From: Elmis aenea
Lineage: Eukaryota > Arthropoda > Insecta > Coleoptera > Elmidae
Direction: 5' to 3'
Length of the DNA stretch: 64,000 nt
Assembly (NCBI GenBank): GCA_947652605.1
Contig: CANTFG010000303.1
Coordinates: 1-64,000, forward strand
The position numbers and the translations under genes were made by a program. Position 1 is the stretch's first letter. Each line of letters begins with the position of its first letter. This document shows, in pieces, positions 1-64,000 of this stretch. The notes under the pieces were generated by a model. The model searched no databases, was not told where the DNA came from, and saw only the letters and a program-made list of their open reading frames with translations.

Positions 1-2
1 CC

Positions 3-671
3 TTTTTACATAACAATTTAACTAAATTGACACATATTCTAGTTGACAATTCATACCCTAAAGCTCTGGTTTCCAAATTAATTTTCCATAACTCCATCAC
101 TCAACCTGTTAAAAAAGTAACTCCTGTGAATCGTGATGTCAATAACACTCACACTAACTGTGAGGACCCAGTTCCACCTAGTATTATCATAGGCACGCTG
201 CCTTTCATAGAAGATCTGACACCACGTATCACCAACATATTACATAAAGATAACTTATTAATCGCTAAACGTAACGTAATCAATATCGGTCAATTATTTT
301 CTAAAGTCATAGATGTAACACTGTTGCTACTTGAGTCAAATTTAGTGTACAGTATCCCTTGTTTAAATTGTGACAAAATTTATATTGGTCAAACTAAACA
401 ACTTTTAAAAACCAGAATCAATCAACATATTAACGAAAGCAAACGAAAAATCAACTTGAACTCTTGCGCTTTAGCTTCTCATTTTCAAAACAACAAACAC
501 ATAATCAACAACGATAACATAAAAATCTTAGACAAAGAAAGCAATTTAAGCAAAAGACTGTTTTTGGAAATGTATCACATTAGTAACGAACCTAATGCTC
601 TTAATAATAGAACTGACATTAGTAATTTGAGCCTGATATATACTTATTTACTTCGCTCCTCAAGCATTTAA
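3..671 (+). CDS. Penelope-like retroelement, 3' end of ORF with GIY-YIG endonuclease (partial)
   Basis: The frame is open from the window edge to a stop at 671, so the reverse transcriptase lies upstream. The visible part is the RT-endonuclease linker (motifs like LPFIEDLTPRI) followed by a GIY-YIG nuclease domain, roughly the last 110 residues. In that domain, Y-S-I-P-C-L-N-C is followed by K-I-Y-I-G-Q-T and then an arginine in LKTRINQH, which are the expected catalytic Tyr/Gly/Arg elements. Penelope-like elements encode RT plus GIY-YIG and insert by target-primed reverse transcription. No frameshift or stop occurs in the visible 223 codons, so the copy is fairly young. The following 3' region is AT-rich. 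The assignment rests on motif order, not on a search. Confidence 0.82.
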   Translation, partial: FLHNNLTKLTHILVDNSYPKALVSKLIFHNSITQPVKKVTPVNRDVNNTHTNCEDPVPPSIIIGTLPFIEDLTPRITNILHKDNLLIAKRNVINIGQLFSKVIDVTLLLLESNLVYSIPCLNCDKIYIGQTKQLLKTRINQHINESKRKINLNSCALASHFQNNKHIINNDNIKILDKESNLSKRLFLEMYHISNEPNALNNRTDISNLSLIYTYLLRSSSI

Positions 672-1026
672 ATTTCAACTTTTTGGTTGCTTTATTTTTC
701 ATCACATTAATTTTTCCTTACACACAAATGTAGATATGATCCGTTTTGGGGTGTTTTTAAAGTTCGACATATGGCATTGTACACCATATTATTTATAGCT
801 ATAATCTTGACTACTGTGTATTTAAATTAGATTACATTATAATAATTTTTGTATTATATGAACTGCACCATGTTAGTATGTTATAAGTTAAGTTATTATT
901 CTGTAATAATAAGGATACCTGTTATATTGTAAATCCTTTTCTACTGTATTACCATTGTAATTGTTACCACTACGGTAATTAAGTTATTCATGTTAGATTT
1001 TCACGTTGTAGGTAGTTTAGACACAT
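672..1026. other. AT-rich 3' flank of the Penelope-like element
   Basis: No coding potential or clear repeat is visible. The first part is probably the 3' untranslated region of the Penelope-like element. Its 3' end cannot be fixed because no poly(A) or duplication is evident. Confidence 0.4.
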
Positions 1027-1235
1027 TAAAGGACCTCGCAGACCAACGCGATATAGCGGGAGCGGGAGCGGGAGCGAAAATTTCGCGCTCATGGCAAAAA
1101 TAGGATATCGCGAGGTTGACTACACCAGCGCGGTTTAGAGGATGCGGGACATGTGTTAATCGCTATACAGATCCCGCGCGTTTTTCGCTCCCGCTCCCGC
1201 TCCCGCTATATCGCGTTGGTCTGCGAGGTCCTTTA
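1027..1235. mobile_element. 209-bp TIR element (MITE), probable TA target
   Basis: Nearly perfect terminal inverted repeats of about 55 bp begin TAAAGGACCTCGCAG and contain three GGGAGC-type hexamers. They enclose about 100 bp of non-coding sequence. A TA dinucleotide flanks both ends of AAGGACC, which suggests a TA-targeting DNA transposon. No ORF is present, so it is non-autonomous. The superfamily is not established. Confidence 0.75.
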
Positions 1236-1930
1236 TACGTCACTTTGTCGTTCGTCCATTTGAGACATTCTGATTCTGCACATCAAGAAACGATGGTTGC
1301 CTCGCTATAATGAATCTGTTTTAATTCAATTTAAATATGTGTTAACTGTTTTGAGTGTGCCGTCGTAAACTTTTAATATGTATAACATCATCCATTGTAA
1401 CTTTTATTTATTGGATGTTGATCTATCCTAGAGATTAGAGTGACAAATTTTCTACGAATCCACAACATGTTGATTTTCTCTTTATAGCTTCAATTTTCAA
1501 CTTTTCAAATTTCAATTTATTTTTTGTCAAGAGAAAACACATGTGTCGACGATTGTAAATTCAAACAAATTTTAATGAAGTACTTCCATCAATTTCAACC
1601 ATTTCATCTTCGAGAAAATTTTTAATGTTCACCTTATTGTTGCTTTCGAACATCCTCGCTCATCGGTCAGTAGCACCTTATTAGACTCATAAATTAAAAT
1701 TTTAAGGACACTGTAATTTGTTTATAGCTACTGATGAAGGATCAAATAAAGATCCGAAATATTTAGCTGATGTAAAGAGTTTTCTTTATAAACCTAAGGA
1801 CCACTATCCCGTCATTCTATTCAAACTACTAAATGGTCGTAATTTTTGGTTAATAAAACTTAATGTTCGAATGTCTGTTTCGACCGTTGTACAAAATATA
1901 CTATCACTTTGAGCAATTTAGCTCGGCTTC
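1236..1930. other. AT-rich spacer with one exon-like ORF
   Basis: Mostly AT-rich sequence without a recognisable repeat. A possible exon lies at 1728-1912 (separate entry). Nothing else is supported. Confidence 0.3.
1728..1912 (+). CDS. Exon-like open frame, unrecognised
   Basis: A pyrimidine-rich acceptor (TTTGTTTATAG) precedes an open frame containing DPKYLADVKSFLYKPKDHYP and then LFKLLNG. The composition looks protein-like rather than random, but no GTAAGT-type donor follows and no family is recognised. It could be a host exon, a transposon relic or chance. Confidence 0.2.
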
Positions 1931-2193
1931 CAGTGGCGTAGGCAGGATGCTTCCATGGGGGGAATTAATAAATGCAAAAAGAGCTGAGGACTTATTTTTT
2001 TAGGTCACCGCTCTCTTTTTAAGATTTTAGCAGCAGGATGTTTGATGGTTTCATCATGGGGAGGGGGGTAATAAACGGTAAAAAGAGTCGGAGACCTTTT
2101 TTTTAGCACAAAATTTACAATTCTCCAGCTCTATAATAACTTATTGTGAACCTATGGGGGGTTATGACCCCCCACCCCTTGCCTACGCCACTG
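1931..2193. mobile_element. hAT-type MITE with perfect 8-bp target duplication
   Basis: The ends are CAGTGGCGTAGGCA and its reverse complement TGCCTACGCCACTG. The flanking octamer TCGGCTTC at 1923-1930 is repeated exactly at 2194-2201. The CAGTGGCG start and 8-bp duplication are diagnostic of the hAT superfamily. The 263-bp interior has G-runs on one side and C-runs on the other and no ORF. Confidence 0.92.
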
Positions 2194-2201
2194 TCGGCTT
2201 C

Positions 2202-3185
2202 TAATGATCCGAATGGCATCAAATTTAGATAAAACATCAATGAAGGAAGTATTTCTCGAAGAATTTTTTTTGTGTAGATGGCGCTACTAATTTTTACTCT
2301 TTCTAAACGTTCGGTTAATTTTGCGAAAGACCTTGTAATAATGTATGATATATATACTCACAATATCCGTTACTGTTCTCCATAGCAAATATTAAGAAAA
2401 AATAAACAACCAAATGTACACAAAATTAACTGTTGCAAAGTATTTCGATTGCACAAAGCTTCCATTTTTTGGTGTCTTCTCTTCGATAAAGTCTTAAACT
2501 TATTTGTAACAGAATTATTTGAAGTAATGGCCTTAATCTTGTTTTCTATAGATAAAAATTGACAAACAAAACACTTAACAAAAAAGGGAACATTTCAGAG
2601 TAAGATATTAGATTTTTATCAATTAAGTTTAAAACAAATGTCGTTACAGTAATTGCGTAATATGAATGGCGCACTATACTGAATACACTTACAGTACAAT
2701 CATACAAATTTTAAAAGTTAACTAAAATACAGTAAAGGGTTGACCTATGAATTTAAAATACTAAATATATACTAATTACGAATATTTAAAACGCTGTTCT
2801 TTAAAATACATATGAAACATATACAATGGAATTTAATGTTTTAAAGAAATCTTCTCAAGTTTTAAGCACTACTGGGGTTTCTGAATCTTGACCGTTTTTA
2901 TATTCCCGGGCTCAAAACTTTTAAGAACAAAAATTCCAGATATTAAGCGACTTTTATTTTTTCGAGAGATTACTTCGGTAGTTCGGTGTAAATAATTTTA
3001 TAAAAGAGAAAGGACCCTAAATGGGTGTAGTTAATTAAAATCGATTTTTTAATCAACATTTATTTGTACAGGGTCCTTCATTAGTGCGTCGGGCTTCATA
3101 GCGCCCCGCCCGTAGGAGATAGAAGAAAAACTTAATCACATAAAATTATTGGTTTGAAAGGACCTACCTCTTAAAATTATTTTCA
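2202..3185. other. AT-rich spacer without recognisable gene
   Basis: No ORF of interest is seen. The terminal part (about 3010-3085) has a short degenerate inverted segment around GGGTCCTTCATTAG, which may be another transposon edge. Confidence 0.3.
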
Positions 3186-3189
3186 TCTA

Positions 3190-3260
3190 TACAGGGTGTC
3201 CCATTTTTGCGCTATAACAAAAACAAAGATTTTTTTAAATGGAACACCCTGTATATTTTT
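3190..3260. repeat. Short inverted TACAGGGTGTCCC module
   Basis: TATACAGGGTGTCCCA and TGGAACACCCTGTATA face each other about 70 bp apart. The same facing pair occurs at 4627-4694 and single ends recur throughout the window. It is probably the joined ends or a minimal derivative of a Tc1/mariner-like foldback family. Confidence 0.55.
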
Positions 3261-3899
3261 AGGTCTTCGGATGTCATTTTTTAACCTCTACGTCTGTTCA
3301 CTTTTTGATTTTGTGTCAGTGTTGCCAACTTATAATTTTTTTCCGAAAAATCTCACATAAGCAAGCTTAATTTTAAAAAATCGCAGCGACCTCGTTTCTT
3401 GAAGTTAAGAAATAAGTTTTAGCAATAATATTAGCCCGGTTAGGGAGCAACATTTTAATAATAAAAAATTTTAATTTAGTGATACAGGGTGTTCACAAAA
3501 AAATGCCAAACTTTCCAAACTTCAAAGTAACATCTTATTTTTTTCAAATGTAACCACTCCTATTTTATTTCGCTATTCGATAGCTTTTTTTCTCCTTTTC
3601 AATTTTCATAGGGGTTTTTCTATATCTATTGAGATCTGTTGAGATATTTAATACTTTTCACAAAAGTAGCCATTTAATTGCATTTTTATGCACCGAAGTA
3701 GGCCGCGCTGATGCAAAACAAATGCCAAAATGTAAGCAAGTGTCAACTTGACATTTAAATAAATTTAGAATTTAAGCGGATATTAATTACGTAATAAAAT
3801 TAATTGTTTTTATTCAAAAACTATGAAAAGTAACAAATTGAAAATACATAAAAGAGAAACGGCTACAATAAATGTTTGAAATGTCTTCTATTTTCATCC

Positions 3900-4150
3900 A
3901 GGCACACTGCATTAGGTGCAGTTTTTGACAATTTATTTTATTGACAGTCAACCTGTTAAAGGATATGTTTCCTTGTCATTTAATTTCACGTTTTGGTAAT
4001 GTCAAGTGGCCACCAAAATCTCCTAACCTGACTGAACCAGATCTTTTTTATGGAGGCATTTGAAGAAAAAAGATGGTGAACAAGCTGAAAACTGTACAAC
4101 AACTTAGGATAACATTCGCAATGAAATCGAAGCAATGTCGCCAGAAATAT
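3900..4150 (+). pseudogene. Tc1/mariner-type transposase relic (C-terminal end)
   Basis: From 4001 the translation reads VKWPPKSPNLTEPDLF and, after a frameshift, resumes in the tail DNIRNEIEAMSPEI. The WPPxSPDLxPxDFF motif carries the last catalytic acidic residue of DDE_3/mariner transposases, here retained in EPD. Upstream sequence back to about 3900 (HTALG region) looks like the preceding part but is broken. Several frameshifts and stops make it dead. It is the only Tc1/mariner transposase trace near the many TACAGGGTGT termini and is a plausible source family for them. It abuts the TTAGG array directly. Confidence 0.7.
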
Positions 4151-4151
4151 C

Positions 4152-4185
4152 AGGTTAGGTTAGGTTAGGTTAGGTTAGGTTAGGT
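4152..4185 (+). repeat. Interstitial (TTAGG)n telomere-type array
   Basis: There are 34 bp of uninterrupted AGGTT/TTAGG, about 6.8 units. TTAGG is the ancestral insect telomeric repeat. It sits inside transposon debris, so it is interstitial and not a chromosome end. Confidence 0.9.
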
Positions 4186-4194
4186 ACTTGAAAA

Positions 4195-4694
4195 TATTAC
4201 TTTGCCCTAATAATTAACAATAAAATCGCGATATCTCGGAAAATATCAATTTTAGGTGAAAAACAGCCTTAATGTTTTTAAAAGAGAATTAAATTTTCTA
4301 TAAGACGGTGTAAAAAAATATAGGGCGTTGTATTTAAAAAAAATGAGTTATCGATGTTTAAAGTTTCACAAGTTTGGCCAAGCGTAAAAAACGCCCTGTA
4401 TAATATTTTAAAAATGTAGGTGGTGCAAAGTGTTACATAATCTATTGTCAATCTTATCTCCAAGCGAATTTCTTCAGACTTCTCAAAGTTTTCAAATGTT
4501 GAAAATTTTTGAAAATACTGTATTTTCATGAAAATGCAATTTTCACGAGAACGGTTGACTTTAGATCCCTATGACCTTTTACATTTTTTAAAGTAAATTT
4601 AAAGAGGAATTCAAAAATGTAATAATATACAGGGTGTTCCATAAGAAAAAGTATAACTTTGATATGGCACTCTTTTTTGGAGCACCCTGTATAT
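4195..4694 (+). repeat. Single arm of foldback family C plus TACAGGGTGTTCC module
   Basis: The segment from the AATAAAATCGCGATATCTC region through GTAAAAAACGCCCTGTATAA to the ATACAGGGTGTTCC end closely parallels 44800-45245, the right arm of the palindrome at 43750-45330. A related arm in the other orientation is at 21405-21790. It is non-coding. An ORF on its minus strand is a by-product. Confidence 0.65.
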
Positions 4695-4989
4695 TTGAAA
4701 ATATTTTTAAAATGTAGCCCTTATTGACTTACATAATCTAACAGCGACAGAAATTGAAAAATATAAACCGTTTCGCCATAAAACTCCGACGCGTCCGTCG
4801 TGACTCACCCTGTATGTACCATCGAAAGTTTGTAAAATACTAGAACTGTAATTTATCATTGTGAATGGTTCTGATTTGTACCAGTCAGTTTTATAGGTCT
4901 ACCTAGTGTCAAATTGTACAGTTTACGCTGCAAGTGCGCCCCCTGAAGTATTTTACACAACACAACAAGCGAATTTGGTTTTGTTAGAC

Positions 4990-5098
4990 ACTGGTGGTAC
5001 TTATATATACCACACTATAACCACATATAACCCTAGTGGTACTTATATATACCACACTATAACCACATATAACCCTAGTGGTACATATATGTACCACC
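4990..5098. repeat. 46-bp tandem repeat with internal palindromes
   Basis: Two full copies and a partial third of a unit containing GGTACTTATATATACCAC and CACTATAACCACATATAAC. Each unit contains a GGTAC...TATA...GTACC-like palindrome. It is open in frame on the plus strand but shows no protein family. Confidence 0.7.
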
Positions 5099-5142
5099 TT
5101 CTCCAAGAGAATCTGTTTGAAAAAATTTTTTTTTTCAATTAA

Positions 5143-5499
5143 TCTTCTTTTTATACTTTATTAAGCCAAAATATTACCGAAAATATTTGAAAACCTCATT
5201 CTTCAAATACCGTATTGAAAGGGTTTTAAGGCGAAAATAGTGACTCTGGCTGGCAAAAAGTTAAGTAATGACAGATAAAAACTAGCAATGTAGGTAGGGA
5301 GGTGGATGAAAATGAATATTGCACAAGTGCGTAGGGCGAAATATAACAAAAATTAAAAGAAACTATAGGCACTGTTACAAGTTACAATTACAACCTACCC
5401 GTGTGTTACTTTCATCCCCGGTCTCCCCTACAACAAAAGATTGTGAGGTGGTTATTTATTTTTCTTTTTTATATTACACACACCATCAAATGGGTTTGC
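5143..5499. other. Spacer without recognised gene
   Basis: AT-rich sequence. Open frames around 5319-5648 run into the degenerate repeat below and show no conserved features. Confidence 0.3.
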
Positions 5500-5640
5500 G
5501 GAAAATTGCTCGAAAACAATTGCTCAAAAGACAATTACTCAAACGACAATTGCTCGAAAAATTGTACCTCGTATGGAAAGTTCCTCGAAAGCTTAGTTGC
5601 TCGAATAACAATTTCTCGAAAAAAAAATTGCTCGAAATAA
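5500..5640. repeat. Degenerate CAATTGCTCGAAAA minisatellite
   Basis: Roughly nine imperfect copies of a 13-18-bp unit built on CAATTGCTCGAAA, mostly in direct orientation with variable spacing. Confidence 0.6.
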
Positions 5641-5736
5641 TGAAATAAGTTACTCACAAAATTTTATTAAATTTATATAAATACAAAATAATTAAATGTA
5701 CCAGAAAAGTTGTTTACATTTGTTAACACTTACTCA

Positions 5737-5862
5737 ATTTGTTGTTGAGATAAACACTATAAATATTTAAAAATATTACATACTACATAACTGCTGATTC
5801 TGACTATATTGTTGTTATCTTATGTTCAAATATTTGTAATGTTATCTCAACAACAAATAAAA
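5737..5862. repeat. Hairpin repeat also found at 47925-48070
   Basis: The arms ATTTGTTGTTGAGATAA and TTATCTCAACAACAAAT enclose about 90 bp with further partial complementarity. The same hairpin followed by CCTTCGTAACTTGTACC occurs near 47925-48070, showing a dispersed foldback family. Confidence 0.65.
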
Positions 5863-5936
5863 AACCTTCGTAACTTGTACCAAATGAGATTTAAAATGCT
5901 TATCACAAGGGTGGAATACATTACCACTAGGGTACC

Positions 5937-6070
5937 TGTAGTGTTTTAATACATATAACTGACAGTATTTTTACAAAAAACCCTCGTAACTAATAAACAA
6001 CATGTAACTAACAATAATATGTAACTAATCAATAACTGTGTAACTAAAACTACCTATAAAATACACTGCA
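5937..6070 (-). repeat. 3' LTR (134 bp)
   Basis: Identical by eye to 9269-9402. Contains several GTAACTAA repeats. TG...CA ends. Confidence 0.93.
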
Positions 6071-6078
6071 CTCCCTCC
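6071..6078 (-). promoter_or_regulatory. Polypurine tract
   Basis: On the minus strand GGAGGGAG directly precedes the 3' LTR, as expected for the plus-strand primer of an LTR retrotransposon. Confidence 0.7.
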
Positions 6079-6248
6079 ATGCTTAAACAGAAACCAATAA
6101 CATTAACAGAGTCCTCGGCCTTTGTTTTAACATAAGTTATGCCGGTGATTTCCCATTTACAGAATTAGGTGTGTTTCTATACTTGAATAACACGTTTACC
6201 AGTGTCACGTATATATTGAACGTCTTCTCTTGCACTTCACTATCCCTC

Positions 6249-6590
6249 TCAATTTTTTTTAAATTTGGACTTTATAATTTGAACCGCTTTCTCTGCCAAC
6301 CCATTGGACGGCGGATGATAAGGTGGGCTCTTGGTTACCTTTATTTTCTTACTATTACAAAAACTTATAAATTCGTCACTACTAAAGGGTTGCCCATTAT
6401 CGGATACAATTTCATACGGAAACCCAAAAGTTGCGAACACGTTTCTTAGTTTTCTTATTGTCGTCTCTGCATTTGCTTGCTTTACTACCCAAGCTTCGAT
6501 CCACCTAGTGTAACTGTCCATTAGCACAAGAATATTATAATTTTGAAACTTTAGAAAATCAATGTGTACCCGTTCAAATATTTTACTTGT
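6249..6590 (-). pseudogene. Gypsy-like integrase core (N-terminally deleted)
   Basis: The minus-strand frame begins with ERVHIDFLKFQNYN, giving the first catalytic aspartate (HID). It continues MDSYTRWIEAW and SDNGQPFSSDEF (second aspartate), then SPPYHPPSNGLAEKAVQ (catalytic glutamate). This is the rve integrase core. The zinc-binding N-terminal domain is absent and the C-terminal region is short. The frame joins the upstream protease across a deletion at about 6575-6595, with a frame change. A new copy would lack RT, so this is a defective pol. Confidence 0.85.
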
Positions 6591-6603
6591 TTTAAATCTG
6601 AAA

Positions 6604-6700
6604 ACTTTTCTACATACTCTTTTTCACTAATCACGCTTACACTTGCGCCTGTATCTATTTCCATTGGCAATCTTTTTTTATTAGCCTTAACTATAACTTC
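6604..6700 (-). pseudogene. Gypsy-like aspartic protease fragment
   Basis: The minus-strand translation contains KKRLPMEIDTGASVSVIS. The D-T-G triplet at 6648-6656 is the retropepsin active site. The frame is continuous with gag if the 6701-8259 insertion and one CTTC copy are subtracted. Downstream it ends shortly after the flap region at the deletion into integrase. Confidence 0.85.
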
Positions 6701-8259
6701 TGTGACGTGCGCTTATGCAACGTCGTTATTTACTTAAAGGTTTTGTTGCTTTTGATGTGGCTCGTGTCGTCGGATGCTCTGGAGGACTCCTTCACGTCGT
6801 TTAGCGTAGTGCACCAGGTCTAGAGTAGCTGTAAGGTAGTGAGGTTGGCGAAATTAAACAACATTTACTTTGTGATCGGTGTTTATTATTCATATTTTGT
6901 TCAATATTTTATAGTTGGAGTTTTAACGTAGATTCGTGAGTATGTGTGTGGATGCGTATGTATGAAATTACGTGGGATTGTGTGTGCAATCGAATGTTGG
7001 TGTCTGTATGAAATTATGTGTTTTATGTGTACAATTAAATGTTGGTGTAGGTGTAAATATTGTGTTGGTGTATGTGTGTATCTGTTTAAACTCCAACTAG
7101 GTCTGTCGAATAGCGAAAGCTCGCCCATCAGACCTCTTTGTTGGAGTTGGTAGGAAGACTTTATGGGGTCGATCGATAAGCGATAATTCGCCCGCAGACC
7201 TCGCTCTAAAGTCCATAAAAATAATTGAGCCGTGTGCTCTCGTAGCGAAAACTCGCCCAAACTGCACGTGCAATGGCCCAAAGGGTTACAAGATAACAGG
7301 AGCTTCAGAATCTAGCGAAAACTCGCCGCAGAAGCTGGCTCTGTATATCAGGTGGAATGTGTATGATTGTGTCGTGTGGTTCTGTGTTGAACCCCTTTAT
7401 TTTGACATAGACATACACATCTTTTTATACATGTTTTTGGAAGCGTGGGGTGAAAAATAGCTAAACTACGCCTATTAGTCGCTCTGAACTAATTACAATC
7501 CTAGTATTGAATAAAAAAGGCGTAAAACAAAGTTTAGTCGTTTGTTAATTCGTTATTTAGTTGTGTGCACAGAGAGGGGGTGCAATCCGGATGTTTTAGT
7601 TTGTTACTGACTGTGCCCCTCCAAAACTAGATTATCTAACCAAAACTGATTCCTGTTTTCACCCCACCAAAATTCCTAAATAAAGTTGTACACGCTAAAA
7701 TATGTTAAACTGCATTCAAGTTACATCAAATAATAATAAAATTACATCTATGCTAATATTTTACAAGAATAAACATTGTCATTAAAAACGATACAAATTA
7801 CATACACTGAAAGAGGTCATGGCCCTTTTAATAAACTAACAGGTGTTCCCTTAGGAATGTTCATTGAGTTTGTGGTTCACATACAATATTTCAATCATCA
7901 AGTCATTCCATACTTTCTTTAGCCGACCTAGCTAGCATACCATCGGTCCAAGTACCGATAATTTACGATGTCATTTACTATTAGTCAGGCCATATGCCCA
8001 CGAAACAACCCCAAACACCCTGACCTTATTTTTGAGTGTATTATTTACGTATTTAATAACGTAACCCGTCCATGGCTAAGCTAATGTTTTTTAAGAAATA
8101 GTTGATAAGAAACAGACTAAACAAACTTAAGTTTAAAAATATTCTTTAATTTTAAAATTCCCACGATAGTTTTGGAAGCCAGAACAATTATTGAAGGTGC
8201 ATAACTTGAAAATATTGATTTTATTTAAAATTATTTATATTACTAATGCAGCCGTCACA
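6701..8259. mobile_element. Solo-LTR-like insertion inside the gypsy element
   Basis: It starts TGTGACGTGCGC, ends GCCGTCACA, and is flanked by CTTC at 6697-6700 and 8260-8263. TG...CA ends with short inverted repeats and a 4-bp duplication fit a long LTR left after recombination. The first 500 bp recur at 32932-33462. It contains repeated segments built on TAGCGAAAACTCGCCC around 7090-7330 and no protein-coding frame. A non-autonomous TIR element of unknown type is the alternative. Confidence 0.7.
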
Positions 8260-8263
8260 CTTC

Positions 8264-9214
8264 TAAGCTGCTGTTAATTTTATTTACTAATTCAATTGTA
8301 CTCAGCTCATACTCATCACCCTTCTCTGTTTTTTTTTTCTCTATTATCTCAACTTTATTTTCATATTCATCTGAATCTGACAATAAATCTTCACTAGACT
8401 GCTCTTTTAAGTTCTCATCTTCCACCTGATAAACTTTTGATTTTTCTTTTTTCTTGCACACCCAGCTTGTGTGACCTGTTACCCCACAACTAAAACATTT
8501 CCAATTTTTTGTTTGGCAATTCACCTGCTTATGCATTTTTCCACAGTGTTGGCATGGGTGCAGCCCCTCTTTTCTTTTATTATCTTCCTTTTTGTCCTTT
8601 TCGAACCTTCTGTATTTTTCTCGGGTGTACTTGTTGACTGCACCTGGTTGCAACTCCCTTATTTGCTCTTGAGCTAATTCCATATTAACTGCAACTTGTA
8701 CTGCACTACTAAATGTGAGATCTTTTTCTGACAGTATCCTTGTCTGAATCTTTTGTGACCGCATTCCACACACGAGCCTATCTCGCAATGCATCGTCCAA
8801 AAATTGACCATATTCACATTTACTTGCCAACTGCTTTAGTTTAATTACGTATTCAGATATCGACTCTGAGACCTCTTGCTCACATTTGTTAAACTTGAAT
8901 CTCTCTGCAATTATGTTTTGCTTTGGCGCATAGAATTTTTCTAACGCTTGAATCAACTCACTGTACGACTTGGTTTTTGGTTCCTCTGGCATTAACAAAC
9001 TTTTTAACACTTTATAGACTTTCGATCCAATCAAAGTTATTAACAATGGTACCTTCATACGTTCCTCCACTACATTCACTACCATATACTGTTCTAATCT
9101 TTCTGTGTAAACGATGAAGTCCTCTTTTTCTGGATCAAACTCGTTTATTGTACCTATTAATGCCATTTTAGTACGAACACTACGACTACCTTCTGCTTTA
9201 CCGACTACACTCAC
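8264..9214 (-). CDS. Gypsy-like gag polyprotein
   Basis: The minus-strand ORF is about 319 codons. It begins with a retrotransposon capsid region (residues about 15-200, with FDPEKEDFIVYTERLEQY and RDRLVCGMRS). Two zinc knuckles follow: CQHCGKMHKQVNC (CX2CX3HX4C, slightly non-canonical) and CFSCGVTGHTSWVC (canonical CX2CX4HX4C). An acidic tail follows. Gag packages the RNA and forms the particle. The present stop codon lies in the inserted LTR (8255-8259 side); without the insertion the frame continues into protease, the usual gag-PR arrangement. No internal stop is present. Confidence 0.9.
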
Positions 9215-9252
9215 TAAATCGTATTAACCTCACGATTTTACTAAACGTTTTT

Positions 9253-9265
9253 ATCCTCGTCGCCA
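9253..9265 (-). promoter_or_regulatory. tRNA primer-binding site
   Basis: On the minus strand TGGCGACGAGGAT lies three bases after the 5' LTR. TGG pairs with the tRNA CCA end. Which tRNA is used cannot be decided by eye. Confidence 0.7.
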
Positions 9266-9268
9266 AAA

Positions 9269-9402
9269 TGTAGTGTTTTAATACATATAACTGACAGTAT
9301 TTTTACAAAAAACCCTCGTAACTAATAAACAACATGTAACTAACAATAATATGTAACTAATCAATAACTGTGTAACTAAAACTACCTATAAAATACACTG
9401 CA
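9269..9402 (-). repeat. 5' LTR (134 bp)
   Basis: Identical by eye to 5937-6070 and followed by the GTACC duplication. Confidence 0.93.
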
Positions 9403-9414
9403 GTACCTCTATAT

Positions 9415-10126
9415 AACAGGGTATGGCCACGCTTCACAAACTCTCCAAATTTCTAAAGCCGCTATGGGATTATATAGGATTTCTTTTAATAATTCAATTT
9501 TTAAACGAAATTTGTAGGTAAAAACTCAATTGGCGTGCAGAAATAGATGCAATAAGAAGTATAGCAATTAAAAAATGAGTAAAATGAAGGATTAACAATT
9601 GTTATTAGCTATTAATGTTTAAAAACCATCTACGGAGCGCGTATTTCCATGGTAGGCATGCAACCCATGATACACGCCGTGTATCATGGGGTGTAGGCAT
9701 GTAAGGAATAAAACACAAGACGTCATGATAAACGTATTTTTTAATGTCCAATGAGCAACTGAAAAGTATAGATTCATCAATTTAATTTCATATTTTATCA
9801 CAAAATTACATTATTAATCCCAATCATTGCTATTAAGTTCGATGTAGACCAATAATACAATGCACATTTTCTTAAAAATTAAAAAAATAATTGTATTTAA
9901 CTTAACTTATGAAGTTTACGTATGGTAATAACTTACACAACTATCACTAATGTCTTTTAAAGTCTTAGAACACACTTAAACACTCTGAACACGCAAGAAA
10001 AAAATAAAATATGAATATTCGCCTATGCGCTCCATACTAAGTATTTGAAATCTGGAGGCAAGCGAAACTCGACCGTATATACACCTCAGCCAATAGAAAC
10101 TTGTTCTCGGCTGACCATACCCTGTT
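9415..10126. mobile_element. 712-bp TIR element with central perfect hairpin
   Basis: AACAGGGTATGG at the left faces CCATACCCTGTT at the right, and TAT flanks both ends (9412-9414, 10127-10129). Inside, CCCATGATACAC and GTGTATCATGGG form a 12-bp-arm hairpin with a 3-nt loop (9664-9690). No transposase is seen. The superfamily is unresolved. Confidence 0.65.
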
Positions 10127-10129
10127 TAT

Positions 10130-10521
10130 TAAGGTACCCTAATTACCACGCATTACAGTATTATTTATAATATGCTTTTCACTGATTTATAACATGACCC
10201 CCGTTTATTTGGTCGGTAATAGAGGGTAAGGTTATAGGTTGGTCAAAGCTATTTTTTTAAAATAAATAATAAAAATGCAGCTTTTTTCGGACATTTAGGT
10301 ACTACTACCTCACTATGGTAAATGCTAGGATATACCGGCAAACCCCAAGTTATACAATTTGTCTGGTTTTAACCGTAACATATAAACTTGCTCAAAAAAG
10401 GAGATACCTACAAAGTGTTTTATAAAACTAGTTTGACAGATGACGCCGACGCATGCAGCGAATGGTTAAAAAAAAAAAATTAAAAATTTTATTGATAAAG
10501 CGTCTAAATATAACTTTAATT
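10130..10521. other. Spacer without recognised feature
   Basis: AT-rich sequence. I see no coding region or repeat edge apart from the target-site copy starting at 10522. Confidence 0.3.
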
Positions 10522-10534
10522 ACTTATCAATTCC

Positions 10535-11497
10535 TATAATGGAGTCCCGCAAGGCAGCATCTTAGGGCCAACCTTGTACCAACTGTACACCGCGGACTTG
10601 CCTTTGTCGCCAAATACTAAAACTGCAACCTTTGCAGTTTGCAGACGATACGGCCGTAATGGCGTCAGATAAAGATGCAAAAATAGTAACGAAGCACCTA
10701 CAGCAACATCTAAATAAAATTCAACATTGGTGTAGACGATGGAGAATCAAACTGAATGAACAAAAGTCCGTACAAATTACATTCACCCTAAAAAGAGACA
10801 GCTGCCAACCAGTCAATATGAATGGTAAGGAACTACCACAGGCAGAATCAGTTAAGTACCTGGGAATGCACCTCGACCGACGCATGAACTGGAGGACACA
10901 TATATGGCAGAAAAGGAAGCAGCTAGGAATAAAACTAAGCAAAATGTACTGGTTACTAGGAAGAAATTCAAAACTTTCATTACAAAATAAATTGCTCATC
11001 TACAAGTGCGTGCTTAAACCGGTCTGGACATACGGCCTGCAGTTGTGTGGTACAGCCGCTAACTCTAACATCGATATCCTAGAAAGGTTTCAAGCCAAAG
11101 TGTTGCGAATGCTAGTGGCCGTCCCATGGTTTGTTACGAACGAAATAATAAGACAGGACTTACAAATAGTGCCAGTAAAAGAAGAAATCAAAAAGTACTG
11201 CAAAAGATACAGGACAGGCTGTCAGCATCCCAACCACCTGGCCGCGAACCTGATCAATGAAGGGACAGACAAGCGAAGACTAAAGCGCTGGAGAACAGCA
11301 GACTTAATAGAACGTTATGAGTAGTAGATAAGTACATAGAAATAAGTTCTTATGTTTATTGAAGGAGTGGGTGCCACTGGGCAGCCACTTACATGTCTCT
11401 CTGTTACGTTATTTTTATTGTGTCAATGTCAAAGGATTTGTTTATTGTCTTCGGACAGATGGCAAATGTTCGGGGAGTTTTAAAAAAAAAAAAAAAA
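10535..11497 (+). mobile_element. 5'-truncated Jockey-like LINE with 13-bp target duplication
   Basis: It is nearly identical to 18265-19200. It starts inside the RT palm ([20 protein letters not shown]) and ends in a 16-base poly(A). ACTTATCAATTCC flanks it at 10522-10534 and 11498-11510. The thumb and C-terminal region are open at 10632-11324. A 7-bp tandem duplication (TTTGCAG) right at the F-A-D-D catalytic motif shifts the frame, so the copy is dead even as an RT fragment. Poly(A) plus a long duplication are hallmarks of target-primed reverse transcription. Confidence 0.93.
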
Positions 11498-11510
11498 ACT
11501 TATCAATTCC

Positions 11511-12055
11511 ACTTGTCATTTATATCCACATTTGAACAATGTTTAAACAATTGAATTACATTATCTTAAAGTGCATTGTTTAACTTCTTTATCAGATTTA
11601 CATTGAATGTAAATCCCCTCACTTATTGACAAATGATTGATTTTTTTTTGGTATTTATAAATTAGATTGTAACTGATTGATTACAAATCTATAAATCGAC
11701 CTTTAAATAACGTTATTTTCTAAAATTTCATGTAATCTTAGCTATAATCATAACGAGTACCTAGGTACTTGGAACAACATTAATATTGTGAATTTTCGTG
11801 TTAAAGAAGTTTTTGATTGCTGTAGTGCTCTTAAATTACTTAAATTATTAATGACATTATTAAATTGACCATCAATTTAATTGATTTAAAAAAAACTTTA
11901 TTTTTATAACGGTTTTTGCCTAAAAACCAGTTTTTTTCATAAAAAAACGGTTTACTGTAAAAAACCAATTTAACTTTTAAACCGGTTTTTGAAATTATTT
12001 ACAATAGGAATGCAAATTATGAAAAGATATTATCTATTTATAATTTTATAATATA
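11511..12055. other. AT-rich spacer
   Basis: No coding frame. Local short inverted repeats (AAAAACCAGTTTTT / AAAACGGTTT near 11925-11990) only. Confidence 0.3.
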
Positions 12056-12454
12056 TACAGGGTGTCCCAAATTCCGAGTGAATGCATGGGGATCTCGCTT
12101 ATCTTAAGAGGTACAAGGTCGGTTAAATTAGGACAAAGTTGCAAAATTAAATGCTCATCAAATATCTGCAAAGAAAAATTTCATGGCTGTTCTAGTTCAA
12201 AAGTTATACAAGAAAAATTGAAAAAATAGATTTTCGTTTTTTGGCCCTATTTCAGACACTTTTTAAGATATCGACTAACTGGAAGCATTTCTCCACGGCA
12301 ACTTCTTACGCTTGATATTTTGCGATAACAAAGAATTTCCAACAACGTTTCGTGTCTTCAGAACCATCATCAACTTCATTTTTTTAAATACGCCGAACTT
12401 TTTTATTCCTATAGTCGGATAGCATTTTGTCTTACATTTTGATTACAATGATAT

Positions 12455-14815
12455 ACAGCGTCATTCAAAAAGTCTGCAACAAATAGGAAAAAATTTTATT
12501 TTTGATTTCTCAAAACTTTTTATATTTGATAAAAGTTGGTGCATGGTCTAAAACTAATTTTAAGAGGAAAAAAAACTTGAATAAAAAGTCATAGGACACA
12601 GGATTTTAGCGATTTTTGAAATATTCGCAAGAGTAAAGTGCCCTTATTTTAAGAGATACAAAAAAAATGTATGGGAAAAAGTTATTTAGAATTTTAAAAT
12701 AGGGCTAGATTTTGACGGCCAAATTACAAATTTTACTTTTTATGAAATTTTAACATTCAAAAAGTCTGCAACAAATGGAAAAAAAAGTTATTATTGATTT
12801 CTCAGAAAATTTTGATCTCTACAAAAGTTGGTGCATGGTCTAAAACTAATATTAATATGAAAACAAATTCAATAAAAAGTCATAGGACACTAGATTTTAA
12901 CGATTTTTGAAATATTCGCAAGAGTAAAGTGCCCTTATTTTAAGAGATGCAAAAAACTTTTATAGGAAAAAGTTATTTAGAATCTTAAAATAGGGCTAAA
13001 TTTAAATTTTAACGGTCGAATTCTAATTTTGATTTTTTAAGAAATTTTAACATTCAAAAAGTCTGCAACAAATGGAAAAGTTTTTTATTATTGATTTCTC
13101 AGAAAATTTTATTCCTGATAAACGTTGGTGCATGGTCTAAAACTAATTTTGAGATAAAAAAAAAAGTTTGATAAAAAGTCATAGGACACTAGATTTTAAC
13201 GATGTTTGAAATATTCGCAGGAGTAAAGACCCGCTTTACTTTAGCAATAAAAATTGGCAATATTAAATATCTCCCTTAAAAAAAGAGATACAAACTTTAA
13301 ATTTTAGGAATAGTTAGAAATTCAAAGCCTCTACATGCCCATCCCGTTAAAAGAGTATTTGCCGCCCCCGAAGGCGGTAGGTCAAATGTCAAATTTTAAC
13401 GGAAGGCCGTGCCACCATTAAATTCACACCAATTGTAGCTTATACAACTATTAGATGATCCCCTTTCTCAAAATCGTTAAGCCGGCCTTCGATCGGCGGC
13501 GGCGATTTTTTAAAGATCATGTCATAAGTCTATTGCTGGGCCGAACGGACGACCATGCCACCTTCAAATTTACACTAATTATAGCTTATAGAACCAGTAG
13601 ATGATCCCCTGTCCCAAAATCGTTAAGCCGGCCTAATTACACCCTTATTTAAAAACAAACTTCGGCTCATTAAACGTTCATATGAAATATTAGCTAAATC
13701 GGCGGCGGCGAATATTTAAAGATCATGTCATAAGTCTATTGCTGGGCCGAACGGACGACCGTACCACCTTCAAATTCACACTAATTGTAGCTTATACAAC
13801 TAGCAGATGATCTCCTATCTCAAAACCGTTTAGGCGGCCTTGGATCCGCGGCGGCGATTATTTAAAGATAAGGTAATAAATCTATTGCTGGGCCGAACGG
13901 ATAGACTTATGACATGATTTTTAAAAATTCTCCGCCACCGATCGAAGGCCGGCTTAACGATTTTGAGATAGGGGATCATCTGCTGGGTCTATAAGCTACA
14001 ATTGGTGTGAATTTGAAGGTGGCACGGTTTTCCGTTCGGCCCAGCAATAGACATGACATGATTTTTAAAAATTTGCCGCCGCCGATCGAAGGCCGGCTTA
14101 ACGATTTTGAGATAGAGGATCATCTACTGGTTCTATAAGCTACAATTGGTGTGAATTTGAAGGTGGTACGATCGTCCGTTCGGCCCAGCAATAGACTTAT
14201 GACATGATTTTTAAAAAATCGCCGCCGCCGATTGAAGGCCGGCTTAACGATTTTGAGATAGAGGATCATCTACTGGTTGTATAAGCTACAATTGGTATGA
14301 ATTTAATGGTGGCACGGCCTTCCGTTAAAATTTGACATTTGACCTACCGCCTCCGGGGGCGGCAAATATTTTTTTAACGGGATGAGCATGTAGAGGCTTT
14401 TAATTCCTAACTATTTCTAATATTTGAAGTTTGTATCTCTTTTTAAGGGAGTTATTTAATATTGCCAATTTTTATTGCTAAAGTAACGCGGGTGGAGTAA
14501 AGTGCCTTTATTTTAAGAGATACAAACAAATTTATAAGAAAAAATTATTTAAAATCTCAAAATAAAGCTCGATTTAAACTTTGACGGTCAAATTCCAATT
14601 TTTGATTTTTAAGAAAATTTAAGCACTTTACTCTTGTGAATATTTTAAAAATCGCTAAAATCTAGTGTCCTATGACTTTTTACCGAACTTTTTTTTATCC
14701 TTAAATCAGTTTTAGACCATGCACCAACTTTTATCAAGAATAAAATTTTATAAGAAATCAATAATAAAAAACTTTTCCATTTGTTGCAGACTTTTTGAAT
14801 GACGCTGTGTATGAC
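12455..14815. repeat. Inner palindrome with ACAGCGTCATTCAAAAAGTC ends and tandem units
   Basis: ACAGCGTCATTCAAAAAGTC at 12455 faces GACTTTTTGAATGACGCTGT at about 14793-14813. The left arm carries three tandem copies of a roughly 270-300-bp unit (AAAAGTCTGCAACAAATGG ... AGTCATAGGACAC ... GCAAGAGTAAAGTGCCC) and the right arm one. The same family is at 54418-55203. Confidence 0.75.
13330..14450. repeat. Mirror array: three direct then three inverted ~150-bp units
   Basis: Units containing CCACCTTCAAATTCACAC, TTGTAGCTTATA, TCGTTAAGCCGGCC and CTATTGCTGGGCCGAACGG run three times toward the centre near 13905 and then three times in inverse orientation. The outer ends are GCCGCCCCCGAAGGCGG and its mirror. 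The region is much richer in GC than its surroundings. No ORF. Confidence 0.75.
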
Positions 14816-14869
14816 ACTTAATATCTAACATGATATTTTACCACAAAATTTTAAGTAAAACTTATTTTG

Positions 14870-15470
14870 TCGAATTTTGGAATCAAAGAATCTTATACAA
14901 ACAAAAAAAACAATTCTTTTGTTTTTGTTCTGTTAAAACTGTCACTTTGACGTTAATTTGATTGTGATTAATTGTATAATTTGCAACCAGCTAGAAATTC
15001 TTTGATATTTGTGCTTTTGCTCGCAATTTTTATTTTCAGTACATTCTGGTAGTACATTTTTAATTAATTAATTTATTCGCTATCCCTTCGTGTATTGCGA
15101 GTATTGTTAAAATAATTTTCGTCAATTATGGAAAATAAAAGGTGTTACAATAATATGATATTGTAATTGATTTTAATGAAGTATTGAATAAACTGTTGAA
15201 AATTAAAAAGCATGCCATGGGAAAACAAAAGTTTGTGTGTATTATGACATTTCTCGAATTCCTTAAAAAGTGTTGATTGTCATATTTAATTAAAAAAAGC
15301 ACAAATTCAAAGAATTTCTAGCTGGTTGCAAATTATACAATTAATCACAATCATATTAACGTCAAAGTGACAGTTTTAACAGAACAAAAACAAAACAAAA
15401 AATTATTCTGTTTTTATTTTGCTTTTTTTTTGTACAAGATCATTTGATTCAAAAATTGGACAAAATGAGT
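14870..15470. repeat. Inverted-repeat element
   Basis: Around 14950-15010, TAATTGTATAATTTGCAACC followed by AGCTAGAAATTCTTTG is mirrored at 15310-15355. GTCACTTTGACGTTAA and TTAACGTCAAAGTGAC face each other outside that. The central 300 bp is unique and non-coding. Confidence 0.65.
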
Positions 15471-15809
15471 TTTTCTCAAAATTTTGTAGTAAAATATCAT
15501 TTTAGATATGAGGTGTCATATACCATTGAAATCAGAACACAAAATGCTATCCGACTATAAGATTAAAAATTTTTCGCTGTATTTAAAAAAAATGAAGTTG
15601 ATGATGGTTCTGAAGAGACGAAACGTTGTTGGAAATTCTGTTATCTCAAAATATAAAGCGTAAGAAGTTGCCACCGAGAAGTGCTTCCAGATTGTCGATA
15701 TCTTAAAAAATTTAGGAAAAACGAAAATCAATTTTTTCAATTTTTCTTGAATAACTTTTGAACTAAGACAGCTATGAAAATTTTCTTTGCAGATATTTGA
15801 TGAGCATGG

Positions 15810-18800
15810 AATGCCAACGGCTTGGCTCAAAGGAGCCATGAACTCAAATTATTTTTAATCACACACAATATAGATATAATGCTGGTCTCCGAGACACACT
15901 ACACCAAGAAAAACTACTTGCGGATACCAAGATACACAATATATACCACTCAACACCCCGACGGAACAGCGCACGGGGGGACAGCCGTGATTATTAAAAC
16001 AGCCATAAAACATCACGAAAACGAAAAATTTGATAAGGATTATTTGCAGGCAACTGGTATCACAGTAGAAGACTGGCATGGCCCGCTTACTATCAATGCC
16101 ATTTATAGCCCACCTAAACATTCAATTAAAGAAGAGCAATACACCAACTTTTTTAAAACCCTAGGCAACAGATTCTTGGCGGGCGGGGACTACAACGCTA
16201 AGCATCCGTGGTGAGGTTCACGGTCACACGTACCTACCCCGAAAGGTCGACAGTTGTACCAATCAATGTTGAAAAATCACTTAGTCCCACTATCAACGGG
16301 AAAACCCACTTACTGGCCGTCAGACCGCAGGAAAACACCCGATGTTATCGACTTCTGCATATTGAAAGGTATTGCCGTGAACTGCACAAAAATCGAAGGA
16401 TGTCTAGACCTATCATCGGACCACTCTCCCTTAATAATTACCATAAGTGCTCAACTGTTACGCAAAGTAAAACCCCCTATATTATACAACAAAAAAACCA
16501 ATTGGGAACTTTTTAGAACAATATTAACAGAACGAATTAATAGCAAAATTCCACTATCTAACAAAATTGATCTTGAAAACGCAATCGATGAACTAAACCG
16601 GCACATACAGGAGGCAGCATGGGAGGCTACCCCAAACAAAAATAGTACAGAAAAACACATTGACTGCTCAAGAAACATAAAAATAAAAATCATAGAAAAA
16701 AGAAAACTTAGAAAGAAATGGCAAGACTCGAGATCACCACACGACAAAGCCAACCTAAATAAGGCCATAAAACAATTAAAGAAACTAATAGATGAAGAAA
16801 AAAACACGGCAATAGCAGAATACCTGCAGGGACTTTCGGGAACTGAAGTAACAGACTACTCTCTATGGAAAGCTACTAAGCAGATTAAACAGCCACAGCA
16901 ACACTTCCCACCGCTTAAAACTGACAAAAATAAATGGGCAAGAAGCAATGAGGATAAAGCCGAAATTTTCGTCAAACACCTAAAAACTGTGTTCGAACCC
17001 TTCCCCAGTGAAACACCCGAAGCAGATGACCCAGAGATACGACGCTACCTAGAAGTTGCTCATCAAATGGAACTGCCAATTAAAAAAATTGAGCCAAAAG
17101 AAGTAAAAAACACCATACAAAAGGATCTAAATGATAAAAAGGCACCAGGTTATGATCTCATTACGGGTAAGGTACTGAAAGAATTGCCGGAAGAGGCAAT
17201 TAGGCAAATAACGTTTATTTTTAACAGGGGTTTGGAGCAGTCCAATTTTTTAGTTGCTCCGCTCCAGCTCCGCTCCGGCATCAAGATGCCTGCTCCAGCT
17301 CCGCTCCCGCTCCGCTCCGCGCTCCAAATATTAATAAAATAAGTTTTTTATATACAAATTTGTTTTTAAAAACAAAGCTAAAATTTTATGAGATATGTGG
17401 AAATGGACCAAAAATTACAATATTTGACCCTAAGAAACAAGTGAAGTTAAATAAATGAACAAATTATTGATCTTCAAAAGTTAAAAAAAAAAAAAAGTTC
17501 TTTAAAATTTTTCAAAATTCAAATACAAAATAATGAAAATTAATATTCAGAAAAGTTACATTATAATAATTTTACTTCAAAAAATCTAATTTAGTTTATT
17601 TATAATTTTATTAACTACTATACCCATGAGAATAATTCATTTAAAAAAAATGTAGTTTATAATAGTAAAGTGGAGCAGTGGAGCAATCAAAATTCTTTGC
17701 TCCGGGCTCCTCTTCCGCTCCGGGCAAAAACCCATTGCTCCACTGCTCCGCGCTCCAGCTCCGCGCTCCGCTCCAAACCCCTGATTTTTAATGCCGTGTT
17801 GCGACTGACCTGCTTTCCAGCGCAATGGAAGGTCGCTCAAATAATTCTACTACCCAAGCCAGGAAAAAATCCTGAGGAAGCGAGGTCATACAGACCAATT
17901 AATTTATTACCGGTAATGTCAAAGGTCCTCGAAAAATTACTTCTTAAGAGAATCAAACCATGCCTCGAGAAAAACCAACTGATTCCAATGCACCAATTCG
18001 GCTTTAGGGAGAGGCACTCCACTATAGAACAAGTCCACAGGTTGGTGCGACAAATAAATAATGACTTCGACGAAAAAAAATATAGCTGTGCAGTCTTCCT
18101 GGACGTGTCACAAGCATTTGATAAGGTCTGGCACACGGGCCTTCTTTATAAAATCAAAAAACAGATGCCTTATAACATCTACGAAGTACTAAAATCTTAC
18201 ATTAGCGAGAGACACTTCCAGGTAAGACAACAAGATATTTACACTGACCTGCACCCGATCTATAGTGGAGTCCCGCAAGGCAGCATCTTGGGGCCAACCT
18301 TGTATCAACTGTACACCGCGGACTTGCCTTTGTCGCCAAATACTAAAACTGCAACCTTTGCAGACGATACGGCCGTAATGGCGTCAGATAAAGATGCAAA
18401 AATAGTAACGAAGCACCTACAGCAACATCTAAATAAAATTCAACATTGGTGTAGACGATGGAGAATCAAACTGAATGAGCAAAAGTCCGTACAAATTACA
18501 TTCACCCTAAAAAGAGACAGCTGCCAACCAGTCAATATGAATGGTAAGGAACTACCACAGGCAGAATCAGTTAAGTACCTGGGAATGCACCTCGACCGAC
18601 GCATGAACTGGAGGACACATATATGGCAGAAAAGGAAGCAGCTAGGAATAAAACTAAGCAAAATGTACTGGTTACTAGGAAGAAATTCAAAACTTTCATT
18701 ACAAAATAAATTGCTCATCTACAAGTGCGTGCTTAAACCGGTCTGGACATACGGCCTGCAGTTGTGGGGTACAGCCGCTAACTCTAACATCGATATCCTA

Positions 18801-19043
18801 GAAAGGTTTCAGGCCAAAGTGTTGCGAATGCTAGTGGACGCCCCATGGTTTGTTACGAACGAAATAATAAGACAGGACTTACAAATAGTGCCAGTAAAAG
18901 AAGAAATCAAAAAGTACTGCAAAAGATACAGGACAGGCTGTCAGCATCCCAACCACCTGGCCGCGAACCTGATCAATGAAGGGACAGACAAGCGAAGACT
19001 AAAGCGCTGGAGAACAGCAGACTTAATAGAACGTTATGAGTAG
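15810..19043 (+). pseudogene. Jockey-like ORF2: endonuclease and reverse transcriptase
   Basis: The APE endonuclease spans about codons 1-190: SETHYTKKNY with the catalytic glutamate, INAIYSPP, AGGDYNAKHPW with the Asp/Asn pair, and SSDHSPLI with the final His. A linker rich in Lys/Arg follows. The RT begins KKAPGYDLITGKVLK and continues after the MITE with RPINLLPVMSKVLEKLL, VFLDVSQAFDKVW (first catalytic Asp), [16 protein letters not shown] and TATFADDTAVMAS (catalytic Asp pair), then a thumb and short C-terminus. Only one nonsense codon (16212-16214, in HPWWGSR) breaks the frame besides the insertion, and the frame resumes exactly after the MITE plus one copy of its target. Recently dead. 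Confidence 0.93.
17225..17783. mobile_element. hAT MITE inserted in the LINE reverse transcriptase
   Basis: CAGGGGTTTGGAGC and GCTCCAAACCCCTG termini with the exact octamer ATTTTTAA at 17217-17224 and 17784-17791. The subterminal regions are strings of GCTCC words (GCTCCGCTCCAGCTCCGCTC) in inverted orientation. The core is AT-rich and non-coding. Confidence 0.95.
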
Positions 19044-19527
19044 TAGATAAGTACATAGAAATAAGTTCTTATGTTTATTGAAGGAGTGGGTGCCACTGGG
19101 CAGCCACTTACATGTCTCTCTGTTACGTTATTTTAATTGTGTCAATGTCAAAGGATTTGTTTATTGTCTTCGGACAGATGGCAAATGTTCTGGGAGAAAA
19201 AAAAAAAGAAAAAAAAAATTTGATGAGCATCTATTTCCGCAACTTTGCCCTAATTTAACCGACCTCGTAGCTCTTCAGATAAGCGTGATCCCCATGCATT
19301 TACTCGAATTTGGGCTGTTGTAATAAGCGAGATCCCCATGCTTAAACTCGAATTTCAATCACCCTGTATATTGTATTTAGTCATAATTAATGTTTCCTTA
19401 ACAATTTAGGACAATTGAAGTGGTGCGCCGTGTTCAGAAATTGAAAAAACTGTTTTTTTTTGCGCTCCTGTCCGTTTTGTTTACTTTTGGATAGTATCTA
19501 GTTAGCAGTCAAACGGAGGGCGATATA

Positions 19528-20175
19528 AGGTGCGTTCGGGACGTGCGCTCTTTTTGCTTTATTTGCTCTTTCTTGCTCCACAGCGTTCGGGAGTAAAAAA
19601 GATCGCTCTGAAGGGCGTTCGGGACTGCATAAGTGGAGTAAATAAATCTACTCTAATTTGCACCACCGCTGAAGCTGGGGCAAGCTGAGCTCGCGAAAGA
19701 AGACATGCGCATTACGGATTGTCTACGTTTGAATTCTTTGAATTGCCAGGTACAGCATAAGAATAAGATACAGTTAACATCCAGGCTTCGTGTTATTGTG
19801 TTGCATTAGTTAACAACAATTTCTTGTGGACAGTAATTAACTTTCGATGTAATTCCCTATTATTAAAACAAAATTTTGGGAAGTTAAATGGTTTCATATC
19901 ATGACATTTTACATCAATTTTATAACCAAATAATCTAACAAATTCGAAGCAATACAATGTGTTGCTTGTTTTACTTACAATGATGTCTGTTTAGACCGGT
20001 CTACAACAAAATAGTGAGGTTACCTTTATATTTGAAATATCCGCTGATTTTCTGCACTTACACGTCCCGAACGCACAAGATTTACTCTTGAAGGCTCTGA
20101 GACCACGTGATTACAATCTTACTCCAATCCTGTCCAATCCACTCCAATCTGGGAGCGTGCGTCCCGAACGCACCT
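19528..20175. mobile_element. 648-bp TIR element
   Basis: AGGTGCGTTCGGGACG at left is mirrored by CGTCCCGAACGCACCT at right, with flanking ATA on both sides (19525-19527, 20176-20178). GCGTTCGGGA is repeated near the left end (19583, 19616). A 3-bp AT-rich duplication is reminiscent of PIF/Harbinger but is not proof. No ORF. Confidence 0.75.
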
Positions 20176-20299
20176 ATAAACAGTCTTAAGCCTTACCCGC
20201 TAAAGCGGGCGTTTTAAAATGGTTTAGTGGTATCCAGGAACACAAAAATTGCAAATAACCTGTGGTATGTGACGTCACATTAATATCGTTTCGCAGCGC

Positions 20300-20372
20300 G
20301 TTGCATACAGAGCTGCGCAAAAGTATGGAAATAGGCCAACATCTAGAATACTGTCAAGGATATAACAAAAAA
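20300..20372 (+). repeat. Foldback end GCTGCGCAAAAGTATGGAAA
   Basis: GCTGCGCAAAAGTATGGAAA ... CATCTAGAATACTG is closely similar to 40260-40320 and to the reverse complement of 45350-45412. It is a terminal fragment of the foldback family described at 40256-45413. Confidence 0.6.
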
Positions 20373-20391
20373 AATTGATATCTGACAATTA

Positions 20392-21369
20392 AGGCCTAGC
20401 GCACATTGACACGCAGTTGACTGACGCAGGGCAGGTACAGTTTCTCTGATTCCATGTTTGGAGATAAGACACCGCGAATTGAGACGCAGAACAATGCAGC
20501 GCAGTACTGCGCCGTTTTCACCTGCCCCACACTTGTGGATCTTACACAGAAACTGTGTCGTATCGCCACTCGCGCTCCTTTGAGTATTTTGATTTGATTG
20601 TGTCTTTTCTTTAAATGGAATCATTAGAAGTAAAATTAATTGAATCGTTGTGTAACTACCCTGTGATTTACGACACCAGCCATTTACAACAAATGAAAAC
20701 GAAATTTAAACAGGTAATTTGGATAAAAATCACCAACCGTGTTAGTGTAAATTACACTCCCCTAAAAATTTTGAGCGAAGCAGCACCCTCAAATTTTTTA
20801 AATATTTAACAACTTTAAGATAGCAGCGGCAATTATTTTTGAAGTTAGATAATAGTTTCGCAAACGTTTTGCACAAGTAAAACTTTTAAAATATTACACA
20901 GGGCATTTGCTACGCTTTGTCAAATTCAATGGAAATAAAAAATGTGAATAATTTTTTTATTACAATAGTTTAGTTTTTTTTTTATGTGTACAGAATTAGA
21001 TTGTACTTAGATAATTTAAAGTTAGTTTCTTACCTATATTTATTAATTTCCGGGCTATCGTGATTTATATGTTAATTGCAGGGGCAAATAGAATATTTCA
21101 TAGTAGGGAGACAAAACTAGAGTATTTTTTGAACAATTAAAACACAACAAATAAAAAATTTATTTATATTTCTATAAGAATATGCAAAAATATATAGATT
21201 ACTGTGTTGAAAAAAATAACTTTCCAATGTTTAAATATTAATTAATTTGACAATGCGTAAACTGCCGCGCAGAACTGCTGTCCAATGTACGCGGACAACT
21301 GTGCCTCATTGTTTTCTGCCCTGTCTGGCCTGCTCTGCCCGTACTGCGCCACGCAGTTCAATGTGCGCC
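20392..21369. mobile_element. PIF/Harbinger-like non-autonomous element with MADF exon
   Basis: TTA flanks both ends (20389-20391, 21370-21372). The left end AGGCCTAGCGCACATTGA pairs imperfectly with the right end TCAATGTGCGCC, and both subterminal regions hold related CGCAGT and GGCAG words. A 3-bp TTA duplication and a MADF/Myb-type accessory gene are both typical of PIF/Harbinger transposons. No DDE nuclease gene is present. Confidence 0.6.
20615..20713 (+). pseudogene. MADF-domain first exon
   Basis: ATG starts a 33-codon frame with LIESLCNYPVIYDTSH, which matches the opening of MADF (Adf-1 type) DNA-binding domains: a Leu-Ile-X-X-Val/Leu helix, a Pro, then a Tyr-Asp turn. It ends exactly at CAG|GTAATT, a good splice donor. 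No following exon completing the domain can be seen before the right terminus, so the gene is truncated. The family assignment is from the motif only. Confidence 0.5.
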
Positions 21370-21404
21370 TTAGCTTATGGTTGGTTTCGGATTCAATGCT
21401 AACA

Positions 21405-21790
21405 TTGACGTTGCAATACGACTTCCGGTTCAACCGGTAACGGACCCAAACTTTGACATTTTAAATAGCACACTGTATATTTTTATATTTTTGGATTCAA
21501 CTTTTACTGTGTTTTAAGAAATGTAAACGTTATATGGGCCTAAAGCTAAGCGTTTTCGTGAAATTTACATTTTTATAAAAATTTTGACTGACAGCACTTT
21601 CAAAAATTTTCAACATTCAAAAACTTTGAAAAGGCAGTAGCAATTCGTTTAAAACTTAAATTGAGAATAGATAAACTAACACTTCGCACTAGCTATATTT
21701 TTATATTATTATACAGGGCGTTTTTTACTCTAGGTCAAACTTATAAAACTTTAAACATCGATAACTCATTTTTTAAGTAGGTCGTGAAGG
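21405..21790. repeat. Single arm of foldback family C (left-arm orientation)
   Basis: TTGCAATACGACTTCCGGTT followed by the CACTGTATATTTT region and the ATCGATAACTCATTTTTTAA end parallels 43776-44150. Non-coding. Confidence 0.65.
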
Positions 21791-22320
21791 TAATTTCAAA
21801 ACAATTGAAAGAAAACACAAGAAAGTTATCATTTTACCTAAACATAAACACTATGAACTTTTGATTTTATTTAATAATTAATTATTAGGAAGTGTTATTT
21901 ATTTAATATTTCACATCCGATGGGCAGTCAATAGCACGTGCCTTGGTTACCAAGTACCAACACTTCACGACAATTTTTCAATGTTGTATAAATTTTCTTG
22001 CAACTAAAATGTAAACAGTACCTAACTAAAAAAATAAGATAACAATAAATTAATAAATATTAAACTTAAATAACACTAGATATTTATTGGGCATTCTGAC
22101 CAGTTATTGACTAAGTATATGTTTTGTCACTCTTTAACCGTATGATTTTTAAACGCATTAAATTGGTTATTTAATAATTTGTAATAATAGATTACCACGG
22201 TTTTGATTTCTATAGATTTTTCTTTTTTGTTTGACGTTTGGCTTTTTATTAATTTTTATACTTACTTATTTCTATTCATATTAATTAAGTATTAATGTAT
22301 AAAACTACACCGCTGCAGTA
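21791..22320. other. AT-rich spacer
   Basis: Nothing recognisable. Confidence 0.3.
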
Positions 22321-22321
22321 T

Positions 22322-22396
22322 AAACGGTAAATGCCAGAGGCACTTGGGGCTGTAGCCCCTATAAACCTGGAGGCTAACTACGCCAGTGGCTGTTGT
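22322..22396 (-). repeat. Possible hAT terminal fragment
   Basis: On the minus strand the sequence reads CACTGGCGTAGTTAGCCTCC followed by a GGGGCTACAGCCCC hairpin, which resembles the end of GGGG-rich insect hAT elements. No partner end or duplication is visible. Confidence 0.35.
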
Positions 22397-22845
22397 CCAA
22401 ATCCAAGGCACCCTTATAAAGTACTATTTAGTAATTATTTTGGTTTTATGCAGATTTTAAGAAAAGTAATAAAAATAAATATGACAGCTCATACATTTTT
22501 GAAATCAGAAAAAAAAAGCTCTTTAATGAACCCATAGCCAACTATGGTTGCCATTAAAAAAAGAGCAAGTTTGGCTTTGTGACGTACCGCACTGGCTCAG
22601 TATTATAAAAGTCCTTATGCTTTTTTACTTGTTTTCTTTTATACTGAATACAGTAGTTCTTGTGAATTAGCGAATATGTTTAAACGATGTTATGGCTCAT
22701 GATCGTCATATTTTAGTGTAGGACTAGGGATTGCAATCACGGGATTCGGGATCCCGGGATCCCGGTCGCCTTTTGGTCTCGAAAATCCCGGGATTTTAAA
22801 TGTAGAATCCCGGGATTTTCGGGATTTAAAAAATGTAACTATAAG

Positions 22846-24032
22846 TACAGGGTGGTCTATTTTCGATGCCCATACAGGGTATCTCAGTTATTATCAGAGA
22901 TAGAAAAAAACTAAATACATAAACTCGATTTATTTTTTCGAGAGAAATTTATTGCCGTAAACAGATTTTTGATATCTTTTTTAATTTTCGAAATATAGCC
23001 AAAAACCGATTTTTGGCACTTTTCAAAAATGTTAAATATCTCGTTTAAACGAGAAGATAGAAAAAAACTTTAAAGACATTTTTCGCATGATTTTTTGTGT
23101 TTAATAAAATAGCGATGTTCAATTGTTTTTTACTTTTATCAATGCCGATATATTGCACCTAACTTTCTTATTTTAAATGGCAACCATAGGCAAATTATAT
23201 ATTTTTGAAACACGCAAAAAATAAGCTTTCGATTCATGTCAAAGCCAACTATGGTTGTCATTTAAAATAAGAAAGTTAGGTGTAATATATCAATATTTGT
23301 ATGAGTAAAAAAAAATTAAACATCGCCATCTTAATAAGGACAAAAAACCATGCAAAAAATGTCTTTAAAGTTTTTCTCTATCTTTTCGTTTAAGCGAGAT
23401 ATTTAACATTTTTGATGTCTTTTTTTATACTCGAAATTAAGCCAACACCATTTTTGGCTCTTTTCAAAAATGTTAAATATCTCGTTTAAACGAGAAGATT
23501 GAGAAAAACTTTAGACATTTTTTGCATGGTTTTTTGTCCTTAATGAGATGGCGATGTTCAATTTTTTTTTACTCATACAAATATTGATATATTACACCTA
23601 ACTTTCTTATTTTAAATGACAACCATAGTTGGCTTTGACATGAATCGAAAGCTTATTTTTTGCGCTTTTCAAAAATATATAATTTGCCTATGGTTGCCAT
23701 TTAAAATAAGAAAGTTAGGTGTAATATATCGGCATTAATATGAGTAAAAAACAATTAAACATCGCTATCTTATTAAGCACAAAAAATCATGCCAAAAATG
23801 TCTTTAAAGTTTTTTTCTATCTTCTCGTTTAAACGAGATATTTAACATTTTTCAAAAGTGCCAAAAATCGGTTTTTGGCTATATTTCGAAAATTAAAAAA
23901 GATATTAAAAATCTGTTTACGGCAATAAATTTCTCTCGAAAAAATAAATCGAGTTTATGTATTTACTTTTTTTCTATCTCTGATAATAACCGAGATACCC
24001 TGTATGGGCATCGAAAATAGACCACACTGTAC
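22846..24032. repeat. 1.19-kb near-perfect palindrome (foldback element)
   Basis: TACAGGGTGGTCTATTTTCG at the left is mirrored by CGAAAATAGACCACACTGTA at the right. Arms of about 580 bp match almost base for base around a loop near 23439. Each arm itself contains a smaller inverted pair (CTAACTTTCTTATTTTAAATG and its complement). TA lies at both ends. No ORF. Confidence 0.88.
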
Positions 24033-24520
24033 ATTATTTTGTAAAAAAAATTGCTCATAGTTGGTATCTACTCAACGTGAATAAGTTGAACGATGCAATT
24101 TTGCAAGTTTAAGCTTGTTTACGTTGCCGCTCGCAGTCTTATGTATGATAACAAAATTTAAAAAAATTCTTGTACTAAGATAATAATCATCCTAATTTCT
24201 TTTATTTTTGTTACTTATAAAACAGTCTATTTTTTAAATTTTAAGTGAATTAAAGTTGTGCTTTGTTTGAGTTTTTAACAGTTTCAGCAAATTTATGTTT
24301 ATGTAATTAAGTATTCTAATGTATAATAAGTTTAATTTCATTTATTTAAAGGTTATATCTAATAATTCGATTATTTCTATAATAATAAAACATAATAGGT
24401 ACGGTAGGCAAATATATATATTTTTCAATTATTATTAACATCTTTGCACCTATGATATAATTAAAACAAATTAACAGAAATTATAGAGGAAATAAATTAA
24501 ATAAAAAGTTAATAAAAATA
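24033..24520. other. AT-rich interior of the hAT element
   Basis: No gene or repeat is recognised. Probably hAT-element internal sequence. Confidence 0.3.
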
Positions 24521-25503
24521 ATTGGTAATTCGCGAGGTGAGGATTATACTGTTCTATCTGCATTTTTTTTTTAAATACAAAAATCATCAAATTCGTATTC
24601 TTCAATGTTATGTTGTTCTATCTAAACGATATCCTTCTTTCTAAAGTGAATTTTTTGGCACCAAAATCACACTTCAATTTTGTTCTAACTACAATTGTTT
24701 CGTTTTGTTGGTGCTATGTTGGTGTATGTGCTGAGCCAATCAAGTTTTATCATTTTTGCAGATAGAACAATATAGTATTAAAGCCATTGCTTCTAGTTAT
24801 CGCGCGTTGTGCTTCAGTTTTTCGGCAAATAATACAATAATATGGATTACCAACAGTAAGTACCCTTTTCAAATGAAATGTTCTTTACTTTACAATATCA
24901 GTTTCAATTCAACTTTATATACCTAGTATTAAGGCATGGTAGTAAAATACCTATATAATCTTACTTTCACAGAAATTATGAGAAGGAAGAATCTGATAGT
25001 GATCCCTTTTTTAATGGACATGATTCCGACCGGGATCCGGACTACATTCCCAACACTGCTGACAAAACGAGACCTATTTCGTTGGAGTTATCACCCAACT
25101 TAATAGACGATTTTGGGGAAGATGAAAACCTAGTGCTGCAGGAAAAGGCCCATACAAGTACTACAGAAACAGAGTCCGAAATAGCCTTCGATGGTCAGAA
25201 TGAAAGTATAGATCAACAAGAAATAAACTAAGAACCAAAAAAAAGGTATATATGTAGTATTGTAAATTAAAATAATATCAATATGTAATAATAATACTCC
25301 CTTTATTTAGCATAATTTCTCTTTTACATTTTGTTTGTAGCTTAACAAGAAAAAGGAAAAGGAACCCAGAGGAATGGAAAAGAAATATAAGGAAAGAATC
25401 GCGTCAGCACGGAAAAGAATATATTAATTCTAAAGGTACCCAAGTAGCACAATAATATTGGCCCAATATTGGCAAAATATTGTTACGCTGGCCCAATATT
25501 GGC

Positions 25504-26316
25504 AACATTAAGCCAATATAGGCTTTTTCTAGTTTTTTAATGAACAGCCAATATCGAAAAATTCAATGTTAATATGTTATTGGTCCAATATGTTTATATC
25601 TTTTGATGATTATTTCCAGTTTATTTTTATTGGCTAGACATACACAAAATATATTTACCCTATATTGTCTAGCAACATTTAGCCAATATAGGCTTTTTCA
25701 AGTTTTTTAATAAACAGCCAATATTGTAAAACTCAATGTTAATATGTTATTGGTCCAATATGTTTATATCTTTTGATGGTTATTTCCATTTTATTTTTAT
25801 TGGCTAGACATAAGCAAAATATATTTACCCTATATTGTCTAGCAACATTTAGCCAATATAGGCTTTTTCAAGTTTTTTAATAAACAGCCAATATAGTAAA
25901 ACTCAATGTTAATATGTTATTGGTCCAATATGTTTAAATCTTTTGATGGTTATTTCTATTTTATTTTTATTGGCTAGACATAAGCAAAATATATTTACCC
26001 TATATTGTCTAGCAACATTTAGCCAATATAGGCTTTTTCAAGTTTTTTAATAAACTGCCAATATTGTACAACTGAATGTTAATATGTTATTGGTCCAATA
26101 TGTTTATATCTTTTGATGGTTATTTCCATTTTATTTTTATTGGCTAGACATAAGCAAAATATATTTACCCTATATTGTCTAGCAACATTTAGCCAATATA
26201 GGCTTTTTCAAGTTTTTTGATAAACAGCCAATATTGTACAACTGAATGTTAATATGTTATTGGTCCAATATGTTTATATCGTTTGATGGCCATTTTATTT
26301 TTATTGGCTAGATATA
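25504..26316. repeat. 170-bp tandem repeat, about 4.8 copies
   Basis: Successive starts of AACATT(T/A)AGCCAATATAGG at 25504, 25674, 25844, 26014 and 26184 give an invariant 170-bp period. Units differ at few positions. Each carries GCCAATATAGGC and ATTGGTCCAATAT palindromic words that echo the terminal CCAATATTGG motif. Confidence 0.93.
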
Positions 26317-26479
26317 AACAAAAAACAGTTGTTACATCTGCATGCAATGCTAAAGCATTGAGTGTACCTACAAAAGTTTTAATTGTAAGACGAAGGGTCG
26401 GCGTTGCTAAAGCAGTTTTAATTTAAAGTGGACTGTAACTCGTCCACTAAAACTCAACGTTTTTAAAAAAGTTTAAATT

Positions 26480-26860
26480 TCAACCGCCGTCCCCTCTCTT
26501 TACACACCGCGGTTCACTTTAACTAATAGCCATAGTTGCCAGATTTGGTGATTTATCACCATTTTGGCTACTCGTGGCACTTATTCGGCGTGTCAATTGG
26601 ATGTGTGGCGATTGGCATTAAATTTGGCGATTTTGCAATTGAAAATTACATTTGAAACGACATTTGCACGTTATAGCTGAATAATATAAATTTGAATTTG
26701 CCGCGCGTTGGCATCGAGGCTAAAACGGACCGAGAGTGGGGATAGTGCCGCGGAGAGAATGTCTCAAGGTAATAGCTGTAGTGACTTGCGTTCGTAGCTT
26801 GCGTTCGTATGTTGTGCGTCGTGCATTATTTTTCTTATTGGTAAGTACCCAGTTCATTTG
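26480..26860 (+). promoter_or_regulatory. Candidate promoter and non-coding first exon of the DUF4806-like gene
   Basis: A locally GC- and CpG-rich tract (CCGCCGTCCCCTCTCTTTAC, GGGGATAGTGCCGCGGAGAG) precedes a good donor (TTATTG|GTAAGTACC) near 26839. An acceptor (ATATTTGTAG) lies four bases before the gene's ATG at 27438. This fits a 5' UTR intron. No core promoter motif is certain. Confidence 0.35.
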
Positions 26861-26899
26861 TTGGGGCCACTTCCGTACTGCCCCCCAGGGCTAAACTTA

Positions 26900-27210
26900 C
26901 TGTTTTGCACGTGGTTTTAAAATCTAACAGCGCTAGATTCACTTGTGCAAACCAAGGTCAATAAAATGGCGTGGTTTTAGCGTTCACACACGATCATAGC
27001 CACATACAAAACCAAGTCGGCAAAACTATTAAGTGTAAACGGCCTCTCTAATAGGCACGTGGTTTAGCTGACTTGGTTTTGCATATGTTTATGATCGTGT
27101 GTGTAAACGCTAAAACTAAGCACAAGTGAATCTAGCAAATTAGCAATGCTAGATTCACACACACGATCATAACCACATGCAAAACCGTAAGTGTAAACGG
27201 CCTATAACAG
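26900..27210. repeat. Inverted-repeat cluster
   Basis: CTAGATTCAC, ACGATCATA(G/A)CCACAT and GTGTAAACGGCCT words recur in both orientations, suggesting a small MITE within the putative 5' UTR intron. Confidence 0.45.
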
Positions 27211-27437
27211 CACTCTGAACTGAACAACTCGAATAATATTTACTATACTTAGATGTTACATGTGTTCCTTTGTATGATTGATGTGTACAATTTTATTAAT
27301 TACGAACATTAATATCTATTTAAGATTGAACAGGTGCCAATTACTGCTTTTTTTGGTATTACCAAAAGTGGAACAAAAAGGTAAAGGTTGTGTTTGTAAT
27401 TTTTGGTTTATTTCTGAAGAAACATATTTGTAGAAAA

Positions 27438-28467
27438 ATGTCTTGGGACATTATTTTTTGGAGCAATTGTGTCGATTATGTCCCCTCATCGTGGGGCAAT
27501 AAAGTCAAAACCCTATATGTTTGGCCAACTCATATTACAAATAAAACAAAAATCAAACAAATGGTTGATGCTTGTGAAAAACCTACCACCAAAGGGAATT
27601 GGAAGGAAAGCCCAGCAACATTTAAAAAAACTGTTTACACTGTTAAAGAAGCAGAACATTTGTGCAAAAAATTCCAGTTTGCGTCCTCTGTGACAGAGGA
27701 CAGTGGCGAAGAAAGTAAACAGGATGAAGAACCAATGTCAGTCGATCAGGTAAATTGTTTAAGGTTTTATTCTGTTCATAATTTGTTTATAACAAGAAAA
27801 CATTTGGTGTAGAAAACTGTATGCTGAGAATACTGGAGGAGTTGGAAGAAATAAAGATAAATCAAGTTATTATAAAAAAAGATATAACATCCTTAAAAGC
27901 ATTGTTAGATAAATTAGTGGCAGGTGATCGACATCTATCAGTATTAGCAGAATCACCGTTTAGCCTTCCCTTGAATACTGCAGATGATGTAACAAACATC
28001 GAAAATGTACTAGAAGATCAGACAAAGAAGCAAAAATTGGTAAATATGGTGTTAATGTACATTATTAGTTTTGCTTTGGTGTTTGTTTTTTACGTTATTC
28101 TAAATTTTAGGCAAATGAACTTTCTTTGGTGGGGGGCGAAACCGAACACAAAGTGGTACTTAACATTATAAAAAAATTGTTCACCAAACAGTTACCAATC
28201 CAATATTCCAGTAAAGGAAAAAAGGGGAAAAAAAATTTTTCTTCGCTCAAGTTATGTTCCGTCGTGATAGGTAAAACAATGTCGATATTTTGTATTTGTA
28301 ATTATATTATTGTTTATTTTTAAGATGCTGTTCGTATACGACATAAAACTGCTACTGATACAAATATATTCAAAGCCATAGGGCTAGTTTTGGCAACTGC
28401 TGCAGACAGAGATGGAGGAAGAAAGAAAAGATTGCATGATGGTGAAATAGTGAGAGAGAGTGATTAA
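27438..28467 (+). CDS. DUF4806-like protein gene, four coding exons, apparently intact
   Basis: Exons 27438-27749, 27797-28039, 28111-28270 and 28325-28467 join in phase (0, 0, 1) into 285 codons with no stop. All introns are short and start GTAAA. The N-terminal 60 residues (FWSNCVDYVPSSWGNKVKTL followed by YVWPT) match the conserved opening of insect DUF4806 proteins, in which a VPSSW is followed by a WP-containing segment. A coiled-coil-like region follows (ILEELEEIKINQVIIKKDI). The C-terminus carries the domain core: LFTKQLPIQYSSKGKKGKKN, FSSLKLCSVVI, then AVR and a terminal ATAADRDGG segment. Function is unknown. It lies wholly inside a TIR element, so it is probably transposon cargo or an accessory gene. 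The family is assigned from recognition of motif order, not from a search. Confidence 0.7.
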
Positions 28468-28498
28468 ATAATATTTAGCCCCTATTTTCCGGAATTAA

Positions 28499-29090
28499 CA
28501 CGTTCACGACGACGTGGTACACCGGTGGTACATTGTGTATTTCACTTGTAGCCGTTGGTGGCCACCCGTGGTACATTTGTTTTCCGCACTGCTACGCAAA
28601 ATAAAATCTCCCGTTTTTCACGAATGTCTTCAATATTCGGTATACGGTTATAGGAATGGTGTATGCTAATTAATGTACCACCGGTTGCGCACTCGGCCAT
28701 AATTGTGGATTTTACAAACCAAAGAAATATTTTTTTTTGTTCTGGAACCCATGTTTTGGCTATTTTTGCGAACATTGGACATGCGCGAGTAATACCAACT
28801 TACCGTGTTGCCTTCTAAACTATATTACTGCCAACAAAATAACATAACACTAGCGATTTACTCTTGTGTCCACCGGTGGTACACCATTGCTTTAACGATA
28901 ATAATTCACTGGAGCCGTCGTGTACCACCGGTGGTACACAATAAAAAAAGGTCGAAAGTTAAGAAAAAACAATAATTTGATCACCAAAATGCATCATTTA
29001 AAAAAAAAACTAATTTTAATTAATAATTGCACAAAAAAATGTTTTCGGCTCTAGGGCATGCCACCTAGATTACGTGTCGTCGTGAACGTG
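28499..29090. mobile_element. piggyBac-type MITE in TTAA
   Basis: CACGTTCACGACGAC at left and GTCGTCGTGAACGTG at right, each directly bounded by TTAA (28495-28498, 29091-29094). TTAA duplication with CAC-starting TIRs is diagnostic of piggyBac. The interior has repeated CCGGTGGTACA words in both orientations and no transposase. Confidence 0.9.
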
Positions 29091-31847
29091 TTAAGAAAGT
29101 GGTATATTTTATAATTTCACATTTATTAGTGAAAGTAAATTACAGCATCAATTAAATTTGAGACATGTAAACTATATGATAAATAAACCATTTATACAGC
29201 TTTACTGGATTTTTATTGGATATTAACATTTCTAAACCATAAAAACATAAAGGAGATTTGTGCATATGTTACATTGTACCAAGCAGGGTGAATAATATTG
29301 GTTAAATATAGTTTTAATTGTGTATACTGTATACTATACATGTATAGTATACATTTCACCAATATTGATACGGTATATTAATCTAATATTATTTAATAAT
29401 ATATATCCTTTATAAAAAAATGTTATTGGATTAATATTAATTTAAAATATTGCACCAATATTTAAAAATGTTGACAAATCTATATTTTCCCAGTATTGTA
29501 TGTCAATTTTTAGCCAATATTGGCCCAATATTTTGTGCTACTGGGGTAGACTCTGTGGCCAAAGAAAAGTTTATTCCAAAAAAAACTGCATAGAATCATG
29601 CAAATATAAATGCAGCAAATTAATTGCTGATCAGTAGAGGGAGATAATCCATCAAAAATTTTGGCTTTTATCTGATGATTTCAAACAACATTTTTACAAT
29701 AAGAATACTCAAAGAATTTTGAAGAAACGATCAACTACATCTAATAAAAATTCCAGGCGTAAATACTCGTATTTATATTTTTTTCACTTGAACGACGAAA
29801 AAGTTAAAGTCTGTAAAAACTTTTTTTTGGGAACCTTAGACATTAGCCAAAGGAGAATCTCCTATTTTCATGAAGTTAAAAGGGAAGAATTGACTGGTAC
29901 TCCTAAGGAACTACAACGAGGCAAACACATTAAGAAAAAATATTCTAATGAAAAGGTCGAGTCTGTAAAGGACCATATAAACAGCATACCTCGTATTGAA
30001 TCACATTACTGCCGAAAACGTACCAACAAAGAGTATTTTGAACCTACTTTAAATTTATCCAGGCTATATGAATTATATTTAGAATGGTGCCAGGAACAAC
30101 ATTTGGAACCAGTGAAAAAAAGTTACTATAGAAAAATATTTAACTATGAATTCAATATTGGCTTTTTAAAACCAAAGTCTGATAGGTGTGATTTATGCGA
30201 AGAACAACGTCTGAAAAAAACAGAAAACGAGAACTCTGAAGGCACAGAAGCCTTTCAAAAGCACATAGTTTTCAAAACTATGTGTTATCAACTCCGGGAA
30301 AACGACCGCAAAAATATGGACCCCAGAACAGCAATAATAAGTTTTGATATGGAAAATGTATTCGCGTTACCTAGATCAGGAATTTCTTGTTTTTTTTACA
30401 GTAAAAAGCTCAATACATATAATATGACTGCTCATTGCAACTTAAATAAAACAGGATACTGCGCTATTTGGTGCGAAGGAATGCAAGGAAGAAAAGGTAA
30501 TGACCTCGCATCCGCTGTCATTAAAATCTTGGAAAAAGTTGTGAAAGATATTCCTACGATTACCAAAATTATCCTTTGGTCAGACTCATGCGTACCACAA
30601 AACCGAAATTCCATAATGAGTTTCGCGATTAAAAAATTTATCGAAACACACACAAACATAAAAGAAATTATACAAAGGTTTTCAGAACCTGGACACAGCG
30701 CCATTCAAGAAGTGGATAACATACACTCACAGATAGAAAAAAAAATATCGGTCATGGACATTTTTAGTCCCCTTGGACTTGTTAGAGCACTGAAAATCGT
30801 TAATAAAAAGAAGCCTCTTAAAATCTTACAAATGCAAAGAAAAGACTTTTGGGAATACCAAAAAAGTACTGAGACGTTACACTTCAAAAGTGTACCATAC
30901 AATTCGGTAAAACAATTAAAATATTTATCTAAACATCCATATATTGTCTATTATAAACTTGACTATTCTGATGATCAAACTGAATTTTTGCTTGGTGCAT
31001 TGTTCAAAGAAACAAGACAACACAGCACATCAACAAGCATTTCTCACACATTACCCTCGGTGAAGATTTGTGCAACCCCTGTTAAGTGCCTTTTACAAAT
31101 AGACAAAGTTGTTCACCTCTATAAATTATTTAAATACATGCCAGAAATTGACGTCACCTTCATAAAGACCTTATTTTTTGAGTACAAAGATGAAAAACTT
31201 CTGAAGAAATTATATAAAAATAATAAAAATAAATAGTAAGAATTTTTTATGTAATCGTATAAGAATACCTAATTCATTATATGTTATACTTATGTATTTT
31301 GAAATAATATTTTATGTTTATACTTATTTTGATAGGTTTGTAACTCAAGAATGAGTAATTTTTAGTTGAATTTAATGCAGATAGAATAAATAATTGGTAT
31401 TACAAACATATATTTTCGTCAAAATGTTCTATCTGAATTTTTGATTTTCATATAAAAAAAAAATTCAACCAAATATGTATTTTTTTAAACCAATTAAATG
31501 TACTATATGAATAAGTTACGTTGTATTCTAGCTGATGTTATATTAAATGAACTTGTAACAAGTATTTTAATTAGTTTTTCAATAACGCAATTTTAAATAT
31601 GCGCTGCTGTAAAATTTAGAAATGTGCAGTTACACCACTATAATCCTCGCCTCGCGAATTACTAAATTATTCAATAATAATGTAAAATCATTTGTAATCA
31701 AAAAATATATATACACTGCATTAGCTTCTGTTTTTAAGCAAATACTTCACATTATATATAATCCCGGGATCCCGGGATTAAAACATCTTCAATCCCGAAA
31801 TCCCGGGATCGTAAAATTTGATCGGGATTGCAATCCCTATGTAGGAC

Positions 31848-32931
31848 CCTGCTACGTTGTGTTTCCACAGAACTCCAGTATTTAGAATAGCTATAGGTTT
31901 ATTAGACAGTAAATATAACAAAGAAGATGTAGATTTTGTTTATTATTTGATATTTCGTTGCGTAGATAATTATTGTCACATATAAGAAATTATTATTAGT
32001 AGTTATTTTGTGGATGGTTGTCACATATAAGAAATAACTGTTAGTAGTTATTTCGCGGATGGTTGTCACATATAAGGATTAAGGAATATTTGTTAGTAGT
32101 AATTTCGTGGGTGGATTATGTAAGGTTATTTCGTGGATGATTGGCAAATATTATTTAAGATTCGTGGATGATTGTCACATATTAGGAATTATTATTTGTT
32201 TTGGAGTAGGTGATTTTTGGTAGTTCGTAATTAGAGGTTTTGTGCGGCACTGTAAGTAATATTAATAATGGAATGGGGGATTATTATGGGAGAGGTAGTT
32301 TAAAAACTTTGTTATTCTATGTCGTATGAGGCATGGTGTGGTGTATTTATTAGGAAATGATAGATAAATACAGGACGTATAATATAGTAATCGTATAATT
32401 TCGTAATTCTAGGTTTTATGAGGGATTGTAAGAAGGATTAATTAAGGGGTAGTGAATTATTATTTAAGGTGGTGCAGGTGAGTATTATTGCGTAATTAGG
32501 AGGTTAATGCGTTGTTGTCCGGTGGCTTAATTGCGTGTGCATTGTGGGGACGTGGACAGTGAAATAGGAATTATTCAATGGGTCAAAATTTACGTTAGAC
32601 CAAAAAATGGTCGCGAAATTTATTAATGGAAAAGACGCGTCTAGTTCGATGAATCAAGGAGTTCCCCGCTAGCGAATTGTTTCGAGGAGAGGAAACATTG
32701 ATGACCAAGGGAGTTCTCTGCCTGAGATTTGCTTCGCGGAGAGAACAAAAATCGCTAGGTCCCAAAAAATTGGTTCAAAAAGGTGAACCTCGATTACTGT
32801 AAAAAATTGCCTTTTATACGCTTTTGCTGGATACCTGACAGTCAAATCCGCCAATTTTTGGAATAGACAAATTGTGTAAGAGATGTTAAACAATTAGGGT
32901 GGATATTAAACTACTAAATACTGTGACGTGC
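31848..32931. repeat. Degenerate minisatellite and unassigned G/T-rich sequence
   Basis: From 31945 to 32190 a unit of about 45-50 bp (TTCGTGGATGGTTGTCACATATAAGAAATTATT) recurs five or six times with drift. From 32270 on, purine/T-rich sequence with no clear frame continues to the LTR-like start at 32932. It may be the internal 3' part of the corresponding LTR element, but no protein motif supports this. Confidence 0.45.
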
Positions 32932-33462
32932 GCTTATGCAGCGTCGTTATTTACTTAAAGGTTTTGTTGCTTTTGAAAAAAATTGCTTAACCCTTTCAAT
33001 TTTAAAAACGCTGGCGGCGATGTGGCTCGTGTCGTCGGATGCTCTGGAGGACTCCTTCACGTCGTTTAGCGTAGTTCACCAGGTCTAGAGTAGCTGTAAG
33101 GTAGTGAGGTTGGCGAAATTAAACAACATTTACTTTGTGATCGGTGTTTATTATTCATATTTTGTTCAATATTTTGTAGTTGGAGTTTTAACGTAGCTTC
33201 GTGAAGATGTTTGTGGATGCGTATGTATGAAATTACGTGTGATTGTGTGTGCAATCGAATTTTGGTGTATGTATGAAATTATGTTTTATTTGTACAATTA
33301 AATGTTGGGTTAGGTGTAATTATTGTGTTTGTGTATGTGTGTATTTGTTTAAACTCCAACTAGGTCTGTCGAATAGCGAAAGCTCGCCCATCAGACCTCT
33401 TTGTTGGAGTTGGTAGGAAGACTTTATGGGGTCGATCGATAAGCGATAATTCGCCCGCAGAC
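32932..33462. repeat. Partial second copy of the LTR-like repeat
   Basis: TGTGACGTGCGCTTATGCA onward matches 6701-7184 at high identity. A roughly 54-bp segment (AAAAAAATTGCTTAACCC...) is present only here. The match stops abruptly at CGCCCGCAGAC, where the next LINE begins. Confidence 0.85.
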
Positions 33463-33649
33463 AAAAAAAAAAGACAAATTTATGACACAACAAATCAGTC
33501 AACGCTTATTTGGTCTAGCAATGGGAACTAGCTTTTAACCCTATCAGTTCACTGTGCGACTCCGTAGCGAGTAGGTGCATGTTGTTCCGCTTTAAAGTAA
33601 TTGATTATTTAACTTACCTAATCGTAAGTAAAATTATTTTTTGGAGGTT

Positions 33650-34495
33650 ACAAATGATTCTTTTGTACTACGGTATCAAACAAGTGAGAAAATAATGGAG
33701 CTCTATAACAAGAGAAAAAGAACGTTGACACTCAACCTAAGTGAAATTAAAGACAAGATTACTGCAGTGGATATCCATGAATTTTTGTTCGATAAATTCA
33801 ACTTTAATGTAGAACATCTAGAAGCCATTGAGGTTATTGGATTTAAAGTATACGTTAAATTTAAGCAACAAGAAATGGTCGATGGGGTTATTGAGAAATA
33901 TGGTGAGAATATTGAATATAAACATAAAAACGGGAACACATATGTAGTTAGGATAATTAATGAAGATGCAGAAACTTTGGTAAGAATACATGGAATACCT
34001 ATACATATGCCTAATGATGAAATAGCTAAAACCATGCAAACCTATGGACAAGTTCTAAGCATTAAAAACGAGACATGGGGAAAACATTTAAAATTTCCCA
34101 TTCCGAACGGTATCAGGCAACTACGTATAAAACTTAACCAATCAATTCCATCTTACGTCACAATTTTTGGCAGGAAACAATGGGTGACATATAACGGACA
34201 AAAAAAAACCTGTAAGATTTGCAGTAGCTTAGAACACTTATTAGGTGAGTGTCCTATCTATACTCAGACACGTAACAGAAATACACCTTCCGTACTAGCA
34301 GCAACTGAGATAAACAAATATGAAAATATGAATACCCAAGCGAACCAACTCATCAAACCAACGTATGCCAGCAAGGTTTCGCACAACAATGTGGGGGTGG
34401 AAATTGCAAAGAGCATTTTAAACGAAAGCAAGTTAGAAAAAACTGAACCTCGACAGATCAAAAAATTAAGGAAAAGATTGATAGTGATGCGATAA
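33650..34495 (+). CDS. LINE ORF1 (RNA-binding gag-like protein)
   Basis: The open frame is about 280 codons. An N-terminal RRM/Gag-like half (TAVDIHEFLFDKFNFNVEHL) leads to a transition region (IRQLRIKLNQSIPSYV) and one CCHC knuckle, CKICSSLEHLLGECP (CX2CX4HX4C). A basic tail ends at 34495. A frame change just before the stop may have removed the original C-terminus, since acidic Ser-rich sequence continues open to about 34690 in another frame. ORF1 proteins bind the LINE RNA. Confidence 0.75.
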   Translation, partial: TNDSFVLRYQTSEKIMELYNKRKRTLTLNLSEIKDKITAVDIHEFLFDKFNFNVEHLEAIEVIGFKVYVKFKQQEMVDGVIEKYGENIEYKHKNGNTYVVRIINEDAETLVRIHGIPIHMPNDEIAKTMQTYGQVLSIKNETWGKHLKFPIPNGIRQLRIKLNQSIPSYVTIFGRKQWVTYNGQKKTCKICSSLEHLLGECPIYTQTRNRNTPSVLAATEINKYENMNTQANQLIKPTYASKVSHNNVGVEIAKSILNESKLEKTEPRQIKKLRKRLIVMR

Positions 34496-34693
34496 CAGAA
34501 AAAGAAGAAAGTACTAAAGAAAATGGAACTCCTGAAAGCAAAGGTAAAAAGAGGAAAATTAATCAAGGAAAATTGGTAGAGAATTCCACAAAAATTTATT
34601 TAACAGAAATAGACGATTCGGACGGCTCGGCGCCAGGTGGAGACGATCATTTTCACATTCCATCTATAGAAAGTCCGATATCTGACGAAAACC

Positions 34694-37600
34694 TTGGCTC
34701 CGAAAAATCCTTTTATTAAAATGAACAAACGCGTATACACAATTGGAACAATAAATATATGTGGTATAAATACACCGACTCGATTAACAATGCTAAGAGA
34801 TTTCTGCAGAACCAACGACATCGACATCCTATTATTGCAGGAAGTAACAGTAGAAAACCTTGATCATGTACTATTTAATTACAACGTTATCTTAAACACT
34901 TGCGATGGCGCTAGAGGTACGGCAATTGCTATAAAAAACCACATATCTTACAGCGACGTCATTATGTTACCAAACTATAGAGGACTGGCAATAAATATAG
35001 ATGATATGACGGTAATTAATATATATGCTCCTTCAGGCACGCAAAACAGAAAAGAGAGAAATGAGTTCTATATCACTCAAATACCAATTTTATTCGCAGC
35101 TCGTAAGGATTGTCTACTACTTGGTGGTGATTTTAATTGCGTTTTAAGCAAAGCGGATAGCTCGAATGATCAATACAAAAATAAAAGTCAGGCACTGCAA
35201 GCAATGATCGATGGCTTACAACTTAAAGATACATGGAAATTAAAAAACCAAAGTACACCAGGATATACTTACTTTCATCACTCATCAGCCTCTCGCTTGG
35301 ACAGAATATATATTACTGAAAATCTCAGCGAGCAATTCAACAAAGCTGTTGTCCACCCAGCTCCCTTCTCGGATCACTGTGCATATATTTTACATTTAGA
35401 AGGAAACAATCATATTCCGCCTAGAATAGGGTATTGAAAGCTTAACATCTCCATCTTGAACAATGAAGATCTACAAGAAGACTTTCGACTATCATGGCAT
35501 AGATGGCAAATACATAAACATAAATACGGTACCACACTAAACTGGTGGACTGAATACGCAAAACCACGAATCATTTCCTTTCTTAAATGGAAATCCAGTG
35601 AGCTAAGGCGACAGGCCAGAAAATCACTAGAGTTTTTTTATTGCTGCGGGATGCGATGAACATGAACCCAAACGACCCGCATACCAGTCATACCATTAAA
35701 AAAATTAGAGCTAATATCATCAAATGCCAAAGACTATATAGTAATGGAACAAAAGTAAGAGCAAGAAACAAACGTGACATTGATAATGAACCAATATCCA
35801 TTTTCCACATAATACAAGAAAGTAAGAACATACGATACAAAAATATTAAAACACTTTATAATGGTAACACAATGATAGAGGGAATTCAAGAGATAAAAGA
35901 ACATCTTAGACTATTTTTTGAAAACTTGTATAAAGATGATGATTACAACCAGAATGATAGTCACGAAGAACTTTTCGCAGTACTAAATAAAAAAATTACA
36001 GATGAAAACAATACGTTTCTAATGAAACGAATAGAAACGCAAGAACTCAAAGATGCTTTAAAGGATAGTGCTAACAACAAATCACCAGGACCAGATGGTC
36101 TCCCAAAAGAATTTTATTTCACGTTCTGGGATATAATTGAACAGACAATGGCGCAAATAATGAATGAAATTCAGAATACAGACAAAATACCAAAAAAATT
36201 CAAAGAAGGTCTCATTGTTTTAGTCCCAAAATGTAAAAAACCAAAGAAGGCAGAGGATCTGAGACCAATTTCCCTCTTAAACTACGACTACAAACTGTTC
36301 ATGAAAATAATTAAAAGCAGAATTACAACCATCTTACCTGATATTATTAGTAACAATCAGCATTGTATCCCTAAAGTCAATAACATTATAAGACTGCTAA
36401 TTACATTAAGAGACAGTGTGAGCAATGCCCATATTAAAAAATTGAACGCCTTATTAGTGTCCATAGATTTCGATCACGTCTTCGACAGAATTCGTCATAA
36501 TTATATATGGGAAGTATTAAAAAGATATGGATTTGCCAATAAACTTATAGACAATATTAAAAATATATACCAAGACACCACATCCAAACTGCAAGTTAAT
36601 GGAGAAGTAACTGAAGAAATAGCTATACAAAAATCGGTCCGACAAGGGTGCCCGCTATCAATGATTTTATTTATTATTTGCATGGAACCCCTTATACAAA
36701 CACTAAACAACAAAGGGATACAAAGTTGCGCATACGCTGATGATGTTTCGCTCCTACTTAATAATGAAAAAGAATTATCACCCGCATATGCAGACATTCA
36801 AAGATTTTGCAAAGCATCAGGAGCAATACTAAACAACAAGAAGACTCTGGCCCTGAAACTAGGACCAAATGTAAATAAGACTTCCGATTAGCTGTAATTG
36901 GCTTTGGGTAGAACAAAGCATTAAAATACTAGGCATTCATTTCTCAAACAACATTCACCAAATGATTAGTCACAACTGAAAAACAACTGCAATGAAAGTG
37001 CAAGGTGTATTGGCCACAGACAAATTTCGAAAGTTAAATCTATATCAAAAAGGACTGTTTGTAAATATGTTCGCCTTTTCCAAGACATGGTACCTAGCGC
37101 AAATATTACCAATGCCAAAATTAATCGCAAAAAAACTAAGTTCAGCCGCAGGAATGTTTATATGGGCTGGTAATCTGACCAGAATTGCCAGAGAAACGTT
37201 AATTCTACCAAAAAATAAAGGAGGTATAGGACTTATGGATCCACTAACTAAAGCTAATTGCCTGCTCATAAAACGAACCTTAGAGGTTCCCGCTTCAAAG
37301 ACCTTCTTACGGGATTATGTAGGTACCACTGTGTTGAAAAATCCTCCAAATTTAGTTGCTATACCCCATCAAGCACTACAATATCGTAGGATTCTGCAAG
37401 ATGCAGCTTATTGCTACGGTGAAGACTTTTACAATACCAAAATCAAAATTACGTATAAAAATATCGTAAAACGTGGAAAATCGCCAAAAATCACGCAAAA
37501 ATTTCCTCATGTGCTATGGAATAACGTATGGTCGAACATAAATAACAAAAGTCTTACGTATGAACAAAAGTCTAACTGGTTAAAAATTGTACACAATGCT

Positions 37601-37855
37601 GTGATTACAAACGAGTACCTATTTAAAATAAAATTAAGTACAACAGATATGTGTAGCAACTGCAACAACGTCATCGACACCATTTTCCATAGGCAACGAT
37701 GTTTTTTGGGCCTTAGAAAAATGTGGAGCTATTGCTCAGCTTTAAGTAAAAAAATATGCAACAAAAGTTTAACAAGTGAAGAAGCAATATTTCCTGGCTT
37801 CATGTTTAAAAACGAAAAGGCTAACAATGCCATAATCTGGATAATTTTTCATTAA
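34694..37855 (+). pseudogene. LINE ORF2: APE endonuclease, reverse transcriptase, zinc-finger tail
   Basis: APE at 34694-35437: TINICGINTPTRL, LLLQEVTVENL (catalytic Glu), INIYAPSGTQNR, LLGGDFNCVLS, SRLDRIYI and FSDHCAYIL (final His). A stop separates the linker (35456-35659). RT at 35641-36891: SPGPDGLPKEFYF, RPISLLNYDYKLFMKI, VSIDFDHVFDRI (first Asp), SVRQGCPLSMILFIICMEPL and SCAYADDVSLLL (Y-A-D-D). The tail at 36992-37855 has CSNCNNVIDTIFHRQRC, a zf-RVT-like motif. The RQGCPLS and YADD signatures point to the L1/Tx1 side of LINEs rather than Jockey. Three or four breaks. Confidence 0.85.
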
Positions 37856-38361
37856 ATAGAAAAACTAACAGAACCTAGTTATGACTTTAGCGATTTTGTG
37901 GAAACGCTAAAGTACAAATACAATGGTCTCCGAGAGGACTACAAATTGAAAGTATTTGGCACCTTTTTAGCACGACTAGCCGTGAATTACATCTCCTGGT
38001 TTTACCTAAGATAAACTTTGAAAATAACCCACCAAGAAGCAGCAACATTAAAAAATATATTACTACATGTCCAGATTAGTCGGGCGGTCTTGTGGACCGG
38101 AACTGCGTCAGTTATGTGGAGGTCAAGTCCCTGTCTACAAAAAAGCTGAAAAAAAAAAAATTGGTTTTCCTTTTTGTGTTAGATCTTGAATAATGTTATG
38201 TATGATACTTTCTAAGAACCATGTTGATATAGATACCAATTATTTAATATTTAATATCATGTCAAATAATTTTGTACAGGTAAATTTAAAATAATGTTAG
38301 GTTTTATTAGGTAATGTATTATTTTAATGATTGAATAAATGTAGTCTATAAAAAAAAAAAA

Positions 38362-39247
38362 TATAGCTATAAAATGGCTTATATTAATGTAACAACCACT
38401 TATACCTAGTTGAACACCTACGTAATTTTAACTTTAACTTCATACAGCTAATTAAACAAAAAATATTATAGTATGTAAATTTGAAATTAGAAAATGTTTA
38501 AACTTTTTTGGTGCAATTATACCGACATAATTTCACATCAAATAACGTGATATACCTGTAGTAAAATAATTTATATCTTTAATTATAACCGAATACATTA
38601 AAGTAAAAAAAAATAAATAAAAAATCCGGTAATTATTACAAACCCTTGCATTGATGACGATTTTAAAAATGTTTTGTTTATTAAAATTAAAATACCCTGA
38701 GAAAATGTAGATAATATAACCTACACGCGTTTTTTACAACACATGTGGCTTTTTTTTAAATTAACGAGTTATTTATGGTTTTCGGCAAACAAAAAAAAAA
38801 AAACTTTATGATACTCTATTTCGTTATATAAGTAAAGTAGAAGTTTGACTTTAAATTATTAAATATTATTCTATATGCGACCATTACAGTACTTATATAA
38901 TTTGCCTGAAGTCCGTCCAATCTGTATACTTTGAAGAGTATTATTATATTGTACCGTTATGTATGATTCGCGAAATTGCAAGCATTAACAATATGGGACA
39001 AAAATTATGACAAAACTTGACAAAAGTTTATCTCGCGAAATATGCAGGTCATTGATAACTAATTAATTAAACTTAATCCCACCAGTTTATTTTATCTTGA
39101 ATCAAGATTTAAATCTTTTCAAATAACTAAAAGTCAACAGATAAAGAGGTTTATAAAATGAGGACTTGTTGAAATTTAGTCAGAAGTTTTTTAAATTCAT
39201 AACCCGATAAAATATTTGGAATAGTAATTTTGTGCAATTCAAGTATC
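38362..39247. other. AT-rich upstream region of the galectin-like gene
   Basis: No repeat edge or coding frame is recognised. A TATA-like GATAAAATAT at about 39206 lies 40 bp before the start codon and could be the promoter, but this is weak. Confidence 0.3.
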
Positions 39248-39325
39248 ATGCGGCAGTTACTTATACTTTCGTTTGTTATTTTGTTGTCTATAAATTGTGC
39301 ATGGAGTGGAATAGTTACAAATATA
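39248..39325 (+). CDS. Galectin-like gene exon 1: signal peptide
   Basis: ATG opens 26 codons beginning [20 protein letters not shown]: a basic n-region, a hydrophobic core, and a cleavage site probably after NCAWS. It ends at a consensus donor (ATA|GTAAGT), phase 0, matching exon 2. Splicing directly to exon 2 is inferred. Confidence 0.65.
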
Positions 39326-42300
39326 GTAAGTACACAGCTTTTACAAAAATAAAGTTTACGGGTCTGTTGTCTTTTACAACTGTTAATGGTGCGCCAAATA
39401 GAAAGGTTTTCTGAAATTAGATTGGATTCTTTAATACGACAGGAAGCTAAAATCTATTTTAAGAATACAAAATTTCTCGTGCTTCAGATGTTGTAGCAAA
39501 AAATATGTAAATGTCGAATTTCTTTTTTCTCTCATAACTTTTTTGTCATAACATCATTTTTATTAATACTTTCTTAGATACTTTTTAATGTAGAATGTAA
39601 CTGTTATTTTGGATTGTTTTAAATCAATTTCCATTTTCGAGATATTACCTAGCCCTCTTTTCATGTTTTCTTATGAACCGTGAAGTTGGCTTAAGAATAG
39701 TATAATTTGCCTTTTTTTCTCTTTCTAATGAGATGCCACTTGTCATTTTTATTTTCATAAATAACTCAGAAAATCAAACAAAATCGTATTTTACACTTAT
39801 CACGCTGTCCATGAAAAAAGTAACAAAAAAACAACTAATTAACTGTCAAATAAGTCACCAATTGTCTGCGGCGTCATTTATTAGCATTTTAAATTATTGT
39901 TGTGTAATTCGATAGTTTTTTTGGTAAATTTGTTATCATATAATTATGGCTAGCTACATTCACAACTAATGAAAAATTTGACATGTTGAGATGCTACATT
40001 CTTTGTCATAGGAGCTGTGTAGAAATAGACAATTCTTATTCTTCATTAATCTGTTTTGGATTTTTGATTGGTTTCTCGAAGGAACTATTTTCTTTAAATT
40101 TATTTATAAACTGCTGTAATTACGTGTACTTCGTTACCTTCTCTCGGAATACAGCTCTAAGTACGTTCGTTCAGCTTCTACACAGTTTCTATGGCAAAGA
40201 ATGTAGCATCTCAACATGTCAAATTCTGTATTAGTTGTAAATGTAGCCGTAATTATACAGGGTTGCGCAAAAGTATGGAAACAAACAAATATCTAGAACA
40301 CTATTGCAAATATAACAATGAAATTTTGTATAATAATAATAATAATAATCTTTATTTGTTCTGAAAATCCCAAAAAAGGTGTAGAACTTGTCACAATAAT
40401 AATTTACGTACATTACAAATAACATACATAGTTAATAAAATGGAAAAAAACACAGAAAAATTATATTTATAAAGTCAGCATCATTCAAATATTCGCTTAC
40501 TCCATAGTAAGCTTTAGAAATCAGAACTTTTCTTAATTTCTTCTTCAATTCGCGGGTGGGAAGATTTATTATACTCTCAGGTGATGTGTTAAATTTATTA
40601 TATATAGCAATAATTGTGGAGGCAACATTTTTTTGAAGATAGGTATATTTGAAACAATCGGGTTTTAGGTTTTTTTTATGTCGCGTATTGGCTGCATGAT
40701 TTCTTATATTCTCTTCGAACAGATTTACATTATTTTTAACGAAAAGGATGGCTTCGAGGATAAATAGACTGTAAAACGTTAATATTTCGTTGTCACAAAA
40801 AGTTTCTTTGCAGTGATCTCGGTAGTTAAGGCCAAATATATTTCTTATACATCGCTTTTGTATAATAAAGAGGCGTTCTGAGTCACTAGCGTTACCCCAA
40901 AAAATTACAGCATAGCGTAACCTAGATTCGACATATGCATGATATGCAGTTTTGGCCGCGTTTGCATTGACCAATTTTTTTAGGTTTTTTAGTGCAAAAG
41001 GGTACCGTGACAGGCTTTGTGACAGGTGTTCGATGTGGCATGACCAGTCCAGTCTAGAGTCAATACATAAACCAAGAAAAGATATTTTATTAAACTACAT
41101 TTATACTTGTGGAATTATTTTGAAATTTTAAGTCGGAGGTTATTTTACTTTGTGAAAATTTTATAACTTGCGTTTTATTGACGTTTAAGGTTAGATTATT
41201 TAACGTAAACCAACGCTGGAGTTGGCCTAAACAGTCAAAGAGTTTTTGTTCGGAGTTTTTGGAATCCGAGTCACTAATAATAGCAGATGTGTCATCGGCA
41301 AATTATATAAGGGAAGTTTTGACAAAATCTGGAAGATCATTTGTGTACAGTATGTATAAGATTGATCCTTGCGGGACTCCTTTTTTGTTTTTGTTTTTGT
41401 TGGATTTTAGAAATTTACCTGACGAGTCTTTTCCGGCAACGTATTGGTTTCTTTCCGAAATATAAGATGTTATAAGGTTATGGGCGGTCCCTCGTATACC
41501 ATAGTGTTCTAATTTCGTTAGTAGTATCTCGTGGTCAACACTATCGAAGGCTTTTGAGAGATCAACGCCCATGACCATGGTTTGTCTTTATTGAGGGATT
41601 GAAGTACATTTCGGATTGCCATGTAAATAGCGCGGGTAGTTGTCTTGCCTTTTCTGAATCCATTTTGAGCGTTGTTTATTATGCAATAGTGTTCTAAGTA
41701 ATTTTCAAATCTGTTGTAGATTATTTTTTCAAATATCTTGCTGATGTTTGTGAGTATGGCTATGGGCCTATAGTTTCCTATGTCACTTACATCCCCCTTT
41801 TTGTGGATTGGTTTGATTTTTGCACATTTTAGTTTGTTTGGAAATATGCCATTTCTTAAAGAAGGGTTTATGATGTGACTCAAAGGTCCAGATATTATGT
41901 CGGCAGTATGTTTTAAGAGGTTTGTTGGTATTTCATCCTCTCCTGTTGATTTTGTGTTTTTAAGTGACATTATAGTTTTATAGATTTCCTCGTAAGAAGT
42001 AGGACGTAGATAGATAGACCTATTATTATGTTTAAAGTGGCTGGTTTCAGAAATTGACCCATGTGTATTGTCGGGGCACATATTTATAAATAGTTCATTT
42101 ACATTGTTTAGTATGTCTAATGGGTTGTCGCCTGTATTTTTGACATTGTTGATAAAATTGTCTTCTTTTTGCCTTTTTTCCATACAGTTGCCTATAACTT
42201 TCCATGTCGCTTTACTTTTGTTTTTTGCCGTTTTAATGTATTTTTCGTCCGCGAGTCGTTTTGCAAGACGGATGGTACATTTTAATATTTTTGAGTATAT

Positions 42301-45300
42301 TTTAAAGTATTCCTCGGATATTCGACCTTCCCTGTAATCTACATATAGTTGTCGTTTGTTAGAACAGGATGTTTTGACGCCAGTAGTGATCCAGTTTCTG
42401 TGAATTGGCCTTTGTTTTATGGTTTTTGGTTTGAAAATAATGTCAAAGAATTCTTTATATATTTTTAAGAAAATTTCATAAGCCGAGTTTACGTCCGATG
42501 ATAGGTATACTTCATCCCAATTACGGTTTGCAAGGTTTGCTCTAAATTCTTCTAGTTTATTGTGTGAGAAGATCCTTGCGGTTAGATTTTTAGGGGTGTC
42601 GTCCTTGTGATGAACTTTTCCAATCTTTACTTCAACTGACTGGCCGTAGTGATCAGACAGTGCTGTTTGGATAACTTTCCCACAGCTTTTAGGGTCTGTG
42701 TCGCAAAAGTTTTTGATGAAAATGCAGTCAATGAGAGATTTTGATTGTTTGGTAACCCGGGTTGCTTCAAATATTGTTTGTTCATAATTTTGACTGTGGA
42801 GTATGTCGAGAAACAGTTTACTATTTTTATTTTTATTTAGCAAGCAAATGTTGAAATCACCTGTGAGTATAATTTTATATTCTGAGAAAGTAACGAAGCT
42901 TTCTTCTAGAATTTTTTCAAGACAATTGAAGAAAATATCAAGAGAGCCTAAATTGGTTCGATAAATACAGACAATAATAATTTTGAAAGACATGTTTATG
43001 ATACAAGAGCACTCGAATTGACCTTCAATATTGTAAGGTGAAAGATTTTCTAATTCTCTAAAGTCATTTAGATCACTGAGAACGAATATACATGTTCCTC
43101 CGTGTTGCATGGTCGATCTTGCATAGTAGGATACTAATGTATATCCTGGGATGTTGAGGCACTGTAGTTCATCAGATGAGCACCAGTGTTCACTTAAGGC
43201 TAGTATATGTGGTTTTAAGTTCATTGTGTTTAGTGTCAACTCAAGTTCTAAAGTTTTGTTTCGTAAACATTGAATATTGTGATGGAAAACGTGGAGAGTG
43301 TCATTGTTTTTTTGTTTGTTTTGCATGGGTGACCGATTCTTGCTCCTTAGTGGGGCACGTCATTGAGTTTAAAAATTTCGACTAGGCGGATTGCAGTAGC
43401 TTCGTTGAGTTTCTCTGCATTTTTTGCAAAAATGCTATTCTTTCTGATGTGATGTATGATCTGTAGGCGGCTAGATCATCGGCTACTTCGTTTTGGCTAA
43501 TACCATAGGCGGTGTGGAAATCGTTGTACAGCTTTTTTAACGATGGCAGGTCCACCGGTAGACCTTCAGAGGCTAGATATAATTTAATGCTAGTACTTGT
43601 GAAACCATCGTAGCAGACGGTGTTTGATTGGTCAGATAAATACGCTAGGTATATTCTGATGGCATTCTTGATGAGCGGTTCCCTAAGTCTAGCTAGGAGA
43701 GTACGACCAAAAGTGGACTGAGCTTCTTGCGTTAATCTTAATATATGTTATGGTATTTTTCGGATTCGATGAAAATATTAAGGTTGCAATACGACTTCCG
43801 GTTCTACCTGAAACGGACTCAAACTTTGAAATTTTAAATAGAACACCCTGTATATTATTGCATTTTTGGATTCCTCCTAAAATTTACTTTAAAAAATTTA
43901 AAAGGTTATATGGGTCCAAAGTTTTCGAAAAATTTACATTTTTATGAAAATTTTGAGCGATACAGCAATTCCAATTTTTTTTACATTTAAGTTATTTAAA
44001 AAGGTAGTAGAATTTCGTTTGAAAATTAGATTAGCAATTAATTATTTAACAATTTGCACTAGCTACATTACTAAAATATTATACAGGGTCTTTTATTACC
44101 CTTGGTCAAACTTGTGAAACTTTAAACATCGATAACTCAATTTTTTTAAATACAACATCCTATTTGCTTTTAGGTACATAGTCTTGTTAAAAATTTGATT
44201 CTTTAAAAAACATTCACCATGTTTCATACCTTAAACTAATATTTTTCGAGATATCGCGATTTTATTGTAAATTATTAGGGCAACGTAATTTTTCAAGTGG
44301 GCTATGAAGTTAGACAGCGGTAATCTTTAAACAATTGATAGATAATTACGCATTTATTCATTGTACCAGTGTATTAGGACAATTACTAAATCCGATAAAC
44401 TATTGTTTGTGTTTCTACAGTTCGATTATCTGTTGAACGGGAAACGGTTTCAACACTAATCGTTTTTTTTTTTGAATTTAAAGATAAGATGGTCAGTGAG
44501 TTTTGTTTAATACGCGTTTTTTTCACGTACTCAATAAATTATCAAACGATTTTCAGGACTGTGCAAACGATCAAAATCAATTTCATTAAAAATATTGTGG
44601 CCCTGATAAGAAACCTCGATATAAACGTAAGATTGGCAAAATTACATCTAGATTATAAAAAACTTCAACAATTCAAAAGGAAAAGATAAGTGAGGAAAGT
44701 CAATATTATAACTTTGTTGTTTTTATCTTTAATTGTTTAAAAATTACCGCTTTCTACATTGATAGCCTACTCGACAATATTACATTGCCCGGATAATTTA
44801 CAATAAATTCGCGATAACTCGAAAAATATCAGTTTTAGATATGAAACATGGTGAATGTTTTTGAAAGATAATCAAATTTTCAACAAGACTATGAACCTAA
44901 AAACAAATAGGATGTTGTATTTAAAAAAAATCGAGTTATCGATGTTTAAAGTTTCACAAGTTTGACCAAGCGTAAAAAACACCCTGTATAATATTTTGGT
45001 AATGTAGCTAGTGCAAAGTGTTAAATAATCTGTTGTCAATCTAATTTTCAAAGGAAATTCTACTGCCTTTTTAAATAACTTAAATGTTAGAAAAAATTAA
45101 AAGTGCTGTTATCGCTCAAAATTTTCATAAAAATGTAAATTTTACGAAAACGCTTAACTTAAGACCCACATAACCTCATACAATTTTTAAAGTATATTTT
45201 AAGAGGAATCCAAAAATGTAATTATATACAGGGTGTTCCATTTAAAATTTTAAAGTTTGAGTTCGTTTCTGGTACAACCGGAAGTCGTATTGCAACCTTA

Positions 45301-48300
45301 ATATTTTCATTGAATCCGAAAAATACCATAACGCTCATATACAAAATTTCATTGTTATATCTGCAATAGTGTGTTCTATATTTGTCTGTTTCCATATTTT
45401 GCGCATCCCTGTATAATGACAAATTTGCTACAAAGACTATCGAATTACACAACAATACTATAAAATTAGAATAAATGATACCAAAGACAAATATGGTAAC
45501 TATCATTTGACAGTTAATAAGCTGTTTTTTGTTTCTTTTTTCATAGATAGCTTGATAAGTGATGGGCAAAATACGATTGCGTTTAATTTTCTGAGTTATT
45601 TATAAAAATGAATATAGCAAATGGCATCTCATTAGATTAAGAGAAAATGAAATTAGGAGTGATATCTCCAAAATGGAAAGTAATAAAAAACATCTAAAAT
45701 AATAATTATATTCTACATAAAAAAGTATCTCAAGATTGTACAAATAAAATTCATGTAATGATTAAAACAAAAAAGTTATGAGAGAAAAACGAAATTTACC
45801 ATTTTCATATTTTATGCTATAACTTCTGAAGTACGAGGAATGATGTTCTTAAAAATTGGTTGTAGCTTCTCTCATACTTAAGAATAATTCATCTAATTTA
45901 AGCAAACCTGTATCTCTTATAATAAGCAAGATCCCCATGCTGGAAATGTTATCTGAGACACCCTGTACACTGTACAGGGTGGACCAAATTCGAATGTTGT
46001 TCGGCAGTGATGTCCAACCTTTTTTAGGCTAGGGTCTACTTTAGCTTCTTCAAAACTTTGGCGGGCTACTTAGTCGCAGTCATCCCCCTTTCCCTTCGTG
46101 GCAAAAAAAACAAAATTTAAAAAGTAGGCATTTTGACTTTTGACCAAGAGAAATTTTAATAAATTCATTTTCAATATAATTATTTGTAATTTATGTGATA
46201 CTTGTACTGCATATTTTCTGATAATGTTTTAAAATCTGGTTCGTAAGAAGATATTACTATTTTCAAGCAATCAATGAAATGTTTTTCAGTAAGACCATAT
46301 CTATGTTTGTTTTTGATGATATTATGCTGCGAAAATGCCATTTCGCAGAGGTATAAGGCAGCGAAAAATGAGTTTACCTTTTTCGCACATATGATAAGAT
46401 TCTGAAATATGAAGGGGTCTGTTGCCTGACAAAAAAACGTAATTTCCAATAGTTTTTAGTTGGATTTCATTTCATAAAACCATAAACGTACATTTTTGCA
46501 TAAGTGTAGTGATTCGATTGCCTTTAGATCCTAAAAACGTCTATCAAGTACATCTTTGAGCGATTAAAGGTCATCAATGCCTTTGTGGCTATAATTTTGA
46601 TCATTGTCTTCTGTCATCTTTTTTATTGATAAGAAATGTTTGTATATAAAGGTTTATAAATGATAAATCTGTAAGTGCTACTTCTGCTCGCGGGCGGCTT
46701 AACATAGCTTAGCGGGCTATCAGGGGCCCGCGAGCTACCAGTTGGACATCACTGTTTTACGGGGTATCTCGGTTACCGTAATGCGTAATAGATAACGAAC
46801 ATAATAATTTTTTAAAAATATTTCGAGATATGAAGTAAGCTTATATATTTTTAAATGGAAGCCGTAGTTGACCATGACTATATAGGTATGACTAATTTTG
46901 TAAAAATTTTATAATCACAGTTTTCCATGATTTCGTAAACAAGTTATGTTTGCAATTAACAATAACACGTCATATCCAAGTACATTTTTAAACTTCTAAG
47001 TTTGTAAATCCGTATATTGTTTTGTATTTTGTAACTGTTTATTGTGTTATTGTGAACGTAGCTAAATGTGAACACTTTAAAAAGTTTGATAATAAAAGTT
47101 TACATTGTAAGTGCTTAAACGTAGCGGCTGCTGTAGAATTTACTAGGAAATGACGTTCAGTTGTTTATTAATTGCAAACGTCACTTGTTTACGAAATCAT
47201 GGCAAATTTTGATAACGAAATTTATACAAAATGGTTCATATCTCGGTTATTTTTTGCAACACATAAATAAAACTATATATTTTTGAAAAGTTAAAAAAAT
47301 TATCTTTCATATAAAGTAGTGGCCAACTAGGGTTTCTATTTAGGAAAATAAAAGTTTACTACATATCTCAAAAGTCAAGGTGACTAAAAAAAATTACTTT
47401 TGTTTTTAAATTAAGCATAAAAATCTGCATAAAAAAACCTTTGTAATATTTTGTTTCATTTTAATAACTAGAGGAGCTATATACAGTGTGTCCAGAATTC
47501 GAGGCTCACCATGGGTAACTTTTAAACCGTGATAGATACAAGGTCGGTCAAATAGGACAAAAGTGACTTACTTCATAGAGCAATACAGCGATGCTTTCGT
47601 TTTTGAAAAAATAAAATCAAGGATAATTTGATATTGATGAAAAACCAAAAATGTGGCATTTTTTTACATGAATTTATCTCAGTTGCTATGAGATATAGCA
47701 CAAAAAGTTTCTAACAAAAGTGGTAGATATTTTTGAGAGCTATAAAAAGGTGGCAATCAATTTTTTTAATATTGCATATTTTACGAGATACGGCATTAAC
47801 TTGCATTTTTTTTAATGCAACTTATAGTTGATTTTTGTGTCATTCGAGAGCTTATTTTTCTCTCTTTTCAATGATGTGCCTTATGAACTTATGATACATT
47901 TATTTTGAAATTTGACAATTTGTTGTTGTGATAAACATTATAAATATTTGAACATAAGATAAATTACAATAAACTGCATTACTGCAGATTCCGACTTTAT
48001 CGTTGTTTTCTTATTTTCATATATTTATAATATTTATCACAACAACAAATTACAAAACCTTCGTAACTTGTACCAAATGAGTTTTAAAAAGTCTTACACC
48101 TTGTTTTGTTTTTGTTTTCATAGCCTACTATAATTTTCTTTAAAAAAAAATAAAAAACTTTCGCAACTTACATATTATTGAAAATAACTACATCAATCCT
48201 TATAGGTATATTTAGAATGACAAAAAAAAATAAATTTAAATAAGTCTTAGCCAACTATAGGTTCCATTTAAAAAAATACAACTTTGTCACAACTCGAATT

Positions 48301-51300
48301 TAGATTTTGTTTTTGAAAAATTGTCTAGGCCACTGCATTCTTATCAAAAAAGTCCCTGCAGAACGTCAAAATAATTTTTGTTTATTTTCATAAACAAGTG
48401 AGATATGGTCATAAAACGAAAAGTCGAAAAATCAGCCATAACTCGAAAACAAAAGACGATAACCAATTTTAGTTTTCACCATTAACTTTTTCTCAAAAAA
48501 AGAAATCCAGGTTGCGCGGTCCGTTTTTTTGATACCTCTTATAGTTACCGAGATTCCCTATTAAAACATCGAAAGGGTGTTTCTTAAATATTGCGAAAAA
48601 ATTCAGGAGGTGATTCCTTATCGAAAATTTATATAAACTTTTTCCTTAGACGTCTTTTTTCGGGGTTACACCCCCCTATAGGGGAGCGGTAAAATTAGGG
48701 TTTTATTTTATTTCTCAAATTTCGATAAATGTAAGAGAATGATGTTTGCTAGATGTTTTATGCTTATTAAAAAATTTCCCATACTAATATTTTCAATAAT
48801 CTTCCCACCTTCACAGGGGGCTGAAAAGTGCGACCCCTGTTGGTTTTTCATTAGAACTTTTTGGTGGGTTGAAACTTTACAATTAAATATTTTTTTAAGC
48901 TTGATTTATTTGGAAACTTGTTTTATTGTTTAGTTTTTCTCGTGAAACCTACTGTTTATAAGTAAAAAATGATATAAGTAAACATACACTATTAAATTAA
49001 TATTCCAATACATAAGAATTCATTTTGGTGGTTGCCATGGTTTGTTTATGTTCATGTTGGATGGAATTGACGGGTGTAATTCATTTTGACGTTTACGCGG
49101 CGAGAACGCTAAAACGCCCATTAATTCTACCCAATATGAACATAAACAAACCACTTTAACCACCAAAATGAAACGTTTTATATTGGAATATTTAATGGTG
49201 CATGTTCCCTTATTTTATTTTTTACTCACAAACTGTAGGTTTTACGAGAAGAAATAAAAAAAGTTTCTAAATAAATCAAGCTTCAAAAAATAATTAAATT
49301 ACAAAATTCAACCCACCAAAAAGTTCGGATAAAAATCAACAGGGGTCGCATTTTTCAGCCCCCTGTGAAGGTGGGAGATTACTGAAAATATTACTATAGG
49401 AACCCTTTTAATAAGCACAAAACATCTACCTAATATCATTCTCCTACATTTATCGAAATTTGAGAAATAAAATGAAAACCTATTTTACCGCTCCCCTTTA
49501 GGGGGGTGTAACTCCGAAGACGTCTAAGGAAAAAAGTTTATATAAAAGGCCCCCCTTAATTTTCGATAACGAATCACCTCCTGAATTTTTTCGCAATATT
49601 TAAGAAACACCCAGTATAGTAAAATATTCAAGAATACTGAAATTTAATTTTTCGTCTGTCGAGCCAAAATGGAAAGCGACATAAATAATCTGAATACACT
49701 GGCGTTTGTTTCTCCAAAAAATAACCCCAGAGAGAGAGATCGATATCAGATTTTCGCTAACACATTCGAATTTGGTTAATCCTATTTACTGAGGTATACA
49801 TTTACATGAGTTTTTATCCCAATTTTTGTATAACACATCACACAATATAAAAACACATGTTTAATTTACAAAAAAAAACAGACAATATATTATAGCGAAC
49901 AAAATTTAAACTTTAATTACAATTTTTCGTCGACAAATGGAATAATTTTTCGTGCATTTTTTTTTTGTCCATGTTTGTATTGGTTGTTAAATGTAGGTAC
50001 CTATTTTGTCGTTTATATTGTCGTACACTTTCCCATTTTCGTCCTGCTACATTTGTCATTCGATATACTAATATTGTCGTGCCATTCCATTATATATTAA
50101 ATAAACACACTCCCCATGTTGAGCTTCGAATATGGGACACCGTATGTTTACGACATATTGTATATAAATTTGGTTATTTTTAGACACTTCCATATCAGGG
50201 TAATATAGAAGGTAGATTGGAACCAGGAAAAACGATAAAAATTACCGGAAATACAAGTGGCAATTACAGGTAGGTATTAAATTTTTACCGGTGTAGCAGA
50301 GTTGCGCTGCCTAATATCCTAATCGGATTATGCATAGTTGAGCTGGTAAACGTTGACGGGTACAGGTAAAGAGTAGATTTGCCCTAATTACAACACTAAT
50401 ACCAAACTATTTTTAAATATTTATTTTGTAAAGCGTACAATACAAAAATGGCATTATCTATTTACTTAAAATTATATGAAGCACATTTACAAATCAATAT
50501 CGGGATATGGGTTTATTTTTATATTTATACAGGGTGTTTCTTAAATATTGCGAAAAAATTTAGGAGGCGATTCCTTATCAAAAATTAAGGGGGGTCTTTC
50601 ATATAAAATTTTTTCATTAGACGTCTCTTTCTGGAGTTACACCCCCAAAATGGAGCAGTAAAATTAGGTTTTTATTTTATTTCTCAAATTTGGATAAATG
50701 TAAGAGAATGATATTAGGTAGATGTTTTGTACTTATTAAAAGGTTTCCCATAGTAATATTTTTAATCATCTCCCACCTTCACAGGGGGCTGAAAAGTGCG
50801 ACCCTTGGTGGTTTTTTTAACAGAACTTTTTGGTGTGTTGAAATTTTGCAATTAAAAACATTTTGTTTTAAAGCTTGATTTATTTAGAAACTTTTTTTAT
50901 TCTTTAGTTTTTCTCGTAAAACCTAAATTTTAATAAGATAGCGATGTTCAATTGTTTTTTACTCATATCAATACCGATATATTACACCTAACTTTGTAAT
51001 TTTAAATTAAACCTGTCAAAGTTGATCACCATTATTCAGCAATGGGTTCAATGAAGAGAGGGGTACCCCAGGGCTTCGTTTTGGGTCCCCTCCTCTTCCT
51101 TCTATTTATTAATGATTTACCACTCCACATAAAAGAAGGTGAAATCGTGATGTTCGCAGATGACACCTCAATAGTGTTAACAGCCGAATCCGACGGTGAA
51201 CTAACAACAAAAATGAATAAAACCATACAAGACTTTAACGGATGGTGTACAAAAAACAATCTTATCTTAAATACAAAAAAAAACAGTAATTATACAGTTC

Positions 51301-53099
51301 TCAATCAGCAATGTGCCGAAAACACCCTCAACATACATCATTAACGGAAGTAATATCACAACCTCTTAACATACTAAGTTCCTGGGATTAACCCGCCATC
51401 TGCATCGGTCGCGTGGGGCGAATGAACGCCCAGCGATATTAAAAATGCTCAATATTTTTTAAAGTAATAAAAATTAAGATACGCCGCTTCGTCTACCTTC
51501 ATACATCGATAGGCGGCACTTTTTACGCACAACACCCCTCAGTTCGCACTTTGCGTTTGATGCACAGTGGACATTTGTCACACGAAGAGACGTCAATTGA
51601 CCCCACGCGACCGTTTGCGTTTGAAAATTGTTTATGTTTGTGTTTTTGAAAAATGGTTTCTCGACTAGAATTACGTCTATTGAAGTGGTAAGAAGAGGTT
51701 AGTGATGAAGAAAAAATAGTTGGGGTTGAAGAAGACGAGGAGGATGGCGGTGATGAAGAAATAACGCAAAATAACTCACATGATACCGAGCATGATACGG
51801 AGACAGAAGAAGAGTACATTTCGGAACATGAAGATCTGTCTAGTAGTCAGGAAGACATTCCATTATCACAAATTAATTTACTGTAAAAAAAAAATGTGTG
51901 CCCGAGACACAGTAAAATAATTTGTTACAATTGCACTGATAATTTGTAGTGAATTTTGAAGGCTGATTAGATCTACCTAATTTTTTGATATTTGTTTTTA
52001 TTGTTTTTGAGTATAACTTTCTTAATTATTTCTATTATTAAAAAGAGTTTAGTTTTGTTATTTTGAAAAGTTTTTATGTTATGTTTTTCTAAAGAAAGAC
52101 CAAAAACAAAAAATATGTTCCTATTTCAGTTATATACATTTTTAAAGACTTTAATAAAGATATTTTTAGTAAAGTTTATGTTTTATTGTTAAGAACAGCC
52201 TTTTAGACCAAAGCAACTAAAAATAAACATAAATATTTAAAAAATTTGCAATATTTGGATTAAAAGCGTTGACTGACCCCACGCGACCGACAGCGTTACA
52301 AAAATGTAGCGCAACCGATGGCGGGTTAACAGTGGATAAGTCATTGAAATGGGTCAACCACATCGACAATGTTTGCAACATACTCAGCAAATCATTTTTT
52401 GTGCTGTCACAACTAAAACAAATTGTACCATTTGAATCCCTACTAAACACTTACTATGCAACAGTGTACAGTCACCTGCAATATAGTGTTATCCTCTGGG
52501 GTAATGTGTCATATTCTAAGAGACTGTTTGTCATCCAAAAAAGGATTATAAGACTAATGTGCAATCTAAAAAGAAGTGAATCCTGCAGGAACGCATTTAA
52601 ATCAAATAAAATTATGACCCTAACTAATATTTACATTTATCGTATCCTGTTGTGCGTGAAAAATAACATAACGGAATTTAAAGCTAATTCTCACTATCAC
52701 ACCCACCACACCAGACAGTCTAACTCACTTCGCCCGTGGACTCACTCCAAGTCCAAGTTTGATCAATCCCCGCTATATGGGCGCTATATTATTCAACAAA
52801 CTTCCGACACGAGTAAAGAACCTACCATTGAAAAATTTTAAAAAGGAAGTTAGAGAATTGCTGACCAGCAACACCTACTATACCGTCAGTGAATACTTGA
52901 CAGACATTTGTCCACGAGATCATGTATCACTAGGTGTACTGTAATGTCATGTATGTTTCTACTTATGTTTAGCATTTTGCTAATTTTAATATGTTTTTTA
53001 GGATTAGATATCCTGCATTTTACCTTTACAATGTAATATATATTACTTATTTATAATGACGATGTGCATAACATGAATCATGTTCTACCACATAAAGGA

Positions 53100-53157
<58 letters not shown>

Positions 53158-56100
53158 GCACAACCAGCTCTAGAATGTGGTCGGCGTGGATTTATAGGGT
53201 TTTTATTTATTTTCAAGTTTCTTCATCGATTTGTTTGACTCAACCGCACAGAAAAACATACAATTATCATTGAATGCTACCTATGGCATCCCTGTTCAAC
53301 GAAACCACAAAGAAAACAATACATGGGGTCCTATAGAATCTTCTGGTTTCTTTGGTGGAGGTGGTCCGTTCGAAATTGTGATAATTTGTCAGTGGAACCG
53401 TTTTGTTGTAAGTACCCACCACACTGATTTTTAACCTGTGTTCCGCGAGCATCCTCCAGGTGTGTCGCGTAACAAAATAAAAAACATAAATAAATAAACA
53501 GATTTTGCAAGGACGCTGTGTTTGAGATTCGAGTTTTAAACGTGGAGTTCTCGCTTATTATAATAGCTGGGGTGTAGGTTTCAATTTGGCAATTCGGTAC
53601 TAATTAATAACCCGATGAGAAATTGAAAATATTTTAAATGCTATCCGAGAAAATGAGGATAATCCGGAAAACACGATTTTTTAAAATAGTAAAATGAAAT
53701 ATTTTAAATGTACCTATAGCAAGAAATGGCTTGCAAAATTTCCAGTTTGTTGACATAAACTACAACTACTACTGCCTAATTTATATTGGTTGTTGTCTAA
53801 AACGTAATTTTACAAATTTGTCATTGAATGTAAAAGTAAAATACCATGTGTCATACATCAACGAAATCAGAAAAAAAACTCATTTGGCTTATGCATATGG
53901 CAATAAGAATACGAATAAGAAAAAATTAGTGTTTACCATCCGATTCGGCTTAAAAAATTGCTTGCCAATGTTTTTACACATTTTAAATATTTCATACTCC
54001 AAAGGAGATGCACACGATTTTTTTAAATCGTGTTTTCCAGTATTTCCTAATTTTCTCGAATGCCGTTTGATTTCTCTTTGGATTATGGATGAGCACCAAA
54101 TTTAGCAACTTTACCAAATGAAAACCTATGCTTTAGCTGTGACAATAAGTGATATTCCCATGTTTAAAACTCGAATTTCAAACACCCGGTATGGTTCAGT
54201 TTGACTGTCTCACCCCTATCTCTTTTTTTTTTTTTTTGCAAATCGTGGAAAATTTTCTATCGAATGTCGTTTAAATGTTTTTTTTACGATGAAATATGTC
54301 AGACCTATTAGGGTCAACTTTGCTTTTTGAAATTACATGGTATTGTTTTACTTTCGCCATATACGTACTTTAGTCTCAAGAAAGTATTGACCGCGAAAAT
54401 TTTCGAATTTTTAATTTATATACAGCGTTATTCAAAAAGTCTGCAACAAATGGGAAAAAGTTTTATTTTTGATTTCTCAGAAAATTTTATTCTTGATAAA
54501 GGTTGGTGCATGGTCTAAAATCAATTTTAAGATGAAAAAAAGTTCGATAAAAAGTCATAGGACACTAGATTTTAGCGATTTTTGAAATATTTGCTAGAGT
54601 AAAATGTACTTATTTTAAGAGATACAAAAAAATTTTATAGGAAAAAGTTATTTACAATCTCAAAATAAGGCTAGATTTAAATTTTGAAGTTCAAATTCCA
54701 ATTTTTATTTTTTAAGAAATTTCATCATTTAAAAAGTCTGCAACAAATGGAAAAGTTTTTTATTATCGATTTTTCAGAAAATTTTATTCTTGATAAAAGT
54801 TGGTGCATGGTCTAAAACAAATTTTAAGATAAACAAAAAAGTCATATGAAACTAGATTTTAACGATTTTTGAAATATACCCAATAGTAAAGTGCTTAAAA
54901 TTTCTTAAAAAAATAAAAATTGGAATTTGATCATCTAAGTTTAAATCGAGCCTTATTTTGAAATTCTAAATAACTTTTTTTCATAAAATGTTTTTGTTCT
55001 CTTAAAATAAGGGCACTTTACTCTTGCGAATATTTCAAAAACGCTAAAATCTAGTGTCATATGACTTTTTATGAATTTTTTTTTTATCTTAAAATTAGTT
55101 TTAGACCATGCACCAACTTTTATCGAGAATAAAATTTTTTGATAAATCAATAATAAAAAGTTTTTCCATTTGTTGCAGACTTTTTGAATGACGCTGTATA
55201 TACACGTTTTGAGATCCCCTGAACCCGTTTTGACTATATTCGCAATCTCCGTGTGTGTGAATGCTGGCGGGTGAGCGTGTAAGGGTGTGTGTGTGTATGT
55301 GACAGACGTTAAAATTGTACATTTTTGACATTGCTTATCGACAGAGCCTTTAAAAGTATGTTTGAAAAAGCGTGCATTTATTTGATTTTTCAAATATTAA
55401 CTAATATACAGGGTGTTTTGTATAAGCTGTAACGTTAATAGGAAATTACATAAAAACCGTAATGGATAATAATATTCTGTTGATGTAGGATTGTAGTCTA
55501 TGTCGAGTTTTACCAAAAAAAAACGCAATATTCAAAATTATTAAAAAAATTCAAAATTTTGAAGATTTATTTCGAAAACGGCTGCAACAAGTTTTTTCAA
55601 ACTTTAGTATATTATAGAGTTTATTTTTCTTAGTAAATTGCCGTTTGTCTCATCTCTTTTGAATTTCCTTGAAAAAAGTTATGATTAAATAAAAAATATA
55701 GGTACATAATATAGATTATAGAGTATATTTTTTAAGAACGCTGTGGTTGTTCGAATGACATAAACTGGCGCATGAAACGTCATTTGACAGAGGTCATTAC
55801 GTCATGTTGACAGACGTCATTTACAAAAGGAAAGTTGATTAGAACGCTTGAAGCGGCATTTTAAACCCACAAATACACAAACAAACTCGAAGATACACAC
55901 AACACACAATATACGAGTAGTTATGGCGAAAAAGATTTGGTAACCACACCAGTTTATTTTTTATTGATTCTGACAAAGAATTTAATTTTAAATCCGATAG
56001 TGCATTAAAAAAATTGGCATACAAAGGAACATTTTTAAGAAAAATGAGTTTAAAAGTTATTTAGGAGTATTATTTTTCAAAATATCATATATATCGAAAC

Positions 56101-59100
56101 AAAACACGATCGCTGTAGTAATTGACAATTTATAACTTATCTAATTGTGTTTTATTATTCTTCGACGAAAAATCATTATTTTGTGAGTATTAAATTGAAA
56201 ATGGATCTTCTATTAATTTGCTTCTGTTAGTGCGTGTTCAAGACGTTTTAATTTAATGCTCACAAAATAAAAATTTTTCGTCGAAAAATAATTAAACACA
56301 ATAATTAGACAAATTATCAATTACTACAGCGATCGTGTTTTGTTTAGATATATACGATTTTTTGAAAAATAATACTAATAAATAACTTTTAAACTCATTT
56401 TTCTCAAAAATGTTTCTTTGTAAGCCAATTTTTTTAATGCACTATCGGATTTAGAATTTAATTCTTTGTCAGAATCAATAAAAAAAAAACATGTAAATTT
56501 AAAAAAAAGTGATTATCGCCAGTCTGACATATTTCAACGTAAAAAAAAAACATTTGAACGTCATTCGATAAAGAGTTTTCCACGATTTCCAAGAATATAA
56601 GGTTTATAGGGGTTTCCTCTTAAAATAACAAAGTTATATAGGTGCGACAGTCAAACTAAATCATCCTGTATAGTGTGCGGCAGAATTTTAGCGTTGTTAA
56701 AAGCAGGGCTGTGGAGTCGGAGTTTAGGAGGAATTTCTGGTCAGTGGAGTCGGAGTCGGAAAAAATTTATCGACTCCGACTCCGAGTACAACAAAAAATT
56801 ACGAGGTGGTCCTTTGCCGCAAAATTAAACTCAAATTTTAAATTATATTTTTATTTTTATTTTTTTTTATGTATTACACACCATAAAATGTCTTAGTATT
56901 TAATTTTGTCGGAGTCGGAGTCAGAGTCGACCTACTAAAATTATCAGGATTCGGAGTCGGAGTCGAATTTTTTTTACAGACTCCGCAGCCCTGGTTAAAT
57001 GTGTGCCGCGACTTTGAAAAGTTGAAGAACATTGACCTACTATCTATATCCAGGGGTGGGCAAGTTTTTCCTGCAAAAGGTCGGATAAAAATTAATTAAG
57101 ATGACTCGGGCCGGAACAAAAATTTAGATGTGAGGGGTGTTAAAAGTTTTTTGCCAAGCCGCACATTTTTGTAGACCGTAAAAAATCTGAAAATAACATG
57201 AAATTCGCCAAATTAATTAAAATTCGAAAAAATATTGCATGCAGCATTTCGGATTGGATGCTGTTGCGGACCGACATCTGCCCAATCCTAACCTACAGAG
57301 TATTCACCTAGTGCAGTGATGTACAAGCGGTAGCTCCCGGGCTCCAGGTAGTCCGCAAGTCTATATCAAGACACACGCGAGCAGAAGTTGCGCTTATAGA
57401 TTTCTCATTTAAAAAGCTTCAAATGCGAACATTCCTCATCTATAAAAAAGATGGCAGAGGACAATGACAGAAATTATCAACTACAACACATTGATGAACT
57501 TCAATTGCTTAACTATGGGATTTGGTAGCTGTTTCCACGGTCCAAAGGGAATCGAACCACTATTATTATTTTTGGCATTTTGACATAAATACTACACCTA
57601 TGCAAAAATGTACTACAAAAGATCATCTACAACAAAAAAAAATGGAGGAACTATCTAAACAAACAATAAGAAAGAAGAGAATTACGACAAGACAAATACA
57701 ATGAAAAATTAGATAAAGTCAAGTTGGCAGTGAGGGAAGCGAAGGAAAAATCATGGATAAAGTTTGGGCAAAACATGAAAGAGAATTTTAATGAGAATAA
57801 AATTTTTTTCTATTGCACGTTTAAGCAACTAAGATAGAAAAAAGAATACGGAATGAAAAACATAAAAGATAAAAATGGAAAAATAATTACGAATGAGAAA
57901 AAATAATGGAAAGGTGAAGACAATACTTTAAAGAGCTAGCGCAGATAGATGAAATATACAAAAAATACGAAGTAACAAATATAAAATGCAACAGAGTTTG
58001 TCGAGAGATAACGAAGATTATAATGGAGGAATTAGAAAAAGCTATGGAAAATTTAAAGATAAGAAAAGCAGTATCTAAAGATAGTATTATACCGAAAATG
58101 ATTAAATACATGGAAGAATTAGAGAAAGAAGCACTAATGGTGCTACTGAACGAGGTAGTTAGATCAAGAAAAGTACCAAGGGACTGGAACACTAGAATTA
58201 TCTTATCACTATACAAAAAAGGAGAAAAGAGGGATAGTTCCAACTATAGGGGAATAACATAATTGAGTGTACCTGGAAAAATACTGGCAAGAGTAATGGA
58301 AGGTAGACTAAAAGAAAAAAACACACACTAGAAGAATCCCAATATGGTTTTAGAGAAGAGGACGGAGTACACAAGACCCAGTTTTTATACTAAGTAAAAA
58401 AAATTAAAAGAGCCTAACCAAAAAAAAAGAAATACATTTATGTTTAATAGACTTGGCAAAAGCATTCGATAGAATAAAAAAAACGTATGGAGGACGTCAT
58501 AAAAGCGAAGTACGAAAAAACGGTAAATATTGTAAGAACACAAAATGAAGAATCGGAAGAGTTTGAAACAAAAGCGGTCTTAAAACAAAGATACGTGCTC
58601 AGTCCATTACTATTCGCAGTCGTTATAGATGGGGGTAATTAAAGAAGTAAAACAAAAAATGAGAACATTTGACCTAGGTAACTGCAAAATGGAAAAAAAA
58701 TTAGCTAATATTTGCACACGACATAGTCATAGTCGCGGAAACAAAAAAGAATCTACAACATAATCTAGAAATAATCAGTATTAAAGTAAACACAGATAAA
58801 ACTAAAACTGTGATCGTTAGTTACAACAGAGAACAAAGGGCATAGCATCAATTTAGGTGGGTTTAGGTTGGAATTGGTAGATAGCTTTAAATATTTAGGA
58901 GTGATGATAGAAAAAATGAAAAATAGCGAAAAAGCAGGAAATGTGGGACAAATATATAACAGTTTAAAAACAACATTTTTTGGCCCCAAAACGAACAAAA
59001 GTGGAAGTGGTCAAAAAAGTTGTAACTCCAGCACTTTTATACGGAAGTAAAACGTAGATACTCACAAACAAAGATAGAAATAGAATTAAAAATTGAACAT

Positions 59101-60470
59101 ATATAGAGAACAATTAAAGATGAAATCAGGTGGAACAAAAATACAAGAAAGACAGCTGGGATAGTTGGGTCACATTTATAGGATGGAAGAAGAAAGGTTA
59201 ACCAGAAAAGCATATGAAGCAAGATCACTGGGAAAAAACAAAAGAGGTAGACTGAGAAAAACTTGGCAAGACGAAGTCAAAAAGGCAGCAATAGATAAAA
59301 ACACCAAATGGGAAGAGATAAAACATCTAGCATAAGACAGAAAAAGATGAATAAAAGTAAGCACAACACAACTCAACAGTCCTACACATGACAAGTGACT
59401 AAGGCCCAATTGCACCACCCTTCCTTAAATGTGTCACTTTAGTAAGTGACACTTATATTAAGGTGTCACTTAAATTATGGAAACATTGCACCACCCAAAC
59501 TTAGCAAAAAGGCTTTATACATGTGGCAACACAGCAAAACTATACTGAGTAAGGTCACGTTGACTTGTCAAATACCGAAATTTTTTGAAAACTTAGCTAA
59601 TATTATTTTAATAAACGTTTTATGATTATCAGAACTTCAATTTATTTGATAGGAACATAAAGCAAAACGAATTTCACAAATAAAAAAAGGCTTACTCATT
59701 CAAGTAATCACAGGACAACTGTCAGTTTTTTAAGGGTTAAATGACACTTTAAGCGGCAGAATTCTATCGCTTAAATTTAAGGTACACTTTAGAGATAAGC
59801 AACACCTGTGCAATACAGTAAGCTTCAATTTACGATTTAAGTAACACCACAACTAGGCCTAAATAAAATAACAAAATTAATTAGAAGTTAAAAATACTTT
59901 TTCCTACCTTTAACCTGTCCCTTATTCACTACCTATATTTCACGAATTAAGCAAAAAGCCAATTTCGCGAACTGGGCAAATTCTCTAATTCTGCATAACT
60001 GGAAAGTATCTATTTAGTTTTCTTTTATTCGATATCTTTGTCAAAAATTTCGCAGCTACAAACATTCAGAGTTCGGAGATGAACAGTAATATTGCAGTTT
60101 AGGTCCGTGATTATAAGTTATTTTACAAATATGTATTAACAATAACACTACTTCTGTTTTCCAGATATGGATAAATGGCCAATGGACAAGCGATTTTGAA
60201 CATAGGTTACCTTTCTCTGATATTCAATATATAAAAATATACGAACCAAAAATTGATAATCATACTGTAATCAGTCAGATTTCCTACAACACCACTTTCA
60301 TAAATGAAAACAATATTACAAATCCGGTATAAATCAATTAATTAGTGTGTTTAACGTGTTACTCAATGTAATTTGTTTTAGTATTTTCTGTATCACGGTG
60401 CACTTCCTGGCGGAAACATATATAATAAAATAATAAAAATTAAGGGTATTGTTCCTACTGACACCAGAAT
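39248..60470 (+). CDS. Secreted galectin-like gene with TE-filled introns (partial, continues beyond window)
   Basis: Five exons join in phase: 39248-39325, 50184-50269, 53218-53407, 60165-60326, 60382-60470. Exon 1 encodes a signal peptide. Exons 2-4 form one complete galectin carbohydrate-recognition domain: [19 protein letters not shown], then [40 protein letters not shown]. Exon 5 starts a second domain with [19 protein letters not shown]. The phase at the end of exon 5 (2) equals that of exon 2, as expected of duplicated domains. Introns are 10,858, 2,948, 6,757 and 55 bp, and all use GT-AG. The next exon is not seen in the window. Classical galectins lack signal peptides, so this is a divergent secreted form. 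Intron order and motif positions make chance unlikely. Confidence 0.82.
39941..40256. mobile_element. 316-bp MITE with about 75-bp TIRs
   Basis: TAGCTACATTCACAACTA and GACATGTTGAGATGCTACAT at left are mirrored by ATGTAGCATCTCAACATGTC and TAGTTGTAAATGTAGCCGTA at right. It interrupts the left arm of the outer palindrome, since the right arm lacks it. No ORF. Confidence 0.7.
40331..40349 (-). repeat. (TAA)n 3' tail of the minus-strand LINE
   Basis: Six TAA units at the 3' end of the element (ATT repeats in sense orientation), the microsatellite-type tail used instead of poly(A). Confidence 0.85.
40432..43326 (-). pseudogene. LINE ORF2: endonuclease and reverse transcriptase with several breaks
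   Basis: The APE starts [13 protein letters not shown] and includes [11 protein letters not shown] (catalytic Glu), [21 protein letters not shown] and [11 protein letters not shown]. The RT has [48 protein letters not shown], then after a frameshift [20 protein letters not shown] (first Asp). KGVPQGSIL is followed by a small deletion, then a stop and [11 protein letters not shown]. The thumb (40432-40974) contains [20 protein letters not shown]. At least one frameshift (about 41550), one in-frame TAA just before FADD and one further break make it inactive. Confidence 0.88.
43385..43735 (-). pseudogene. LINE ORF1 C-terminal fragment
   Basis: The minus-strand frame upstream of ORF2 contains [18 protein letters not shown] and [20 protein letters not shown]. 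It ends shortly before ORF2. It is 5'-truncated with the element. The content is not a recognised domain and is assigned by position. Confidence 0.5.
46005..46754 (-). mobile_element. hAT element relic (750 bp)
   Basis: CAGTGATGTCCAAC and GTTGGACATCACTG termini. Flanking octamers TTGTTCGG and TTTTACGG match at six of eight positions, an aged duplication. The interior retains the end of a transposase gene on the minus strand. Another fragment of the same family is at 57317-57480. Confidence 0.8.
46180..46500 (-). pseudogene. hAT transposase C-terminal dimerisation region
   Basis: The minus-strand frame includes [38 protein letters not shown] and [15 protein letters not shown]. This is the hallmark end of animal hAT transposases (SCAND3/GTF2IRD2-like group), where CExxFSxMNIIKxKxRxxLTDxHL is followed by SSYxPDFxxL. 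The catalytic part is deleted. Confidence 0.75.
47484..48575. repeat. Degraded foldback sequence including the 47925-48070 hairpin
   Basis: The start ATACAGTGTGTCCAGAATTC, with AGATACAAGGTCGGTCAAAT, resembles the ends at 12056 and 61137. AATTTGTTGTTGTGATAAAC (47928) and GTTTATCACAACAACAAATT (about 48028) form the hairpin also present at 5737-5862. No gene. Confidence 0.5.
48579..49617. repeat. 1.04-kb palindrome (foldback element)
   Basis: GGGTGTTTCTTAAATATTGC with GAAAAAATTCAGGAGGTGAT at left is mirrored by ATCACCTCCTGAATTTTTTC at right. Arms of about 500 bp meet near 49090, with a CATGTTGGATGG...CCCAATATGAACATAAAC centre. A single arm of the same family is at 50530-50935. Both lie in galectin introns. 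Confidence 0.85.
49618..50183. other. Intron 1 end, no repeat recognised
   Basis: AT-rich sequence up to the exon 2 acceptor (GGTTATTTTTAG). Nothing else recognised. Confidence 0.35.
50184..50269 (+). CDS. Galectin-like gene exon 2: first strands of CRD1
   Basis: After acceptor TATTTTTAG the phase-0 frame reads [20 protein letters not shown] and then TGNTSGNY. This is the PxxGxxxxxLxPGxxIxIxG opening of galectin domains. Ends AATTACAG|GTAGGT, phase 2. Confidence 0.85.
50530..50935 (+). repeat. Single arm of the 48579-49617 palindrome family
   Basis: TACAGGGTGTTTCTTAAATA, GACGTCTCTTTCTGGAGTTA, CACAGGGGGCTGAAAAGTGC and TTTTCTCGTAAAACCT follow the same order as the left arm at 48579-48950. Confidence 0.8.
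51392..52325. mobile_element. piggyBac-derived non-autonomous element
   Basis: CCCGCCATCTGCATCGGTCG at left is mirrored by the CAACCGATGGCGGG end at right, with TTAA on both sides (51388-51391, 52326-52329). A second inverted pair, GGTCGCGTGGGG and CCCCACGCGACC, lies inside. Subtracting it restores the LINE frame around FLGLT exactly. Contains the truncated acidic ORF below. Confidence 0.95.
51660..51885 (+). pseudogene. Acidic N-terminus of a piggyBac transposase (truncated)
   Basis: The plus-strand reading [15 protein letters not shown] then [18 protein letters not shown], followed by [20 protein letters not shown] and [17 protein letters not shown], is a highly acidic segment. piggyBac transposases start with such a region before the DDE domain. 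The DDE domain is missing. Identification is by context. Confidence 0.5.
53100..53157 (+). repeat. (ATT)n microsatellite tail
   Basis: About 19 uninterrupted ATT units forming the 3' tail of the LINE. Confidence 0.95.
53218..53407 (+). CDS. Galectin-like gene exon 3: core of CRD1
   Basis: After acceptor TTTATTTTCAAG one base completes the split codon, then [39 protein letters not shown] and [18 protein letters not shown]. It matches the central galectin strands. W (of WG), the N of SLN and the N of RN are kept, but the expected His and Arg of HxNPR and the Glu and Arg of WGxExR are replaced. Donor GTT|GTAAGT, phase 0. Confidence 0.85.
53518..54193. repeat. 0.68-kb palindrome
   Basis: GTGTTTGAGATTCGAGTTTT and TTATTATAATAGCTG at left are mirrored by AAAACTCGAATTTCAAACAC and CAGCTGTGACAATAA-like words at right. 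GAAAACACGATTTTTTAAAA pairs with a segment near 54015. Centre near 53855. The plus-strand ORF within it is not a gene. Confidence 0.7.
54418..55203. repeat. Palindrome of the ACAGCGT(C/T)ATTCAAAAAGTC family
   Basis: Same termini and unit words (AAAAGTCTGCAACAAATGG, GTTGGTGCATGGTCTAAAA, AGTCATAGGACACTAG) as 12455-14815: two units on the left arm, one inverted on the right. Confidence 0.8.
55954..56492. repeat. 0.54-kb palindrome
   Basis: TTGATTCTGACAAAGAATTT, CGATAGTGCATTAAAAAAAT and ACGATCGCTGTAGTAATTGA at left are mirrored by TCAATTACTACAGCGATCGT and AAATTCTTTGTCAGAATCAA-type words at right. Centre near 56220. Confidence 0.8.
56704..56993. mobile_element. hAT MITE with GGAGTC-word termini
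   Basis: CAGGGCTGTGGAGTCGGAGT and ACTCCGCAGCCCTG ends, flanked by GTTAAAAG and GTTAAATG (7 of 8). Subterminal GTCGGA words are inverted about an AT-rich core. No ORF. Confidence 0.9.
57055..57300. repeat. Degraded hAT-like fragment
   Basis: CAGGGGTGGGCAAGTTTTTC at about 57053 is a typical hAT end. A weak counterpart (ACATCTGCCCAATCCTA) occurs near 57278. No convincing duplication. Confidence 0.4.
57317..57485 (+). repeat. 5' fragment of the 46005-46754 hAT family
   Basis: CAGTGATGTACAAGCGGTAG, GCGAGCAGAAGTTGCGCTTA and AAAAAGATGGCAGAGGACAA follow the reverse complement of 46600-46754 in order. Confidence 0.75.
57600..59400 (+). pseudogene. RTE-like LINE relic (reverse transcriptase, many breaks)
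   Basis: Best part 58023-58262: [40 protein letters not shown] and SSNYRGIT, a typical RTE/BovB-side RT start. Later pieces in shifting frames include [36 protein letters not shown] (first Asp region) and [12 protein letters not shown]. The tail [16 protein letters not shown] is the common C-terminal motif. About ten frameshifts or stops show it is old. No duplication seen. Confidence 0.75.
59403..59859. mobile_element. PIF/Harbinger-type MITE (TAA duplication)
   Basis: GGCCCAATTGCACCACC at left and AACACCACAACTAGGCC at right, with TAA on both sides (59400-59402, 59860-59862). Internal GTGTCACTT words repeat. A 3-bp TAA target with GG-starting TIRs fits PIF/Harbinger. No ORF. Confidence 0.65.
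59863..60164. other. Intron 3 end, no repeat recognised
   Basis: AT-rich, ending in a good acceptor (CTTCTGTTTTCCAG). Confidence 0.35.
60165..60326 (+). CDS. Galectin-like gene exon 4: last strands of CRD1
   Basis: The phase-0 frame reads [20 protein letters not shown] and then [11 protein letters not shown]. This is the galectin VNGxxxxxFxHRxP...IxxLxIxGD ending. A 20-residue linker follows, then donor CCG|GTATAA, phase 0. Confidence 0.85.
60382..60470 (+). CDS. Galectin-like gene exon 5: start of CRD2
   Basis: After acceptor ATTTGTTTTAG the frame reads [20 protein letters not shown] and KGIVPTDTR: the canonical LPGGxxxxxxIxIxGxV galectin start. Donor AAT|GTACGT, phase 2, the same as exon 2. 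The 55-bp intron 4 is one of the few not invaded by transposons. Confidence 0.82.
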
Positions 60471-60586
60471 GTACGTATTATTATCACCATATCTTAATAT
60501 TTTTTTTACCTTAGGGTATCAATCTTTAGTGGATTAATGAGACTTTAATGCTAATGCAGTACTGTGTACCTATCTACAGGGTGTCC

Positions 60587-61140
60587 CAGCCAAGACGAAT
60601 TATTCGATAGCTCTGTTATAAAGAATAATTTTTGACTTTTTTTTGGACAAAAGTTATTTGTAATCGTTTACTACATAACCTAAACTATTTTCAACTATAC
60701 AGTGTTTTGTTTTTGCGCACCGACACAAAACATTGTTTTTTTTTTTAAATAAAACTACCTGTACATTTCATAATTTTTAGATGTAAATATAATTTTTCTT
60801 TCAAAAATATTTAAGGTTACTTATGTCTAAAATGAACCGTTTTTAAGTTATTAACGTTTTTTTGAAAATTTTGATAGATGCAGACACTCGGTCCATTTCG
60901 CTAAACTTTAAACGCATTAAGTCATTTTTTTTTAAATGGAACACGCTATATATTTTTACATCTTCTTGTAGAACATTTAATTAACTTCCAAAGTTATTAA
61001 GCATGTTTTATATCTAAACATAATATTTTTGGAGTTATTTCGTTTTTTTTTATGATTAATTGCGAGTATTTTACCTAAAATATCGGTAGTAACCTTTGAA
61101 AATTCAAAACAAATTGTATGAACTGTCAACGTATACAGGG
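60587..61140. repeat. TACAGGGTGTCCC foldback remnants
   Basis: CTACAGGGTGTCCCAGCC at 60585 and several internal ends (AACTATACAGTGTTTTG, AATGGAACACGCTATATAT) show joined arms of a degraded family. No gene. Confidence 0.5.
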
Positions 61141-61897
61141 TGTCCCAGTTAACTTGAACAGCATGGGGATCTCGTAAACGGTAAGAGATACAGAGTTGGT
61201 TAAATGGGTGAGAATGATCTATGATTTAAGAGCAACTATTCCATGAAAAAAAAATCTCAAAAAAATTTTACAGTTTTTGCGCTATTCGTAAAAAACAAAA
61301 AAATGACGTTTTAGATTTTTGCTTATAACTTGCTTATTTAAAATCGTGCCCAAAATATTTTTCGACATTATTAGGACACTTTTTTGCGTAGAATTGAAAT
61401 TAGTTAATAAATGTTATATATCTTCATTTGTTTCAGTTATTTTAAATACGAGTCGTAGTTGGCTATGACACCATTAAAAAGAGATTTTTTTCTCGTTACA
61501 TTGGTGTATGGGTTGTTGGGTTTATTTTTAAAAATAAGCAAGTTATAGCAATATTATTGTATTTGTTAAGTTTAATCAAAGTGGCCATTGGAAAACAAAA
61601 CAAAACATCACATAAATAAACTAGCTGTACTTAATTAAACACAAAAAAACCTAAATAATTTAAGATATTTTTCAAATTATATAATAATTTATGATTTTTC
61701 AATAACTGTTACTATTGACTCTAAATTATAACATGCGTTTAATGTGTAGCTCACTCTCCACGTGCAATACAAATTTGAGATCTGCACTTAATAGATAATG
61801 TTTTCCTAAGCATATTTCTTTTTATTTGATAAACTTTTGTTAAACTAGCCAATCTTAATTTTGTAATTGTGTTTAACTGTCTTTTTATAATAAGCTG
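61132..61897. repeat. Foldback end and AT-rich spacer
   Basis: TATACAGGGTGTCCCAGTTA, with CAGCATGGGGATCTCGTAAA and AAGAGATACAG, matches the ends at 12056 and 45972. The remainder to 61897 holds no visible galectin exon. Confidence 0.5.
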
Positions 61898-64000
61898 TTT
61901 TTTTTTTTTTTTTTTTGTGGTTTATTGACACTACAACAGCTCAGGTTATTAGTGTCAGTTGCCTATATTACATCTTGTTATAGTAGTACATTTTTATTTG
62001 TTTTAAAAAATCGATTGTTTTCTTTAGGTTCTCCTTTGTGTCCTTTAAAGCTGATCCAAAGGTACCCGCTATTAGCTGTATTTTCCTTTCATCCTCGTAC
62101 TTTGGGCAGTCCATCAGGAGATGTTTGACTGTAAGGGGAAGCGCACAGTCTTCGCAAAGGTCCGGGTTCGTTCCATTTAGTAGATGTGTATGTGTTAGCC
62201 TTGTATGTCCCATTCTTAGTCGAGTGATTATTGTTTCGTCCTTTCGGTTGAAGTATTTTATTCTCTTTTCGGTATTTTCTTTTATTTCTCTTAGTTTGTT
62301 GTTTTCAGTGTTATACCAGTCCGTATTTCACGAGAGCTTGGTTTTGATTTTAATGATTGATGTAATGTCTGAAGCTGGTATGGGGATGTTTTCTATATCT
62401 TCTTTTGTTGTTGCTTTTTTAGCCTCTTGGTCTGCTTGTTCATTTCCTATGATTCCCATATGGGCAGGGACCCACATGATAGTTATATCGATGTTGGAGT
62501 TTAAAATTTGATGGATATTCTCCTGGGTCTTTTGAATGATTCTGCTACTTGTGTATATTGTCTGTATGTTTTTGATCGTGTTTAGAGAGTCCGTTAGGAT
62601 GATGTACTTTTTGCCGCCTCTTTCTTTTATTTTCTCCGTTGCTTTTAGGATGGCAAAGCTTTCGGCTGTGTTATTACTTGTTAGAGGTGGTAGGTGATAT
62701 GTGTAGCTGGTTTTGTCGAATATTATGGCTGCTCCTGTGTTTTTATTTATTTTTGAGCCATCCGTATATATTTTTGTTAAGTTTTGGTACTGTGTTATTA
62801 ATTTATTGAACTCGTGAATGTATATGGTTGGATGGGTATTTTCTCTATTTAAATAAGCTAGTTTTAAATTTATTTTGGGTTTTCTTATTGTCCATGGTGG
62901 AATGTTGTACGTGTAGTTCTGTTCAATTTGTGGTGGTAATTGTATGTTTAGTTTATCTAGGTCATTGCAGATTTTCTTTTGTAGTGGGGTTGAGTTTTGT
63001 GGGGCGTAGGTAGGGGTATTTTGGAATATATTGGGATAGGCATTGTTATTTGGATTTTTGGCTACATTTGTCACATATTTAAGTAAAAGTTGGGATCTTC
63101 TATATTTTAACGGTAGTTGACCAGGACTCAGCTAGCAGGCTGTCTATGGGGCTGGTTCGAAAGGCCCCAGTAGCGCGGTGTTTTGCGTTGGTTCAATTAT
63201 TTTGATAATGGACTTCTTTGCAGTGCTGTAGATTATACTACCGTAGTCTATTTTTGATCTTATGAGGGCTTGGTATATTTTAATGATTGTTTCGCTGTCT
63301 GCTCCCCATGTCTGATGTCCTAACATTTTTAATATATTTAGACGTTGTTGGCAATCCTTTTTTAGCTGTTGTATATGTGGTCTCCATGTCATTTTTTTGT
63401 CAATTACCATACCAAAAAACCTAATTTCGTTGACAAAGTCTATTGGCGAATCGTTTAATAAGAGTATGAGGTTGTGTGTATTTAGGGGTGTACGGTAAAA
63501 ATGCATTGCTTTTGTTTTTGTTTCGGAGAATTGAAAACCTGTTACGTTACTCCATTCTGTCAGATTATTTAAGGTTTGTTGGATTTTTTGTTTTACAGCG
63601 TTCATGTTTTTGTTTCTGCAGTATATTACGAAATCATCCGCGAATATGCATGATTTGGTTTGGTTGGTGGTGTGGGATGGTAGTTTGTTAATGGCTAAAA
63701 GGAATAGGGTAACACTTAGGATTTCCCCTTGGGGAATGCCGTTTTGTTGGGGAAGTTCTTTTGATAGGCAATTGTTTACTTTAATTTTGAATTTCCTGTC
63801 GTAGAGAAAGTTTTTAGTATATTATAGTATGTGGCCGTCCAGTTTAATATCTTTCATTGTTGTTAGTATTTGGTGCTTCCATGTCATATCATATGCTTTT
63901 TGTAGGTCGAAGAACACAACTATTAGATGCTCTTTCTCTTTGAAGCTGCTTTGTATTTCCCCTTCTAGGGTTACAAGATGGTCCATAGTGGATCTGGATT
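61898..64000 (-). mobile_element. I-type LINE, 3' part, truncated by the window end
   Basis: A 19-base A tail (T-run 61898-61916 on plus) marks the 3' end. On the minus strand come RT (from 64000), thumb, RNase H and a C-terminal zinc motif. The order RT-RNase H is characteristic of the I/Ingi/LOA side of LINEs. Confidence 0.88.
61968..64000 (-). pseudogene. I-type LINE ORF2: reverse transcriptase and RNase H
   Basis: The minus-strand order is: FFDLQKAYDMTWKHQIL (first RT Asp, about 63915), NGIPQGEILSVTLFLLAIN (about 63730), CIFADDFVIYCRN (catalytic Asp pair, about 63640), then thumb KIDYGSIIYSTAKK (63144-63605). After a frameshift at about 63140, RNase H (62328-63074) carries IYTDGSK, AESFAILKA, ILTDSLNTI and WVPAHMGIIGNEQADQEAK, keeping all four acidic residues. 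An in-frame TGA (about 62325) precedes MGHTRLTHTHLLNG and the CCHC-like CEDCALPLTVKHLLMDC. There is also a stop near 63810. Few lesions. Confidence 0.88.

Follow-up and report, generated by a model that had tools for sequence, protein, structure and literature searches.

A putative five-exon insect gene for a divergent galectin-domain protein with a probable signal peptide and a probable second domain

Five tiny exons, scattered over approximately 21 kb of the plus strand of a 64-kb stretch of DNA (hereafter, the window), join into what looks like a real, divergent insect galectin-domain gene. The interpretation that we favor, and consider reasonably likely to be correct, is that of an intact insect gene with transposon-filled introns, whose product carries galectin-type domains in tandem and is secreted by the classical route.

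Gene Structure

A preliminary description of this window had assigned five small exons to the gene, and all of them are recovered here on the plus strand, with cumulative phases of 0, 2, 0, 0 and 2 and with GT..AG termini for every intron. Exon 1 (39248–39325, 78 nt, ending in phase 0) starts with Met and encodes 26 residues of a probable signal peptide; exon 2 (50184–50269, 86 nt, phase 0 to 2) encodes the first strands of the first domain, CRD1, and matches the Pfam family PF00337; exon 3 (53218–53407, 190 nt, phase 2 to 0) is the large middle exon of CRD1 and includes the ligand-site region; exon 4 (60165–60326, 162 nt, phase 0 to 0) completes CRD1 and adds a short linker; and exon 5 (60382–60470, 89 nt, phase 0 to 2) probably encodes the first strands of a second domain, CRD2. 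The four introns, of 10,858, 2,948, 6,757 and 55 nt, make up 97.15% of the 21,223-nt gene span, the exons accounting for 605 nt, in line with the original estimate of more than 97% intron.

When splice sites were scored with general consensus weights, the donors of exons 1 (ATA/GTAAGT), 2, 3 and 5 fell among the best 3.7, 0.09, 3.3 and 4.6% of GT sites, respectively, and the acceptors of exons 2 to 5 among the best 22.6, 14.1, 1.0 and 14.0% of AG sites. Exon 4 has a weak donor, which reaches only the best 17.7% of GT sites. Among the 6 AGs in 53159–53252, the acceptor at 53218 alone provides the length class and phase required for exon 3. The joined exons comprise 201 codons with zero stops, which would occur by chance with P about 2e-6 at the window stop frequency of 6.4% per codon; together with the intact splice dinucleotides and phases, this open frame rules out an obvious pseudogene.

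The First Galectin Domain

The profile search that the preliminary description had proposed as a check gave a clear answer: the joined translation matches Gal-bind_lectin (PF00337) with E 1.6e-19 and 70.1 bits, above the curated cut-off of 22.1, and is a member of the family by this score, with protein residues 29–144 aligned to positions 1–122 of the 132 in the profile. Searched singly, the peptides of exons 2, 3 and 4 match profile positions 1–23 (E 0.19), 28–94 (E 3.8e-4) and 97–123 (E 3.1e-4), i.e., successive segments, in order and without overlap; the peptides of exon 1 and exon 5 alone have no Pfam match. Because exons 2–4 each match consecutive parts of the profile separately, the galectin match is independent of the proposed joins and is not an artefact of them, and chance is not a reasonable explanation for three profile pieces that follow one another in the right order on a single strand within 10 kb. 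In a PDB search at E up to 1, the joined protein matched 145 sequences, among them galectin-8 (E 7.3e-18); the best 60 of these 145 are galectins or galectin-related chains, with one exception, a viral fibre protein that includes a galectin domain. One full galectin domain had been predicted, and exons 2–4 indeed encode a complete galectin-type CRD.

CRD1 is encoded by three exons with a long middle one, which, in the alignment to galectins, terminates in the strand that precedes the NG turn and which, under the strand naming that we assume here, is of the S3-F4 type. This three-exon pattern agrees with the one described, and the S3-F4 exon type is found in scallop galectins, according to the part of PMC10343441 that deals with galectin gene structure. 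Searches of 5.8 billion proteins, which included insect proteins and depended on shared 5-residue words, yielded no homologue at E 10 or better, either of the joined protein (105 candidates) or of residues 30–133 (2 candidates).

Exon 5, Intron 4 and the End of the Gene

A tandem-repeat galectin contains two CRDs in one chain, and the preliminary description had taken exon 5 for the start of the second. The features of this exon fit: it shares the phases of exon 2 and is nearly equal to it in length (89 vs 86 nt). It was ranked among 543 open AG..GT segments of 77–101 nt in phase 0 to 2, which come from both strands and overlap in some cases. Its rank is 2/543 against the exon 2 reference (shuffle P 0.014) and 2/543 against the start of the galectin-8 N domain (shuffle P 0.00065), in both cases second to exon 2 itself, and 14/543 against the start of the galectin-8 C domain (shuffle P 0.11). 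Exon 5 alone, however, has no PDB match, just as it has none in Pfam. We conclude that exon 5 probably opens CRD2. The remainder of this domain was not found in the window: the recommended search for downstream CRD2 exons, which combined tblastn using CRD1 with visual inspection, recognised no CRD2 middle exon in 60471–64000, where the 15 plus-strand open pieces with a length of at least 40 aa were inspected by eye without a profile. Among the 40 matches listed from tblastn of the joined protein against the window, none was an additional galectin piece.

Intron 4 (60327–60381, plus strand, 55 nt) begins with the weak donor CCG/GTATAA, and its retention would add an in-frame V followed by a stop, so that the frame closes as NPV-stop through the GTA TAA directly after exon 4. 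Given this in-frame stop and the AATAAA motifs at 60424 and 60432, the possibility of a product with one CRD has to be taken seriously. Exon 4 might be the last coding exon, with the stop just past 60326 and exon 5 as 3' UTR, or the gene might be of a mixed form in which the product has one CRD or two, depending on whether intron 4 is retained. The position of the stop, the weakness of the exon 4 donor, the AATAAA motifs and the lack of a Pfam or PDB match for exon 5 alone are all in keeping with this; but exon 5 has the phases and nearly the length of exon 2 and ranks 2/543 against both exon 2 and the galectin-8 N start, and both AATAAA motifs are situated within exon 5, in a window rich in A and T. 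We regard a gene of this kind as unlikely, with a one-CRD form arising through intron 4 retention being possible. Under the preferred tandem-domain interpretation, CRD2 would provide a second binding site.

Signal Peptide and Sequons

The peptide encoded by exon 1 carries a basic residue close to its start and a hydrophobic core whose best 10 residues have a mean hydropathy of 3.42 in a home-made heuristic scan. Signal peptides are cleaved according to the -3/-1 rule, and a likely cleavage site that agrees with it is predicted after AWS (residue 20). The cut-offs of the scan were set after exon 1 had been seen, and its counts are to be read accordingly. With a donor score of at least 1.7 and a core of 2.0, exon 1 is the sole candidate on the plus strand, and the minus strand has 2 candidates over the same 64 kb; raising the core to at least 3.0 leaves exon 1 as the single candidate on either strand, at donor cuts of both 1.7 and 0. 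A first-order Markov background yields 0.43 candidates per 64-kb strand, or 0.13 with the core at 3.0, so that about 0.07 would be expected in the 10.9 kb of intron 1, and the minus strand at core 2.0 implies about 0.34. At looser cuts, real sequence exceeds the model: a donor cut of -1.6 returns 5 plus-strand and 7 minus-strand candidates vs 1.45 per strand in the Markov background.

Residues 21–172 contain 8 N-X-S/T sequons vs 2.41 expected from shuffles (SD 1.37; P 0.0006). This enrichment, counted in the mature part of the protein, fits secretion and is independent of exon 1. Galectins in the strict sense are devoid of a signal peptide and are secreted unconventionally; the heuristic signal peptide and the sequon excess point against this trait here. 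The signal peptide claimed at the outset is considered probable, its join to exon 2 being plausible rather than proven, and the galectin-domain protein is probably secreted.

The competing possibility is that the gene encodes a leaderless galectin of the ordinary kind. Its real first exon would then be a short one elsewhere that ends in phase 0, and the open reading frame at 39248 would be a chance or foreign one. The 10.9 kb between exon 1 and exon 2 would be compatible with such a gene, as would the 0.34 chance signal exons per 10.9 kb implied by the minus-strand candidates (0.07 under the Markov model) and the galectins of fig wasps and rotifers, which are leaderless as far as the relevant sections of PMC8702095 and PMC8878817 describe them. 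Against it count the uniqueness of exon 1 on both strands at a core of 3.0 or more and the sequon excess, and in our judgement it is rather improbable. On the preferred interpretation of a classically secreted protein, the sequence suggests a signal-peptide exon in front, a second CRD behind and passage through the ER, and some of the eight predicted sequons would be N-glycosylated along this route.

The Ligand Site of CRD1

The galectin-1 contacts with beta-galactosides, which we take to be H44, N46, R48, V59, N61, W68, E71 and R73, correspond by alignment to S72, N74, T76, Q82, N84, W91, I94 and S96 of CRD1, such that three of the eight canonical galactose contacts are kept and five are changed. 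Conserved beta-galactoside contact residues are a hallmark of galectins in the strict sense, and CRD1 does not show them; because only 3/8 contacts remain, it is best classed as a galectin-domain protein rather than as a proven beta-galactoside-binding galectin. Since five of the eight contacts are lost, CRD1 would be expected to bind a ligand other than simple beta-galactosides or to act merely as a scaffold.

One of the retained contacts, N74 (equivalent to galectin-1 N46), sits within the predicted sequon N-A-T. A more elaborate scheme can be built on this position, in which the pocket asparagine has turned into a glycosylation site and CRD1 is capped by its own glycan, becoming a scaffold or a ligand for other lectins within a heavily N-glycosylated, classically secreted tandem protein, with intron 4 retention switching between one-CRD and two-CRD secreted forms. 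We consider this scheme speculative and quite unlikely as a whole.

Transposons in and around the Gene

Nearly all of the recognisable intron sequence had been characterised as transposon. This characterisation is less firm: by hand annotation of open reading frames and repeats, 29% of the intron bases are transposable elements or repeats, so that most of the intron sequence is unclassified. The intronic elements include a LINE piece at 41518–43359 (minus strand), with a reverse-transcriptase match barely over the cut-off, and another at 51006–51344 (plus strand), also with a reverse-transcriptase match; the intronic open reading frames 40432–41094 and 52233–52841 are LINE-like by eye and have no Pfam family match.

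Outside the gene, plus-strand LINE copies with endonuclease and RVT_1 matches are present at 15804–19043 and 10566–11324. Their segments 10638–10937 and 18357–18656 are 100% identical over 300 nt, which indicates that one copy is recent. The best 120 of 2374 relatives of the reverse transcriptase at 17595–19043 reach identities of up to about 60%, and 14 of them carry organism names, which we read as 13 insects and one MAG named after an insect symbiont. Given that the named relatives of this neighbouring LINE are insects, the genome appears to be that of an insect. No relative of this reverse transcriptase was found in genome_contigs, and neither genome_contigs nor viral_contigs gave a match to a repeat word taken from the window.

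A second LINE lies at 33632–37855 (plus strand; endonuclease 34670–35437, reverse transcriptase 35602–36891), about 1.4 kb upstream of exon 1. The intact 532-codon open frame at 29638–31236 (plus strand), which has no Pfam match, may encode an uncharacterised insect transposase-like protein. What looks like a shortened LTR-type element is located at 5937–9412 on the minus strand, where gag-like (8255–9223) and integrase (6249–6623) frames are flanked by direct repeats of 144 nt with 98% identity. Further repeats are inverted, at 22845–24032 (520-nt arms, 97% complementary) and 13280–14444 (355-nt arms, 93% complementary), or tandem, at 25502–26323 (170-bp unit, 4.9 copies, 95% matches); a unit of ~290 bp forms short arrays in both orientations at 12414–13228, 14495–14812 and 54381–55202, and one of these arrays lies within intron 3 of the galectin gene. 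Scanning the window for Rfam families and for tRNAs gave no hit.

That the gene is a decaying or unexpressed copy that merely looks intact is very unlikely. The transposon-laden introns, the weak exon 4 donor, the worn ligand site and the absence of a relative in the protein searches could be read in this way, but 201 codons free of stops and frameshifts would be preserved with P about 2e-6 if unconstrained, and the splice dinucleotides and phases are preserved throughout.

Comparison with Known Galectins

The preliminary description had called a signal-peptide form with tandem domains unusual. This form is uncommon, although not new: in the relevant passages of the respective reports, three Aedes aegypti galectins (AAEL012135, AAEL005293 and AAEL009842) are among the predicted secreted signal-peptide proteins of the midgut proteome (PMC5865745), a signal peptide is predicted for all three galectins of the sponge Amphimedon (PMC10343441), and insects are reported to have two-CRD galectins (PMC2375007, PMC2675706, PMC8226959), including Tribolium galectin1 (PMC2375007). 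Consistent with rarity, the galectins of 12 fig wasps (PMC8702095) and of six rotifers (PMC8878817) are described there as having no signal peptide. A signal peptide combined with tandem CRDs, numerous sequons and a worn ligand site was not met in those parts of the open-access literature that our search covered, and we make no claim of its absence from print.

The tandem-repeat galectins (galectin-8 and -9, PpGalec, the Bombyx dual-CRD galectin and Tc-galectin1) resemble the present gene in having a galectin domain, which is recognised here by profile and PDB searches, and a second CRD, which is probable here, after a short linker. The present gene differs from them in that five of the eight CRD1 contacts are changed, and may differ from the insect members in its probable signal peptide and its abundance of sequons. 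The Aedes galectins, as described, share the predicted signal peptide (PMC5865745), as do those of Amphimedon, each of which, in the account of PMC10343441, has a single CRD and a single exon. The Anopheles gambiae protein agalectin belongs to the insect galectin family, and no glycan binding was found for it on an array of about 500 glycans; according to the pertinent section of the paper (PMC4160252), it differs from the present gene in having 158 residues and no signal peptide, and it was dropped as a signal-peptide precedent on the strength of that statement. A frog-glue galectin was discarded likewise, the signal peptide being assigned to the glue glycoprotein and not to the galectin in the corresponding part of PMC11237159.

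Implications

Three observations go beyond the preliminary description, namely the excess of sequons in CRD1, the degenerate ligand site and the in-frame stop within intron 4. Under the preferred interpretation, we propose that the protein could have an extracellular role in glycan recognition or cross-linking, in haemolymph, in the gut lumen or in a gland secretion. The case also demonstrates that a small-exon gene is recoverable by phase and profile alone from a span that is 97% intron, a gene that annotation based on long open reading frames would miss. If secretion and glycosylation are true, a galectin domain with a changed ligand site would travel the classical secretory route, and the gene would make it possible to address directly why the majority of galectins bypass the ER and escape glycosylation.
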